This document shows, in pieces, positions 1-46,412 of a stretch of DNA of 46,412 bases; the stretch's first letter is position 1, and the number at the start of each line of letters is the position of its first letter. The stretch is from Kiritimatiellia bacterium. GTDB taxonomy: Bacteria; Verrucomicrobiota; Kiritimatiellia; RFP12; UBA1067. Location of the stretch: positions 1 through 46,412 of the forward strand of contig JAFRBA010000163.1 in the NCBI GenBank assembly GCA_017405115.1. The letters are read 5' to 3'. The notes under the pieces are model-generated. The model was not told where the DNA came from. It ran no database searches and saw only the letters and a list, made by a program, of their open reading frames with translations. Position numbers and translations under genes: made by a program.

Positions 1-130
1 CCGCCGAGGTTGACTGGCTATAGACGGCCTGTTGTCTAGGCGGTCTGCCGGGCGCGATTCCGGATTGTCGAGACCGAACGCCAGCCCTGCAGCGAAGCCG
101 AGGCAATTCCGGACGGACACCGTGGAGACA
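1..130. other. Left edge, no gene recognised
   Basis: The first 130 bases hold no start codon with a convincing ribosome site and no family I recognise. On the minus strand one frame stays open to the window edge, but it reads as low-information sequence. A gene continuing to the left of the window cannot be excluded. Confidence 0.3.
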
Positions 131-214
131 ACAGGTTAAATGCATTTCGGCAGGCTAAATGCACAACGCAGGACTATAGTGCATTTAACCTGCCACTAGT
201 TGCATTTAGTCTGT
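131..214. repeat. Large imperfect inverted repeat (hairpin) around the DUF1361 stop codon
   Basis: Left arm 131-164 and right arm 179-214 are imperfect reverse complements, separated by a 14-nt loop at 165-178. Each arm holds two copies of a core YTAAATGCA: 132-145 and 151-164 forward, and 179-192 and 201-213 reversed. The stop codon of the DUF1361 gene (174-176) falls in the loop, and its last codons (LNATSGRLNAL) are encoded by the right arm. It could act as a transcript end structure or be a small palindromic mobile element. No clear T-run follows, so a classical terminator is not assured. Confidence 0.6.
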
Positions 215-905
215 CCGGCGACCCCAGCGCCCCGGACGAGACAATCAGGAACCGCAGGCAGGCCCACAGCGCCAGCTGCACGAGCGAAACAAGCACGACG
301 AATTCGAGCATGTTCACGCCAATGGACGAACACACCTCGCCGAAGGCACGGTGCGGGCGCGTGAACAGATGCACGGAATGAATGCGGGCAAACCTGCCGA
401 GGTATATCCCCGCGGAAGAAAGCGCCGCAAGCATCGCGACTGTCGAAAAGCGCCATATGGCCTTCGGCCTGCCAATGCGTTCCTGGATCAAGCCGGCCAC
501 GTGGTCGAGACTCCACGTTCCCAGAATGGCGCCGACCACCGCGCTGACCGACAGGACCGTGAACGTGAGCCACAGTCTCATGTCGGGCCGCAGTATTCGA
601 CGGCCACTCGCCACGTACGGGTCCACATGCGCAAGATGGAAATAGTCGGTGAGTATGTACGGAGCGTTCGGGTAGAACACCATCCATCCGGCCACCATCC
701 CCCAGAACGCTAAGGCATGGCGAAACCGATGGACATGAAGGGACATCTCCACCGGCAGATACGCGAGGAAGACATTCTCCACCATCGCGGGGCATATGGA
801 ACTGTCTGACGACAGGCCCGTGGCGCCGGCGAGATAGACAAACGCCAGGCACGAGCCAAACATGGCGCGCACAATCCAGCTGAACCGCGTCTTCCCGAAA
901 TTCAT
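174..905 (-). CDS. DUF1361 family integral membrane protein
   Basis: The 243-aa product has about five hydrophobic segments (roughly residues 12-30, 60-82, 108-130, 150-170 and 195-220). The stretch GWMVFYPNAPYILTDYFHL (residues 73-91) matches the conserved core of DUF1361 membrane proteins, whose W-x-FxPNAPYxxTD signature is distinctive. The function of the family is unknown. The ATG at 905 overlaps the stop of an upstream 37-codon reading frame by ATGA, suggesting translational coupling. The C-terminus runs into the 131-214 hairpin, so the last ten residues may be an acquired tail. Family assignment is fairly sure; function is not. Confidence 0.8.
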   Translation of the reverse strand: MNFGKTRFSWIVRAMFGSCLAFVYLAGATGLSSDSSICPAMVENVFLAYLPVEMSLHVHRFRHALAFWGMVAGWMVFYPNAPYILTDYFHLAHVDPYVASGRRILRPDMRLWLTFTVLSVSAVVGAILGTWSLDHVAGLIQERIGRPKAIWRFSTVAMLAALSSAGIYLGRFARIHSVHLFTRPHRAFGEVCSSIGVNMLEFVVLVSLVQLALWACLRFLIVSSGALGSPDRLNATSGRLNAL

Positions 906-1015
906 CCCGTCACCTGTGCCGTCTTGTCAACGTACTTCTTCACCTTGTCCGCGATCAGGCGCGGGAAGACGTGCATCCCCGTCGTCAGCTGCCTTATTGT
1001 CCGATTGCCGTCCAC
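902..1015 (-). CDS. Possible 37-aa small protein, GTG start, coupled to DUF1361 gene
   Basis: A GTG at 1015 opens a 37-codon frame reading VDGNRTIRQLTTGMHVFPRL and ending KKYVDKTAQVTG, with a TGA at 902-904 that overlaps the ATG of the DUF1361 gene. A perfect TATAAT (1023-1028, minus) ends 7 nt before the GTG, the spacing seen at the leaderless genes of this window. The frame is also open upstream, so it could equally be the tail of a decayed longer gene. I do not recognise the peptide. A methionine at codon 14 is an alternative start. Confidence 0.35.
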   Translation of the reverse strand: MDGNRTIRQLTTGMHVFPRLIADKVKKYVDKTAQVTG

Positions 1016-1022
1016 GCCGCAT

Positions 1023-1031
1023 ATTATACTA
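1023..1031 (-). promoter_or_regulatory. -10 box (TAGTATAAT) before the 37-aa frame and DUF1361
   Basis: On the minus strand TATAAT occupies 1028-1023 and is preceded by TAG rather than the TGN found at the other promoters here. Transcription would begin at about 1016-1015, at or next to the GTG. Confidence 0.4.
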
Positions 1032-1134
1032 CAACCCCCGCCCTGCGGCAACTGCGGCGCGGGTACGGCGCATCATCCGTTTGGGGACAGTCCCCCTTTG
1101 CATCCGAGAACTTGATCCTTCTTGTCCTTGCCAT
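1024..1134 (-). pseudogene. Probable 5' remnant of a REP-associated (RAYT/Y1-type) transposase gene
   Basis: An ATG at 1134 with a good ribosome site (AAAGGAGAG) starts MARTRRIKFSDAKGDCPQTD, then stops after 36 codons. The first 11 residues resemble the usual basic beginning of RAYT/IS200-like Y1 transposases (M-A-R-x-R-R-I-x-F). The next residues are simply the translated GGGGACTGTCCCC repeat, and the HUH and catalytic tyrosine regions are missing. An extended -10 (TGGTATTAT, 1197-1205) lies upstream. Best read as the promoter, ribosome site and first codons of a lost transposase gene next to its REP-like repeat. The assignment rests on a short match and on context. Confidence 0.35.
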
Positions 1135-1190
1135 TGCATCTCTCCTTTCCTGTGGTTGTGCGCGTCCGGCGGGGACTGTCCCTGCGGAAC
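1070..1190. repeat. GGGGACAGTCCCC palindromic repeat pair, copy A
   Basis: A palindromic GGGGACAGTCCCC lies near 1082-1095 and a partial GGGGACTGTCCC near 1170-1183. About 34 bp around the first (1071-1104) are shared almost exactly with 2996-3029. Such repeats are typical of REP/RAYT systems. They occupy most of the spacer between the 37-aa frame and the EF-hand gene, and their hairpins may also stop transcription. Confidence 0.65.
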
Positions 1191-1196
1191 GTGTGC

Positions 1197-1205
1197 ATAA
1201 TACCA
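1197..1205 (-). promoter_or_regulatory. Extended -10 promoter (TGGTATTAT) of the RAYT-like remnant
   Basis: Minus-strand TGG (1205-1203) followed by TATTAT (1202-1197). It lies about 60 nt upstream of the ATG at 1134, with a copy of the GGGGACTGTCCC repeat between them. Confidence 0.4.
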
Positions 1206-1259
1206 CAATTCCGGGATTGTTCGCCCAACTCGCCATGACGCGGGCGCACTGGACCTGGC

Positions 1260-1751
1260 TCACTGGATCCGCACGGTGAAGCCGGATTCGACGAGTTCCA
1301 CCGAAACGCTCTCGTTCGCCGCGCCATGCCCGCGCCGCGTCACCTTGACGAGATTCCAGTCCGGGTCGACACGGCGCGGGCCGATCTCGTATGTTCTGCG
1401 GAACAGTCCGGAATCGGCCACGGCGCTGTACGATACGGAGTCCTCCGCCGCAGAGCGGACGAACCACTCGCCGCAGTCATAGCCGACGGCAAGCGAGACC
1501 TCGTCCATGGAAAGGCATCCATCCTCGTCGGCGTCATGGCCTACTGCGACCTCGACGTTGTTGGACGGCGAAGCCTGGAGTTCGACCGTGAACCGCAGTC
1601 GTCGCGGCGCATCCGCCGACAGCGCCAACGCCACATTTGTCGCGACCTCCGTGTCGGCGTACTCGACCGGCGGGAGCTCAGGCAGGATGCCGTCTGCGGC
1701 AGCTACGAATGAAATCACAAGTGAAGACAGAAGAAGGAGTGCTCTGTTCAT
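1260..1751 (-). CDS. Secreted protein with an EF-hand-like calcium loop
   Basis: The 163-aa product begins with a signal peptide (residues 1-19, MNRALLLLSSLVISFVAAAD) and contains one canonical 12-residue EF-hand loop, DADEDGCLSMDE (residues 73-84), with acidic ligands at positions 1, 3, 5 and 12 and the central glycine at 6. The rest looks like a beta-rich extracellular domain. I do not recognise the family. It overlaps the upstream lipoprotein gene by four bases (1748-1751, ATGA), so the two are almost certainly cotranscribed and translationally coupled. It probably acts outside the cytoplasm, with calcium stabilising its fold. The partner and role are unknown. Confidence 0.7.
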   Translation of the reverse strand: MNRALLLLSSLVISFVAAADGILPELPPVEYADTEVATNVALALSADAPRRLRFTVELQASPSNNVEVAVGHDADEDGCLSMDEVSLAVGYDCGEWFVRSAAEDSVSYSAVADSGLFRRTYEIGPRRVDPDWNLVKVTRRGHGAANESVSVELVESGFTVRIQ

Positions 1752-2395
1752 CTCGACCGCCTCTCCTCAATCTTGCCAAACCTTTTCACCAATCGCGCCT
1801 GAAGACGTTCAACGGTTTCCTTGTCATCGCCAAACACACGTTTTATAGTGGTGTCTCGGCAGAACCGAAGACAACCTTTCCAATATTTCCGCCCCCACTG
1901 CGCAACTTTGCGTCCATAGCCAGCCTCGCTCCCCTTGCCATCCGACATGTCGTTTTCATCACCATACGCAAAGCACATTTGCCTGTATTTCTCAAGTCCC
2001 ATCACAAGCGACTGCCAAGCCTCATCCGTGCTGCCGCCGGTCTTTAACAGGCAATATGCCAAATACTCGACATTCGGGTAATAGTAGTCTAACATGTATC
2101 CAGCTTCTCTGACGGTGCATTTGCTGATATCTATCTTGTAGAACTCCTTCACGAACTCGCGAAAAATCACAATACGTTCCTCGGCGTTTGTCAAGGACAG
2201 CGTTTGTTCGCATATTTCCCTTCTCTCGCGCAGGAGCTTCCCACAATCCAGTCCAACATTCGAGCGAAACGCGACTATTCGCGTCCTGCATGCCTCGGCC
2301 TCTGCGGAAAGAGGCTTCTCTTGCGGCCGTTCGCATCCTGTCAGCGAAAGACCGCCCATGCAAAGAAGAGCCATAGCCGTCATGATCTGTTTCAT
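1748..2395 (-). CDS. Putative lipoprotein of unknown function
   Basis: 215 aa with a lipoprotein signal: MKQIMTAMALLCMGGLSLTGC, with lipobox L-T-G-C and acylation at Cys21. The mature part is helical and rich in cysteines (for example SKCTVREAGYMLDYYYPN and KYWKGCLRFCRD) and suggests a compact disulfide-bonded exported domain. I recognise no family. The start at 2395 is supported by GGAGGGG just upstream. It is the middle gene of a three-gene set (membrane peptide, lipoprotein, EF-hand secreted protein). Its base composition is visibly more AT-rich than the flanking glycosidase genes, which together with the nearby repeats suggests accessory DNA. Confidence 0.65.
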   Translation of the reverse strand: MKQIMTAMALLCMGGLSLTGCERPQEKPLSAEAEACRTRIVAFRSNVGLDCGKLLRERREICEQTLSLTNAEERIVIFREFVKEFYKIDISKCTVREAGYMLDYYYPNVEYLAYCLLKTGGSTDEAWQSLVMGLEKYRQMCFAYGDENDMSDGKGSEAGYGRKVAQWGRKYWKGCLRFCRDTTIKRVFGDDKETVERLQARLVKRFGKIEERRSR

Positions 2396-2399
2396 TCCG

Positions 2400-2561
2400 T
2401 CATCCCCTCCGATTGAGTCGTCTCGCGGCCATGCGCCAGCGCGGAATCCTCAAGAGCGCGTCCGCCGCGCGGGCGATGCGTTCCTTGTTCTCCAGCACCA
2501 GCCACGCGGCGAACAGCGCCGCCGCGCCGAGAACACAAAGCCTTGTCAGAAAGTCCATCAT
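2400..2561 (-). CDS. Small single-pass membrane protein (53 aa)
   Basis: From ATGATG at 2561/2558 the frame reads MMDFLTRLCVLGAAALFAAW and continues with a basic arginine-rich tail ending MAARRLNRRG. One transmembrane helix (residues 4-23) is followed by a positively charged cytoplasmic segment. CCGGAG lies six bases before the first ATG, and an extended -10 (TGCTATACT) sits just upstream. The stop is five bases before the lipoprotein ATG, so it heads the three-gene operon. Length and charge resemble many small membrane peptides. No family is assigned and no toxin role can be claimed. Confidence 0.55.
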   Translation of the reverse strand: MMDFLTRLCVLGAAALFAAWLVLENKERIARAADALLRIPRWRMAARRLNRRG

Positions 2562-2573
2562 GCCGTCTCCGGT

Positions 2574-2582
2574 AGTATAGCA
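2574..2582 (-). promoter_or_regulatory. Extended -10 promoter (TGCTATACT) of the 2561-1260 operon
   Basis: Minus strand TGC (2582-2580) then TATACT (2579-2574). Transcription would start at about 2567, leaving a very short leader before the ATG at 2561. Confidence 0.55.
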
Positions 2583-2614
2583 AAAAAACGCATGCCGAGA
2601 CACTCCACCATCGC

Positions 2615-2652
2615 GAGCCATGCCCACAATTTGCAAACTGTGGGCATGGCTT
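2615..2652. repeat. Perfect hairpin at the end of the HNH fragment
   Basis: GCCATGCCCACA (2617-2628) and its exact reverse complement (2639-2650) flank a 10-nt loop that contains TTTGCAAA. The stem can be extended by one A-T and one G-T pair. It lies right after the last recognisable HNH codons and upstream of the small-operon promoter. It could be a terminator for the truncated gene, though no T-run follows, or a palindromic insertion. Confidence 0.6.
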
Positions 2653-2654
2653 CC

Positions 2655-2973
2655 ATCTGTCGCCTTTCAGCGCGTTGCAACGACGGCAGAGCATCTGGAG
2701 GTTTTCGGGAACGGTCTTTCCGCCCTTTGACCACGGCACGATGTGGTCGCCCTCCATCTCCTCGATCTCGAAGTGTTGCCCGCAGCGGGGGCACATGCCC
2801 TTCTGCATCTCGTACGCCGCGCGCTTCTCGTCATCGTCGAACTGCCGGAGGTTAAGCTTCTCGCGCCGCGTTCCGCCCGAAAGGAGACACTCGTATATGC
2901 CTTTGTCGTTCTGCACCTCCTTGTCGACCATCAATCGCGCCACATCCTTCTCCAGCACCCATTTGGGGACCAC
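2655..2973 (-). pseudogene. C-terminal fragment of a DUF262/HNH-type endonuclease
   Basis: The frame keeps the end of a DUF262/GmrSD-like HNH nuclease: NLRQFDDDEKRAAYEMQKG, then CPRCGQHFEIEEMEGDHIVP, then NLQMLCRRCNALKGDR. The zinc knuckle (CPRC...CRRC) and the HNH core (DHIVPW, N, C) are intact. Two faults mark it as a remnant. The N-terminal region of this family is missing, and the frame begins directly inside the GGGGAC repeat block (GTG at 2973). At the other end no stop follows KGDR, and the frame runs on through a hairpin into unrelated sequence. It is most likely the leftover of a restriction-type defence gene cut by repeat-associated rearrangement. A small active nuclease is unlikely. 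Confidence 0.6.
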
Positions 2974-3105
2974 CCATTTGGGGACAGTCCCCCTTCATCC
3001 GTTTGGGGACAGTCCCCCTTTGCATCCGGAGGGCTGGCAGGGGACGGCAGACGGGGGAGTGTCCCCGGTTGGGCTAGCGGGGGACTGTCCCCACATGGCG
3101 CATAT
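2960..3105. repeat. GGGGACAGTCCCC palindromic repeat cluster, copy B
   Basis: Four or more related units lie in 145 bp: two CCATTTGGGGAC units near 2968-2992, then GGGGACAGTCCCC near 3004-3017, then GGGGAGTGTCCCC near 3055-3067 and GGGGGACTGTCCCC near 3079-3093. The segment 2996-3029 repeats 1071-1104 almost exactly. The cluster separates the metallophosphoesterase stop (3129) from the truncated HNH gene. REP-like element; its hairpins may also terminate the long upstream operon. Confidence 0.7.
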
Positions 3106-3128
3106 GATTCCAGATGCCGCGCTCCCGG

Positions 3129-4100
3129 TCAGGAGAAGAGAAACTCTCGGCCATGGAACATGAAGTTTCCGCCGACGATGTATTGGCATGCCGTAGGAGA
3201 AAAGACGTCGCGCATCGAGAAATGCTCGTGTCCGACAAGGATCGCCTTGAGCAGTCGCTCTGATCTCAGCGCAGCAACGAACTCGCGCGTAACGGAATCC
3301 TCCATCTGCGCACGCCGAGTCTTGTTCGGCTCCGGCACAGAGGCGGAGGTGAACTTGAGCGACGGCGTCTTCCAGTCGCCCCTCATCCAATACTTGTAGG
3401 AAGCGATGGCAATCTCGTCCGAGTAGATCGGCACGTGCATGCAAAGTATGATCGGCAGGCCCTTCTTCGCCTCTGCCTCGAACATCGCGGCCTGACGCTC
3501 CGTCACCGTCCCGTAGACATCGTCCAGAGTGACGAAGTTGACGCCGTTGGCAACCGTCGCCTGGAACTCGACATTGAACGGATAAGCGCGCGAAAGAGCC
3601 TTACGCCGCTGCCCGACAAACGCTTCGTTCGGATTCGGCGAAGGGTCTGGCCAGGCGTCCGGAGCGAACTCGTGGTTTCCCACCGAGCCCAGCACGTTCG
3701 CACCGAAGTACTTCCGAACGAGGTCGTAGTTCGCCTCGCTCGGATAGTCGATGAGGTCTCCGGTGTGGATAACGTAGTCTGCATTGTCCCTCGCCCATGC
3801 GAGCGAATCGCGCAGAGCCTCTTCCTGTCGGCCTCCAAACACACGCATGGCAGCCTTCTTGAGCTTTTGTCGCCCCTCCGGCTCCTGCGGATACGCGGCG
3901 GCAAGATGCGTATCCGAGATGTGCAGGGCCGAGAACGCCTTTGGCAGGCCGATTCGGAGATGCACATAGTCGAGCGAAAGGCGCTCGTAGCGGCCACGAT
4001 TCGCAAAGATGGAATCTACGCCCGCCTCCTTGCCCTGTACCGGCAATGTCGCCGTGGCCGCAAGACTGCCGAGCCCTGCCAAGAACCGCCTCCTGTCCAT
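3129..4100 (-). CDS. Tat-exported calcineurin-like metallophosphoesterase
   Basis: The 323-aa protein has the calcineurin-type metal motifs in order: DTH (residues 63-65), GDLID (114-118), GNHE (141-144), a lone MH (221-222) and GHEH (290-293). It therefore should hydrolyse a phosphoester with a two-metal centre. The N-terminus MDRRRFLAGLGSLAATA is a twin-arginine signal, which places it outside the cytoplasm. I chose the ATG at 4100, with GGGGTGGAG just upstream, rather than an earlier ATG at 4133 that would add a non-Tat leader. It lies 29 bp after the stop of the 1270-aa beta-helix gene and is probably the last gene of that operon. The substrate is unknown; a sugar phosphate or phosphodiester released from glycans would suit the context. 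Confidence 0.85.
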   Translation of the reverse strand: MDRRRFLAGLGSLAATATLPVQGKEAGVDSIFANRGRYERLSLDYVHLRIGLPKAFSALHISDTHLAAAYPQEPEGRQKLKKAAMRVFGGRQEEALRDSLAWARDNADYVIHTGDLIDYPSEANYDLVRKYFGANVLGSVGNHEFAPDAWPDPSPNPNEAFVGQRRKALSRAYPFNVEFQATVANGVNFVTLDDVYGTVTERQAAMFEAEAKKGLPIILCMHVPIYSDEIAIASYKYWMRGDWKTPSLKFTSASVPEPNKTRRAQMEDSVTREFVAALRSERLLKAILVGHEHFSMRDVFSPTACQYIVGGNFMFHGREFLFS

Positions 4101-4129
4101 TGCTCCACCCCCTGCTTGGAGATTGACCG

Positions 4130-7100
4130 TCAATGCACAGTGACAACGAGACCGCTGACGCTCCTGAGCCCAGCGATGACGGCGCTGCCAGCGTCGGCAA
4201 ATGCCAATTCGATCCTGTCGCCTACATGGAGTTCGCCGAGGCCGAGCCTGGCGAGACCGCTCGTCAAACGACCGCGCTCCACACCGTTCACGGAAACAAC
4301 AAGCGCCCCCTCTGCAACCGTCGCTTCAATTACCACGTCCCTGCCGGGATCATTTCTCATTATCGCCGTCAGGGATCCATCCGCCCCGAACGAAATGCCA
4401 GCCGGCGTCGCCTTCGTCACCGCACCCGCCGTCGCGACGACCTCGGCCCAGCCGCGCCTCGAAAACGCCGCCGAATAGGTCGGCATCCAGTTGTATTCGT
4501 ATGCGCCGATGTCTACGACCGCATTCTGGATGCGCTGGGCGTTCGCGAGATCGGCTCCTGCTGGGGCATATACATTGCTGCCGCGATCAAGCCCTATGTA
4601 GCCGTCCTCCGTCGGCTCGCCGTCCCACGAAGCAGAAAAGGCGGTCTCGCTCAGAAGACAGTTGTTAGCTGAAATCGGGCTCCACCGCCACGAGTTCGAG
4701 CCGAGCTTTGGCAGAAGACAGTTGTACAGGTCTGGAACCTGGGTGTTCTCCGCCGTCGGCGAAAGGATCAGCGCCGAATTGCTGATACGCGCTCCAGAGG
4801 CATACGATCCGAACCTGTCGATGCGGCTCGTCCCGTTCAACTGCACGTTGTCGTAGAGGAACGTGCAGTTGTCAATCGTGTAATAGTCGGCGACGATCGT
4901 TCCGCCGCGATTCCCGGTGGCAAGGCAGTTTTCAAGCACCTTCACCGACCCTACCGACACGGCATTGGCTCCCTGCATCGCCCAGTTGCCTCTGAACGTG
5001 CAGCGACGGAAGGTGCCGCCGTATACGGCGCCGTAGCGATACGACCGGTTGCCCTCGATCAGGCAGTCCTCGACAATGGACGAACGGTCGGCCAGCACGC
5101 CCGCCGCATATCCGTCGTCGCTGGCGGAGCCGGAACTGTTCGTCACGCACAAGCCATTGGCGACCGTCGCGCGCCCAAGAGTCGCCCCGGCGCCGAGGAT
5201 GACGCATCGGACGAGCGTGCTCTCGACATCCTGGACAAAGCCGCCGCGAATCGTCGTCCGGTCGGAACCCGCGCCGACTAGTGTGGCATGGCGCGGCACA
5301 ACGACCCTCGCCTTCACATTGAAAGCCGTCCCTTCGACGACTGCGGAAGTTTGACTCATTTCACCCTCATCATACGTTCCGGCCGCCACGTGGATCGTAT
5401 CCCCCGAACAGGCAACAGCCATCGCTCCCGCAAGCGTCCGCTTCGCCGTGGCTTCAGTCAGGCCATCCTGGGAATCGTCCGTCTTGGTCGCATCCACATA
5501 AACGTCTTTCGGATCATACGCCGCCTGGCAAGCGCCAGGCGTGACTTTCCCATCCTCGCTCACCTGCAACGGGACGCCGTCGCAATCCGCGCCGAGATAC
5601 GCGATGACTCCAGAGAGCCTTGCTTCCGCGACCGTCCACCGACCGAAAGCGGGGGATGCCCGCAAAAGGGGCGCACGTCCGTCAGCCGTGAAGTCGGCCA
5701 TAGGGTCCTCATCCGTCCAGATGCTTCCATCCCTAGGGACGCCGCGCGCATCCGTCTTCTTCACGTCATACAGGTAGGTCCCATAAGCGCCGATTTCACG
5801 AGTGATGTTGCCGCCCATGATGATTGAATTGTAAAACGAAACGGAATTGGCGCCGATCGGCATGCGGGCCCCATTCGCTTCCCCCGAAAACGAGCAACCG
5901 ACGGCGATCGAATCCTCCGCCAGCAAAGATATCGTTCCTGCAACATTTCGAAACGTGCAGGACGTGGCAACGGACTGCCGAATGGCAGCCGATGCGCTCG
6001 GACAATCGGAAAACGAACAGTTCTGGAGCCAGACCGAGTTCGCAAGCGTGGAGGAGCCAACGCAATTCACGATCGAACAATCGAGGACTTGCGCGTACAG
6101 GCAATTCGTCGTAGAGACAAAAGGAAACGCACAGACCGCACCGCCTCGGGCGCCATTGCTCGAGTCGTCCGTCAAGGTCGCCCCGTTCTCAAGGCGGAAA
6201 CCCTGGATCGCCACGCGATAATCATATGCCGCAGCTCCATGATCAATCGCAACGCAGCGGACGGCATTCTCACCACATCCCGTCGCGCTCTCATGCCATT
6301 CGCCCCTTATGACATGGTCGCCTTCGCCAACCGCCCGGATAAAGACGTTCTTCCTGTCGATGGCGACGCGGCTTTTGAGACCGACCGCGACCGTTTCTCC
6401 GTCATCATACGTTCCCGGCTTCACGTTGATGATCGTATAGCCCGTTCCGTCGGCCGCATCGACGGCGGCCTGAATCGTCCTGAACGGAGCCGATTCAGCG
6501 CCTGTCGGCGCATCCGCCGTGGATTCCGCGTCAACCCACAGCGTGGCCGTTGCCGCGACAGGCAGCACACGCCAACGCCCCGATTCGGGGACCACCTGCC
6601 AGAATCCGCCGTCGCGATCCGCATACCGCACCGTCTTGAGTTTCGAGAGCGCCTCATCCGTTCCGACAGTGCAGCAAAACGTGCCTTCCGGCGGCGTCAC
6701 ACGCACCATCGTGGGCACCCACGTCGCATGCCCGCAATTTGCATGCCAGTTCCGCGTATAGGTCGAGGAACCCGTCGTTTTCACTAACTCGCGGCACTTG
6801 AGCACGCCGCCGGCAACCGCCACCGCCCCCTGGATCGCCCCTACGTCCACATTTCCGCCTACGACACGCGGATTGCTGAAATAATCGAGATTGCGGTCCT
6901 CCAACGGAATCCAGTCCAGTTCGCACCACTGCGGATCGCCGAACGACTCTGCATCGCCCCCCGCAACCGGACGATAGTCACCCATCATCACCGCGACTAG
7001 CAACTTGTAAAAGGAATCTGTGTTGTTTGTCACCTGTCTGTAGTTCGTGAAACCGGAGCTTCCACTGCCATATTCCGCAATGACATTCGCGCCTCCGTTG

Positions 7101-7942
7101 TTCGTTCCATCAAACTCCTGCCGATTGGCCATGGTCGAGATCGAGTTGTAGATGCGCTGCGACGAGCTGGTCCTTAGCAGCGAACCATTATTCGCGACGG
7201 CCGTGCAGTTGACATACGGACCGTTCCCGCTCAAGATGTATTCTTCATATGAGTCCGACGCTCCATTGCCGACGAAAATGCAATTGTACGCCTTGCACGC
7301 TTTCAACGCGGCGCCACCGTTGCCCGTATTGTCGTTATGACAACCCTTCACCATCGAGCGGAGGACGACGACACCGCAAAAGCCGCCGCCAAAATACGCA
7401 GCACAGTCGATTGCCGCGCAATCCTTCACATAGACGTCACATGTGCCCTGATTGAAACACACCGCGCCGCCATGTCCGGAAAGCTCGGCCGAGCCTTTGA
7501 TTCTCCCAGCCGAGCAATCCTTGAATGTGAATCCCCTGATAATGGAGCCGGCAGCGTCGGCGCCATCTGCGCAAATGCCGCGAACCGAATCCGATCCGAG
7601 ACCGTAGGAACCGGCGCCCTTTGCGCCGACGAGGAACGTGTCGTCTCGCGATCCAGTCGATTCGAGCGTAAGTTTCTTCGTAATCACCACGCGGTTCTTT
7701 GCGCCGTTCGAGTCGACGACCTCGCCCGAATCGTAGGTTCCGGGAGCGACCTTGACGACAAGCGTCGCCTCTCCTGACGATTCGGCGGCGCTGACCGCGG
7801 CCTGAATCGTCTTCTTTGCCGTTTCCGCGCTCGTCCCGTCACCGTCATCATTGGGTCGCGACGCGTCGACGTACCATGTTCCGGCCAACAGCGAAAACGA
7901 CGCTATAACAGCCATCACCAGCATTGCGCATTTTGTGTTCAT
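4130..7942 (-). CDS. Large secreted beta-helix protein with three DUF1565-type modules
   Basis: 1270 aa with a Sec signal peptide (MNTKCAMLVMAVIASFSLLAGT). Three repeating modules each open with a YVDA/WVDA strand followed by T-I-Q-A-A and a GTYD(D/E/S)GE strand: near residues 22 (WYVDASRPNDDGDG), 466 (LWVDAESTAD) and 813 (VYVDATKTDD). This is the DUF1565 start of right-handed parallel beta-helices. Each is followed by rungs of the VxNCxFxxN type (for example NCSFSDC and NCTFLYDN). The C-terminal 100 residues look like a beta-sandwich tail. Such proteins bind or cleave acidic polysaccharides or serve as surface adhesins. I cannot point to catalytic residues. Its ribosome site lies in a tandem 17-bp duplication. 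Confidence 0.75.
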   Translation of the reverse strand: MNTKCAMLVMAVIASFSLLAGTWYVDASRPNDDGDGTSAETAKKTIQAAVSAAESSGEATLVVKVAPGTYDSGEVVDSNGAKNRVVITKKLTLESTGSRDDTFLVGAKGAGSYGLGSDSVRGICADGADAAGSIIRGFTFKDCSAGRIKGSAELSGHGGAVCFNQGTCDVYVKDCAAIDCAAYFGGGFCGVVVLRSMVKGCHNDNTGNGGAALKACKAYNCIFVGNGASDSYEEYILSGNGPYVNCTAVANNGSLLRTSSSQRIYNSISTMANRQEFDGTNNGGANVIAEYGSGSSGFTNYRQVTNNTDSFYKLLVAVMMGDYRPVAGGDAESFGDPQWCELDWIPLEDRNLDYFSNPRVVGGNVDVGAIQGAVAVAGGVLKCRELVKTTGSSTYTRNWHANCGHATWVPTMVRVTPPEGTFCCTVGTDEALSKLKTVRYADRDGGFWQVVPESGRWRVLPVAATATLWVDAESTADAPTGAESAPFRTIQAAVDAADGTGYTIINVKPGTYDDGETVAVGLKSRVAIDRKNVFIRAVGEGDHVIRGEWHESATGCGENAVRCVAIDHGAAAYDYRVAIQGFRLENGATLTDDSSNGARGGAVCAFPFVSTTNCLYAQVLDCSIVNCVGSSTLANSVWLQNCSFSDCPSASAAIRQSVATSCTFRNVAGTISLLAEDSIAVGCSFSGEANGARMPIGANSVSFYNSIIMGGNITREIGAYGTYLYDVKKTDARGVPRDGSIWTDEDPMADFTADGRAPLLRASPAFGRWTVAEARLSGVIAYLGADCDGVPLQVSEDGKVTPGACQAAYDPKDVYVDATKTDDSQDGLTEATAKRTLAGAMAVACSGDTIHVAAGTYDEGEMSQTSAVVEGTAFNVKARVVVPRHATLVGAGSDRTTIRGGFVQDVESTLVRCVILGAGATLGRATVANGLCVTNSSGSASDDGYAAGVLADRSSIVEDCLIEGNRSYRYGAVYGGTFRRCTFRGNWAMQGANAVSVGSVKVLENCLATGNRGGTIVADYYTIDNCTFLYDNVQLNGTSRIDRFGSYASGARISNSALILSPTAENTQVPDLYNCLLPKLGSNSWRWSPISANNCLLSETAFSASWDGEPTEDGYIGLDRGSNVYAPAGADLANAQRIQNAVVDIGAYEYNWMPTYSAAFSRRGWAEVVATAGAVTKATPAGISFGADGSLTAIMRNDPGRDVVIEATVAEGALVVSVNGVERGRLTSGLARLGLGELHVGDRIELAFADAGSAVIAGLRSVSGLVVTVH

Positions 7943-7943
7943 C

Positions 7944-7977
7944 TGTGTTTTCCTTTCATTTGTGTTTTCCTTTCATT
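7944..7977 (-). repeat. Tandem 17-bp duplication carrying the ribosome binding site
   Basis: TGTGTTTTCCTTTCATT occurs twice head to tail (7944-7960 and 7961-7977). On the minus strand each copy carries AATGAAAGGAAAACACA, so the beta-helix gene has two AAAGGAAA ribosome-type sites, the nearer one next to its ATG. The second copy also overlaps the stop region of the DUF5696 gene. Confidence 0.85.
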
Positions 7978-9820
7978 TTTCCGTACCAACTACATTCGGA
8001 TAGAAGAGGTTGCCGACCGCGCACACGGTCTTCCCGCGATAGACAAGCGGACGGTCAGAATAGTTCGTCACCAGCTCTTCGCCGTTCTCGTAACGCGTCA
8101 CGAAGACCTGCGGCGCCAGCTCCGCATGCTCGCGAATGAACTCGAACTGGAGATGACGAAGCGATTGCCAGGCGTCGTACATCCTCCTCATGGGCTCCAA
8201 GTCGGCATAATCGGCGTAATAGAACATCGGCCGCCCACCCAGCTCAAACACCTTGAGCATGCGGTTTTCCGGGGTATCCAGATACATCGTGACGACCGTA
8301 TTCTTCCCGACGGCATCCGTCTTGCCGGCACCCCCGCGCGAATACGGCGCATCAATCGTCGCGTAAAACGGGTTAGACAGGATAATGCCGTTGAAAGCGA
8401 CCTGCCAGACGGGGAATATCCCGTCAATCATCCCGTTCCTGAACGACTGCCAGCCTGGATAGGGAGTCACGTACAGGACGTTATCGACAATCTCGGCGAC
8501 ATGGTCGAAACCTGACTCACTGGAAAAGCCGCCGAACGCCTCGTGGGCCTTCTTCCCGCAGGCAATCTGCCAGTCGCGCATCCGGTGCCGGTTGTTGCGA
8601 TGGTTCGGATCCCAGCAGGGGTCCGGCATCCTCGCCGTCGTGACGTCAACGTGCAGGAGCCCGTCCAGACCAAGACCTTTCATGTCGGCAAGGTCCTTGT
8701 CCATGTAGTTCCGCCAGATCTGCTCGTAGCAACTGTGATATACCTGGCCGCCCGGATAGACCGTGTACTTGTATGGCCGACCGTCCAGCGTCTTGGCGAC
8801 ATCCTGCGCCGAATACCGCCGTGCGTTGAGGTAGAAGTTATTCTGGTTGATGTGCACGCTCATCCTGTAGCCGAGAGACTTGCCGAGCGCTATGGCCTCG
8901 CGCATGCCCTTCTCACCGCCAAAGAGATCGTCCGCCGGAAAGAGGTCAGGAAACGGACCGTCGTGCCCACCCTTCTGAAATCCGACCATGCAGTGCGAAA
9001 GCCGATCCATGCCCGCCGCCTTGCATCTGCGCAGGAAATCGCAGTAGTCGGCAAAAGTATGGTCGACGACCACTGGCGGCATTTCCTTCAACCAATCCTC
9101 GGGTCCGGACTTCGTGCGGTCGCAACGCCCGAACTTGTAGCGGACAAACATCGACTCCGTCTCGTATTTAAGCGCGGGATTCCCCTTGACCCGCTCCCGA
9201 AGCGGGCGGCAGCCGCGCTCCTCCAGCATGTACTTGCGGTACAGGCGTCCCATGCCCGAATAGTTCGCGTCAGCTCCGGTCAGCCGGTAGAAGTCGATGA
9301 CCACGTCCTCGTAAAGGTCGAAACCTATCTCGGAGAAGTCGAACCGGCTGTAAAGCCGGTAGGTGCCGTGCCGCGCCTCCACGTTCGTGCGCGATTCGTG
9401 CCGCATCCCCTTGATGACGCCGCACCACGCCGAACCGTCCGCAAGCTTCATCCCGAAAAGTCCGGTCCTGTCGTAATTGTCATACGCCTCCTTGATGATG
9501 ACGGCGCCTTCGTCACGGGTCATCCGCCCCCACCGCCCGTCCGTCAGCATGAACCAGGCGTTCGCATCCTTCGGCTGCTCCGCGGCATCCGCAAAAACGT
9601 CGAACGAAGCCGTGTCCGCGGGAATGTCGCCTTTCGTCACGCGGATGCGGAACGCGCCGTCCGGACGACATTCGGCTTTGAGCCGTCGGACGGCCCTCCC
9701 CCCGTTTCCACTGTAGAGGACAAGGTTCGCGCAGTCCAATCCACGCCCTGCGGAAGCGCCGTCAAGCGCGAGTCCGAGAACCGCCATGCCAAGCACCGTC
9801 AGACGCCGTCTCACGCGCAT
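7973..9820 (-). CDS. Secreted DUF5696-type glycoside hydrolase-like protein
   Basis: 615 aa with an N-terminal signal (MRVRRRLTVLGMAVLGLALDGASAG). A beta-sandwich region (about 30-190) is followed by a TIM-barrel-like region. Around residues 362-395 the sequence reads YHSCYEQIWRNYMDKDLADM followed by GLGLDGLLHVDV, the core I associate with DUF5696 proteins related to GH101-like enzymes. Nearby candidates for catalytic acids are the Asp of HVDVTT and the Glu of FSSESGFDH (about 430). The protein probably cleaves an alpha-linked glycan outside the cytoplasm. The family call is reasonable; the substrate is unknown. The start at 9820 overlaps the acyltransferase stop by ten bases, fixing it in the operon. 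Confidence 0.65.
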   Translation of the reverse strand: MRVRRRLTVLGMAVLGLALDGASAGRGLDCANLVLYSGNGGRAVRRLKAECRPDGAFRIRVTKGDIPADTASFDVFADAAEQPKDANAWFMLTDGRWGRMTRDEGAVIIKEAYDNYDRTGLFGMKLADGSAWCGVIKGMRHESRTNVEARHGTYRLYSRFDFSEIGFDLYEDVVIDFYRLTGADANYSGMGRLYRKYMLEERGCRPLRERVKGNPALKYETESMFVRYKFGRCDRTKSGPEDWLKEMPPVVVDHTFADYCDFLRRCKAAGMDRLSHCMVGFQKGGHDGPFPDLFPADDLFGGEKGMREAIALGKSLGYRMSVHINQNNFYLNARRYSAQDVAKTLDGRPYKYTVYPGGQVYHSCYEQIWRNYMDKDLADMKGLGLDGLLHVDVTTARMPDPCWDPNHRNNRHRMRDWQIACGKKAHEAFGGFSSESGFDHVAEIVDNVLYVTPYPGWQSFRNGMIDGIFPVWQVAFNGIILSNPFYATIDAPYSRGGAGKTDAVGKNTVVTMYLDTPENRMLKVFELGGRPMFYYADYADLEPMRRMYDAWQSLRHLQFEFIREHAELAPQVFVTRYENGEELVTNYSDRPLVYRGKTVCAVGNLFYPNVVGTEK

Positions 9821-11019
9821 TTGCCTCCTTTCGGCCCCACAGGCTCGTTACGCTTTCCCGCAGCAGTCAGCCAACGCTGGACCGGACGATCCCAGCATGT
9901 CATCACGACGCTCGCGAAGCCGACCATCGCAACGAAGACGATCGCCACGACCGCCAGCACAACGGCATCCGAGACCTCGTGTGAATGCGCCTTCACCCAC
10001 CAGTCGTAAATGTACATGAACATGTAATGCGACATGTAAAGCGGGTATGACAGTTCGGCAAAGTATGTCAGAACCTTCGCCAGCGGTGTCGCATCATCCG
10101 TTTCGCTGCCGACGCCGATCAGAATCAACGCCGGAAACACCACCATCAGGGCTAAGGCCTCGAAAAGCGGATTGATCCACGGATGGGCCGCGCCGCCCAA
10201 CCTGTAGGCATGCGGCGTGCAGAGAACCGCCAGGAAAACGGCAACGGAAATCCAAAGGGCGCCCTTCGGCAAGCGGATCTTCCACCCAAGCCGCGAAAGT
10301 AGCAGCCCGAAGAACAGCGGGAACCCGAGGCGCACGAAACCGGCATAGTAGCCAAGCGGCAGATCAGCCCATCCGCCGGCCACCGACCAGATGAAATAGT
10401 TGGCGGCATCCGTGAAGAACCGGAAATCCGTGCCGAAGATGCTGTTCAGGTTGACGTGGAACGCGAATGTCAGCCAGAAGAAGGCGCAAACTCCCGCGCC
10501 AACCGCCAATCCCAGCTTGCCCAGGCGACGAACGAAAAGCGCATAGAGGATGTTGCCCGCGTATTCGTAGTACAACGTCCATGAACATGCGTTGAACGGA
10601 TTGATCATGCCGAAACCGACGACCGGCACCATTGTCGCCGCCCACAGCGCGAGGCCGACGGTTTGCACCGGTCCGGCGCTCTTGAGCCATGGTATCCAAA
10701 TCCCCGGTTCGGGCTGGAGAAAGCAAACGATCAAGCCCAAGACTACGCCGGAAACTACAAGCGGATGCAGCCGAACCAGCCTGCGCGCGAAGAAGTTCCA
10801 CGTCCCCATGCCGTTTCCCCAGCGACGGTCGTAGGCGTAGCCCAGCATGTAGCCCATAAGCAGGAGGAAGAATTCCACCGCCAGGTAGCCGTGGCCGACG
10901 ATCGACCCAATCGGCGAGCCCGGGCGTTTCGTCAGCGGATCGCAGAGATGGAAGAGCAAGACGGACAATCCTGCGATCGCCCGCAATGCATCAAGTATGA
11001 TCAATCTCCGCTTGATCAT
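9811..11019 (-). CDS. Acyltransferase 3 family membrane protein
   Basis: 402 aa with about ten transmembrane segments. The N-terminus RLIILDALRAIAGLSVLLFHL carries the family's D-x-x-R-A-x-A and Phe-His elements (catalytic His near residue 23), followed by GYLAVEFFLLLMGYML, the usual G-x-x-x-V-x-x-F-F-x-x-S/M-G pattern. Near 168 SWTLYYEYAGNI matches the conserved W-T-L-x-x-E motif. Such enzymes O-acetylate or otherwise acylate sugars at the membrane. In this operon it may decorate the cell's own glycans or modify liberated sugars. It lies six bases after the GH2 gene and overlaps the DUF5696 gene, so it is part of the long operon. Confidence 0.88.
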   Translation of the reverse strand: MIKRRLIILDALRAIAGLSVLLFHLCDPLTKRPGSPIGSIVGHGYLAVEFFLLLMGYMLGYAYDRRWGNGMGTWNFFARRLVRLHPLVVSGVVLGLIVCFLQPEPGIWIPWLKSAGPVQTVGLALWAATMVPVVGFGMINPFNACSWTLYYEYAGNILYALFVRRLGKLGLAVGAGVCAFFWLTFAFHVNLNSIFGTDFRFFTDAANYFIWSVAGGWADLPLGYYAGFVRLGFPLFFGLLLSRLGWKIRLPKGALWISVAVFLAVLCTPHAYRLGGAAHPWINPLFEALALMVVFPALILIGVGSETDDATPLAKVLTYFAELSYPLYMSHYMFMYIYDWWVKAHSHEVSDAVVLAVVAIVFVAMVGFASVVMTCWDRPVQRWLTAAGKRNEPVGPKGGKCA

Positions 11020-11025
11020 GAAATC

Positions 11026-13941
11026 CTACTCCTTGTCCAGCATATCGAGCATTCCGTCGAGGATTGTCGCCCCTTCCGGCGTATCCGACACGATGTCGAG
11101 GCCCGACACGGTGAACCTCTTCGCCCCGCCCGGCAGCGACGTTTCCGCCAGATAGAGATAGCACGCGTCGCGGCCCTCGCCGACAATCCGATAGTCCGCG
11201 CCCTTTACATCGGACAAAGGCAGCTCGGCGGCACCTTCTTTCACGATGCGGAAGAGAAGCGGATTCAGGACGCCCTGGTGCGGAAGCTTCGCCAAGACCG
11301 GCGTATCGGCAAGAACCATTCCGAGTTGCGACCCCATCCACCAACGCCCCAAGGCAATATTCGGACTTCCGCTCCAGTTCGAGACGGAGATCACGTTCCG
11401 ACCGAGCGCAAGCGCCACGCGTTCCTCGTCGGAGCCGCTCCTGGCGATCACCGTCTTGGCCTTCGCCGATTCTCCCGCCGTCAGGAGCCCGGGATAACGC
11501 GGCAGCAGGATGCCGCGGAACTCGTCCGCCGCCGCGACAGCGCCAGACGGACGGGGCGCCCGCTTCGGGAAGAACCACCAATCCCAATGGTTGGACTGCA
11601 CGAACTTCGAATTTCCCGCACGGCCCGAAACAGTCGCGACCAGCGTCGCCTTGCAGGCCTTGTCGAGTTCTGGCACGGTGAAGACGCTCCTCGCCACCTT
11701 GCGCGCGTGCCCGAGCTTCTGCGCACCTATGCCCTCGCCGCCGGCCAGGAACTCGCGGCCGTCGTCCGTCACGAACTTCCAGTCGATGCGCGCATTGTCT
11801 AGCGGCTTGTTCTCGTAATGGGCGAAGAGGAACGTGATGGGGAAGCTCTCGCCCGCGACATGCACGCGATTCGTCCCTCCCAGCCAAATCTCCGACGGAT
11901 TGCCCTCGTTTGCCATCCACCATGCCTCCGCCTCTGCCGGATCCGTCGTTTCGTCGTCAATCAGCACGCACGACGGCGAATTGTATTCGGCGACCTGGGC
12001 CGGCGATTCGCCCTCCGACTTCGTCCCTAGGAACGGATCGAACACGGCCTGCCCCGCATAGGCCAGGAACGGATCGCGCGGTTTCTGCGCGTACACCATC
12101 GGGCACCAGGCGCGCCAGCGGTCCATGCGCGTGCCGACGGAAACCGTCTGGGGGCACGCCACGTCCACGAGCGACCAGAACGAGTAGCCGTCGCAGTAGG
12201 GGTCGGCTCGCGCACACTCAAGCCCATACCTGCGCCAATGGGACTGAAACACGTGCTGGGCGTCCTGAAGCCGGTCGCCCCAGACGCGGTCGAGGCCGTA
12301 TCGCGCGAGCCACTTCTGCCGGTCGTCGTAACGTACGGGCGGTGCCCAGACGCCGGTGAACTTCTTTTCAAGGCGCGCATCGAGCTTGACGCAGACATTC
12401 AGGTATTCGTGGCAGAAGAACGGGCGATCCGGATCGTAGAGACCGCTTGGCCATATCGTGCGGGGACCGCCGACGAAATCGCTCACGTCCGGTCCGTTCG
12501 TGCGCGGATTCGGCGCCCCGTCCTGCCCGAAGACAGGCCTGTCGGGATCGAGCTTCTTCACGTATTCGTAGAATCTCTTGGACAGCGCGTGGCCGAACCA
12601 GCCCTCGTTTCCGCCGCTGTAGATCGCGAACGAGGGGTGCCGGCGCAAGGTCTGCCAAAGCTCGGTCACGTCCCCGACGGGGTTGAACGGAAAATCGTCC
12701 GTCATGTAATCCGTATAATAGGGCAGCTCCGGCATCACCATCAGTCCGAGTTCGTCACAGGCCTCGAAGAACTCCGGCCAGCGGCATTCGGTATGAAGCC
12801 GCACCTGGTTGAAACCGGCCGCGCGCACGATGCCGACTTCACGGCGGATGCGCTCGCGGTCCGGCGGCAGCACCCCCTCGACCGGCACGACATAGTGCCA
12901 ACCGACGCCGCGCAGGAAAACCGGATCGCCATTCAAGTAGAAGTCCTTCCCGCGGACCTCCAGCTTCCGCACGCCGAAACGTTCGCGACGCGACATCGCG
13001 ACGTTGCCGTCGACATCCAGAAGTTCGATCTTCGCCCAGTAGAGGTTCGGATGTTCCGGCGACCACGGACGGAAATCCTTCAGCGGAAGGCGCACGACGT
13101 TTTCGCCGATCTTCGCCTCGGCCTCGGCGACCTCTCCTTCCACTTCCACCCGGATCTTTCCGACACGACCGGCGGCCTCGCCCGTCAGCTCCACGTGAGC
13201 CTCAGCCCCACGTCCGTCGAAATCCCCTCGCACCCAGGCATCGTCGATGCAAACATGCGGCGTCGCCTGGAACTCTATGTCCCGAAGGATGCCACCCCAC
13301 TTGTTGTAATAGTTGAAGCAACCGCGACGCGATGCGGCGTAATTCGAGACGACCGCGACAATCTTGTTCTCCTCGCCTGGCTTCACATACGGCGTGACAT
13401 CGAACTTGCGCGTCGCACAGTATTCCTGCACCGAAGCGACCTGCGTATCGTTCAGCCAAAACCACCCCTGTGAGTTGACGGCTCCGATCGCGAGCCAGAT
13501 TCGCTTCCCCTTCCAGTCCGCCGGTATCGTCACGCGCTTTAAATAGAGGCAATCTCCCTCGAACTGATGCCTGAGCGGCGTCGGCGCGCTGTCCCACCAG
13601 CATTTCCAGGGACGCCCGACACCCGCCTCCCCGACACCTTGGAACTCCCAGCACCCGGGAACCTGAATGCTTCGCGCGTTTTCCCACGGAACGCCCGGCT
13701 CGTCAAACCCCTGCCACGTGATGCGGTGCGAGGCGTTGCGCCAAGTCGACGGCGAACGCTGCGAAAACGTCCACTCTCCACGGAGGGACAGAATATTCGC
13801 GTCGGCAGTCTCTCGCCCGATGGGGTTCACCACGCCGATATGCGACGGTATGCCGCCCCAGGAGTCCGGCCCGAACAGCACCGGCTCCTCCGCCGCGAGA
13901 CAGGTTCCCGCCACAAGCAACCACGCGCAGCACTTTGTCAT
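11026..13941 (-). CDS. Secreted glycoside hydrolase family 2 enzyme (beta-galactosidase/glucuronidase type)
   Basis: 971 aa with a signal peptide (MTKCCAWLLVAGTCLAAEEP). The GH2 layout is complete: sugar-binding jelly roll (about 50-225, including WFWLNDTQV), immunoglobulin-like domain (about 230-325) and TIM barrel (about 330-620). The acid/base is E446 in YSGGNEGW and the nucleophile is E512 in PFFCHEYLN. GFNQVRLHTECRWPEFFEACDELG is the usual barrel strand 2-3 region, given here only as a landmark at 376-399. About 350 further residues form accessory beta domains. It should remove terminal beta-linked sugars from glycans in the periplasm or outside. The start overlaps the end of the beta-helix gene by ATGA, and AAAGGGC precedes the ATG. 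Confidence 0.85.
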   Translation of the reverse strand: MTKCCAWLLVAGTCLAAEEPVLFGPDSWGGIPSHIGVVNPIGRETADANILSLRGEWTFSQRSPSTWRNASHRITWQGFDEPGVPWENARSIQVPGCWEFQGVGEAGVGRPWKCWWDSAPTPLRHQFEGDCLYLKRVTIPADWKGKRIWLAIGAVNSQGWFWLNDTQVASVQEYCATRKFDVTPYVKPGEENKIVAVVSNYAASRRGCFNYYNKWGGILRDIEFQATPHVCIDDAWVRGDFDGRGAEAHVELTGEAAGRVGKIRVEVEGEVAEAEAKIGENVVRLPLKDFRPWSPEHPNLYWAKIELLDVDGNVAMSRRERFGVRKLEVRGKDFYLNGDPVFLRGVGWHYVVPVEGVLPPDRERIRREVGIVRAAGFNQVRLHTECRWPEFFEACDELGLMVMPELPYYTDYMTDDFPFNPVGDVTELWQTLRRHPSFAIYSGGNEGWFGHALSKRFYEYVKKLDPDRPVFGQDGAPNPRTNGPDVSDFVGGPRTIWPSGLYDPDRPFFCHEYLNVCVKLDARLEKKFTGVWAPPVRYDDRQKWLARYGLDRVWGDRLQDAQHVFQSHWRRYGLECARADPYCDGYSFWSLVDVACPQTVSVGTRMDRWRAWCPMVYAQKPRDPFLAYAGQAVFDPFLGTKSEGESPAQVAEYNSPSCVLIDDETTDPAEAEAWWMANEGNPSEIWLGGTNRVHVAGESFPITFLFAHYENKPLDNARIDWKFVTDDGREFLAGGEGIGAQKLGHARKVARSVFTVPELDKACKATLVATVSGRAGNSKFVQSNHWDWWFFPKRAPRPSGAVAAADEFRGILLPRYPGLLTAGESAKAKTVIARSGSDEERVALALGRNVISVSNWSGSPNIALGRWWMGSQLGMVLADTPVLAKLPHQGVLNPLLFRIVKEGAAELPLSDVKGADYRIVGEGRDACYLYLAETSLPGGAKRFTVSGLDIVSDTPEGATILDGMLDMLDKE

Positions 13942-15998
13942 TCTGCCCTTTTTACCTCCAAGCCCGTATTGTCGACTTTGTTGCCTTCAAACACACCCCA
14001 TTTCACAAGCTCCTCGTCCTTGACATCGCCCGCACGCCACCACCTCGGATCGGAGACGCTCTTTGGGGCGTATTTTGCGATCCACCTGGCGGCGCCCCGG
14101 ATGAACGTGTTGTTGGCGATCACGTTCTTCACAGGTTCGTATGGATTCGGCCCGGGCAGATCCCTAACGGCCGGGAAAGCTTCGAGGTATGGTCCCTTGC
14201 TGCACGAGATACCGCCAAGGCTGCCCTTCTCCGCCAGCTCCTTGAGCCTCCCGTCAATGTGCGGCTTCTGCCAATGGGTACCGCGCTTGTCGACGTGAAG
14301 CGCACCCGGGCAGTCAACGAACACGTTGTTCGTGATCACGCATTCCCGGGCGCCTCCGACATAAACGGCCCACGTGCAGCGTTCAAAGCGATTGCCGACG
14401 ACTTCGACCTGTGCAATCGAATCGTCAAGGTAAATCGTTCACGCAGCCGCGCCGTTGAGCCCGATGATGTCATGGATGTAGTTGCCCTCGATCCTGTTCC
14501 CGCGCAAGAGCCAGCTGCGACCCGAGTAGAACGCACCGCAGTCCATCGAACCGCGGCAGACGCGATAGACCTCGTTGGATCGCATCAGCATGTTGCAGCC
14601 GAAGTAGAGGATCGCCGCATGGGGCGAATCATGGATGCGATTTCGCTCGGCACGCATGCCGACGCCCGACAGGCACACGCCAGGCCTGTACATGCGGTTC
14701 CAGCGCCCGAAATCGTGAATGTCGCACCCTTCGACGAAATGGTCGCTGCGCTTAAGCGTCTCGCGGTTGCCGTCCACGAGCCATGCGCCGCCGCCGCCCA
14801 TGCCGTAGAAACGGCAGTTTCGCGCGCCGCATCTCTCGCCGTCCTCGACGACCAGCGCATGCTGGCCGACGTTTCGAATCGTGCAGTCTTCTACGCGACA
14901 GTCCGCGCAATCCTTCATCCGCAGCGCCGAATTGCGGCAGGTCTCGAAAACAAGCCCGCGGAACACAACATCCTTAGCACCCGTCAGTCCGAAGAGCCGC
15001 GATGCCATCGACAGCTCGACGCGGCGGGTCCCGGCCTCGGCTTCCGGCATCCAGACAATCAGCTTGCCGGACTTCCGATGGATGTACCACTCGCCCGGCT
15101 CATCCAACTCGCTGAGCATGTTGAATCCGTAAAAATAACCCCCCGCCTTGTAACGATACTGATGCCACGGGCGAGAAAGCTCGATCGTCCCCGTCGCCAG
15201 GTCGAGTCTATCTATGCGCTGATGCTGTTCAGCCCAATCGCGGCACCAGCAACCGCACACATGCGGATCAGGCTCTTTCCCCCAAGCTGCCGGCAGAGGC
15301 TCTTTCGACGTAAACCAACCTTCGTCCGTGCAGTCGTACCCAATGCCATGCCCCTTGCGAAGTATCTTGCCAAGCAACTTGTCGATGTGATAGACGACAC
15401 CGGGCGCGGACCGGGCGACCGTCAGCGGCTTGTCGTCGACGAAAAGCTCCATGCGACCGCGGCTTTTCGTGCCGGACGGCGGCGGATGCGAACCCATGGT
15501 GAACTCGCCCTGATTCCAAGTGTTCGCGACACGTCGCTGGACGGCATCTTCGAAGTTATATAGGTAATCGCCCCAATCGGCAACACCCAGTTTCCGCAGG
15601 TCGTACTGAACAACGTTTTTCCGTGCCTTCTCCGGCAGAAGGTTGACGACTTCCTCATCCGTTACGGGTTCGGGATCGACTTCGACAAGCCGTCCACCCG
15701 AAATGCGCACCTCGGCGCCAGGCTTGGCGCACCACTCGACATGCGAATCCTCCGGTCCCAGCGCAACGGGATCAGTCAGTCCATACCGACCTGCCGCGAG
15801 CTCGACCCTCGCCGGCGCATCTCGACGAGACGGCTCCTCAAGCCGCCAGGCACGAACCATGTCTCGCACCGAGACGAGATCGGCACCTGCGGCAACCTCG
15901 AAAACCTTCTCCTCGCAACACCCCGCCATCAAAAACGGCAGGACGGCGCAAGGCAGGAATGCGACAACTGGCGATCGCTTGCTGAACGGCATAGTCAT
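13938..15998 (-). pseudogene. Right-handed beta-helix lipoprotein gene interrupted by an in-frame TGA
   Basis: Two same-frame segments, 14439-15998 (519 aa) and 13938-14438, are separated only by a TGA at 14439-14441. Joined they give about 686 aa: a lipoprotein signal (MPFSKRSPVVAFLPCAVLPF, then LMAGCC), an N-terminal region with an ISGG strand near 100, and a series of beta-helix rungs (CADCRVEDCTIRN, RNCRFYGMGG, VEGCDIHDFG, RGNRIEGNYI) that continues without a break past the TGA (VEVVGNRFERC, ITNNVFVDC, IANNTFIRG). The stop replaces what reads naturally as a tryptophan in GAA(W)TIYLDDS. It is a polysaccharide lyase or glycosidase-like family. Here probably a recent nonsense mutation or a sequencing error; other reading frames are not needed. 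Confidence 0.8.
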
Positions 15999-16012
15999 GT
16001 TTCTTACCTTTC

Positions 16013-17269
16013 TTACTTCGGCAGCTCGGGAGCGTCCGGATTCACTTCAGGACCGAAGTAGCGCAGGACTTCGAGAACTTCCGTCGGAGAGTCGTTCTCG
16101 AAGACAACGCCCTTCTTCGCCGCATCCTCCGTGACGAAATACTCGTCGCAGGTAAGGTCTGTGAAGTGGATGAGCGACGGGGAGTACATGAGCTGCCCGC
16201 CAATCTTGCCGAGGCCCTGCACGCAGATGAGGCCATAGGCGCCGTTGTCGGCGATCGTCACCTTCTGGCCCGGAAGGACAGTGAGGCGCTTCGCGGTCAC
16301 GGCCTGGAAGCCGTCCGTGCGCCCGTAGTTCGTCCAGTAGTCGAAATATCCTTTCTTCTCCGAGCCGCTGCAGAGCTTGGGCACGAGGAAGTGGTGCTTG
16401 TGGAAGTCGGGATCGACGTTCGCCTCCCAGTCGATCGTATCGACGATGAAGTCAAGGTCGTTCCACTTCGACTTCGGCATGTCCTTCGTCAGGAGCGCAC
16501 GGTCGACTGCGCGGCCCTCGACGAGCGACTGATACATGCCGAACACGTCGCTGCCCCACTGCGGCTCGTAGGTGCAGAAGCTGCCCGGCGCATGGAGAAT
16601 GCCAGGCTGGACGTACCATCCCGTGCCGACTTGCAGACGGTAGGCGCGAGAGAGGTCGAGGATTCCGTTGTCGCCCTTGTTCCAGTTCGCCATGCATTCC
16701 TTCACCTGCTTCTTCGTGACGTCGGGATTGAGTCCGAAGAAGGTATAGGGGAAGTTGTCGTCCGCAAAGTTGTACTGCGGCGGGAAGTAGTAGGTCTCCG
16801 GCTTGCCGTCCATGCCGACAAGCTTCGCAAACTTGTTCGTCTGGTGGATGTGGTGGCAGATCGGCCCCATGTTGTCGAAGAACTTCGAGAAGACAGGCCA
16901 GCGATGATATCTCGCCCAGATTTTCTTGCCGACGATGCCCGCGCCGAGCTGGGCGACTGCATCGCGGAGAAGGAAGCGCCTGCCCTCGAAGACGATGTAG
17001 GAAAGGCCCTCGTCCGGCTGACGGCCGAAGTTGTCCGCCTCGGTGGTGGACGCAAACCAGCGCTCGTCGATTCCGCCGCGGCTGAGCCCAAGCGCATAAA
17101 GATCCTCCTGCGCGAGTTTGAGGCGCTTGCCGGGCTGCATGAACGAACGCGGCACCCAGCACGGCGCAAGACGCAGCACGCCGCTCGTTTTGGCAACAGC
17201 GTCCTCCGCAGCGGACTTCACGCCCTTGCCCGTAATCGTCTTCAGATCCTTGACCGATGGTACCTTCAT
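16013..17269 (-). CDS. Phosphomannose isomerase-like cupin protein
   Basis: 418 aa. The segments CHHIHQTNKFAKLVG (H-x-H type metal site), YYFPPQYN, YRLQVGTGWYVQPGILHAPG and the C-terminal TVLPGQKVTIADNGAYGLI resemble the metal-binding core of type I mannose-6-phosphate isomerases and related cupins, though the protein is diverged from the canonical enzyme at 22890. It has no signal peptide and is cytoplasmic. The start at 17269 is preferred because AAGGGGTGA precedes it; earlier in-frame ATGs overlap the promoter. It is the first gene of the long operon and carries the regulatory site shared with the GntR operon. A sugar or sugar-phosphate aldose-ketose isomerase is likely, but the exact substrate cannot be read. 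Confidence 0.6.
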   Translation of the reverse strand: MKVPSVKDLKTITGKGVKSAAEDAVAKTSGVLRLAPCWVPRSFMQPGKRLKLAQEDLYALGLSRGGIDERWFASTTEADNFGRQPDEGLSYIVFEGRRFLLRDAVAQLGAGIVGKKIWARYHRWPVFSKFFDNMGPICHHIHQTNKFAKLVGMDGKPETYYFPPQYNFADDNFPYTFFGLNPDVTKKQVKECMANWNKGDNGILDLSRAYRLQVGTGWYVQPGILHAPGSFCTYEPQWGSDVFGMYQSLVEGRAVDRALLTKDMPKSKWNDLDFIVDTIDWEANVDPDFHKHHFLVPKLCSGSEKKGYFDYWTNYGRTDGFQAVTAKRLTVLPGQKVTIADNGAYGLICVQGLGKIGGQLMYSPSLIHFTDLTCDEYFVTEDAAKKGVVFENDSPTEVLEVLRYFGPEVNPDAPELPK

Positions 17270-17304
17270 TCTCTTCACCCCTTTCTTTGTGAGATTTTGC
17301 ATAT

Positions 17305-17313
17305 ATTCTATCA
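17305..17313 (-). promoter_or_regulatory. Extended -10 promoter (TGATAGAAT) of the long glycan operon
   Basis: Minus strand TGA (17313-17311) then TAGAAT (17310-17305). The predicted start near 17298 leaves a leader of about 29 nt with a ribosome site before the ATG at 17269. Confidence 0.55.
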
Positions 17314-17332
17314 CGGCTTCATTCTCTTGGAA

Positions 17333-17347
17333 TGACTTGTACAGTCA
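17333..17347. promoter_or_regulatory. Palindromic operator TGACTTGTACAGTCA, copy 1
   Basis: A 15-bp palindrome (TGACT-TGTAC-AGTCA). On the minus strand its core TGACTGTACAAGT is identical over 13 bp to the site at 22839-22851, and in both cases exactly 24 bp separate the end of the core from the -10 box. It is the likely binding site of the GntR/LacI-type regulator encoded at 21684-22787. Its place just upstream of the -35 region suits activation or a hybrid mechanism. Confidence 0.7.
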
Positions 17348-17369
17348 TGTTATTTCACACTCGGGCACA

Positions 17370-20300
17370 TCAGTCTACGGCACCGTGCGCCATGTTTAGC
17401 AGAAGTCGTCCGGCATACGGATCCTTCGCATACTTGCCTTCAAACACGCGGTAGGCATTCAGGACGATCCGCCCCTTCCCATAGCGCCAGACGCCAAGCG
17501 TCACGCCGAAATCAAAGCCGTGCATCTCGTCACCCCATGTGGCGGGCAATCCCGTGGCGAAAGACACAATCCGTCCGGGTTCCTTCGTTTCGTAGAGACA
17601 GCACGGATAGGACTGCGCAAAGTAGCGGTCGTCGCACACTCCAGCAGGCAACCCTGCCGTGAGCGCGTCGGGCCTGATCACGGCAAACGCACGGTAAGCC
17701 CAATTCACCAGCAACCGTACGGTGAGGTCTTCCGGCAGCTTCGGAAACCGCCGCTGCAGGGGAAAGCGGTTGACGCGGTCGATCGGCTTGCGCGGGGCGT
17801 CCGGACGCCACGTGAGCGTCTCGGGATCAAGAACCACGACGGTCGTTCCCGCTTCGGCGCGCACCGCGAGATTCGACCACGCCGCATCAGAAAGAACGGT
17901 GCGCCCGACGAGGATCCGCTTCGCCGACCCGGTCGCCGCCAGTTCCACGCCGTGCGTGGCGAGCCAGGCGTTCTCGGCATCTGTGAACCCGACCGTCTCC
18001 ACGCGCGTACCGGGCGCGGCATGTGCCGGCTCCGTCACCCGGAGCGTCAGCGTTCCACCCGTCGGAATCGCACCTTTCTCGCACTCCACGGAACATTCGT
18101 AGTCGCCCGGCTTCGCCACGAGGAAGCGCTCCTTGAACACAAGCTGTGCAAGCGGGAATCGCATCGGCGGCGCAACCGCCTGAACCGTCAGGTTCGTGCA
18201 GAAGTTCCACACGCATCCGTGTTCCTTCGAGACGACACGCGCCCGCACTGGATATCTGCCAGGCGCCAGAACGTCCTCGTTCGCCAGCACGACCTCCAAA
18301 GACGCTTCGCCGCCAGCCTCAATGCAGTCGTTCTCGAGGAACAGGCACCAATGCAGAGGCGCCATCTTCTCCTCGAGCACGTCATGCAGGTACGGATAGA
18401 AGTCCCGGTAGAAGTTCATCACCGACAGGCCGTTCGCCCAGCCTGACAGGGACGCCACCGAAAAACCGCACATCTGCGGGTTCGACCGCAGGCAGTCAAT
18501 CATCTTCCCCCGGGTTGCGGCGGCCTGCCGAAAAGTCTCGCGTGTGAACGTTTCCGTATTTGCGTACAGATCCGCCAAGCCAGTCGTCTGCCACAAATCG
18601 TCCAGCAGCGCCCCCATCTCGCGGTGCGCGTTCGCAGGCGTGTTGGACACGCCGCCGAACCCGTCCTGCTCAAACTGTCTGGCAAGAAGACCGCCGCGGC
18701 TCACTCCATTGACCCCGAATTCGCTCACGAAAAACGGCTTCGTGCCGCGTCCCGTCCGACGCAAGACGTACTGCGATGCCTCCTGAAGCGGCGTACGGAA
18801 GTACGCGTGCACGTCGCCTCGACGCGAATCCCACGCAACGATGACATCCCCGTACGGGCCTCTGTCCGGGCGTGCGGGAAACGGCGAATCGGGCGCGCCC
18901 CAGAAACGCTTCTCGAAGAACTGACGCTCCTCCTCGCCTCGATTCTCCTTCCACGGGACATTCTCGCCCTCCACACCCCAAAGGCACTCCCACTTGCGGC
19001 TGCCCGGATTGGACACGCTGCCAAGCGCCACGTCGCTGTCAAAACGGCCGCTTCCAATAAACACGAGGCGCGTGGGATCCTTGTCGCGCAGCGGCTGCAG
19101 CGCGTCGCGGCACCACTGATGCACCTCGTCGAGCAGAGTTTCGTTCTGCATCTCCCAGGCGACGACGGCCGGATGGTTGATTTTGTGCTCCACTTCCGCA
19201 AGCAAGTGTCGCCTGAAATCGTCCTTCAGGTTCGGCGAAACCGGCGTCGCGCGCCGCTCCAGCCACGATGCGCCATGCGAGCAGATCACGAGAAGCCCGA
19301 TTCGGTCGCAGAGATCCACCATCTCCGGCCAAGCCGTGGTGAAATGCAGTCGGATCGTGTTGAATCCGGCAGACTTCGCCTGCCAGATTTCCTTGCGGAC
19401 GAGTTCCGGACGTGTCACAGCCCCCATCGTTCCAATGCCTGCCACCATGCTCCCGCCCTTCACGAGCAACCGCTTTCCATTCAGCGTGAACCAACCGTCG
19501 GGAGACACGCGGAAATCGCGGAAACCAAACGTCACGTCCGTCCTCTGCAGTACGCCTGTGCCCGGCTCGGCCAGAAACGACAACGTGTAGAGGTTGGGCT
19601 CGTCCACGCTCCAGAGCCGATGTTGCAGAACGTCAAACGTCATAGACTCGTCCTTGTCGCCTGGCATCGCAGTGCAATCGAACGTGCGGGCGAAGACCGT
19701 CTCGCCCTTTGTATCTGTTACAGTCGCGACCATCCTGAGCGGCACGGGCGTGCCGCGGCCGTTGTGCAGCCGATAGGCCGCCGTCACGCGCCCCGTCTGC
19801 CAATCCGCCCGCACAACGGGTTTCTCCGCGCGCACGTCGCCGCGCAGGACGATCTCCACCGGATAGAACACGCCGCCTCCGCTCCAGGAAAACGTACCGA
19901 CCACGCCGTCGCCCATCGCCACCATGTCGCGGCGCGACACGCCGTCCACGCGGTTCGTTCCACCAGGCATCGCCAGCCGCAGCGCCACGGTGTTCCGGCC
20001 TTTCCTCAACGCCTTTGTGCATGGATATTCCTCGAAAAGGCCCCGCCCTTCGCAACGGCCAACCTTGACGCCGTTCACCCACCAGTCGGAGATATACGTG
20101 GCCAGCCCCGTCGAGAGCGCTGCCTCGCGGAAGGCATTCGTCTCCGGCAGTTCGAACGTCGTCCAGAACCACGTCACCTCGTCTCTCAACGCCGGGAACG
20201 TATCGCTTTGGAACCCGGGAATGCGGGCGACGACAGTTTCGGCGGGCGGCTGCGACGGCCAACCGTTCGCCACGCCGTCGTCTTTCGGATCCGTCGCCCC

Positions 20301-20396
20301 GATCCATGCCCCGTCCAGGCGGATCGTCCCGGCCCCAGCCCCGAACGCCATCGAGACCGCGATTGCCGTCGTCAGAAATCTGCTCAACCCGTGCAT
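17370..20396 (-). CDS. Secreted glycoside hydrolase family 2 enzyme, second copy
   Basis: 1008 aa. Signal peptide MHGLSRFLTTAIAVSMAFGAGAG. The domains are a jelly roll (about 25-185, DWWVNGVKVGRCEG), an immunoglobulin-like domain (about 190-295), a TIM barrel (about 300-650) and further C-terminal beta domains ending in a region with GxGRIVLNAYRVFEG. The acid/base is E419 in WEMQNE and the nucleophile E559 in PFFVSEFG. I start at 20396, with AAAGGATG nine bases upstream; an ATG at 20408 lies inside that ribosome site. It is only distantly similar to the other GH2 enzyme at 11026. It is the last gene of the regulator-permease-GH2 operon, so the permease probably imports its product. Confidence 0.83.
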   Translation of the reverse strand: MHGLSRFLTTAIAVSMAFGAGAGTIRLDGAWIGATDPKDDGVANGWPSQPPAETVVARIPGFQSDTFPALRDEVTWFWTTFELPETNAFREAALSTGLATYISDWWVNGVKVGRCEGRGLFEEYPCTKALRKGRNTVALRLAMPGGTNRVDGVSRRDMVAMGDGVVGTFSWSGGGVFYPVEIVLRGDVRAEKPVVRADWQTGRVTAAYRLHNGRGTPVPLRMVATVTDTKGETVFARTFDCTAMPGDKDESMTFDVLQHRLWSVDEPNLYTLSFLAEPGTGVLQRTDVTFGFRDFRVSPDGWFTLNGKRLLVKGGSMVAGIGTMGAVTRPELVRKEIWQAKSAGFNTIRLHFTTAWPEMVDLCDRIGLLVICSHGASWLERRATPVSPNLKDDFRRHLLAEVEHKINHPAVVAWEMQNETLLDEVHQWCRDALQPLRDKDPTRLVFIGSGRFDSDVALGSVSNPGSRKWECLWGVEGENVPWKENRGEEERQFFEKRFWGAPDSPFPARPDRGPYGDVIVAWDSRRGDVHAYFRTPLQEASQYVLRRTGRGTKPFFVSEFGVNGVSRGGLLARQFEQDGFGGVSNTPANAHREMGALLDDLWQTTGLADLYANTETFTRETFRQAAATRGKMIDCLRSNPQMCGFSVASLSGWANGLSVMNFYRDFYPYLHDVLEEKMAPLHWCLFLENDCIEAGGEASLEVVLANEDVLAPGRYPVRARVVSKEHGCVWNFCTNLTVQAVAPPMRFPLAQLVFKERFLVAKPGDYECSVECEKGAIPTGGTLTLRVTEPAHAAPGTRVETVGFTDAENAWLATHGVELAATGSAKRILVGRTVLSDAAWSNLAVRAEAGTTVVVLDPETLTWRPDAPRKPIDRVNRFPLQRRFPKLPEDLTVRLLVNWAYRAFAVIRPDALTAGLPAGVCDDRYFAQSYPCCLYETKEPGRIVSFATGLPATWGDEMHGFDFGVTLGVWRYGKGRIVLNAYRVFEGKYAKDPYAGRLLLNMAHGAVD

Positions 20397-20427
20397 GCTC
20401 TTTGTCATCCTTTCCCCAGAATCGCAC

Positions 20428-21687
20428 TCACTCTTTTTCATGCGAGAAGAAAATCGCATAGACAAGCAAATATGCCGCGCCTAAAGCCGGTATCGCGTAT
20501 GAAACCGCATATCCGAGGTGATCCGCAAGCAAGCCCTGCGCAAGCGGCAACAGTCCGCCGCCGACAAGAACCGTCATTACGAGGCCTGAGGCGGCCTCGG
20601 TGTATTCGCCCAACCCCTCGACGGTCAGATTGTAGGCCGCCGCCCACGAGACGGATGCGAACAGTCCGACAAAGGTAAGCAGACAGCATCCGAGCGGCAC
20701 ATGGACAATCTCAAAGCCCGGGCATGTAAAAACGGCCATCGGCACAACCAATCCCATTGCAACGACGCCAACGGCAGTAAAGAGCAGCGCCGCCGCTCCG
20801 CAGAAGGCGAGAATCGCACGGCTGGAGAACTTGCCGCCAATCCACGATCCGGCAAAGCGTCCGACAAGCATCAAGAAAAAGAACATGCCCGTGACGCTCC
20901 CTGCGACCGCCGGCGTCGTCGCTTTGAACGATCCGCGAGGATCGAGCATCCACAGGTTGAGAATCCCAGGGACGCCGATTTCGATGCCGATGTAAAAGAA
21001 GACGCCGACAATGCCCATTGCCGCATGACGAAAGCGAAGTGGCGAAAGAACACCCACCCGCGCGGCAGACTGTTCACGCTCCTCCGCCGGCTCGGGCAAA
21101 TGGAATGTAAGCAACGCAAAGAACGCCGCGGCAAAAATGCCCAGCACCCACCAAAGGAGAACTTCGACATCCCGCAGGGACGTCTTCGCCGAGATGGTGC
21201 CGATCAATAGCATCACGACGATTGGGGCAAGCGTCGAGACGATGGAATTGACGCCGCCGCCAAAGCAAATGAGCTGATTGCCTTTCCTTCCACCTCCGCC
21301 AAGCGTGTTGAGCATCGGATTGATGACGATGTTCAGCATGCAGCATGAAAAGCCGCACACGAACGTACCAAACAGATAGATGGCAAAACTCGGCAAAACG
21401 GAGAGTCCCAGCCGGCTGGACGCGATTTGCACGATTGTCCCGACCACGCCGACCACAAGGGCCGCAAGCGCCGTTTTCTTGTAGCCGATTGTCGAAAGGA
21501 GCCGTCCCGAAGGAATGCCCATGAAGAGATAGGCTGCAAAGGTCATCAGGTTCCCGGCCATTCCAAGGAGGTTGGAGCCGTCAATGCCCGGCTGGACCTT
21601 CCACACGGCGCCGATAGGCGCGGACAGGTGCGTGACTAGTGCCAAAAGCCCATAAAGGACGAACATCGCAATTGCTGCAGGGCTCAT
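20428..21687 (-). CDS. MFS sugar permease, FHS/FucP-like
   Basis: 419 aa, about twelve transmembrane segments with the usual central loop (PEPAEEREQSAARVG, about 197-212). The GNLMTFAAYLFMGIPSGRLL and YKKTALAALVVGVVGT segments follow the layout of the FHS family of fucose/glucose/galactose proton symporters. The start overlaps the regulator stop by ATGA (21684-21687). It lies between a transcription factor and a GH2 glycosidase, so its substrate is probably the monosaccharide released by that enzyme. The family is confident; the sugar is not. Confidence 0.8.
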   Translation of the reverse strand: MSPAAIAMFVLYGLLALVTHLSAPIGAVWKVQPGIDGSNLLGMAGNLMTFAAYLFMGIPSGRLLSTIGYKKTALAALVVGVVGTIVQIASSRLGLSVLPSFAIYLFGTFVCGFSCCMLNIVINPMLNTLGGGGRKGNQLICFGGGVNSIVSTLAPIVVMLLIGTISAKTSLRDVEVLLWWVLGIFAAAFFALLTFHLPEPAEEREQSAARVGVLSPLRFRHAAMGIVGVFFYIGIEIGVPGILNLWMLDPRGSFKATTPAVAGSVTGMFFFLMLVGRFAGSWIGGKFSSRAILAFCGAAALLFTAVGVVAMGLVVPMAVFTCPGFEIVHVPLGCCLLTFVGLFASVSWAAAYNLTVEGLGEYTEAASGLVMTVLVGGGLLPLAQGLLADHLGYAVSYAIPALGAAYLLVYAIFFSHEKE

Positions 21688-22787
21688 TTCTCATCTCCAA
21701 TCGTCGATTCGCGAATAACAAGTGGTGCATCCAGCATTGCCGTGTAAACGGGACTATCCGAGAACTCCATACGCCGATAAAGCAGTTCAACGGCAACACG
21801 CGCCAGCTCTTTGCAGGGCTGATGAACCGTAGTCAGCGACGGGGACATGACGGACGCGCAACGAACGTCGTCAAAGCCCGCCAACTTGATCTTTGCTGGC
21901 ACAGTTCCCCTTTTCATGCCCTTTTCAATCGCCTTCAGCACGCTGGCGGCATGCACATCGTAGCCGCAAATGACAGCGTCGGGAGCATTTGCCCCGTGCA
22001 AATGCCGCACCACCGATCCTGATGCCGTTGGCTCGGCTTCAACAACGCACTCCGCCGACCACGGCTTCCCTGCCGCAATCATGGCCGCCGCCAAGCCCAT
22101 CATGCGAGATTCTACGGTCGGCGCACAGTTCTTTCGCTTGACGAACAAGACGCGCTCGACGCCGACGGAGACAAGATGTTCGCCCATCCGCCGTCCAGCC
22201 GCGAAATTGTCAATGCCGACCAAATCGTACTTGCTGCGCCGGGGTGACGGCTCGATGTCGTAATCCAGGAGAACAACTGGAACCCCCGCCTGTTCGAGAA
22301 TCAATACGATCTCCCGGTTTGCCCCCTCAGAATCACGCAGATATTCAATCGGATGCATTATGACGCCGGCGACATGCTGTTGCACAAAATCCACCGCCAG
22401 CTTCTTCGCCGCTTGCGCCCGTTCCTTCGGCACTTCTGCCATCGTATTGCCCAAGAGGACTGTGCGGCCCTTCTGTTGGCAAAGGCGCGTTATCTCCCCG
22501 CAAATCGGCGCATAGATCTCTCCGTAGGCAAGCCCCGGCATGATGAGGCCAATCGGCCCGTATGCCGTGCGGGCGAACCGTGTCGGAAACGACCCCTTGC
22601 CCTTGCGCCGGACGATCAACCCGTCCGTTTCAAGCTTGCTCACGGCCTTTACTGCCGTAAACCGCGAAACCTGGAAACGCCGTACAAGTTGCGCCTCACT
22701 CGGAAACGGGCGGTGAACACCGTACTTCCCATCGCAAAGCTCTAGCCGCAAAACCTCAAATATCTCTTTGTACTTCGTGCGTTTCAT
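21684..22787 (-). CDS. GntR-type winged-helix regulator with LacI-like sugar-binding domain
   Basis: 367 aa. Residues 1-70 form a GntR winged helix (YKEIFEVLRLELCDGKY, FPSEAQLVRRFQVSRFTAVK, LETDGLIVRRKGKGSF). Residues 80-365 form a periplasmic-binding-like sensor (GPIGLIMPGL, GVIMHPIEYL, VPVVLLDYDI, DLVGIDNFAAGRRMGEHL, DAVICGYDVHAASVLKAI, KLAGFDDV, LTTVHQPCKELARVAVELL). This is the AraR/GntR-LacI hybrid architecture, which senses a sugar. The start at 22787 is supported by GGAG six bases upstream; an ATG at 22799 is possible. It is first in its operon, directly downstream of an operator-like palindrome, so it probably controls itself, the permease and GH2, and the long operon at 17269. Confidence 0.85.
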   Translation of the reverse strand: MKRTKYKEIFEVLRLELCDGKYGVHRPFPSEAQLVRRFQVSRFTAVKAVSKLETDGLIVRRKGKGSFPTRFARTAYGPIGLIMPGLAYGEIYAPICGEITRLCQQKGRTVLLGNTMAEVPKERAQAAKKLAVDFVQQHVAGVIMHPIEYLRDSEGANREIVLILEQAGVPVVLLDYDIEPSPRRSKYDLVGIDNFAAGRRMGEHLVSVGVERVLFVKRKNCAPTVESRMMGLAAAMIAAGKPWSAECVVEAEPTASGSVVRHLHGANAPDAVICGYDVHAASVLKAIEKGMKRGTVPAKIKLAGFDDVRCASVMSPSLTTVHQPCKELARVAVELLYRRMEFSDSPVYTAMLDAPLVIRESTIGDEK

Positions 22788-22808
22788 AACCCGCTCCATA
22801 TGTATGCC

Positions 22809-22817
22809 ATTATAGCA
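22809..22817 (-). promoter_or_regulatory. Extended -10 promoter (TGCTATAAT) of the regulator-permease-GH2 operon
   Basis: Minus strand TGC (22817-22815) then a perfect TATAAT (22814-22809). The start near 22802 gives a leader of about 15 nt that contains GGAG. Confidence 0.7.
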
Positions 22818-22838
22818 GATATGTTTTTCGCGATAACA

Positions 22839-22885
22839 ACTTGTACAGTCAAGTTTCTCAATTGGGTACACTGTACACATGTACA
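22839..22885. promoter_or_regulatory. Operator region: palindrome copy 2 plus two extra TGTACA half-sites
   Basis: ACTTGTACAGTCAAGT (22839-22854) has inverted arms ACTTG/CAAGT and shares the 13-bp core TGACTGTACAAGT (minus strand) with 17333-17347 at the same 24-bp distance from the -10 box. Farther upstream TGTACA occurs at 22872-22877 and 22880-22885. Several sites suggest cooperative binding by the regulator encoded just downstream. Confidence 0.65.
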
Positions 22886-22889
22886 ATTA

Positions 22890-24029
22890 TCACAGACACG
22901 GCGAACGATGCCCTTGTCCGGCCTTGAACACGACTACCCGCCCGTCTGCACCATCAGCAGCGACAGAGAAATCTGACGCCGCCGCCGGCACGAAAAACTG
23001 GTCGCCGGGGCGTAGCGGAGCCGCTCCCGCCGCGCACTCTAGCCTGGCGTGCCCGGAAAGGACGTAAAGCACCGAAAACCGCCCATCGGCCGCGATGCGG
23101 CAAGAACCGGAGATGTCAATACGCTCCAGCGAAAAGCAATCCGTTCGCGGCATCCCCACGATTACGGTGCGGACGAATTCCTTCGTCCGTTCCACAGTCT
23201 GCGGAGCGACCATGTAGCGCCGCCGCGCCGCCGCCTCGTCGCATCCATCGTAATGGAAGCACTTGAACATGTTGTCGAATCCGATTCCGTAGTGGCAGGC
23301 CTTCTCCGGAATCGTGAATCCCTGCGGCGTCACCTTCTCGGTGCGGAAGGTATAGTCCGTGGGTTCCTGTATCTCCACGAGCAGGCATCCCGCCCCGATC
23401 GCATGAGGCATGCCGCCCTCTATGAAGAAAGTGTCGCCCGACTTCACCTCGATGCGATGGAGCATGCCTAGCATGGCCGGTATGTCCTGTCGGTCGAAAA
23501 CGTTGCGCCACGCCGCCTCCGTGACGCCGGGCTTGAAGCCCATGTAGACGCACGAGGGCTCGACGGCGGGGGCGCCGTCGCTACGCAGCCCTTTGACGAC
23601 AGGGGGACGGACGCCGACGATGTGCCAGCACTCTGTCTTGCCGAAAGGCGAGTTGAAGAACTCGTGCGCCTTCTCGCGGTCAGGATGGCACTGAACGCCG
23701 AGCCGCTCCGCCGCATCTATGAGCTTCACGAGGACGCCGGGCGACTCGCCCCATCGCGCAACATGATCCGCGCCAAGCGCGGCAACGGGATCAGCCGAGA
23801 TGCAGTCCTTGAGCGTCATGCCGGAATCCGCAAGGCGGCTCAAGCCCTCGACGACGTCCTCCCGCCCCGGGTTGATCGCCCGGACAGTGGAGCATATCCA
23901 GTCCTCGGGAAAATGAGAATCATGTGCGGAAAAATCTCCGTGCATGGCGTCGATGAGCCGTCCGCCGTGGTACGTTCGCCACGCACGTTCGCTTTTGAGG
24001 CGGATCGGGCTGTCGAATGCGACGTTCAT
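22890..24029 (-). CDS. Mannose-6-phosphate isomerase, type I (ManA-like)
   Basis: 379 aa cytoplasmic cupin enzyme that interconverts mannose 6-phosphate and fructose 6-phosphate in the canonical family. The zinc ligands are visible: Gln and His in LGVQCHPDREKAHEFF, Glu in GKTECWHIVG and His in GGMPHAIGAGCLL. The start region SPIRLKSERAWRTYHGG and the C-terminal cupin half (PLRPGDQFFVPA) fit the family. The ATG at 24029 overlaps the stop of the glycyl radical enzyme gene by ATGA; a longer frame running upstream is an artefact. It is the last gene of the symporter/glycyl radical operon. A related sugar phosphate is possible. Confidence 0.8.
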   Translation of the reverse strand: MNVAFDSPIRLKSERAWRTYHGGRLIDAMHGDFSAHDSHFPEDWICSTVRAINPGREDVVEGLSRLADSGMTLKDCISADPVAALGADHVARWGESPGVLVKLIDAAERLGVQCHPDREKAHEFFNSPFGKTECWHIVGVRPPVVKGLRSDGAPAVEPSCVYMGFKPGVTEAAWRNVFDRQDIPAMLGMLHRIEVKSGDTFFIEGGMPHAIGAGCLLVEIQEPTDYTFRTEKVTPQGFTIPEKACHYGIGFDNMFKCFHYDGCDEAAARRRYMVAPQTVERTKEFVRTVIVGMPRTDCFSLERIDISGSCRIAADGRFSVLYVLSGHARLECAAGAAPLRPGDQFFVPAAASDFSVAADGADGRVVVFKAGQGHRSPCL

Positions 24030-26245
24030 GAGACCGCCTCGGGGTTTACGGATTTTACGCGGTCTACGACGAGCTTGCGGAACTTCGGCGAGAGCATCGC
24101 GAAGAACGCCGTGAAGCCCGTGACGCGCACTACGAGGTCCGGGAATTTCAGAGGATCCTTGTCGGCTTCTAGGATACGCTTCGCGTCGATGATGTTGATG
24201 TTGAGAAGCGTGTTGCCGCTCTTCATTATTCCGCGCACCATCGCGCACATCTTGTCTATCCCCTCCTCGTCGTTGGCGATCATCGGATCTACCTCGAGCT
24301 GCACGGGCGCCGTGTTGCCGTAGCCGGGCTGCACGGCCGCGATGGAGTTGCACATCGCCGTCACCGCGCCGTCGGCGCGGAAGCCGCCGTTCGGGTTCGC
24401 CCCGTGGTTTATCGGCTCGCCCGCCCTGCGTCCGTTGGGCGTCGCCTTGAGAAGAGAGCCGAGCAGGATGGTGTTCGACCAGGAAAATAGCCCGGGTATG
24501 AAATTCACGTTCCTCGGATCATCGGAGTGCTGCCTCACAAGGTCACGCACGAGTTCCGTCCAGAGCTTCGATATCCTTACCGCCCACTTGTCGCCGAGCG
24601 TGTCGCCGCCGCCGTAGCGCTCCGAATGCAGCATCATCTGCCGCACGCGCTCGCCATCCGTCCCCGCATAGTCGGCGTCCATGTGGCGCTTCAGATCGTC
24701 GTATGAAATCCTCTTTTCCACGTCGCAGCGCTGTTCGAGCGCGGCAAAGCTGTCCGCCGCGACCGCGATCCCCGCGCCGTCGATGCAGATGTTGTAGTAG
24801 TTCGCACCACCGTCGGTGATGTTCACGCCTTTCTTGACGAGGCCGTGCTGCATGAGGTTCAGTATCAGCTCGGGCTGGCTCTTCGTCTGGTAGTCAAGGT
24901 GGTGCATAACGCCGCGCCCGGTCGCATCGACGGCGATCTTGAGATGCTTCTCGTAGAGCCGCCACAATGCCTCCGCAGACCTCTCGCCGTCGCCTGCCAC
25001 CATCTCGTTCCACGCGACCTCGAACATCATTGCAAGGTTGACCTTGATGGTGTCGTTCATCGTGTACTCCATACCGGGAATGCACATCCAGTGGCAGCCC
25101 GCAGCGACGCGGCGGCGCGCGAGTTCTTTCTGGTATCCGCAACGCATGAAGCCGTCCATCAGAGCCTTGTCGCTCGAGTACCGAGGCCAGCCCTGCTTGT
25201 TCTTGAACAGGAGCTCGACCGACTTGCGGAAGAACTTGGGGTCGATCTTGTCGTGGAATCGGATCGTGAGGTTAGTCGCGATGTTGAGCTTGTCTGCCGC
25301 TTCAAGGGCAAGATACGAAAGGTGGCACGTGCGGTCGGCGTCGTTCTCGTCCGGGCCCGAGAGCTGCCAATAGCGGCTGTCCTGCAGGAAGAGGCACGCG
25401 AGGTAGAAGACCGCCTCGTCGTCCGTCAGACTTCCAGCGGCGACGTCGCGCTCGTAGAACGGATTGAAGAGGTCCTCCAGCTGCCCGCCCGCACTGCCGC
25501 GGTTGTACGTGCGCGAGACCATAGAGAACCAGCAGCTCCACTGCACCGCCTCGCGGAATGTGCGCGGCGGTTCGGACGCGACCCTAAGATCGATCTTCCC
25601 CATCGTCCGCAGGTTCTCGGCGAGCTGTGCGTTCCGTTCCTCCTTCGCAAGCGCAAGGATCTCCTCGCCTGCGCGATGGATGAACGCGATGATGTGCTCG
25701 ACGACGGCGATCTCGGCGTCGTAGAACTCGTGGTGCGACTCGTCGTGCTTGCCGCGCTCATCCTTGAGTTCGGCGAGGATTCCGCCCCAGCCCTTCTCGA
25801 AGCCGATCTGGAGGTCTGGCGTGAAGTGGTGGCAGTTGTCTATTCCGGATATGACCTGGTAGCGGTCGAATATGGCCTGAAGGTCGGGATAGGCGTAGTC
25901 GGGGTTCCACTTCGTTCCAGCTGGACGCAGCCTCTCGAGGAAGAAGAATCCCTTTGCCGCGAACGCATCGAGCGCATCGACGTAGATAGGGTGCTGCTCG
26001 AGTATCGCGCAGTAGTTCTCGCTCCACGCCTTGTATCCGTAGATGGAACCGTTCGGATGACTGGGCTTCAGCTTGTAGTGGAATTCGTCCTGTTCGATGA
26101 GGCCGTAGTCGTCCTCGTCGGCCCCGCCGGCCTTTGCCTTCTCTGCTGTCTGCTCGACCTTGCGCGCGCGGAGAAGCGCGATGCGCTCATCGTACGTGAA
26201 GCGCCGATCCGCCGGAAACTCGTTTATGAAATGTATCTTGCTCAT
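24026..26245 (-). CDS. Glycyl radical enzyme of unknown substrate (pyruvate formate-lyase superfamily)
   Basis: 739 aa. The C-terminal glycyl loop VVRVTGFTAFFAMLSPKFRK places the radical on G710, with FPDL just before it as usual. The barrel is complete (for example TFREAVQWSCWFSM near 229, NITDGGANYYNICIDGAGI near 475, SGNTLLNINIID near 676). The active-site loop reads AAGCHWMCIPGMEYTMND (381-398): C384 should form the thiyl radical, but the residue two after it is W386 rather than the Glu of the GC-x-E dehydratases, and it does not have the Cys-Cys pair of pyruvate formate-lyase. A second cysteine, C388, follows. This argues against glycerol or propanediol dehydratase, choline lyase and PFL. 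It lies two bases after its activase. Substrate unknown; the context suggests a sugar or sugar acid. Confidence 0.85.
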   Translation of the reverse strand: MSKIHFINEFPADRRFTYDERIALLRARKVEQTAEKAKAGGADEDDYGLIEQDEFHYKLKPSHPNGSIYGYKAWSENYCAILEQHPIYVDALDAFAAKGFFFLERLRPAGTKWNPDYAYPDLQAIFDRYQVISGIDNCHHFTPDLQIGFEKGWGGILAELKDERGKHDESHHEFYDAEIAVVEHIIAFIHRAGEEILALAKEERNAQLAENLRTMGKIDLRVASEPPRTFREAVQWSCWFSMVSRTYNRGSAGGQLEDLFNPFYERDVAAGSLTDDEAVFYLACLFLQDSRYWQLSGPDENDADRTCHLSYLALEAADKLNIATNLTIRFHDKIDPKFFRKSVELLFKNKQGWPRYSSDKALMDGFMRCGYQKELARRRVAAGCHWMCIPGMEYTMNDTIKVNLAMMFEVAWNEMVAGDGERSAEALWRLYEKHLKIAVDATGRGVMHHLDYQTKSQPELILNLMQHGLVKKGVNITDGGANYYNICIDGAGIAVAADSFAALEQRCDVEKRISYDDLKRHMDADYAGTDGERVRQMMLHSERYGGGDTLGDKWAVRISKLWTELVRDLVRQHSDDPRNVNFIPGLFSWSNTILLGSLLKATPNGRRAGEPINHGANPNGGFRADGAVTAMCNSIAAVQPGYGNTAPVQLEVDPMIANDEEGIDKMCAMVRGIMKSGNTLLNINIIDAKRILEADKDPLKFPDLVVRVTGFTAFFAMLSPKFRKLVVDRVKSVNPEAVS

Positions 26246-26246
26246 G

Positions 26247-27062
26247 TCAGCAAACCTTCACTTCAAGGCCCTTTATGTCTGCTAGGGCGGCGCGGAACTT
26301 GGCGAGTTCCTCGGCGGAATAGGGCTTTGCGTCCGCAAACGCATTCGCAACCCCAAGCGCCTCGCGCTTCGCTCCGCCGAGCGGATTGAAGTTCAGAACC
26401 TCATAGCGCACGATGTTGTCCATCTTCGCGATGTACTCTGCTATCGCATGCAGGTTCTCGACGGTGTCGGTCACGCCCGGGACGAGCGGCGTTCGCACGA
26501 CCATCGGTATGCCTAGCTTCGAGGCGCGGCCGATGGAGTTGAATATCGTCGGGTTGTCAACCCCGGTCTGCTCCTTGTGTGGAATCGTCAGGTTGAGCTT
26601 AAGGTCGCACATTATGAAGTCCATGCGCTCGAGGACGGGGTGGATCGTCTGCCACGGCAGCGACATGTTCGTCTCAACCGCTATCTTGACGTCCTCGGCA
26701 TGGCAGGCGTCGGCAAGGGCTGCAACGAACTCTGGGTGGAGCATCGGCTCGCCGCCCGAGACTGTCGCGCCGCCGCCAGACTCTGCATAGTACACCTTGT
26801 CCTGTACGACCTCGCGCATCACCTCCTCGACCGTCATCTCGCGCGACGACATGACGCGCGCGCCAGACGTGCAACCCTCGACGCACTTACCGCAACCGAT
26901 GCACTTCTCCTTGTAGAAGAGCTCCACCGGTTTCATCGGGATCGTCTCGGGGTTGTGGCACCACGGGCAGCGCATGTTGCAGCCCTGCAGGAAGACGGTC
27001 GTGCGGATGCCCGGGCCGTCTGTCAGAGAAAACCGCTGTATGTCGGTGACAAAAGCCTTCAT
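26247..27062 (-). CDS. Glycyl radical enzyme activating protein (radical SAM)
   Basis: 271 aa. The radical SAM cluster is bound by C28, C32 and C35 (GCNMRCPWCHNP). A ferredoxin-like insertion follows at C54, C57, C60 and C64 (CIGCGKCVEGC), giving one extra 4Fe-4S cluster rather than the two found in many activases. SGGEPMLHPEF (about 101-111) is the SAM-binding GGE motif. It uses S-adenosylmethionine to abstract hydrogen from G710 of the adjacent enzyme. It overlaps the cupin gene by ATGA and the glycyl radical gene follows after one base, so the three are made together. Confidence 0.92.
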   Translation of the reverse strand: MKAFVTDIQRFSLTDGPGIRTTVFLQGCNMRCPWCHNPETIPMKPVELFYKEKCIGCGKCVEGCTSGARVMSSREMTVEEVMREVVQDKVYYAESGGGATVSGGEPMLHPEFVAALADACHAEDVKIAVETNMSLPWQTIHPVLERMDFIMCDLKLNLTIPHKEQTGVDNPTIFNSIGRASKLGIPMVVRTPLVPGVTDTVENLHAIAEYIAKMDNIVRYEVLNFNPLGGAKREALGVANAFADAKPYSAEELAKFRAALADIKGLEVKVC

Positions 27063-27838
27063 GTGCGCCTCCCCTTCTCATCAAACGACGACTGCTTTCC
27101 CGTCGGCACGTGCGACCAGTCGAGGCGCTTGAGGGCGAGGTCGTTGTCGGGGTAGAAGTCGATCCAGAGGTAGTGGCAGTGCTGCCCGGCGCGCACATCG
27201 ACGCCGTGTATCGAGCCAAGCGGTATGTACAAGAGCTCGTTGCCCTTCATCGGGACCTCCTCGTAGTCTATGAGGACGTCCATCTCGTTCTCCTCGAAGC
27301 TGAAGAAGAACTGATCGAGCATCGGGTGGTCATGGCTCTTCACCGCGTCGATGCCGTACGCCTCGACGGATCCGAGTGCAAAACGCGGTATGCGGCGCTG
27401 GTCGATGCAGCTCCTCGAGATCGTCTTGTCGCTCTTGTTGCGGTCGCGGTACTGCTTCGAGTTGCGATATACCTGGATGAGCGGGAACTGCGTGTGGTAC
27501 TCGGCCGCGAGATTGTCGTCCTCCCCCTCGCGCTTGAACCAGCGTATCTCCAAAATCTGCACGTCTGTGAGCGCGTCAATCAAGACGGGCTGCGCCGGCG
27601 ACGGCACGAACACGACCCGTTCGTGGAATGTGTACTCGTTGCCGTCCGTCGAGAACTTCACATCGCCCTTAAGCACCACGAGCACATGATGCCCGCCAAA
27701 CGGCTCCAAGACAAGAGACGCCCCGGCGAGCACGGTGTGGTGGTACGGCTCCGCGCCCGGTATGCATCCGTCGAGGATTTTCCTGGACGAGTTTTCTCGC
27801 GTGTCGAAGTCGAACTTTACCTTCTGTATCTCCGGCAT
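27059..27838 (-). CDS. Two-domain cupin protein of the glycyl radical locus
   Basis: 259 aa with two cupin folds. The first (about 30-105) contains LEPFGGHHVLVVLKGDV and FVPSPAQPVLI. The second (about 160-245) contains HDHPMLDQFFFSFE and LYIPLGSIHGVDV, where His, His, Gln/Glu and His could bind a metal. No signal peptide and no DNA-binding domain are visible, so it is a cytoplasmic enzyme or sensor. Bicupins of this shape include sugar-acid isomerases, but I do not recognise the exact family. It lies between the symporter gene and the activase and overlaps the latter by ATGA, which ties it to the same pathway. Confidence 0.7.
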   Translation of the reverse strand: MPEIQKVKFDFDTRENSSRKILDGCIPGAEPYHHTVLAGASLVLEPFGGHHVLVVLKGDVKFSTDGNEYTFHERVVFVPSPAQPVLIDALTDVQILEIRWFKREGEDDNLAAEYHTQFPLIQVYRNSKQYRDRNKSDKTISRSCIDQRRIPRFALGSVEAYGIDAVKSHDHPMLDQFFFSFEENEMDVLIDYEEVPMKGNELLYIPLGSIHGVDVRAGQHCHYLWIDFYPDNDLALKRLDWSHVPTGKQSSFDEKGRRT

Positions 27839-27840
27839 GG

Positions 27841-29553
27841 CTACACCTTTGCATTAAGCTTCTTGCGTACAATCGGAACAAGAAACGACACGGCTACGGC
27901 TGCAGTGACGGTCAACGCAGAAGCTCGTACGAAGTCGCCGTACACCCAGCAACCAACGCCGAACATGAGCGAATATACTGCCAGTGCACCAAGCGAAACG
28001 CATACGAGTCCCCAGCCAATCTCACGGCGGCTTGTGCGCACCCTGGACTTGAACTCCGCAAGGCGTGCGGCCTCGGTCGTCGGCGTCACGAGCGTCACTG
28101 CCACCCAGGCGACCGTCGTTATCGCCATAACCACGACGAGCCTCTGCCAAGCAAGCATCTCCGGATGCGCGACCTGGAGGTAAACGGCAACGATGAACGA
28201 AACTGTCATCGCGGTTATCTCGCTCCAGGCGTTGATCCTCATCCAAAACCACCGGAGCAGGAAGATGAGGCCCGTACCAGCACCGATCTGAAGAATCAGG
28301 TTGAAGAACGCCCCCACCGAGGCGAGGATGTCGGTGAGGAAGGCGGATGCGAGCATCAGCACCACGACCGACAGCCGGCCGACCACGATCAGCTCGCGCT
28401 CGCCCGCGTCCTTGCGCATGAAGCGCTTCCACACGTCGTTGGCGATGTAGTTGGAGCCCATGGAGAGGTGCGCCGCCACCGTGGAGAACAGCGCGCCGAG
28501 CATCGAGGCCACGACGAGGCCGAGCCATCCGTTCGGGATGAACGTGAAGAGGGCCGGGTAGGCGAGGTCGCCCTTCACCATGTTCTCGGGGATGTGGGGG
28601 AACATGGCCTTGAGCGAGTCGAGATCCGGGAAGATGACAAGCGTCGCAAACGCGGCGAGGTACCACGGCCACGGGCGCACCACGTAGTTCATCACAAGGA
28701 AGAGTATCGTCCCCGCCTGGCAGTGGTTCTCGCTCTTCGCTGAAAGCATGCGGTGGACGATGTACCCGCCGCCGCCGGGTTCGCTGCCAGGATACCACAC
28801 GTTCCACCACTGGATTGCGACCGGTATCACGAACACCGCGACGAGCGTGTCCGTATCGCCGAAGTTCGGAAAGAAGTCGAGGTGGCTCTGCACAACAGGG
28901 TTGGACATCATCTTCGAGAACCCACCCACGGAGGGATGCGACCAGCCGAAGTACATGATCACAAACGCGCCCGCGAGGATTATGAGGAAGAGGAAGAAAT
29001 CCGTGATGATCGCGCCGCGGAACCCACCGAGCGCGGAGTACACGATCGACGCGATGCAACACGTCCAGATGACAGTCCATTGATCGACGTTGAAGAGAAC
29101 CTGCCCCATCTTGACGGCGGGGAGTATGCACCACGCCGTCGTGATTGCGTTGAACACAAGCCCCAGGTATATCGCCCTGAATCCGCGGAGGAACGCGGCG
29201 GGGCTGCCCGAATAGCGAAGCTCGTAGAACTCAATGTCGCTCCTCGCGCCGGAACGCACCCACAACTTCGAGTAGATGAACACGGTCGTCATGCCCGTCA
29301 GGAGAAATGCCCACCACTTCCACATGCGGGACATTCCCCCTTCGCGCACGAACTCCGTGAACATCGACGCGGAGTTGGAGCTCGTGGCGGCGGCAGCCAT
29401 CGAGAAGCCGATGAGCCACCACGGCATCGACCTCCCGGAAAGGAAGAAGTCCTTGGAGTCACGCCCGGCCCTGCGCGAGCAAAGCGCCGCTATTCCGAAC
29501 ATGAGCGCGAAGAAAAGCGTCACGACGAGATAATCTGTTCCATTCAAAAGCAT
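27841..29553 (-). CDS. Sodium/solute symporter (SSS family)
   Basis: 570 aa, about 13-14 transmembrane helices. The segments GTDYLVVTLFFALMFGIAAL, KDFFLSGRSMPWWLIGFSM and AAATSSNSASMFTEF are the typical SSS beginning (sodium-site helices), and LGLVVASMLGALFSTVAAHL with SNYIANDVWKRFM is the conserved helix 8 region. It imports an organic solute, probably the substrate of the pathway behind it. I start at the ATG at 29553: TGGTACAAT ends six bases before it, predicting a leaderless transcript, and an upstream in-frame ATG at 29619 would lie beyond the promoter. First gene of the operon to 22890. Confidence 0.87.
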   Translation of the reverse strand: MLLNGTDYLVVTLFFALMFGIAALCSRRAGRDSKDFFLSGRSMPWWLIGFSMAAAATSSNSASMFTEFVREGGMSRMWKWWAFLLTGMTTVFIYSKLWVRSGARSDIEFYELRYSGSPAAFLRGFRAIYLGLVFNAITTAWCILPAVKMGQVLFNVDQWTVIWTCCIASIVYSALGGFRGAIITDFFLFLIILAGAFVIMYFGWSHPSVGGFSKMMSNPVVQSHLDFFPNFGDTDTLVAVFVIPVAIQWWNVWYPGSEPGGGGYIVHRMLSAKSENHCQAGTILFLVMNYVVRPWPWYLAAFATLVIFPDLDSLKAMFPHIPENMVKGDLAYPALFTFIPNGWLGLVVASMLGALFSTVAAHLSMGSNYIANDVWKRFMRKDAGERELIVVGRLSVVVLMLASAFLTDILASVGAFFNLILQIGAGTGLIFLLRWFWMRINAWSEITAMTVSFIVAVYLQVAHPEMLAWQRLVVVMAITTVAWVAVTLVTPTTEAARLAEFKSRVRTSRREIGWGLVCVSLGALAVYSLMFGVGCWVYGDFVRASALTVTAAVAVSFLVPIVRKKLNAKV

Positions 29554-29559
29554 GACGGT

Positions 29560-29568
29560 ATTGTACCA
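29560..29568 (-). promoter_or_regulatory. Extended -10 promoter (TGGTACAAT) of the glycyl radical operon
   Basis: Minus strand TGG (29568-29566) then TACAAT (29565-29560). Six bases remain before the ATG at 29553, so the mRNA is predicted to start at or beside the start codon. Confidence 0.65.
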
Positions 29569-29587
29569 TACGAAGGCGGCGAACGGA

Positions 29588-29620
29588 ATTGCGTCGCCGT
29601 CAAGTGTACTTGACCGCAAT
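29588..29620. promoter_or_regulatory. Palindromic operator between divergent promoters of the AraC regulator and symporter
   Basis: GTCAAGTGTACTTGAC (29599-29614) has perfect seven-base arms, GTCAAGT and ACTTGAC. An outer pair ATTGCG (29588-29593) and CGCAAT (29615-29620) extends it. It lies 26 bp from the plus-strand -10 box and 33 bp from the minus-strand -10 box (measured from the core), so one bound regulator could act on both. The AraC-type protein next door is the candidate ligand. Confidence 0.6.
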
Positions 29621-29637
29621 CAAGCCGACGGACAATT

Positions 29638-29646
29638 TGGTATAAT
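29638..29646 (+). promoter_or_regulatory. Extended -10 promoter (TGGTATAAT) of the AraC-type regulator
   Basis: TGG (29638-29640) followed by a perfect TATAAT (29641-29646). The ATG begins at 29653, six bases later, predicting a leaderless mRNA. Confidence 0.75.
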
Positions 29647-29652
29647 TCGCAC

Positions 29653-30537
29653 ATGGCAAGACACGAATACGGACATCGCCCCCCGGACATCGGCGCGAAC
29701 GCCCTTGGAATGGGGTGGGTGCGCGGCATCCGCCACCTGGCGTCGCGATCGGCGAAATGCTCGTTCTGGCATCGACACGGTGAGACGTCCATCATATGCT
29801 GCCTTCGAGGCGAATACGTCTATGAACTGCACGGACTACCGGCAATCACGCTCACCGCTGGTTCGTTCCTTGTCGTTCCGGCGCAGGTGGAGCATCGTCA
29901 CCTGAAGGCCGTCGACCCCGTGGGCGACAGGCTTGAGATACTTCTGGATCCTACTCCGTCCAAAGCGCCGCCTCGCTCCCCGTTGGACTGCGACTCATGC
30001 AGAAAGCTGCACTCCGCGATCTTGAGGCTCGCACTCGCGCCGACAAAGTGCGGTAACGACCTGCTGCGCGGCTGCCGCGAACTCTACGACCTCGCTGGGC
30101 GCGCCCCGCGCTCCATTTCTCCCGAGGAACTGGGATACGCACGGAGCCTTTGTCACTGCATACTCTACAAGATGGCCAATCCAGACCGAAAGCCTGCCAT
30201 GCGGCACATCGACGTCACTTTCGAGGAGATTGCGCAGTGGGTCGAAAGGCATCTGGGCGAGAAAATCGACATCGACCGACTGGTGGCCCACATCGGATAC
30301 TCCCGCACGCAGGTATTCACGATATTCAAGGATAACACAGGTCTCTCCCCTGCGGACTTCCTCACGCGCCTGAGGGTGAAAAAAGCGTGTTCCCTTCTCG
30401 AGACCTCCTCCCTGCCCGCCTGCCACATTGCGTCGGCATGCGGTTTTTCCAGCGCCTCTCTGTTCAACGCAGTATTCAGGCGGCAAACAGGGACGTCGCC
30501 GATTTCATGGCGCGAAAGAAATTCCGCTGCGCGATGA
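29653..30537 (+). CDS. AraC-family regulator with cupin sensor
   Basis: 294 aa. The N-terminal part is a cupin sensor (CSFWHRHGETSIICCLRGEY, LTAGSFLVVPAQVEHRH). The C-terminal hundred residues carry two helix-turn-helix motifs (IDIDRLVAHIGYSRTQVFTI and CHIASACGFSSASLFNAVFR) ending TGTSPISWRER, the AraC signature. It is divergent from the symporter/glycyl radical operon with a palindrome between them, so it probably controls that operon and itself in response to the substrate. The start is set by the -10 box six bases upstream. No ribosome site can exist on such a transcript. Confidence 0.87.
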   Translation: MARHEYGHRPPDIGANALGMGWVRGIRHLASRSAKCSFWHRHGETSIICCLRGEYVYELHGLPAITLTAGSFLVVPAQVEHRHLKAVDPVGDRLEILLDPTPSKAPPRSPLDCDSCRKLHSAILRLALAPTKCGNDLLRGCRELYDLAGRAPRSISPEELGYARSLCHCILYKMANPDRKPAMRHIDVTFEEIAQWVERHLGEKIDIDRLVAHIGYSRTQVFTIFKDNTGLSPADFLTRLRVKKACSLLETSSLPACHIASACGFSSASLFNAVFRRQTGTSPISWRERNSAAR

Positions 30538-30639
30538 ATGACGCTTATTTTGATGCACTGGCCGCGTAACAGCCATTCCCACACATCCACCATATCGCAA
30601 GAATAGGCGGCACGGCAGAAGGCGCATAAGTTACCAAAA

Positions 30640-32352
30640 TTACACTTGCTTGACGACGGCAAGCGTCTGCCCTTTGGAGACAGCCGCGCCATGCGCGACT
30701 AGGAACTCGATCTTGCCGGCCTCGGGCGCCGCTATCGGGTTGAAGAGCTTCATCGCCTCCACGACGCACACGGCCTGCCCGGCCTTCACCTCGGCGCCAT
30801 CGGCAGCCATATGCGGCTTGCCGGGGGCGTCGCTCCTGTAGAACGTGCCGTTGAGCGGAGCCGGTATCGGCGTGCCGGAAACGGCAATGCCTGGCTGTGC
30901 GGCGGGCGCGGCACCCTGCGGCTTTCCACCTTCAACTTTACACTTTCCACTTTCAACTTTACACTCCGCCCTCTCCTCCTCGTCGGCGGGGATTGGGCCG
31001 CCCTCGTTCCGCCACTTGAAGTAGCCGAGCGCGACCTCGGGGAAGAGCGCGTACGAGAGTATGTCCTCCTCCGCCCTTATGGTGTTCGGGGGCAGTTCGT
31101 CCGCCGCGGCGACGAGGCCGGGCTTCAGGAGGTCGGCGGGACGGCACTCGATTGGCTTGAGCTTGCCGACGAGCTTGCGGCGCAGCTTCGGGTCGATCGG
31201 CGCGGGCGTCTTGCCGTAGTACCCCGCGGCATAGCGGCGGGTCTCGTCCGTCACCATCGAGTAGCGCGAGCCCGACAGCACGTTCAGCACCGACTGCACG
31301 CCCACGATCTGCGACGTCGGCGTAACGAGCGGCGGGTATCCGAGGTCCGCACGGGCCTTCGGGAGCTCCGCCAGGACCTCCGGAAGGCGGTCCAGCGCAT
31401 CCTGCTGAGCCAGCTGGCTGCGGAGGTTGGAAATCATGCCGCCCGGGATCGCGTGCACGAGGACGCCTGCGTCCACCGCCTCCACCTTGGCGGACGACGC
31501 GGGCTGGCGCGTCGCCTTGAGCTTGCGGAAGTAGTCGTTGATCTTCGTCAGCGAGGCCGTGTCGAGCCCCGTGTCAAAGCCCTCGGACTCCAGGATCGCC
31601 TTCATGCTCTCCGTCGGAGGCTGCGACGAGAAGGAGCTCATGGTCGAAATCGCGCAGTCCACGCATCCCGCGCCGGCCTCCACCGCGGCGAGGTACATGG
31701 CCGCGGCCATGCCGCTAGTCATGTGGGAGTGCACCTGGATCGGCATGTCGGGCAACGCCTTGCGGAGCGCCGCGACGAGTTCGCGGGCCGCGCCGGGCGT
31801 GAGGATGCCGGCCATGTCCTTGATTGCGAGCGAGTCGACCCCCATCGCCGCCTGGCGCTTGGCGAGACGGACGTAGGCGGCGACCGTGTGCACGGGCGAG
31901 GTCGTGTAGCAGATCGTCCCCTGCGCGTGGCCGCCGTACTTCTTCACGGCGCGGATCGCCGTCTCTAGGTTGCGGGGGTCGTTCAGCGCGTCGAAGACCC
32001 GGAAGATGTCCATGCCGTTCTCGCACGCGAGGGCGACGAACCTGTCGACGATGTCGTCGGGATAGTGCCTGTAGCCGAGGAGGTTCTGCCCCCTGAGCAA
32101 CATCTGAAGCGGCGTCTTCCTGCAGACCTTCTTTATCTGGCGCAGGCGCTCCCACGGGTTCTCCCGGAGGAACCGCATGCAGACGTCGAAAGTCGCTCCG
32201 CCCCAGCACTCGAGCGAATAGTAGCCGGCTCCGTCAATCGTCTCGGCGATGGCGAGTATGTCGTCCGTGCGCATTCTCGTGGCCCACAGGGACTGGTGGG
32301 CGTCGCGCAGAGTCGTGTCGGTGATGCGGATTCGCGTTGTCTTCTTCTTCAT
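30640..32352 (-). CDS. Biotin-dependent carboxyltransferase (oxaloacetate decarboxylase alpha / pyruvate carboxylase B type)
   Basis: 570 aa. The carboxyltransferase barrel opens with ITDTTLRDAHQSLWATRMRT and carries CWGGATFD, RGQNLLGYRHYPDD, the lysine in LAIKDMAGIL that becomes carbamylated, and the metal histidines in VHSHMTSGMA. The C-terminal biotinyl domain has VVEAMKLFNPI, with biotinyl-lysine near 534. It moves carboxyl groups between oxaloacetate/pyruvate and biotin. No partner (biotin carboxylase or membrane beta/gamma subunits) lies in the window, so decarboxylase and carboxylase roles cannot be told apart. The linker (about 463-477) contains a duplicated seven-residue unit. Leaderless start is predicted at 32352. 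Confidence 0.88.
   Translation of the reverse strand: MKKKTTRIRITDTTLRDAHQSLWATRMRTDDILAIAETIDGAGYYSLECWGGATFDVCMRFLRENPWERLRQIKKVCRKTPLQMLLRGQNLLGYRHYPDDIVDRFVALACENGMDIFRVFDALNDPRNLETAIRAVKKYGGHAQGTICYTTSPVHTVAAYVRLAKRQAAMGVDSLAIKDMAGILTPGAARELVAALRKALPDMPIQVHSHMTSGMAAAMYLAAVEAGAGCVDCAISTMSSFSSQPPTESMKAILESEGFDTGLDTASLTKINDYFRKLKATRQPASSAKVEAVDAGVLVHAIPGGMISNLRSQLAQQDALDRLPEVLAELPKARADLGYPPLVTPTSQIVGVQSVLNVLSGSRYSMVTDETRRYAAGYYGKTPAPIDPKLRRKLVGKLKPIECRPADLLKPGLVAAADELPPNTIRAEEDILSYALFPEVALGYFKWRNEGGPIPADEEERAECKVESGKCKVEGGKPQGAAPAAQPGIAVSGTPIPAPLNGTFYRSDAPGKPHMAADGAEVKAGQAVCVVEAMKLFNPIAAPEAGKIEFLVAHGAAVSKGQTLAVVKQV
30922..30963 (-). repeat. In-frame 21-bp tandem repeat in the carboxyltransferase linker
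   Basis: Two 21-bp units (30922-30942 and 30943-30963) match at 20 of 21 positions and encode CKVESGK and CKVEGGK in the linker before the biotinyl domain. The unit length preserves frame. Similar GTTGAAAGTGGAAAGTGTAAA-type repeats are a common kind of mobile micro-repeat in gut bacteria. Confidence 0.8.
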
Positions 32353-32359
32353 GGGCGAT

Positions 32360-32368
32360 ATTATACCA
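32360..32368 (-). promoter_or_regulatory. Extended -10 promoter (TGGTATAAT) of the carboxyltransferase gene
   Basis: Minus strand TGG (32368-32366) then TATAAT (32365-32360). Seven bases remain before the ATG at 32352, so the transcript should be leaderless. The promoter sits just after the ceramidase-like gene's stop. Confidence 0.75.
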
Positions 32369-32378
32369 CAATTCCCCG

Positions 32379-33809
32379 CTAGCGCGAGGTTCCCGCCTCA
32401 ATCTGCGGAAGGCCGTCTTTCAGCGCCTTGAGCTGCCCGACCTGGACGTCGACGAGGCGGTCGCCGGTCGCCGCCGCGTAGCGGGAGGAAAGCCCCTCGT
32501 AGCCGCCCTCCGAGTGCGCCTTCGTCGACGGGATGTACCCTTCGCTGCCGTTCGTGAGGCATGTGACCAAGGTGGCCTTGAACGGCGAACGGTCCTTGAT
32601 TGCACGCCCGATGTCGACGAACGGCTCGCAGGGAAGGCCCGCGAACGCGAGCGAGTCTCCGATCGCGAGCGACGAGACGAGGATGTTGAAATGGTCTGGA
32701 CCGCCCTTCAGCCTGCGCACGCGAGAGCCGGGGCTTGTGAGCGTCGCGATCTCCATGCCGCCCAGCGGAATCTCGTCCCTGCGGCCGGCATCGAACAGCT
32801 CGACCCACTTGAGCTCGTCGGCCGTCGGCAGGTTCGCCGGCATCGGATGCGGGGCGACGACGCCGCGGACGCGGCCTGCCGGGACTTCCTCGCATATGTC
32901 CCAGACCGACATCGCGGCGCCTGCGACCGCCCTTCCCATGTGCACCGCGATCGCATCCGGCCTCTTCGCCCTTTCGGCGGCAAGCGCCTTGCGGCCCGCC
33001 GGCGGAAAACGCCAGTGGTGGTTCACGTCGCCCTGCGCGCCGTTGAGGAACAGGCACTTGACCCCTCCCCCGACGCCGTTCTCGAAAGTCGTGCGAACGA
33101 CACCCGGCCAGTCGGCGGAGTACTTCGTCCCCCCGACGGTGTCGGGGTGCGTGCCGAAGTTGACGATCGCGATGTCGGGCGCGCCGGCGCGGCGGAAGCG
33201 CACGACCTGGAGCGACTCGTCGGGCGTGCCAAGGGGCTCCTTCACATTCGGATTGTACAGCCCGGGATTGGTCCTCACCGAGCCGTCAACCATGCGGTAT
33301 CGGCGGATGAAGGAGATGTCGCGGCAGACCGTCTTCGCGACGCCGATCCGCGCCGGGGCGAGGTCGGCGAGCGCGCGGCGCCCGGCCTCCGCGAGCTTCG
33401 CGACGCGCACCTCGGCGAATGCCGCGATGAGGCGGTTCGTCTCGTCGCCGTAGCGCGGCTGCGGCCAGTCGACCGCGCCCGTGTGGATGTGGGTGGAGTG
33501 AACGTAGATGCGGTCGCGCGGGACGCCCGTCGCCGCCGTGATCGCTGGGAAAGCCTTCTCGAAGAACGGATTGGTCAGGTGGATGTCGTCCACGCAGTAG
33601 ACGAGCGCGCTGTTCGTGCCGTCCGATACGGCTACGCAGTCGATGTAGAGCGGATCGAGGACGCCGTCGGCGGCGCGGTACGAGAAGTATCCGGGCATCG
33701 GCAGCCCGATGGGCGGCGTGGCCTCCACGCGGGAGAAGCCGGTCTCGAAACCGGCAAACGACACAACGGCGATGAACGATGTCGCGATGGCGAGAGTTTG
33801 CGTTTTCAT
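32379..33809 (-). CDS. Secreted neutral/alkaline ceramidase-like hydrolase
   Basis: 476 aa with a signal peptide (MKTQTLAIATSFIAVVSFAG). Two motifs fit the neutral ceramidase N-terminal domain superfamily: IYVHSTHIHTGAV (zinc histidines, about 108-120) and NFGTHPDTVGGTKYSADWPG, followed by CLFLNGAQGDVNHH. Members hydrolyse amide bonds in ceramides, but many bacterial homologues lack known substrates. The start at 33809 is seven bases after TGATATAAT, predicting a leaderless mRNA; an upstream in-frame ATG lies inside the previous gene. Its neighbours are glycosidases, so deacylation of a glycolipid or an amidated sugar is possible but unproven. Confidence 0.7.
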   Translation of the reverse strand: MKTQTLAIATSFIAVVSFAGFETGFSRVEATPPIGLPMPGYFSYRAADGVLDPLYIDCVAVSDGTNSALVYCVDDIHLTNPFFEKAFPAITAATGVPRDRIYVHSTHIHTGAVDWPQPRYGDETNRLIAAFAEVRVAKLAEAGRRALADLAPARIGVAKTVCRDISFIRRYRMVDGSVRTNPGLYNPNVKEPLGTPDESLQVVRFRRAGAPDIAIVNFGTHPDTVGGTKYSADWPGVVRTTFENGVGGGVKCLFLNGAQGDVNHHWRFPPAGRKALAAERAKRPDAIAVHMGRAVAGAAMSVWDICEEVPAGRVRGVVAPHPMPANLPTADELKWVELFDAGRRDEIPLGGMEIATLTSPGSRVRRLKGGPDHFNILVSSLAIGDSLAFAGLPCEPFVDIGRAIKDRSPFKATLVTCLTNGSEGYIPSTKAHSEGGYEGLSSRYAAATGDRLVDVQVGQLKALKDGLPQIEAGTSR

Positions 33810-33816
33810 GTTGTTA

Positions 33817-33825
33817 ATTATATCA
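33817..33825 (-). promoter_or_regulatory. Extended -10 promoter (TGATATAAT) of the ceramidase-like gene
   Basis: Minus strand TGA (33825-33823) then TATAAT (33822-33817). Seven bases separate it from the ATG at 33809. Confidence 0.75.
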
Positions 33826-33847
33826 AAAAATTGCCGGGTTGGAGATT

Positions 33848-36253
33848 TCACTTGTCGATCAGGTCGGCCATCTCGTCGCGCCAGGCGTAGATTGCCGCCG
33901 GATCGTCGCTGAAGCAGTCAAGCCCCTTCACGAGCGTCGGCGGAACGGCGACAAGCTCCTTCGCGCGCCGCGACCAGGCGTCGTCCGCGCCATGCGCGGC
34001 GATGCGTTTTTTCAGCAGCGCCACGTACGCGTAGTCCTCAAGCCCGTCGCGGAAGTTCTCGAGCCGCACCGTCGGCAGCGGGATGCCGTCCGGCCCGACC
34101 GCCGCGATGCACCCCTCGCCGTTGAAGCCGAAGCAGCTCGCCGCGACCCAGTCGGTGAAGGGGTCTGTCCCCAGCGTGCGCGGCGAATGCCACTTGCCGA
34201 CCTGCCAGTAGAGAAAGCCGTCCGCCTTGTAGAACACGGACTGGGCGCCGAGGAGCGACCTCGCGTCGATCGGCTTGTTCTCGATGTGCAGGTTCGCGCA
34301 GTTCCAGGTCGGCCCGTCGCACACGTACCACCATATCTTTCGGCCGGTCGCACGCGACTTCTCGGCCCGATTGAAGTTGTAGCGGCCCGTCAGCGGGCAG
34401 AACCACTCGACGTTCGCGAGCGAGTTCGTGCCGACGCCGAAGTCGACGTCGCGCGCCGTGGTGAAGAGCGGCACCCCGGGAAACTCCGCGTGGATGAGGT
34501 CGGCCTGTCTGCGTATCGCGGGGAAAGTGTCGGGGTTGCACTCGTCGTTGCCGTAGAAGAATCCCTTGTCGAGGATCCCGAGCTCCTTCGCCCTGTCGTA
34601 TATCCTGCGGTAATACGGCACGGTCTTCTCGCGCCAGTCCTTCATCGCCTTTTCGCCTTCGCCGCGCTTGCCCCAGTAGGCGAGGTTGAACGGGCCGAGC
34701 CGCCCCTGCCCCTTGAGGCGCATCAGCGCGTCCCAGTCCGGCTCGGGATCGCGCGGCGAACGGCTTAGGCGATATAGAAAATCGTAGGTGATCAGATAGT
34801 CGGCGAGGAAGTCCACCCATTCCATCTTGCGGGTCTTCCAGATGTTCTGCGGCGCGGCGGGGTCGTTCTTGGCAGCCGTCCGTTCGGCGAACTCCGCGTC
34901 CGTCGGCAGCCAGCCCACGCCGCCGCTCGGATTGAAGTTCATCGCCACAGGCAGCGCAGGCGCCTTCGGAACCTCGAAGCCGTTGACGCGCACCTCGAAC
35001 GGAACCTTCGTCGCCGGAACGCCGAGCGCGGACACGACGAGAGCGCCGCGATACGTGCCCGCCCTCTGCCCGCGCGGACATCTCACGCGCACCCAGAATC
35101 CCTGCACCGTGTCGTCCGCGACATCCGCCTCGCGCACATGGTCGAGTATGACGTCGGGATACCAGCCGGCGCGCGGGAAATAGCCTTTTCGCCTGTAGCT
35201 AGCCTTGTCGGCTTCGTTCGTGAACACCGTCCTCCCCACTGCGTATGGAGCCTGATAGAGCGTCTTCGAATAGCCGAGAACCGAGCAGACGACATTCGAC
35301 GCGGCGAACGTGCCGGACGTGCCGACGAGATCCCCCTCGCACTTTACGGAAACGCGGCGAAGCATCCCCTTCTTCGGCGCAACGACAATCTGCGCGCTTT
35401 CGTATTCGCCGCGCGCAAGCCTGAGCGAAAGGCTGTCCGCCGGACGCACCTTGGCAAGCGCCGACGGGTCTTTGGGCATGACATGCTCCATAGACGTCGC
35501 CACGCCGACGAGCATCATGTCCGCCTTCATCCCCTTAGCGGACATCGCCTTCGCGAGCGCGGCCTTCGCGTCTGCGCGCTCCGCCGCCTCGCGGTCCGCA
35601 GCCGCTTTGACCATAGCGGCGATCTTCGCCTCGTCCGCCGCACTGTACTTGCCGGGGACAAGCGGTTCGCCCTTCTTCAAGAGGCGGATGTTGTCGAAGT
35701 ACATCGTCGCGCCATACGGATGGAGCGCGTAGAAGCGGAGCTCAGAGACCTTCGCGCGCGACTTCTTCGCCTTGTCGGGCCAGCGCGTCAGCTCCACGAC
35801 CCACGTCGACTTGCCGATCGGCGCGTAGAGACTGCCGCGCTTGCCGTTCGCGCGGTATATGCTGTCGTCGAGCTTGTCGCCCGCCGCCGCGACGTGCAGG
35901 TTCAGCTGCTCGGCGTGCTCGCTCGCGTTCACCACGTCGATCACGAGCCTGTCGTACGGCGTGAAGTCCGTCTCGGGGATCTTGACGGTGAAGCCCATGC
36001 GGTGCGACTTGTCCCACGAGACCCGGAGCGCATGGCCGCCGGACGTGGCGAACTCCTCCACAATCTTCGCCTTCGGACGGCGAAACGGCATCGCCGAATA
36101 CGCCGTCTTCAAGTCGGGCGTCTCGAAGTCGACCATCGTGCACGCGCCGGAGACCTCCACGCCCGTCGTGTTCGCAAGCGCGTCCGCTCCCTCCATGTCC
36201 GCAAGCGGGATGGCCGCGCTCGTCGCGGCCACAAGAATTGTTGCTATGTTCAT
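33848..36253 (-). CDS. Secreted DUF4091 / GH123-like glycosidase
   Basis: 801 aa with a short signal peptide (MNIATILVAATSAAIPLADM). An N-terminal beta-sandwich (about 30-200, DRLVIDVVN, FDNIRLLKKGEP), a short alanine-rich helical linker (about 205-240), and a domain like the GH123 N-terminal module (about 255-430, LARGEYESAQIVVAP) precede a barrel. Near 568-578 FFYGNDECNPD holds an Asp-Glu pair at the position of the GH123 catalytic residues. The DUF4091 end is clear: RLENFRDGLEDYAYVALLKK. GH123 enzymes act on N-acetylgalactosamine with substrate assistance. It follows the FGE-like gene after seven bases, in one operon. Confidence 0.78.
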   Translation of the reverse strand: MNIATILVAATSAAIPLADMEGADALANTTGVEVSGACTMVDFETPDLKTAYSAMPFRRPKAKIVEEFATSGGHALRVSWDKSHRMGFTVKIPETDFTPYDRLVIDVVNASEHAEQLNLHVAAAGDKLDDSIYRANGKRGSLYAPIGKSTWVVELTRWPDKAKKSRAKVSELRFYALHPYGATMYFDNIRLLKKGEPLVPGKYSAADEAKIAAMVKAAADREAAERADAKAALAKAMSAKGMKADMMLVGVATSMEHVMPKDPSALAKVRPADSLSLRLARGEYESAQIVVAPKKGMLRRVSVKCEGDLVGTSGTFAASNVVCSVLGYSKTLYQAPYAVGRTVFTNEADKASYRRKGYFPRAGWYPDVILDHVREADVADDTVQGFWVRVRCPRGQRAGTYRGALVVSALGVPATKVPFEVRVNGFEVPKAPALPVAMNFNPSGGVGWLPTDAEFAERTAAKNDPAAPQNIWKTRKMEWVDFLADYLITYDFLYRLSRSPRDPEPDWDALMRLKGQGRLGPFNLAYWGKRGEGEKAMKDWREKTVPYYRRIYDRAKELGILDKGFFYGNDECNPDTFPAIRRQADLIHAEFPGVPLFTTARDVDFGVGTNSLANVEWFCPLTGRYNFNRAEKSRATGRKIWWYVCDGPTWNCANLHIENKPIDARSLLGAQSVFYKADGFLYWQVGKWHSPRTLGTDPFTDWVAASCFGFNGEGCIAAVGPDGIPLPTVRLENFRDGLEDYAYVALLKKRIAAHGADDAWSRRAKELVAVPPTLVKGLDCFSDDPAAIYAWRDEMADLIDK

Positions 36254-36260
36254 GTTGCCT

Positions 36261-37547
36261 TTACTGCCTCATCCAGTCGGGCAGCACGGCGGGGCAGGAA
36301 AGGCGCACGCCGAAACCATTGCCGCCGCCATCGTAGTTGCTTGAGCCGTCAAACGATCCACGGTATGCAGAACGCGTCGACACATTAGAGGTATACGATC
36401 CGTTCCATTTAAGATTACGCGGCCCACCGCGGAGTATGCGCATGGTCACATTGGTAGTCACACCCTCCGGCGCAATCACTGGACCATCAGGATAGGGGCC
36501 GTACTGGTCTAGCACCCACTCATTCACGAGTCCGTGCATGTCATAAAGCCCCCATGCATTCGGCTTCTTCAATCCAGGGACATTTCCTCTTGCGCCGCCG
36601 GACAGAGACGACCAGGCAACTTCCGCCGAAGTGCTTCCGTCGTCGTTCCATTTGCCTTCAGTACCAGCTCTACAGGCGAATTCCCACTCTGCTTCGGTCA
36701 GGAAATCGAATTGGAGGCCCGTCCTGCCTCGTATGTAACCAAAGTAGCTGCCGGACGACACGGCGTGGCCATCGTCAGGCCAGCAGAATCCGTTTTCATA
36801 ATTGCCGCGGGCACCCTTGTAGGATACGTTCCACTTTGTGTTCACAGAAATCGCAGTAGAGTCGGCCGTATTGAAGAAACGCTTAGCCTGCGTAAGCGTA
36901 CATAGATATACGGCGACGTAATAGTCATTGGTAAGCGTGACATAATGCGGCGTTTCATTGGATTGGCGATACGTCTCGTCCTCCGGCGATCCCATGCGCC
37001 ATTTCACTCCCGCGGCAGGAATCTTGCGCAAAAGCAGTTTTGACGTGCGATACACATCGTTCGTGAGTTCACTGACCGCGGCGGCATCTTCCGGGTCCGC
37101 CGTCTTGATGCCTCCATAAGGCAGTTCAGCGGCCGTAGCATAGAACGTGATGTTGCTACGGATGTTGTAGTCCACCACCATGTAGTCCGGCGGGGCGTCG
37201 AAGCTCCACGCCTGCACGGTCACGCTGAACTCTCCGTTCGCGAAGTGGTAGCCGGGCCATTCCTTCGTCGGGCGCCACATCCACGTGTGCTGCCCCGCGT
37301 CCATGACCTTGCCGGCTGGGAACACGTTCTTCGGGGAAAGCGGCTCGCGGATCGACTGGTAGTTGTCCGCGCCGATGGAAACGCCGTTAGTCGTAATGTC
37401 CATCGTGACGATTGCCTTCTCGGTCAGCGTGAACGCGATGGTGACCATGCGGTCCGCGTTCTGCGTCACGGATAGGCCCTGGACCTCGGGCGTCGCGAAT
37501 GCCGCGGCGGACGCAAGCGCGGCGGACAATGCAATCAGTTTTTTCAT
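36261..37547 (-). CDS. Secreted FGE/SUMF1-fold protein lacking the catalytic cysteines
   Basis: 428 aa with a signal peptide (MKKLIALSAALASAAAFA). An N-terminal beta domain (about 20-160) precedes an FGE-sulfatase domain (about 185-415): MGSPEDE, TLTNDYYVAVYLCTLTQA, FLTEAEWEFACRAGT, NAWGLYDMHGLVNEWVLD, LRGG and GFGVRLS. True formylglycine-generating enzymes have a copper-binding Cys pair near the end; here that region reads RGSFDGSSNYDGGGNGFG, with no cysteine. It therefore probably binds a ligand or peptide rather than oxidising sulfatases, and no sulfatase gene is nearby. It sits between a small secreted peptide and the DUF4091 enzyme. Confidence 0.78.
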   Translation of the reverse strand: MKKLIALSAALASAAAFATPEVQGLSVTQNADRMVTIAFTLTEKAIVTMDITTNGVSIGADNYQSIREPLSPKNVFPAGKVMDAGQHTWMWRPTKEWPGYHFANGEFSVTVQAWSFDAPPDYMVVDYNIRSNITFYATAAELPYGGIKTADPEDAAAVSELTNDVYRTSKLLLRKIPAAGVKWRMGSPEDETYRQSNETPHYVTLTNDYYVAVYLCTLTQAKRFFNTADSTAISVNTKWNVSYKGARGNYENGFCWPDDGHAVSSGSYFGYIRGRTGLQFDFLTEAEWEFACRAGTEGKWNDDGSTSAEVAWSSLSGGARGNVPGLKKPNAWGLYDMHGLVNEWVLDQYGPYPDGPVIAPEGVTTNVTMRILRGGPRNLKWNGSYTSNVSTRSAYRGSFDGSSNYDGGGNGFGVRLSCPAVLPDWMRQ

Positions 37548-37578
37548 GGCGTTTCTCCCTTTCCGTTGAAGCCGTCTT

Positions 37579-37848
37579 CTACCTGAAAATCAGTATGCCG
37601 CCCCTCTGGGTCGAGTCGAAGTCCTGCAGCGCGAAGTCCGCGCTCGAGCAGACACGGGATTCGAACCCACCGGACAGCGAAGCCGTCTGTCCCGACGCGC
37701 ACGTCCTGTTGGTCTGCGGCTCCGCATCGCCCCAGAACGGAATCGTGTCGGCAGACGCCGTCGTCGCAGCGGCGGCGGCGACCGACAGAAACGCGGCAAG
37801 GACCATTGACTTGCCCATGACGAACCTTGGTTTCTCGCAGGCTTTCAT
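37579..37848 (-). CDS. Small secreted protein preceding the FGE-like gene
   Basis: 89 aa: signal peptide within MKACEKPRFVMGKSMVLAAF and the following alanine-rich stretch, then a mature part of about 45 residues beginning DTIPFWGDAEPQ and ending FALQDFDSTQRGGILIFR. It has two or three cysteines and no recognised family. AAGGAG precedes the ATG at 37848 and an extended -10 lies upstream, so it is a true gene and heads the operon with the FGE-like and DUF4091 genes. The pairing of a short secreted protein with an FGE-fold protein suggests that one recognises the other. Confidence 0.6.
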   Translation of the reverse strand: MKACEKPRFVMGKSMVLAAFLSVAAAAATTASADTIPFWGDAEPQTNRTCASGQTASLSGGFESRVCSSADFALQDFDSTQRGGILIFR

Positions 37849-37875
37849 GTCGTGTTTCTCCTTATTTTGACTTGT

Positions 37876-37884
37876 ATGATACCA
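37876..37884 (-). promoter_or_regulatory. Extended -10 promoter (TGGTATCAT) of the small secreted protein operon
   Basis: Minus strand TGG (37884-37882) then TATCAT (37881-37876). The start near 37869 leaves about 21 nt of leader with AAGGAG before the ATG at 37848. Confidence 0.6.
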
Positions 37885-37953
37885 TACTCCACCGCAGAGC
37901 GCAAGAGGGCGAGACGAGGCAGGCGCGAGACAGCCCCCGACCCCCGACACGGA

Positions 37954-39096
37954 CTACAAATGAAGCACAAAATCGCAGATGAATCCGATCTGTGGATCAA
38001 GAGTGTCTATGTCAACCCATTCGTTGTCGGAATGCGCTCCGCCGTCCGTTATCCCCCCGACGCCGACCATGGGCTTTCCGAACTGCGGAAAATAGCGAGA
38101 ATCGTTCGCGCCCTTGGTGTGGGTAATCTCCACCGGCTTCTCGGGACGTCGTTCCGCTACGAAGTTCTTCAGGCGTATGAACTCCGGGTCGTCGAGATTG
38201 CTGACGGCGGCGGGAGTGCCGCGGATAAGTTCCGTCTTAAGCCCCGTCAGCCGCTCCAGAAGCTCACGCTCCTTCTCTAGTCCGCCATCCTCGACGAAAC
38301 GCACGTTCACCGTCATCTCCGCAGACTCCGGGATGCGGTTCTGGGAATCTCCGCCGCGGACGATGGTCACCGCCGCCACATTCCCCCATTCGCCAGGCTT
38401 CTGGAAGGGATATTCGGCCTCTATCTTCAGCGCGGCCCTGGCAAGCTTGTAGAACGGGTTGTCGCACTCCTGCGGCCTGGAAGCGTGGCCGGACTTGCCA
38501 AACGCCGTTATTCGGTAGTACGCACAGCCTTTGCAGGCCGTCTTGATCGTGTTCCCGGCTCCGCCGCAGTCGAAAACGAATACCATCTTGCCGGGGACGC
38601 CGTAGCCAAGGCCGACCATGTAGCCGGTGGTCGCCCCGCCGACTTCCTCGTTGGACGAGAAGATGCAGCCGACCGACGCCTTCCCCTTGAGGCGTTCAAC
38701 GATCTTCGCCGCCGCATAGGCGACGGCCTTGGTGTCGCACGCGCCGCGGGCGTACATCTTCGAGCCGTCGAGCCGCGGGACGAACTGTTCAGCCGGCGCA
38801 TCGACGACATCCAGATGAGTCACGATCGTGTAGTCGGGATTCTTCAGCCCCGGACGCGTCGCGGCGTACAGTACCTTTCTGCCATCCACAGGCCACCGCT
38901 CCACAGCGCACCACACTCCGCGCTTTTCGAGAAACGCCTGCATCCACTCGATGGCACGGTCTGTTTCGTCCTTGTTGGACGAAACAGACGGAATGGAAAG
39001 TAGTTCTGTCAGGTCGCGGACATATTCAGGGTTCGGCTCGGCAGAGGCCAAAAACGAAAATGCAACTGCAAAAACACATGGAATCATCTTGTTCAT
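37954..39096 (-). CDS. Exported M20-family metallopeptidase
   Basis: 380 aa with a signal peptide (MNKMIPCVFAVAFSFLASAEP). M20 zinc motifs: THLDVVDA (first His-Asp), RGACDTKAVAY (bridging Asp in place of the common DDKG), SSNEEVGG (catalytic Glu pair) and GGAHSDNEW (C-terminal His). The lid domain begins at KSGHASRPQ. It should hydrolyse a dipeptide, an N-acyl amino acid or a similar small amide outside the cytoplasm. It is a paralogue of the gene at 45098. CAAGGAG precedes the start, and a 14-codon frame overlaps it by ATGA. It ends the operon that begins at 43767. Confidence 0.88.
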   Translation of the reverse strand: MNKMIPCVFAVAFSFLASAEPNPEYVRDLTELLSIPSVSSNKDETDRAIEWMQAFLEKRGVWCAVERWPVDGRKVLYAATRPGLKNPDYTIVTHLDVVDAPAEQFVPRLDGSKMYARGACDTKAVAYAAAKIVERLKGKASVGCIFSSNEEVGGATTGYMVGLGYGVPGKMVFVFDCGGAGNTIKTACKGCAYYRITAFGKSGHASRPQECDNPFYKLARAALKIEAEYPFQKPGEWGNVAAVTIVRGGDSQNRIPESAEMTVNVRFVEDGGLEKERELLERLTGLKTELIRGTPAAVSNLDDPEFIRLKNFVAERRPEKPVEITHTKGANDSRYFPQFGKPMVGVGGITDGGAHSDNEWVDIDTLDPQIGFICDFVLHL

Positions 39097-39137
39097 TTAG
39101 CCATCTCCTTGACACATGCGATTTTGCCGGGCTCCAT
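39093..39137 (-). CDS. Possible 14-codon leader peptide coupled to the M20 gene
   Basis: ATG at 39137 starts MEPGKIACVKEMAK, preceded by GAAAGGAAAG, and its TGA (39093-39095) overlaps the M20 ATG as ATGA. It may couple translation of the M20 gene to the upstream gene. A frame this short can arise by chance, and its own codons supply the M20 ribosome site. Confidence 0.25.
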   Translation of the reverse strand: MEPGKIACVKEMAK

Positions 39138-39153
39138 AGCATCTTTCCTTTCG

Positions 39154-40548
39154 TCAGACGGACCAGCCGTTGTGGTGCTTTACGAATATGCGCGCGTTCG
39201 CCTCGTCGTCGCCGACGACGCGCTCCGCAACGGGATCCCACTTCAACGACGTGCGGCCAAGCCGGGCCGCGATGTTCGCGAGGTGGCATATCGTCGCCGA
39301 ACGATGGCCTATCTCCACCGTGCACACAGGCTGGCGGCCTTCGTAGACAGCGTCCACGAAATCCCTTTCGTGGCATCCCTTGGCGTTGACGTTGTGGTAG
39401 AGGCGGACGTCCGAGTCCTTCAGGTCGGACTCCTTCCAGTCCTTCAGCGGCTCGGGCAGCTCGAGCTTCCCGCGACCGACGAAAAGGTCGCCCTTCTCGC
39501 CGTGGAACTTGAGTCCGCAGTATCCGATCCTGTCCTTGTCGCCGACGTGCGCGCGGAAGCCGTTCGCGTATACGATGTCAAAGGAGTAGCACTTGGCCTG
39601 GTCGAGATAGCGGTTCGTCACGGACGGGTCGAAGATGTCGGTCTTGACGTTCTCTATCGCCACGGGCCCCGACAGCTCTGTGCCGAGCGCCCACTGGAGG
39701 ATGTCGAAGTGGTGCGCACCCCAGTCTGCTATCGAGCCGTTGCCGGTGCGCGAATTCCAGCGCCAGCACACGGGCGCGTGGATCGCGGGGATGTAGGCGT
39801 TGTTCTCCCAGTGCTGCGCGGGGCCCTGGTAGAGATCCCACATCGAATCCTTCGGGCTGAACCAGTCCGGCACGGGCGACGGCGTGCAGTCGCGCGTGTA
39901 CTTCTGCTTGAGGCCGTCGTTATGCGCATAGCAGAGGCCGATCGTGCAGGACTTGCACTCGCCGAGCAGTCCGTTCCTGACGATCTCCGCCGCGACGCGG
40001 AACTCCTGCGCGCTGCGCTGCTGCGAGCCGACCTGGAAAGTGACGCCGTGCTCCTTCGCCGCCGCAATCATCGCCCACCCCTCGGATATGCCGAGCGTCA
40101 TGGGCTTCTGGCAGTAGACGTGCTTGCCGGCCTTCATCGCTGCGACTCCGATCGGCGCGTGCCAGTAGTCTCCGGTGGCGATCAGCACCGCGTCGACTGT
40201 CGGGTCGTCGATCACCTCGCGGAAGTCGGCCACGCACTTTGTCGCCGTCGTGCCATACTTCTTGTCGACCTTGCGCTTGAACACGTCACGGCCATGCGGC
40301 GTCTTCGCGTCGTAGCCATGGTAGGACGACTCGGCTATCGGGTCGCAGACATGCGTCACGCGGACGCGCGGATCGGCGAAGAACAGGTTCATGTTGTACG
40401 CGCCCATCGGCCCGCAGCCGATGACGGCGAGGTTGAGCGTATCCGACGGCGCGGGGCGCCGCCCGCGCGCAGTGCCGATGTTGAAGCTTCCGCATCCGCC
40501 GCATGCCGCGGCCAGTGCGCTTATCCCGATGAATTCCCTTCTGTTCAT
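39154..40548 (-). CDS. Tat-exported Gfo/Idh/MocA-family oxidoreductase
   Basis: 464 aa. N-terminal twin-arginine lipoprotein signal MNRREFIGISALAAACGGC. The Rossmann domain follows (LNLAVIGCGPMGAYN near 39-53, then GDYWHAPIGVAAMKAGKHVY, with CQKPMT at the place of the usual EKP motif), then the C-terminal beta-sheet domain (SIADWGAHHFDILQWAL, HGEKGDLFV). Members oxidise or reduce sugars and sugar alcohols with a tightly bound NAD(P). Export by Tat is consistent with folding around the cofactor before transport. With the two Tat-exported TIM-barrel proteins upstream it may carry out periplasmic sugar oxidation. Confidence 0.88.
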   Translation of the reverse strand: MNRREFIGISALAAACGGCGSFNIGTARGRRPAPSDTLNLAVIGCGPMGAYNMNLFFADPRVRVTHVCDPIAESSYHGYDAKTPHGRDVFKRKVDKKYGTTATKCVADFREVIDDPTVDAVLIATGDYWHAPIGVAAMKAGKHVYCQKPMTLGISEGWAMIAAAKEHGVTFQVGSQQRSAQEFRVAAEIVRNGLLGECKSCTIGLCYAHNDGLKQKYTRDCTPSPVPDWFSPKDSMWDLYQGPAQHWENNAYIPAIHAPVCWRWNSRTGNGSIADWGAHHFDILQWALGTELSGPVAIENVKTDIFDPSVTNRYLDQAKCYSFDIVYANGFRAHVGDKDRIGYCGLKFHGEKGDLFVGRGKLELPEPLKDWKESDLKDSDVRLYHNVNAKGCHERDFVDAVYEGRQPVCTVEIGHRSATICHLANIAARLGRTSLKWDPVAERVVGDDEANARIFVKHHNGWSV

Positions 40549-40560
40549 TTTCAGTTCCCG

Positions 40561-40615
40561 GTTTAGAGTTTCCAGTTTAAACTAACGACTAACGACTAAC
40601 AACTAACAACTAACG
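40561..40615. repeat. Heptameric tandem micro-repeat tract in the spacer before the oxidoreductase gene
   Basis: Three 7-bp units GTTTAGA, GTTTCCA, GTTTAAA (40561-40581, overlapping the next unit by one base) are followed by five ACTAACG/ACTAACA units (40581-40615). The tract fills the 71-bp spacer between two genes of one operon. The GTTTAGA units recur at 41448-41475. Confidence 0.85.
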
Positions 40616-40619
40616 ACTA

Positions 40620-41435
40620 TCAGACTTTCAAACTCTTCAAATACGCCATGCTCGCCTCGACGTCGGCATATGTGTTGCGCCGCGTCTCGCACTCGACGAC
40701 GGCCCACTTCGTGCCGGCAGCTGCCGCGGCGGAGAAGATAGCCTTCCAGTCGTTGGCGTCGCCCTCGCCGCCAATCGAATTGCCGCCGCCAGGCTTGGCG
40801 TGGATGGAGGGGACACGTCCTTTCAGGCGGTCCAGCCATGCCACCGGGTCGTCCTGTGCGAGCTTTACATGGCCCACGTCAAGCTCGAACGGCAGACCTA
40901 CGTCATAAAGGAAATCGATCGGACGCTTCCCATCGTAGTGTTCGCGCAGCTCGTGCTGGTGGTTGTGGTACCCCACGCGGATTCCATACGGCTTGAACTT
41001 CTCCCCCAGTTCGGCAAGCCACTCGGCGTGCTTCCGCCATTCCGTCGCCGTCTTCAGTTTTTCCATCGGCTGATACACGAAATCAATCTTGAAGCGCTGG
41101 CAGAATTCGACGTATTCGTTAAACTTTTCGGGCGTGACAAACGCCTTGCGGAACGGCATGTCGACAATCGTCAAACCATTGTCGCCGAGCATCTTCTCCA
41201 GCTCGTCCGGCTTAATGAAGAAGAACTGTACGGATTGCACGCCGTCGAAACCCATCGCCTTAAACCGTTTGAACGCGGCATCCGGGTCGCTCTTCCACAG
41301 TTCGCTCACGCTGTACATCTGCACGCCGATGCGGATGCCGTTGACTGCGAAACCGCCGCACGGCACGGTCTTGCAGCCCGTCGCCGCGCCAAGCGCCGCA
41401 AGGGCGCCCATTTCGAGGAATTCTCTTCTGTTCAT
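40620..41435 (-). CDS. Tat-exported sugar phosphate isomerase/epimerase-like TIM barrel (copy 2)
   Basis: 271 aa. MNRREFLEMGALAALGAATG is a twin-arginine lipoprotein signal ending in a lipobox cysteine (GC at 20-21). The mature barrel belongs to the AP endonuclease 2-like isomerase family: IRIGVQMYSVSELW, GFDGVQSVQFF, IRVGYHNHQHEL (metal His and Glu), PFELDVGHVKLA (metal Asp and His) and PSIHAKPGG. Metal-dependent isomerisation, epimerisation or sugar lyase activity is expected outside the cytoplasm. I start at 41435 with AGGAG upstream, because an earlier in-frame ATG (41486) lies within the micro-repeat tract and would spoil the Tat signal. Confidence 0.82.
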   Translation of the reverse strand: MNRREFLEMGALAALGAATGCKTVPCGGFAVNGIRIGVQMYSVSELWKSDPDAAFKRFKAMGFDGVQSVQFFFIKPDELEKMLGDNGLTIVDMPFRKAFVTPEKFNEYVEFCQRFKIDFVYQPMEKLKTATEWRKHAEWLAELGEKFKPYGIRVGYHNHQHELREHYDGKRPIDFLYDVGLPFELDVGHVKLAQDDPVAWLDRLKGRVPSIHAKPGGGNSIGGEGDANDWKAIFSAAAAAGTKWAVVECETRRNTYADVEASMAYLKSLKV

Positions 41436-41447
41436 TTTTAGTCTCCT

Positions 41448-41475
41448 GTTTAGGGTTTGGAGTTTAGAGTTTTTG
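41448..41475. repeat. Heptameric GTTTRGA micro-repeat tract between isomerase genes
   Basis: Units GTTTAGG, GTTTGGA, GTTTAGA and GTTTTTG follow one another at 7-bp spacing, just upstream of the ribosome site of the gene at 41435. The GTTTAGA unit also occurs at 40561. Confidence 0.8.
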
Positions 41476-41491
41476 CGGAGGCCCATAAGGT

Positions 41492-42394
41492 TTATGCGGA
41501 CAGAGACTCAAGCTTTCGCCGTCCGGTGGCCAGGGTGTCGGCGGGAGTCGTCTTCCAGTAGGAAGGATTGAATAGCTCGATGGAAAGCCAAGGCGCTGCG
41601 CCGGCGGCGTCGAGGTTGGCGAATATCTCATTCCACGGCGCAACACCGTCGCCCGGCCACACGCGGTCGGCGTCGACCAGCTGCTCGCGCGGCGGGTTCG
41701 CAGGATAGTCGTTCATGTGCAGGACGGGGAGCGTCGCCGCCGAGAGCTGCCGGTAGGCCGCGAACGATCCGCCGCCACGGTAGGTGTGGTACACGTCCGC
41801 AAGGACGGCGGCGTCCGGGCGGTTGAGCATCTTCAGCACCTCCAGCGCGTCCTCGAGACGCGAGAGGTTGACGGAATGGCCCCAGTATTCGAGGAGCGGC
41901 TTCACGCCCATCTTCTGCCCAAGATCGAGCACGGCGGCGTAGCGCTCGGCTATCGCCTCCTTTGGCACCGTCGGCGAGCCGGGCTTCTGCACCCCGAACA
42001 TCGACGCGGCGACGTTCGGACATCCCATCTCGGCGAGGAGCGCCATGTCGCGCTTCGTCTCCTCCATCCCGGCGGCGCGCACCGCCGGGTCGGGATTCAC
42101 CCACTGCCCGAACGCGATGCCGTTCACGAACGACACGCCGGCGTCGCGCGCGACGCGACACGCCTCGCCAAGCTCGCCGGACTCCTTTGCGGCGCGGATG
42201 TCCTTCAACCACGGCTCATAGCCGCGGAATCCCGACGCCGCCACGGCCTTCACCTGCTCCAGCAGGGTGAGCCCGTAGCCCCGCAGCGTCGAGGCGTTCA
42301 TCGAGAACTTGCCCGACTTGCGGCACGACGGCCCCGCGCACCCGCACAGGGTCGCCATGGCCGCCATCTTCAGAAGTTCACGCCTCGTCTGCAC
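41492..42394 (-). CDS. Tat-exported sugar phosphate isomerase/epimerase-like TIM barrel (copy 1)
   Basis: 300 aa starting with GTG at 42394, two bases after the stop of the isomerase gene. The start MQTRRELLKMAAMATLCGC is a twin-arginine lipoprotein signal. Barrel landmarks are FRGYEPWLKDIRAAKESGEL, GVKPLLEYWGHSVNLSR (metal Glu), DAAVLADVYHTYRGGG (metal Asp and His), LPVLHMNDYPANPP and PWLSIELFN. It belongs to the AP endonuclease 2-like isomerase/epimerase family. A longer frame reaching back to 43594 is an overlap artefact of the isomerase gene. Probably acts with the other two Tat proteins on an extracytoplasmic sugar derivative. Confidence 0.82.
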   Translation of the reverse strand: MQTRRELLKMAAMATLCGCAGPSCRKSGKFSMNASTLRGYGLTLLEQVKAVAASGFRGYEPWLKDIRAAKESGELGEACRVARDAGVSFVNGIAFGQWVNPDPAVRAAGMEETKRDMALLAEMGCPNVAASMFGVQKPGSPTVPKEAIAERYAAVLDLGQKMGVKPLLEYWGHSVNLSRLEDALEVLKMLNRPDAAVLADVYHTYRGGGSFAAYRQLSAATLPVLHMNDYPANPPREQLVDADRVWPGDGVAPWNEIFANLDAAGAAPWLSIELFNPSYWKTTPADTLATGRRKLESLSA

Positions 42395-42396
42395 GG

Positions 42397-43767
42397 CTAC
42401 TTCACGAGGTGCATCTCGATGTCCATGCTGCGGCAGAGCGCCGCGAGCTCGTCGGCGTGGTCGCCGTACATGAGCGCGTAGTGGTGCTCCCAGCCGTTCT
42501 CGATGACCTCCTTGCGGATGGCCTCGCAGCCGGCGTCGAACTTGATCTTGAGCGGATTGCCGCGCACGAAGAGGTCGGTGTCGAGCCCGGTGCCGGTGCA
42601 GACGAGCATGCGGTAGCCGTCGCCGTCGCGCTTCTCGCCGAGGCGCGCGAGGGTGACGCGGCCGCCCTTGAGCGGGAATTCGTCCGTGACGCCCTTCACG
42701 CCGCCGCCCTCCACCGTCGCCGAGCAGCGGAGCTCCGGCTTGAAGCCCGGCTTGCAGATTGCGCAAGGCGCCGCGCCGCAGTGCCAGGTGACGCCGTAGT
42801 CGCCTTCGCAGATGATGAGATCGCAGAAGAACGGCTTGTCGCCCGAGAGCTCCTGTCCGATGCGCATCATCACCGCGCCGTACACGTCGCCCTCGCAAGC
42901 GCAGAGGTGGCCGTGGTTCGTGAGGTGACCCATCGTCGAACAGACCGCGATGCCGTAGAACTCGTTGAGGATCACCTCGGGCCAGCAGCGCATGGCGAGC
43001 GTGTCGACCATGAACTTCTTCTTGGTCTTGACGATTGCGCCGTAGAGGCGCACGGCTTTCTCGAACTGGTCGCCCTTCGGGCCGTCGCTCGCGTGGCACG
43101 GGGCGTCCTCCAGGACTTCCTTCTTCGCCTGCTCGTACTCGTCTGGCGTGAGGTTCTGCGCGGTGGTGAACACCTCGTGCTCGGTGATGATCTTCACCTC
43201 CGGGCCGATGAGCCGGCGCAGCATCATCTCGCTGCAGCAGCTCGTGTAGAAACCGGGCACACGCCCGCCGATGAGGCCGATGCGCATGCGCTTGAGCGTC
43301 TTCATCGTGCGCGCCACGTTGATGGCCGACGTCAGCTGCGCGGCGGCGTCGGGCGTGCCGGGCTCGGCGTGGACGTGGAAATACGGGATGTGCAGACGGT
43401 ACATGTGGTGCGCGTTCATGTTCGCCGCGCAGAACGAGTTGTTCTGCAGGCGGCCGCCGTTCGGGTCGGGCTCCTTCATCGACCAGAGGACGACCGGGAT
43501 GTTGCCGAGGCGCTGGGCGAACATTGGCGGCACCACGCCGAGCGAGAACGTCATGAAGTGCGTCACAAGCATGTCGGGGCGGTCGTTCTCCCACTGTTCC
43601 AAAAGCTCGACCGCCTCGCTCTCGAGCGTGAGCATGTGGTCGGGAGCCATCACCTCCGCGCCAGGAAGGGTCTTGAGGAACGCGATCGCGTTCGCGCGCG
43701 CCGCCTCCAGAGTGTCGTTCGTCCAGTTCACCTTGCTGAGCGGCAGGTAGCCGATCTTGAACTTCAT
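42397..43767 (-). CDS. L-fucose/L-arabinose isomerase-superfamily protein
   Basis: 456 aa, cytoplasmic. Family landmarks are the N-terminal Rossmann-like half (ERPDMLVTHFMTFSLG-like segment near 85-105, PVVLWSMKEPD), RIGLIGGRVPGFY near 163 and the metal region CSTMGHLTNHGHLCACEGDV near 278-297, where Glu of CEGD is the usual manganese ligand. Such enzymes convert aldoses to ketoses (fucose, arabinose). It is diverged from FucI and AraA in length (FucI is near 590 aa), so the sugar is uncertain. It heads the operon to 37954 and is divergent from the XylR-type regulator with operator repeats between. Confidence 0.78.
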   Translation of the reverse strand: MKFKIGYLPLSKVNWTNDTLEAARANAIAFLKTLPGAEVMAPDHMLTLESEAVELLEQWENDRPDMLVTHFMTFSLGVVPPMFAQRLGNIPVVLWSMKEPDPNGGRLQNNSFCAANMNAHHMYRLHIPYFHVHAEPGTPDAAAQLTSAINVARTMKTLKRMRIGLIGGRVPGFYTSCCSEMMLRRLIGPEVKIITEHEVFTTAQNLTPDEYEQAKKEVLEDAPCHASDGPKGDQFEKAVRLYGAIVKTKKKFMVDTLAMRCWPEVILNEFYGIAVCSTMGHLTNHGHLCACEGDVYGAVMMRIGQELSGDKPFFCDLIICEGDYGVTWHCGAAPCAICKPGFKPELRCSATVEGGGVKGVTDEFPLKGGRVTLARLGEKRDGDGYRMLVCTGTGLDTDLFVRGNPLKIKFDAGCEAIRKEVIENGWEHHYALMYGDHADELAALCRSMDIEMHLVK

Positions 43768-43803
43768 GTCAACTTGTCCTTTCTTGTGTTCCTTGTGCCA
43801 AGT

Positions 43804-43812
43804 ATTGTATCA
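43804..43812 (-). promoter_or_regulatory. Extended -10 promoter (TGATACAAT) of the isomerase operon
   Basis: Minus strand TGA (43812-43810) then TACAAT (43809-43804). A start near 43797 leaves a leader of about 30 nt with AAGGAC before the ATG at 43767. Confidence 0.6.
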
Positions 43813-43831
43813 CAGGCGCAAAGCCCATGCT

Positions 43832-43870
43832 ACACCGTTTGCGAAAATAATTCAACACCGTTTGCGAAAA
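43832..43870. promoter_or_regulatory. Direct-repeat operator (ACACCGTTTGCGAAAA twice)
   Basis: The 16-bp unit ACACCGTTTGCGAAAA occurs exactly at 43832-43847 and 43855-43870, 23 bp apart start to start, about two helical turns. The first is 22 bp from the -10 box of the isomerase operon; the second ends six bases before the -10 box of the XylR gene. Direct repeats on one helix face are the usual binding pattern of AraC/XylR proteins. It should activate the operon and repress the regulator gene. Confidence 0.8.
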
Positions 43871-43873
43871 CTG

Positions 43874-43882
43874 TGGTATAAT
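43874..43882 (+). promoter_or_regulatory. Extended -10 promoter (TGGTATAAT) of the XylR-type regulator
   Basis: TGG (43874-43876) followed by TATAAT (43877-43882). Eight bases remain before the ATG at 43891, so the mRNA should be leaderless or nearly so. Confidence 0.75.
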
Positions 43883-43890
43883 CCCGTTCC

Positions 43891-45060
43891 ATGGACACGG
43901 TGTTCTTCTTCCAGGCGAAGCAGTATGGAATCGCGGCCAAGCGGCGTGAATTCGACGGGCTTCTCCGCTTCGCCGGCGAGGCGGGCTGGCATGTGCAGGA
44001 AATTCCTTTCGGAACCGATGGACGCAAGGTGCGCGCCATGATCGACTTCTGGAAGCCGGTCGGCGCAATCATAACGAACAGCGAGGGCGAGATTGCCGTC
44101 AAGCCGTCGACACTCGAACGGCTGCCTGCCGTCTACCTCTGCCGCAGTCCACGGGAAAGCCGTCACTACGCATTTGCGGTGTCGTACGACAGTTCGTCTG
44201 CGATGCAGCTGGCAGTCCGTGAAATGGCCTCGGCGCCCCTCAAGGCCTGTTCGTTCATCCATTATCCGGGGATGCCGGCATGGAGCGCAAGGCGCGTGGT
44301 CGCGCTCAAGAAGGAGCTTGCGCAGGTCGGCCTGCCCTTGGATGCGTTCGAGGCGAACAGCGACACGTCCTTCTCTCCGAGCTACTTGAAGAGGCTCGCC
44401 AGGTGGATTGCCGCCCTGGCGAAGCCTGCGGGGGTGTTCGCCGCCAACGACCATGTCGGATCCGCCGTGCTCGGCGAATGCCGGAAGCTCGGAATCGCCG
44501 TCCCTGAAGAGGTCGCCGTCATCGGCGTTGACGACGACACGACGGTTTGCGAAAACACGCGCCCCACCCTGACCAGCATCGCGCGAGACTACGCACGCGG
44601 CGGGTACGAAAGCGGCAGGCTTCTAAAAGAAATCATCAACGGGCAAATGACGGGGTCGGCATTCTGGACGATTCCGACGATCCGACTCGTCAGGCGTGCC
44701 TCCACGATGCGCATCATGCGCATGGACAAAACCGTCAGGGAAGCCATGGAGCAGATCAGGCTGAAAGCCTGCGAGGGGTTGATGGCGCAGGACGTGGTTA
44801 AGTTGTTCGACTGCTCCCGGCGCATGGCAGAAATACGCTTCCGAAATGCCACCGGCATGTCAATCGTGCAGGCAATCCGCGAAGCGCGACTGGAGAAAGC
44901 CAAGGAACTTCTCGTTTCTGGACCGCGCGACCTCGGAACCGTCTCAAACCTTTGCGGATACGCGACCGCCACCAGCTTTGCAAACTTCTTCGCCGCCGAG
45001 ACAGGTCTTTCCCCGACTCACTGGCGCAAGCGGCAAGAGAGACCGCCGATTCGCCGCTAA
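43891..45060 (+). CDS. XylR-type regulator: LacI-like sugar domain fused to AraC DNA-binding domain
   Basis: 389 aa, close to E. coli XylR (392 aa) in length and layout. Residues 1-270 are a periplasmic-binding-like sugar sensor (VGAIITNSEGE, LPAVYLCRSP, GVFAANDHVGSAVLGECRKL, VAVIGVDDDTTVCENTRPTL). Residues 285-385 carry the AraC helix-turn-helix pair (LMAQDVVKLFDCSRRMAEIR and DLGTVSNLCGYATATSFANF, ending TGLSPTHWRKR). It senses a free sugar and controls the divergent operon through the direct repeats. Leaderless start. Its C-terminal end is followed by a GNRA-loop terminator. Confidence 0.9.
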   Translation: MDTVFFFQAKQYGIAAKRREFDGLLRFAGEAGWHVQEIPFGTDGRKVRAMIDFWKPVGAIITNSEGEIAVKPSTLERLPAVYLCRSPRESRHYAFAVSYDSSSAMQLAVREMASAPLKACSFIHYPGMPAWSARRVVALKKELAQVGLPLDAFEANSDTSFSPSYLKRLARWIAALAKPAGVFAANDHVGSAVLGECRKLGIAVPEEVAVIGVDDDTTVCENTRPTLTSIARDYARGGYESGRLLKEIINGQMTGSAFWTIPTIRLVRRASTMRIMRMDKTVREAMEQIRLKACEGLMAQDVVKLFDCSRRMAEIRFRNATGMSIVQAIREARLEKAKELLVSGPRDLGTVSNLCGYATATSFANFFAAETGLSPTHWRKRQERPPIRR

Positions 45061-45069
45061 TCCACCCTC

Positions 45070-45101
45070 ATCGCCCAGGAAACTGCCGGGCGATTGTTTA
45101 T
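45070..45101 (+). terminator. Rho-independent terminator after the XylR gene
   Basis: ATCGCCC (45070-45076) pairs with GGGCGAT (45088-45094); an inner CAG-GAAA-CTG gives a GNRA-type loop alternative. TGTTTATT follows on the plus strand. The M20 gene converges here with its stop at 45098-45100, so the hairpin may also serve the minus strand. Confidence 0.7.
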
Positions 45102-46252
45102 TCGCCGCCAAGCAGAAACGCCGTCAAATAGCGCGTAACGACGTCTATCGAGTCCGCCGTCGACCATTCGTTGGACGCGTGCGAACCGCCGTGCTCGTGG
45201 CCGACGTTCACGACTGGGACCTTGCACGAAACGAAGCACCTCGCGTCCGTCGCAAACGGCATGCGCTCCAGCGGGACGGGCGCCTTGATCTCAGCCTCCA
45301 TCGCCCTCTTGAGCCGCTGCACCTGGGGGTCGTTCCGGTCGCACGAGCACGGAGGCGAATAGCGCACCGTCTCGACCTTGCCTTTCGTCGTCTCCCTGAT
45401 GAGCTGGATGCACTCGTCCTTGGCCTCCGGACGCACCGAACGCAAGTTGAAGTTCACCCACACCTCCGACGGAATGCGGTTCAGCGCCGTCCCCTCCGAA
45501 TGGATGATCGTCGGCGTCAGTATGTCGGTCCAGTGGTCGTCGCCCCCTTCCGACATCGGATGGCGCCTGTACCATTCCTCCTTGATCTTCACCACTGCGG
45601 CCGCGAGTTCCGTCACAAGGTCCTCGCATGCCCACGGAGCCGACGAGTGCCCGCCCTTCCCCGTCAGCGTCGCCCTGACCATGAGCTGCCCCTTTGTCGC
45701 ATATCCTATCTTGCCGTATGCGCTGTCGACAACGATTACCATCTTGCGCGGACGGTAGCCCATCTTCTCCACCATCCACGTCGTCGTAAAGCCGCCAAGC
45801 TCCTCGTCCGCCCCGAAGATGCAGCCGACCGAGACGTCCTTGCCCGCCAGCGCGGTGAGCGTCTGCGCCACCGCGAGCGAGCCTCCCTTGTCGTCTCCGA
45901 CGCCACGCCCGGTCAGGCGCCCGCCCTCGTTCTTGAGCGTGTACTGGCCTTCGTACGAAGCCGGCACCACGTCCAGATGCGAGGAGAGGATGTAGTCCTG
46001 TTCCTTGCCAGGCTTTGTCGAGGCAAACAGGACTTCGCGCCCCTCCTCGTATTTCTCGACGACGCAGAAGAGCCCGCGTTTCTCGAGATAGGCCTTCATC
46101 GCGTGCATCGCGCGGTTCACCTGCGGATAGTCGATGGACGAGCTTGGTATCTCGACCAGCTCCTTCAGAAACGCCAGGTCAGCGCCGCAGGCGGCGCACG
46201 CCGCGAGCGCTCCCGCGCAGATTGACAGGACCTTCTTTCCTACCATGTTCAT
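45098..46252 (-). CDS. Exported M20-family metallopeptidase, second copy
   Basis: 384 aa with a signal peptide (MNMVGKKVLSICAGALAACA, then ACG). M20 motifs are intact: SSHLDVVPA, GRGVGDDKGGSLA (bridging Asp), GADEELGG (catalytic Glu pair), VVDS, KGGHSSAPW (lid) and GGSHASNEW (C-terminal His). It resembles ArgE/DapE-type deacylases and dipeptidases and is a diverged paralogue of the gene at 37954. I start at 46252 because AAAAGGAG lies just before it; an in-frame ATG at 46297 overlaps the promoter. It stands alone, convergent with the XylR gene. The substrate is unknown, perhaps peptides or N-acylated amino sugars. Confidence 0.88.
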   Translation of the reverse strand: MNMVGKKVLSICAGALAACAACGADLAFLKELVEIPSSSIDYPQVNRAMHAMKAYLEKRGLFCVVEKYEEGREVLFASTKPGKEQDYILSSHLDVVPASYEGQYTLKNEGGRLTGRGVGDDKGGSLAVAQTLTALAGKDVSVGCIFGADEELGGFTTTWMVEKMGYRPRKMVIVVDSAYGKIGYATKGQLMVRATLTGKGGHSSAPWACEDLVTELAAAVVKIKEEWYRRHPMSEGGDDHWTDILTPTIIHSEGTALNRIPSEVWVNFNLRSVRPEAKDECIQLIRETTKGKVETVRYSPPCSCDRNDPQVQRLKRAMEAEIKAPVPLERMPFATDARCFVSCKVPVVNVGHEHGGSHASNEWSTADSIDVVTRYLTAFLLGGE

Positions 46253-46292
46253 TTTCGTCTCCTTTTGCCTGCTTTGTCTCAAGCTGTGGAAA

Positions 46293-46301
46293 ATCATATC
46301 A
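46293..46301 (-). promoter_or_regulatory. Extended -10 promoter (TGATATGAT) of the second M20 gene
   Basis: Minus strand TGA (46301-46299) then TATGAT (46298-46293), about 40 bases before the ATG at 46252 with GGAG in the leader. Confidence 0.45.
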
Positions 46302-46359
46302 TAGTATCGCCTCGCTCCGCAACCCCAAGACGAAAAAAGTTAGTGATGCGGCGTGATTC

Positions 46360-46412
46360 GGGGAATAGGGAATAGTGGAAGAGTGGAGGAGTGGAAGAGT
46401 GGAGGAGTGGAG
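46360..46412. repeat. Octameric tandem micro-repeat at the right edge
   Basis: Units AGTGGAAG and AGTGGAGG alternate from 46374 to the end of the window (4.9 units), preceded by GGGAATA heptads. The tract is cut by the window edge, so its full length is not known. Confidence 0.85.

What the first reader, a model, noticed from the sequence alone, without database searches (positions are those of the whole stretch)
22890..30537. Glycyl radical enzyme locus with an atypical active-site loop and no microcompartment
Seen: AraC regulator, sodium/solute symporter, bicupin, one-extra-cluster activase, glycyl radical enzyme and ManA in tight overlapping order. The enzyme has G710 in RVTGF, but its thiyl loop is GCHWMCIPGMEY (C384, H385, W386, C388). 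Established: B12-independent dehydratases and choline lyase use GC-x-E and often sit in bacterial microcompartments; pyruvate formate-lyase has a Cys-Cys pair. Inference: this is a separate subfamily acting on an imported solute whose product feeds into sugar phosphate metabolism through the isomerase. It is the strongest candidate here for an undescribed pathway.
Basis: partly seen in the sequence, partly recalled or inferred. Interest (0 to 1): 0.8.

Follow-up and report, generated by a model that had tools for sequence, protein, structure and literature searches.

The report
New glycyl radical enzyme sugar cassette
Anaerobic bacteria of several phyla, many from herbivore guts, carry a conserved gene cassette built around an uncharacterised glycyl radical enzyme whose usual active-site glutamate is replaced by tryptophan, probably for breaking down a sugar or sugar-like compound by a route not yet described.

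Summary
The glycyl radical enzyme (GRE, 24026-26245, minus strand) has G710 in RVTGF and C384 in GCHWMCIPGMEY, with activase, SGLT-like symporter, bicupin, ManA-like and divergent AraC genes around it. It reaches no curated cut-off of a named GRE and is 25% or less identical to PflD, YbiW and PflB. In a tree of 80 GREs it lies in its own clade (30 GCHW rows, support 100) inside a GC-x-W clade (46 rows, support 98) where Trp stands at the CXE glutamate. The cassette recurs in Kiritimatiellae, Spirochaetes and Clostridia: 32 of 37 loci have the bicupin, 26 of 37 the ManA-like gene; 10 of the 16 misses are contig ends. Relatives add Gfo/Idh/MocA oxidoreductases and xylose-isomerase-like TIM barrels: both within 8 kb in 3 of 4 family-I loci, 0 of 20 other GRE places of the same genomes; in the window itself the nearest pair is 13 kb off. 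The symporter is not conserved across phyla. Best reading: a radical C-O lyase for a sugar-type substrate, perhaps first oxidised to a keto sugar. Substrate and chemistry are inferred. New variant of a known kind.

The parts
24026..26245 (-). Glycyl radical enzyme, 739 aa, family I of the GC-x-W clade; C384 in GCHWMCIPGMEY, G710 in RVTGF; H140, R245 and D398 invariant in the clade
   Evidence: ORF; PF02901 4.3e-84 and PF01228 1e-11; below the cut-offs of all named GREs; alignments; tree
26247..27062 (-). Radical SAM GRE-activating enzyme, 271 aa, one auxiliary 4-Cys cluster motif
   Evidence: TIGR02494 270.8 bits over cut-off 174.35; Cys count
27059..27838 (-). Bicupin, 259 aa; H169-x-H171, Q176 and H211 of the second cupin invariant, likely metal ligands; probable metalloenzyme (isomerase?)
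   Evidence: Cupin_2 below cut-off; conservation in 27 rows; AlphaFold2 model pLDDT 93.4; nearest folds DUF861/YlbA, quercetinase, IolB-like, KduI
22890..24029 (-). Phosphomannose-isomerase-like protein (class I), Q115, H117, E135, H211 and R231 invariant (numbering of the first row of A4)
   Evidence: start placed at ATG 24029
27841..29619 (-). SSF (SGLT-type) sodium/solute symporter; likely start near 29553 (MLLNG...)
   Evidence: PF00474; nearest solved relatives are sodium/glucose cotransporters; homologues beside some family I and family II GREs
29653..30537 (+). AraC-type regulator, divergent from the cassette
   Evidence: HTH_18; homologues in L002 and L020
21684..22886 (-). GntR-type HTH with periplasmic-binding-type sensor domain, next gene downstream on the same strand; membership in the cassette not shown
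   Evidence: not next to the cassette in L002 or L020
39157..41486 (-). Gfo/Idh/MocA oxidoreductase (39157-40581) followed by xylose-isomerase-like TIM barrel (40620-41486); about 13 kb from the GRE, possible but unproven partners
   Evidence: PF01408 1.4e-18 and PF01261 1.5e-11

Best explanation
The locus is an anaerobic catabolic cassette for a sugar or sugar-like compound (sugar, polyol, cyclitol or sugar acid). SHOWN by sequence: the central enzyme is a GRE with its own activase, in a clade where the CXE glutamate is tryptophan; activase, GRE, bicupin and ManA-like genes stay together in MAGs of three phyla, in two arrangements; Gfo/Idh/MocA oxidoreductases and TIM-barrel isomerase-like proteins are usual neighbours of relatives. 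INFERRED: the solute is imported (SSF here, other carriers elsewhere). A Gfo/Idh/MocA enzyme, or an FAD oxidoreductase in some relatives, oxidises a hydroxyl to a ketone, and the TIM barrel epimerises or eliminates next to it. The activase makes the glycyl radical at G710, which makes a thiyl radical at C384; this abstracts H from a carbinol carbon, and a neighbouring C-O bond (hydroxyl or ring oxygen) is expelled, with H140 and D398 on the acid side and R245 perhaps holding a carbonyl or acid group. If the substrate radical sits next to a ketone its OH is already acidic, so the CXE glutamate base is not needed and a Trp can line the pocket. The bicupin and ManA-like proteins would then isomerise the product toward an aldolase substrate.
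For: Clade and motif. H140 (GDH H164 position) in 46 of 46 GC-x-W and 25 of 28 other non-PFL rows, 0 of 6 PFL rows; D398 (GDH D447 position) in 46 of 46, 7 of 28 and 0 of 6; no Cys pair. Nearest solved sequence is PflD, which a review says acts on 1,5-anhydromannitol-6-phosphate (PMC12441222, passage; PDB title). Cassette conservation. Oxidoreductase plus TIM barrel. L002 runs SSF-bicupin-activase-GRE-ManA-Gfo/Idh/MocA-3-keto-disaccharide hydrolase. Sister-family loci hold sugar-type carriers, alpha-mannosidases and a DHDPS-family aldolase. Precedent for 3-keto sugar chemistry by such genes: levoglucosan pathway, PMC7676230 (passages).
Confidence: 0.42

Rival explanations
1. C-C bond lyase: the GRE, lacking the CXE glutamate, works more like pyruvate formate-lyase or a decarboxylase, cutting a keto sugar or sugar acid into smaller pieces.
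For: The eliminase glutamate is replaced in all 46 GC-x-W rows of the tree; an Arg at 245 is invariant there, 1 of 28 in other non-PFL rows, and could hold an acid or keto group; the neighbours probably make keto compounds; the tree groups the clade on the side of PFL, though weakly (85); fold Z ties with decarboxylases and MasD.
Confidence: 0.2
2. A cyclitol (inositol-type) pathway: Gfo/Idh/MocA as inositol dehydrogenase, TIM barrel as inosose isomerase or dehydratase, bicupin as IolB-like isomerase, GRE as the ring-opening or dehydrating step.
For: Inositol 2-dehydrogenase TIGR04380 is among the best models of the Gfo/Idh/MocA proteins; the bicupin fold is close to an IolB-like protein and KduI; SGLT-type symporters include inositol carriers (recalled).
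Against: All those model scores are far under the curated cut-offs; the KduI/IolB Pfam family (PF04962, recalled) was not among the bicupin's matches; alpha-mannosidase, rhamnosidase, fucosidase and GH2 genes near some relatives point to glycosides.
Confidence: 0.13
3. A sulfonated or other acidic sugar substrate (sulfoquinovose, uronate, aldonate), with the GRE cleaving C-S or dehydrating a sugar acid.
For: TRAP transporter genes beside the cassette in Spirochaetes (L003 by NCBIfam; L005, L030, L036 by clustering) and in a Clostridia locus (L028), AEC carriers (L031; L016, L033 by clustering) and TctA (L027); a DHDPS-family aldolase beside a family II GRE; rumen Sphaerochaetaceae and Oscillospiraceae degrade sulfoquinovose (PMC13219744, passages).
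Against: No transketolase or transaldolase family was met in the neighbours scanned; that paper assigns SQ use to the sulfo-transketolase pathway with other genes; SGLT-type and MFS sugar carriers in other loci.
Confidence: 0.15
4. A glycyl radical sugar-phosphate enzyme like YbiW or PflD, simply a diverged member of that pathway.
For: Best solved match is PflD (2.3e-48).
Against: Identity 25% and 20%; CXE glutamate absent; no PTS or transaldolase-like aldolase domain among the neighbours scanned, unlike the E. coli loci; the tree places PflD and YbiW elsewhere.
Confidence: 0.06

Closest known systems
GRE eliminases with the CXE motif (glycerol/propanediol dehydratase, choline TMA-lyase CutC, HypD, HplG, IslA)
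   Same: Fold, Gly loop, catalytic Cys, activase type; His at 140 in most; Asp at 398 in some (glycerol dehydratase, PflD)
   Different: Glu of CXE is Trp, Arg at 245; about 20% identity in the structural alignments; partners are sugar-type genes and no microcompartment
PflD and YbiW (1,5-anhydromannitol-/anhydroglucitol-6-phosphate enzymes; Ma et al. 2024 as cited in PMC12441222, itself not seen)
   Same: PflD is the nearest solved relative by sequence; sugar-type substrate likely in both
   Different: CVE/CIE loop there; PTS and/or fructose-6-phosphate aldolase genes near them in E. coli, none met here; 25% and 20% identity
Pyruvate formate-lyase
   Same: GRE fold and radical site
   Different: C418-C419 pair there, G383-C384 here; 19% identity
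Levoglucosan pathway (LgdA, LgdB1, LgdB2, LgdC; PMC7676230, passages)
   Same: A 3-dehydrogenase and a Gfo/Idh/MocA oxidoreductase together with two proteins annotated as sugar isomerases; 3-keto sugar chemistry
   Different: The four genes described include no GRE, bicupin or ManA-like gene
Class I mannose-6-phosphate isomerase (ManA, B. subtilis 1qwr)
   Same: Metal ligands and cupin C-terminal domain
   Different: Below the TIGR00218 cut-off; substrate unknown

Membership tests
Glycyl radical enzyme superfamily | C-terminal glycyl radical loop RVxG(F/Y) | tested here: met
   RVTGF, G710; PF01228 over cut-off; invariant in 27 of 27 rows of A1
Glycyl radical enzyme superfamily | Catalytic Cys loop and GRE barrel fold | tested here: met
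Glycyl radical enzyme superfamily | Adjacent radical SAM activase | tested here: met
   TIGR02494 over cut-off
Glycyl radical enzyme superfamily | Glycyl radical formed on activation (EPR) | not testable with these tools
   none
CXE eliminases | Glu two residues after the catalytic Cys (CXE, PMC7077986, passage) | tested here: not met
   Trp386; Trp in 46 of 46 GC-x-W rows, Glu in 27 and Asp in 1 of the 28 other non-PFL rows
CXE eliminases | His at the GDH H164 and Asp at the GDH D447 position (shared by some members, not strictly defining) | tested here: met
   H140 and D398; but D398 in only 7 of 28 other non-PFL rows
Named GRE equivalogs (CutC, HypD, HpsG, HpfG, IAD, HPAD, PRK09983, PFL1) | Curated NCBIfam score | tested here: not met
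   189.2 bits or less against cut-offs of 994.2 or more
Pyruvate formate-lyase | Adjacent Cys-Cys pair | tested here: not met
   G383-C384 against C418-C419 of PflB
GRE-associated microcompartment loci | BMC shell genes beside the GRE | tested here: not met
   0 of 5 relatives' genomes have PF00936 on the family-I contig; 2 of 5 have it on other contigs. Window: 18 proteins scanned, none
Class I mannose-6-phosphate isomerase | TIGR00218 cut-off | tested here: not met
   Window 86 bits (scanned as the over-long ORF) and L010 101 bits against 116.2
Class I mannose-6-phosphate isomerase | Metal ligands Gln-His-Glu-His | tested here: met
   Q115, H117, E135, H211 invariant in 19 rows, region aligned to 1qwr
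KduI/IolB bicupin isomerases | Family HMM match | tested here: not met
   Only Cupin_2 below its cut-off and no NCBIfam match at 0.001
KduI/IolB bicupin isomerases | Fold | tested here: inconclusive

The most novel reading that the evidence does not exclude
The GC-x-W clade is a GRE class that works on keto sugars: a Gfo/Idh/MocA oxidoreductase first installs a ketone, which acidifies the radical-bearing hydroxyl so that the CXE glutamate is no longer needed, and the GRE then expels water or opens the ring. This would be an unrecognised anaerobic, microcompartment-free sugar pathway shared by Kiritimatiellae, Spirochaetes and Clostridia, many of herbivore guts.
Probability: 0.25. Interest if true: 0.8.

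Novelty: new variant of a known kind. Interest (0 to 1): 0.6.

Why it matters
GREs carry out important anaerobic reactions of gut communities, and newly solved subfamilies have opened pathways (choline, hydroxyproline, isethionate, anhydrosugars). Here a clade with its own active-site signature and a reproducible set of partner genes is laid out, with a concrete prediction about why the signature changed. If true it adds a sugar route in mostly uncultured rumen and hindgut bacteria, and a test case for what the CXE glutamate is for.

Tried and rejected
PFL-like chemistry through C384/C388: rejected, C388 is Ser or Ala in 16 of 46 GC-x-W rows. YbiW/PflD pathway membership: rejected on the CXE test. 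Naming the bicupin from fold search: led nowhere, many bicupins tie. Pocket inspection in the GRE model: not possible, active-site loops under pLDDT 50 and no coordinates given. Sulfoquinovose pathway: considered, no transketolase or transaldolase met among neighbours scanned. The first neighbour count used profiles trained on the family's own neighbours: of 27 family-I loci of 11 kb or more, 25 with Gfo/Idh/MocA, 20 with TIM, 8 with the FAD oxidoreductase, 26 with bicupin and 21 with ManA-like; of 16 control GRE loci of that length, 4, 0, 1, 0 and 0. It is biased towards family I and missed two Pfam-positive TIM genes in L010, so the Pfam-based count is the one to trust. The GCHW constancy in L001-L037 is partly circular, because one of the two scan patterns was AAGCHWM. 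In one search at most 3 candidates a genome were scored, so its counts are lower bounds. L022 and L023 look like one contig under two taxon names (same gene lengths), a likely binning error, so phylum labels of single MAGs are unsafe. The tree is the quick method; long branches outside the GC-x-W clade are unsure. No kinase domain was met by Pfam, but not all neighbours were scanned: an unscanned ORF of L076 (12709-13908, about 8 kb from a family II GRE) carries what I recall as a galactokinase signature. Literature: listings of searches of an open-licence library showed no description of this subfamily (in one search only 40 of 414 titles and abstract starts were shown); passages only were read of PMC12441222, PMC11528403, PMC7077986, PMC7670169, PMC7676230 and PMC13219744. 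Subscription papers, among them Ma et al. 2024, are not held, so absence there says little.

Full report
What is in the window. The minus strand carries, in order of transcription, an SSF symporter (27841-29619), a bicupin (27059-27838), a radical SAM activase (26247-27062), a GRE (24026-26245) and a ManA-like protein (22890-24029), with a divergent AraC gene at 29653-30537. Neighbours overlap by 4 bases or are 1-2 bases apart, so one transcript is likely. Pfam and NCBIfam confirm the classes. The GRE passes PF02901 and PF01228 but reaches none of the curated cut-offs of named GREs (best equivalog PRK09983, 189 bits against 1109; subfamily TIGR01774 231.5 against 678.2). The nearest solved sequence is PflD (2.3e-48).

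Active site. The loop is GCHWMCIPGMEY with C384, and the glycine loop RVTGF with G710. Aligned with glycerol dehydratase, PflD, YbiW and PflB, W386 stands where eliminases have the Glu of CXE; the HypD paper (PMC7077986, passages) says that CXE is conserved among GRE eliminases and that this Glu is proposed, for most of them, to deprotonate a substrate hydroxyl. G383 stands where PFL has C418, so there is no Cys pair. Column counts over the 80 tree rows: H140 (GDH H164 position) is His in 46 of 46 GC-x-W rows, 25 of 28 other non-PFL rows and 0 of 6 PFL rows; D398 (GDH D447 position) is Asp in 46, 7 and 0; R245 is Arg in 46, 1 and 0. The roles of the GDH residues are recalled. C388 is Cys in 30, Ser in 15 and Ala in 1 of the 46. 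So Trp386 and Arg245 mark the clade, while H140 and D398 are shared with part of the eliminases and do not by themselves prove elimination.

A clade of its own. A protein search gave 635 relatives, of which the 120 listed are 79-93% identical; 27 rows (26 of the 120 plus the window) all carry GCHWM. A genome scan gave 37 loci labelled Kiritimatiellae or Verrucomicrobia, Spirochaetes, Clostridia or unclassified, 35 of them with a readable GCHW loop and two cut off or broken there; one scan pattern contained the loop, so this is partly circular. Whole-genome profile searches, which do not depend on the loop, found sister families: GCNWM(S/C) with a readable loop in 13 genomes, GCQWSA in 1 and GCQWYC in 2, among 288 genomes of the class that holds L002, besides 3 with family I (lower bounds). 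In the taxonomic family of L005 8 of 139 genomes match at family I or II scores (loops not all read). The tree of 80 rows puts family I at support 100 and the whole GC-x-W clade, 46 rows, at 98. Outside it 27 rows have Glu, 1 Asp, and 6 PFL rows Ser at that position. The window sequence groups with L001, L002 and L020, and these with Sphaerochaeta-type ones (8 rows, support 100), which suggests transfer between phyla. The tree holds E. coli PflD, YbiW and PflB but not CutC, HypD, IslA or X-succinate synthases.

The cassette. Of the 37 loci, 32 hold the bicupin and 26 the ManA-like gene. Four of the five without bicupin run into a contig end; L035, whose GRE is broken, lacks it. Of the 11 without a ManA-like gene six run into a contig end (L003, L015, L022, L023, L030, L036), L017, L021 and L035 have room, and L018 and L027 are unclear. 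Outside the window's group the order is activase-GRE-bicupin-ManA; in L002, L020 and the window it is symporter-bicupin-activase-GRE-ManA. The window's activase has one auxiliary cluster motif where most relatives have two.

Gfo/Idh/MocA oxidoreductases and xylose-isomerase-like TIM barrels flank most relatives, sometimes fused in one protein (L007), and some loci have a FAD oxidoreductase. The TIM barrel tested resembles ketose 3-epimerases and a 3-keto-glucoside 4-epimerase; the oxidoreductase tested resembles, among many, DgpA, a glucuronide 3-dehydrogenase and inositol dehydrogenases, and all NCBIfam scores are below curated cut-offs. In L002 the operon continues into a Gfo/Idh/MocA gene and a 3-keto-disaccharide hydrolase; in L020 into Gfo/Idh/MocA and a TIM barrel; in L007 into a class II aldolase. 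As a control I took 20 other GRE places in four of the same genomes, leaving out one family II place: by Pfam places, both partner types lie within 8 kb in 3 of 4 family-I loci and 0 of 20 controls (Fisher 0.002); Gfo/Idh/MocA alone 4 of 4 against 4 of 20; TIM alone 3 of 4 against 2 of 20; the family II place has Gfo/Idh/MocA only. Several control contigs are short, which favours the contrast. In the window the nearest such pair is about 13 kb away, so for this genome the link is not operonic.

Transport. The window symporter is nearest to sodium/glucose cotransporters, and 54-56% identical symporters sit beside family II GREs of four genomes. Elsewhere TRAP, auxin-efflux-type, TctA, MFS or ABC carriers occur, so the substrate may be anionic. 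Family II loci add alpha-mannosidases with an ABC sugar-type carrier (L120) and a DHDPS-family aldolase (L118).

Other parts. The bicupin model is good (pLDDT 93.4) and shows two cupins; H169, H171, Q176 and H211 are invariant and likely metal ligands. Its nearest folds are DUF861/YlbA-type proteins, quercetinase, an IolB-like protein and KduI, without a clear winner. The ManA-like protein keeps the ligands of class I phosphomannose isomerase but scores below that family's cut-off.

Microcompartments. PF00936 genes are absent from three of five relatives' genomes and in two lie on other contigs than the family-I GRE, among them the contigs of two CXE GREs (G003:C30, G005:C8), a built-in positive control.

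Judgement. The separate subfamily and conserved cassette are shown. A sugar-type substrate is likely. C-O elimination is the best single guess for the chemistry: PFL features are absent and the nearest solved enzyme acts on an anhydrosugar phosphate; the retained His and Asp fit but are not proof. Keto-sugar priming is a hypothesis that joins the loss of the Glu to the oxidoreductase partners; nothing here proves it.

Noticed in passing
L077 2770-5241 and 9727-12000, L078 30-1667 (G004:C37, genome of L020): One contig holds at least four GRE-like places within about 18 kb, interleaved with large proteins and one activase-like gene; two begin with twin-arginine-like export signals (TRRKFLGG, TTRKRFLGG) and one with a hydrophobic signal-like start (motifs judged by eye), which would be odd for oxygen-sensitive cytoplasmic enzymes.
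   Followed up: no
G003 (genome of L010): One Clostridia genome carries about 13 GRE genes of several loop types (GCHW, GCNW, GCVE, GCYE, GCTE, CCVS and others).
   Followed up: partly
L118 280-1473 and 12935-14164: Two uroporphyrinogen-decarboxylase-family proteins, a family that includes corrinoid methyltransferases (recalled), lie around a family II GRE with a FAD oxidoreductase and a DHDPS-type aldolase.
   Followed up: no
L079 and L080: GCQWYC-type GREs sit with a sugar-porter-type MFS gene, a TIM barrel and a fatty-acid-desaturase-like gene (Pfam on L079; L080 by similarity).
   Followed up: partly
window 11026-13941, 17370-20465, 33848-36253, 30640-32352: Two GH2-type proteins, a GH123-type protein and a biotin-dependent carboxylase/decarboxylase subunit around the cassette.
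   Followed up: no
L022, L023: Same gene lengths under Clostridiaceae and Kiritimatiellae labels, probably one contig binned twice.
   Followed up: no
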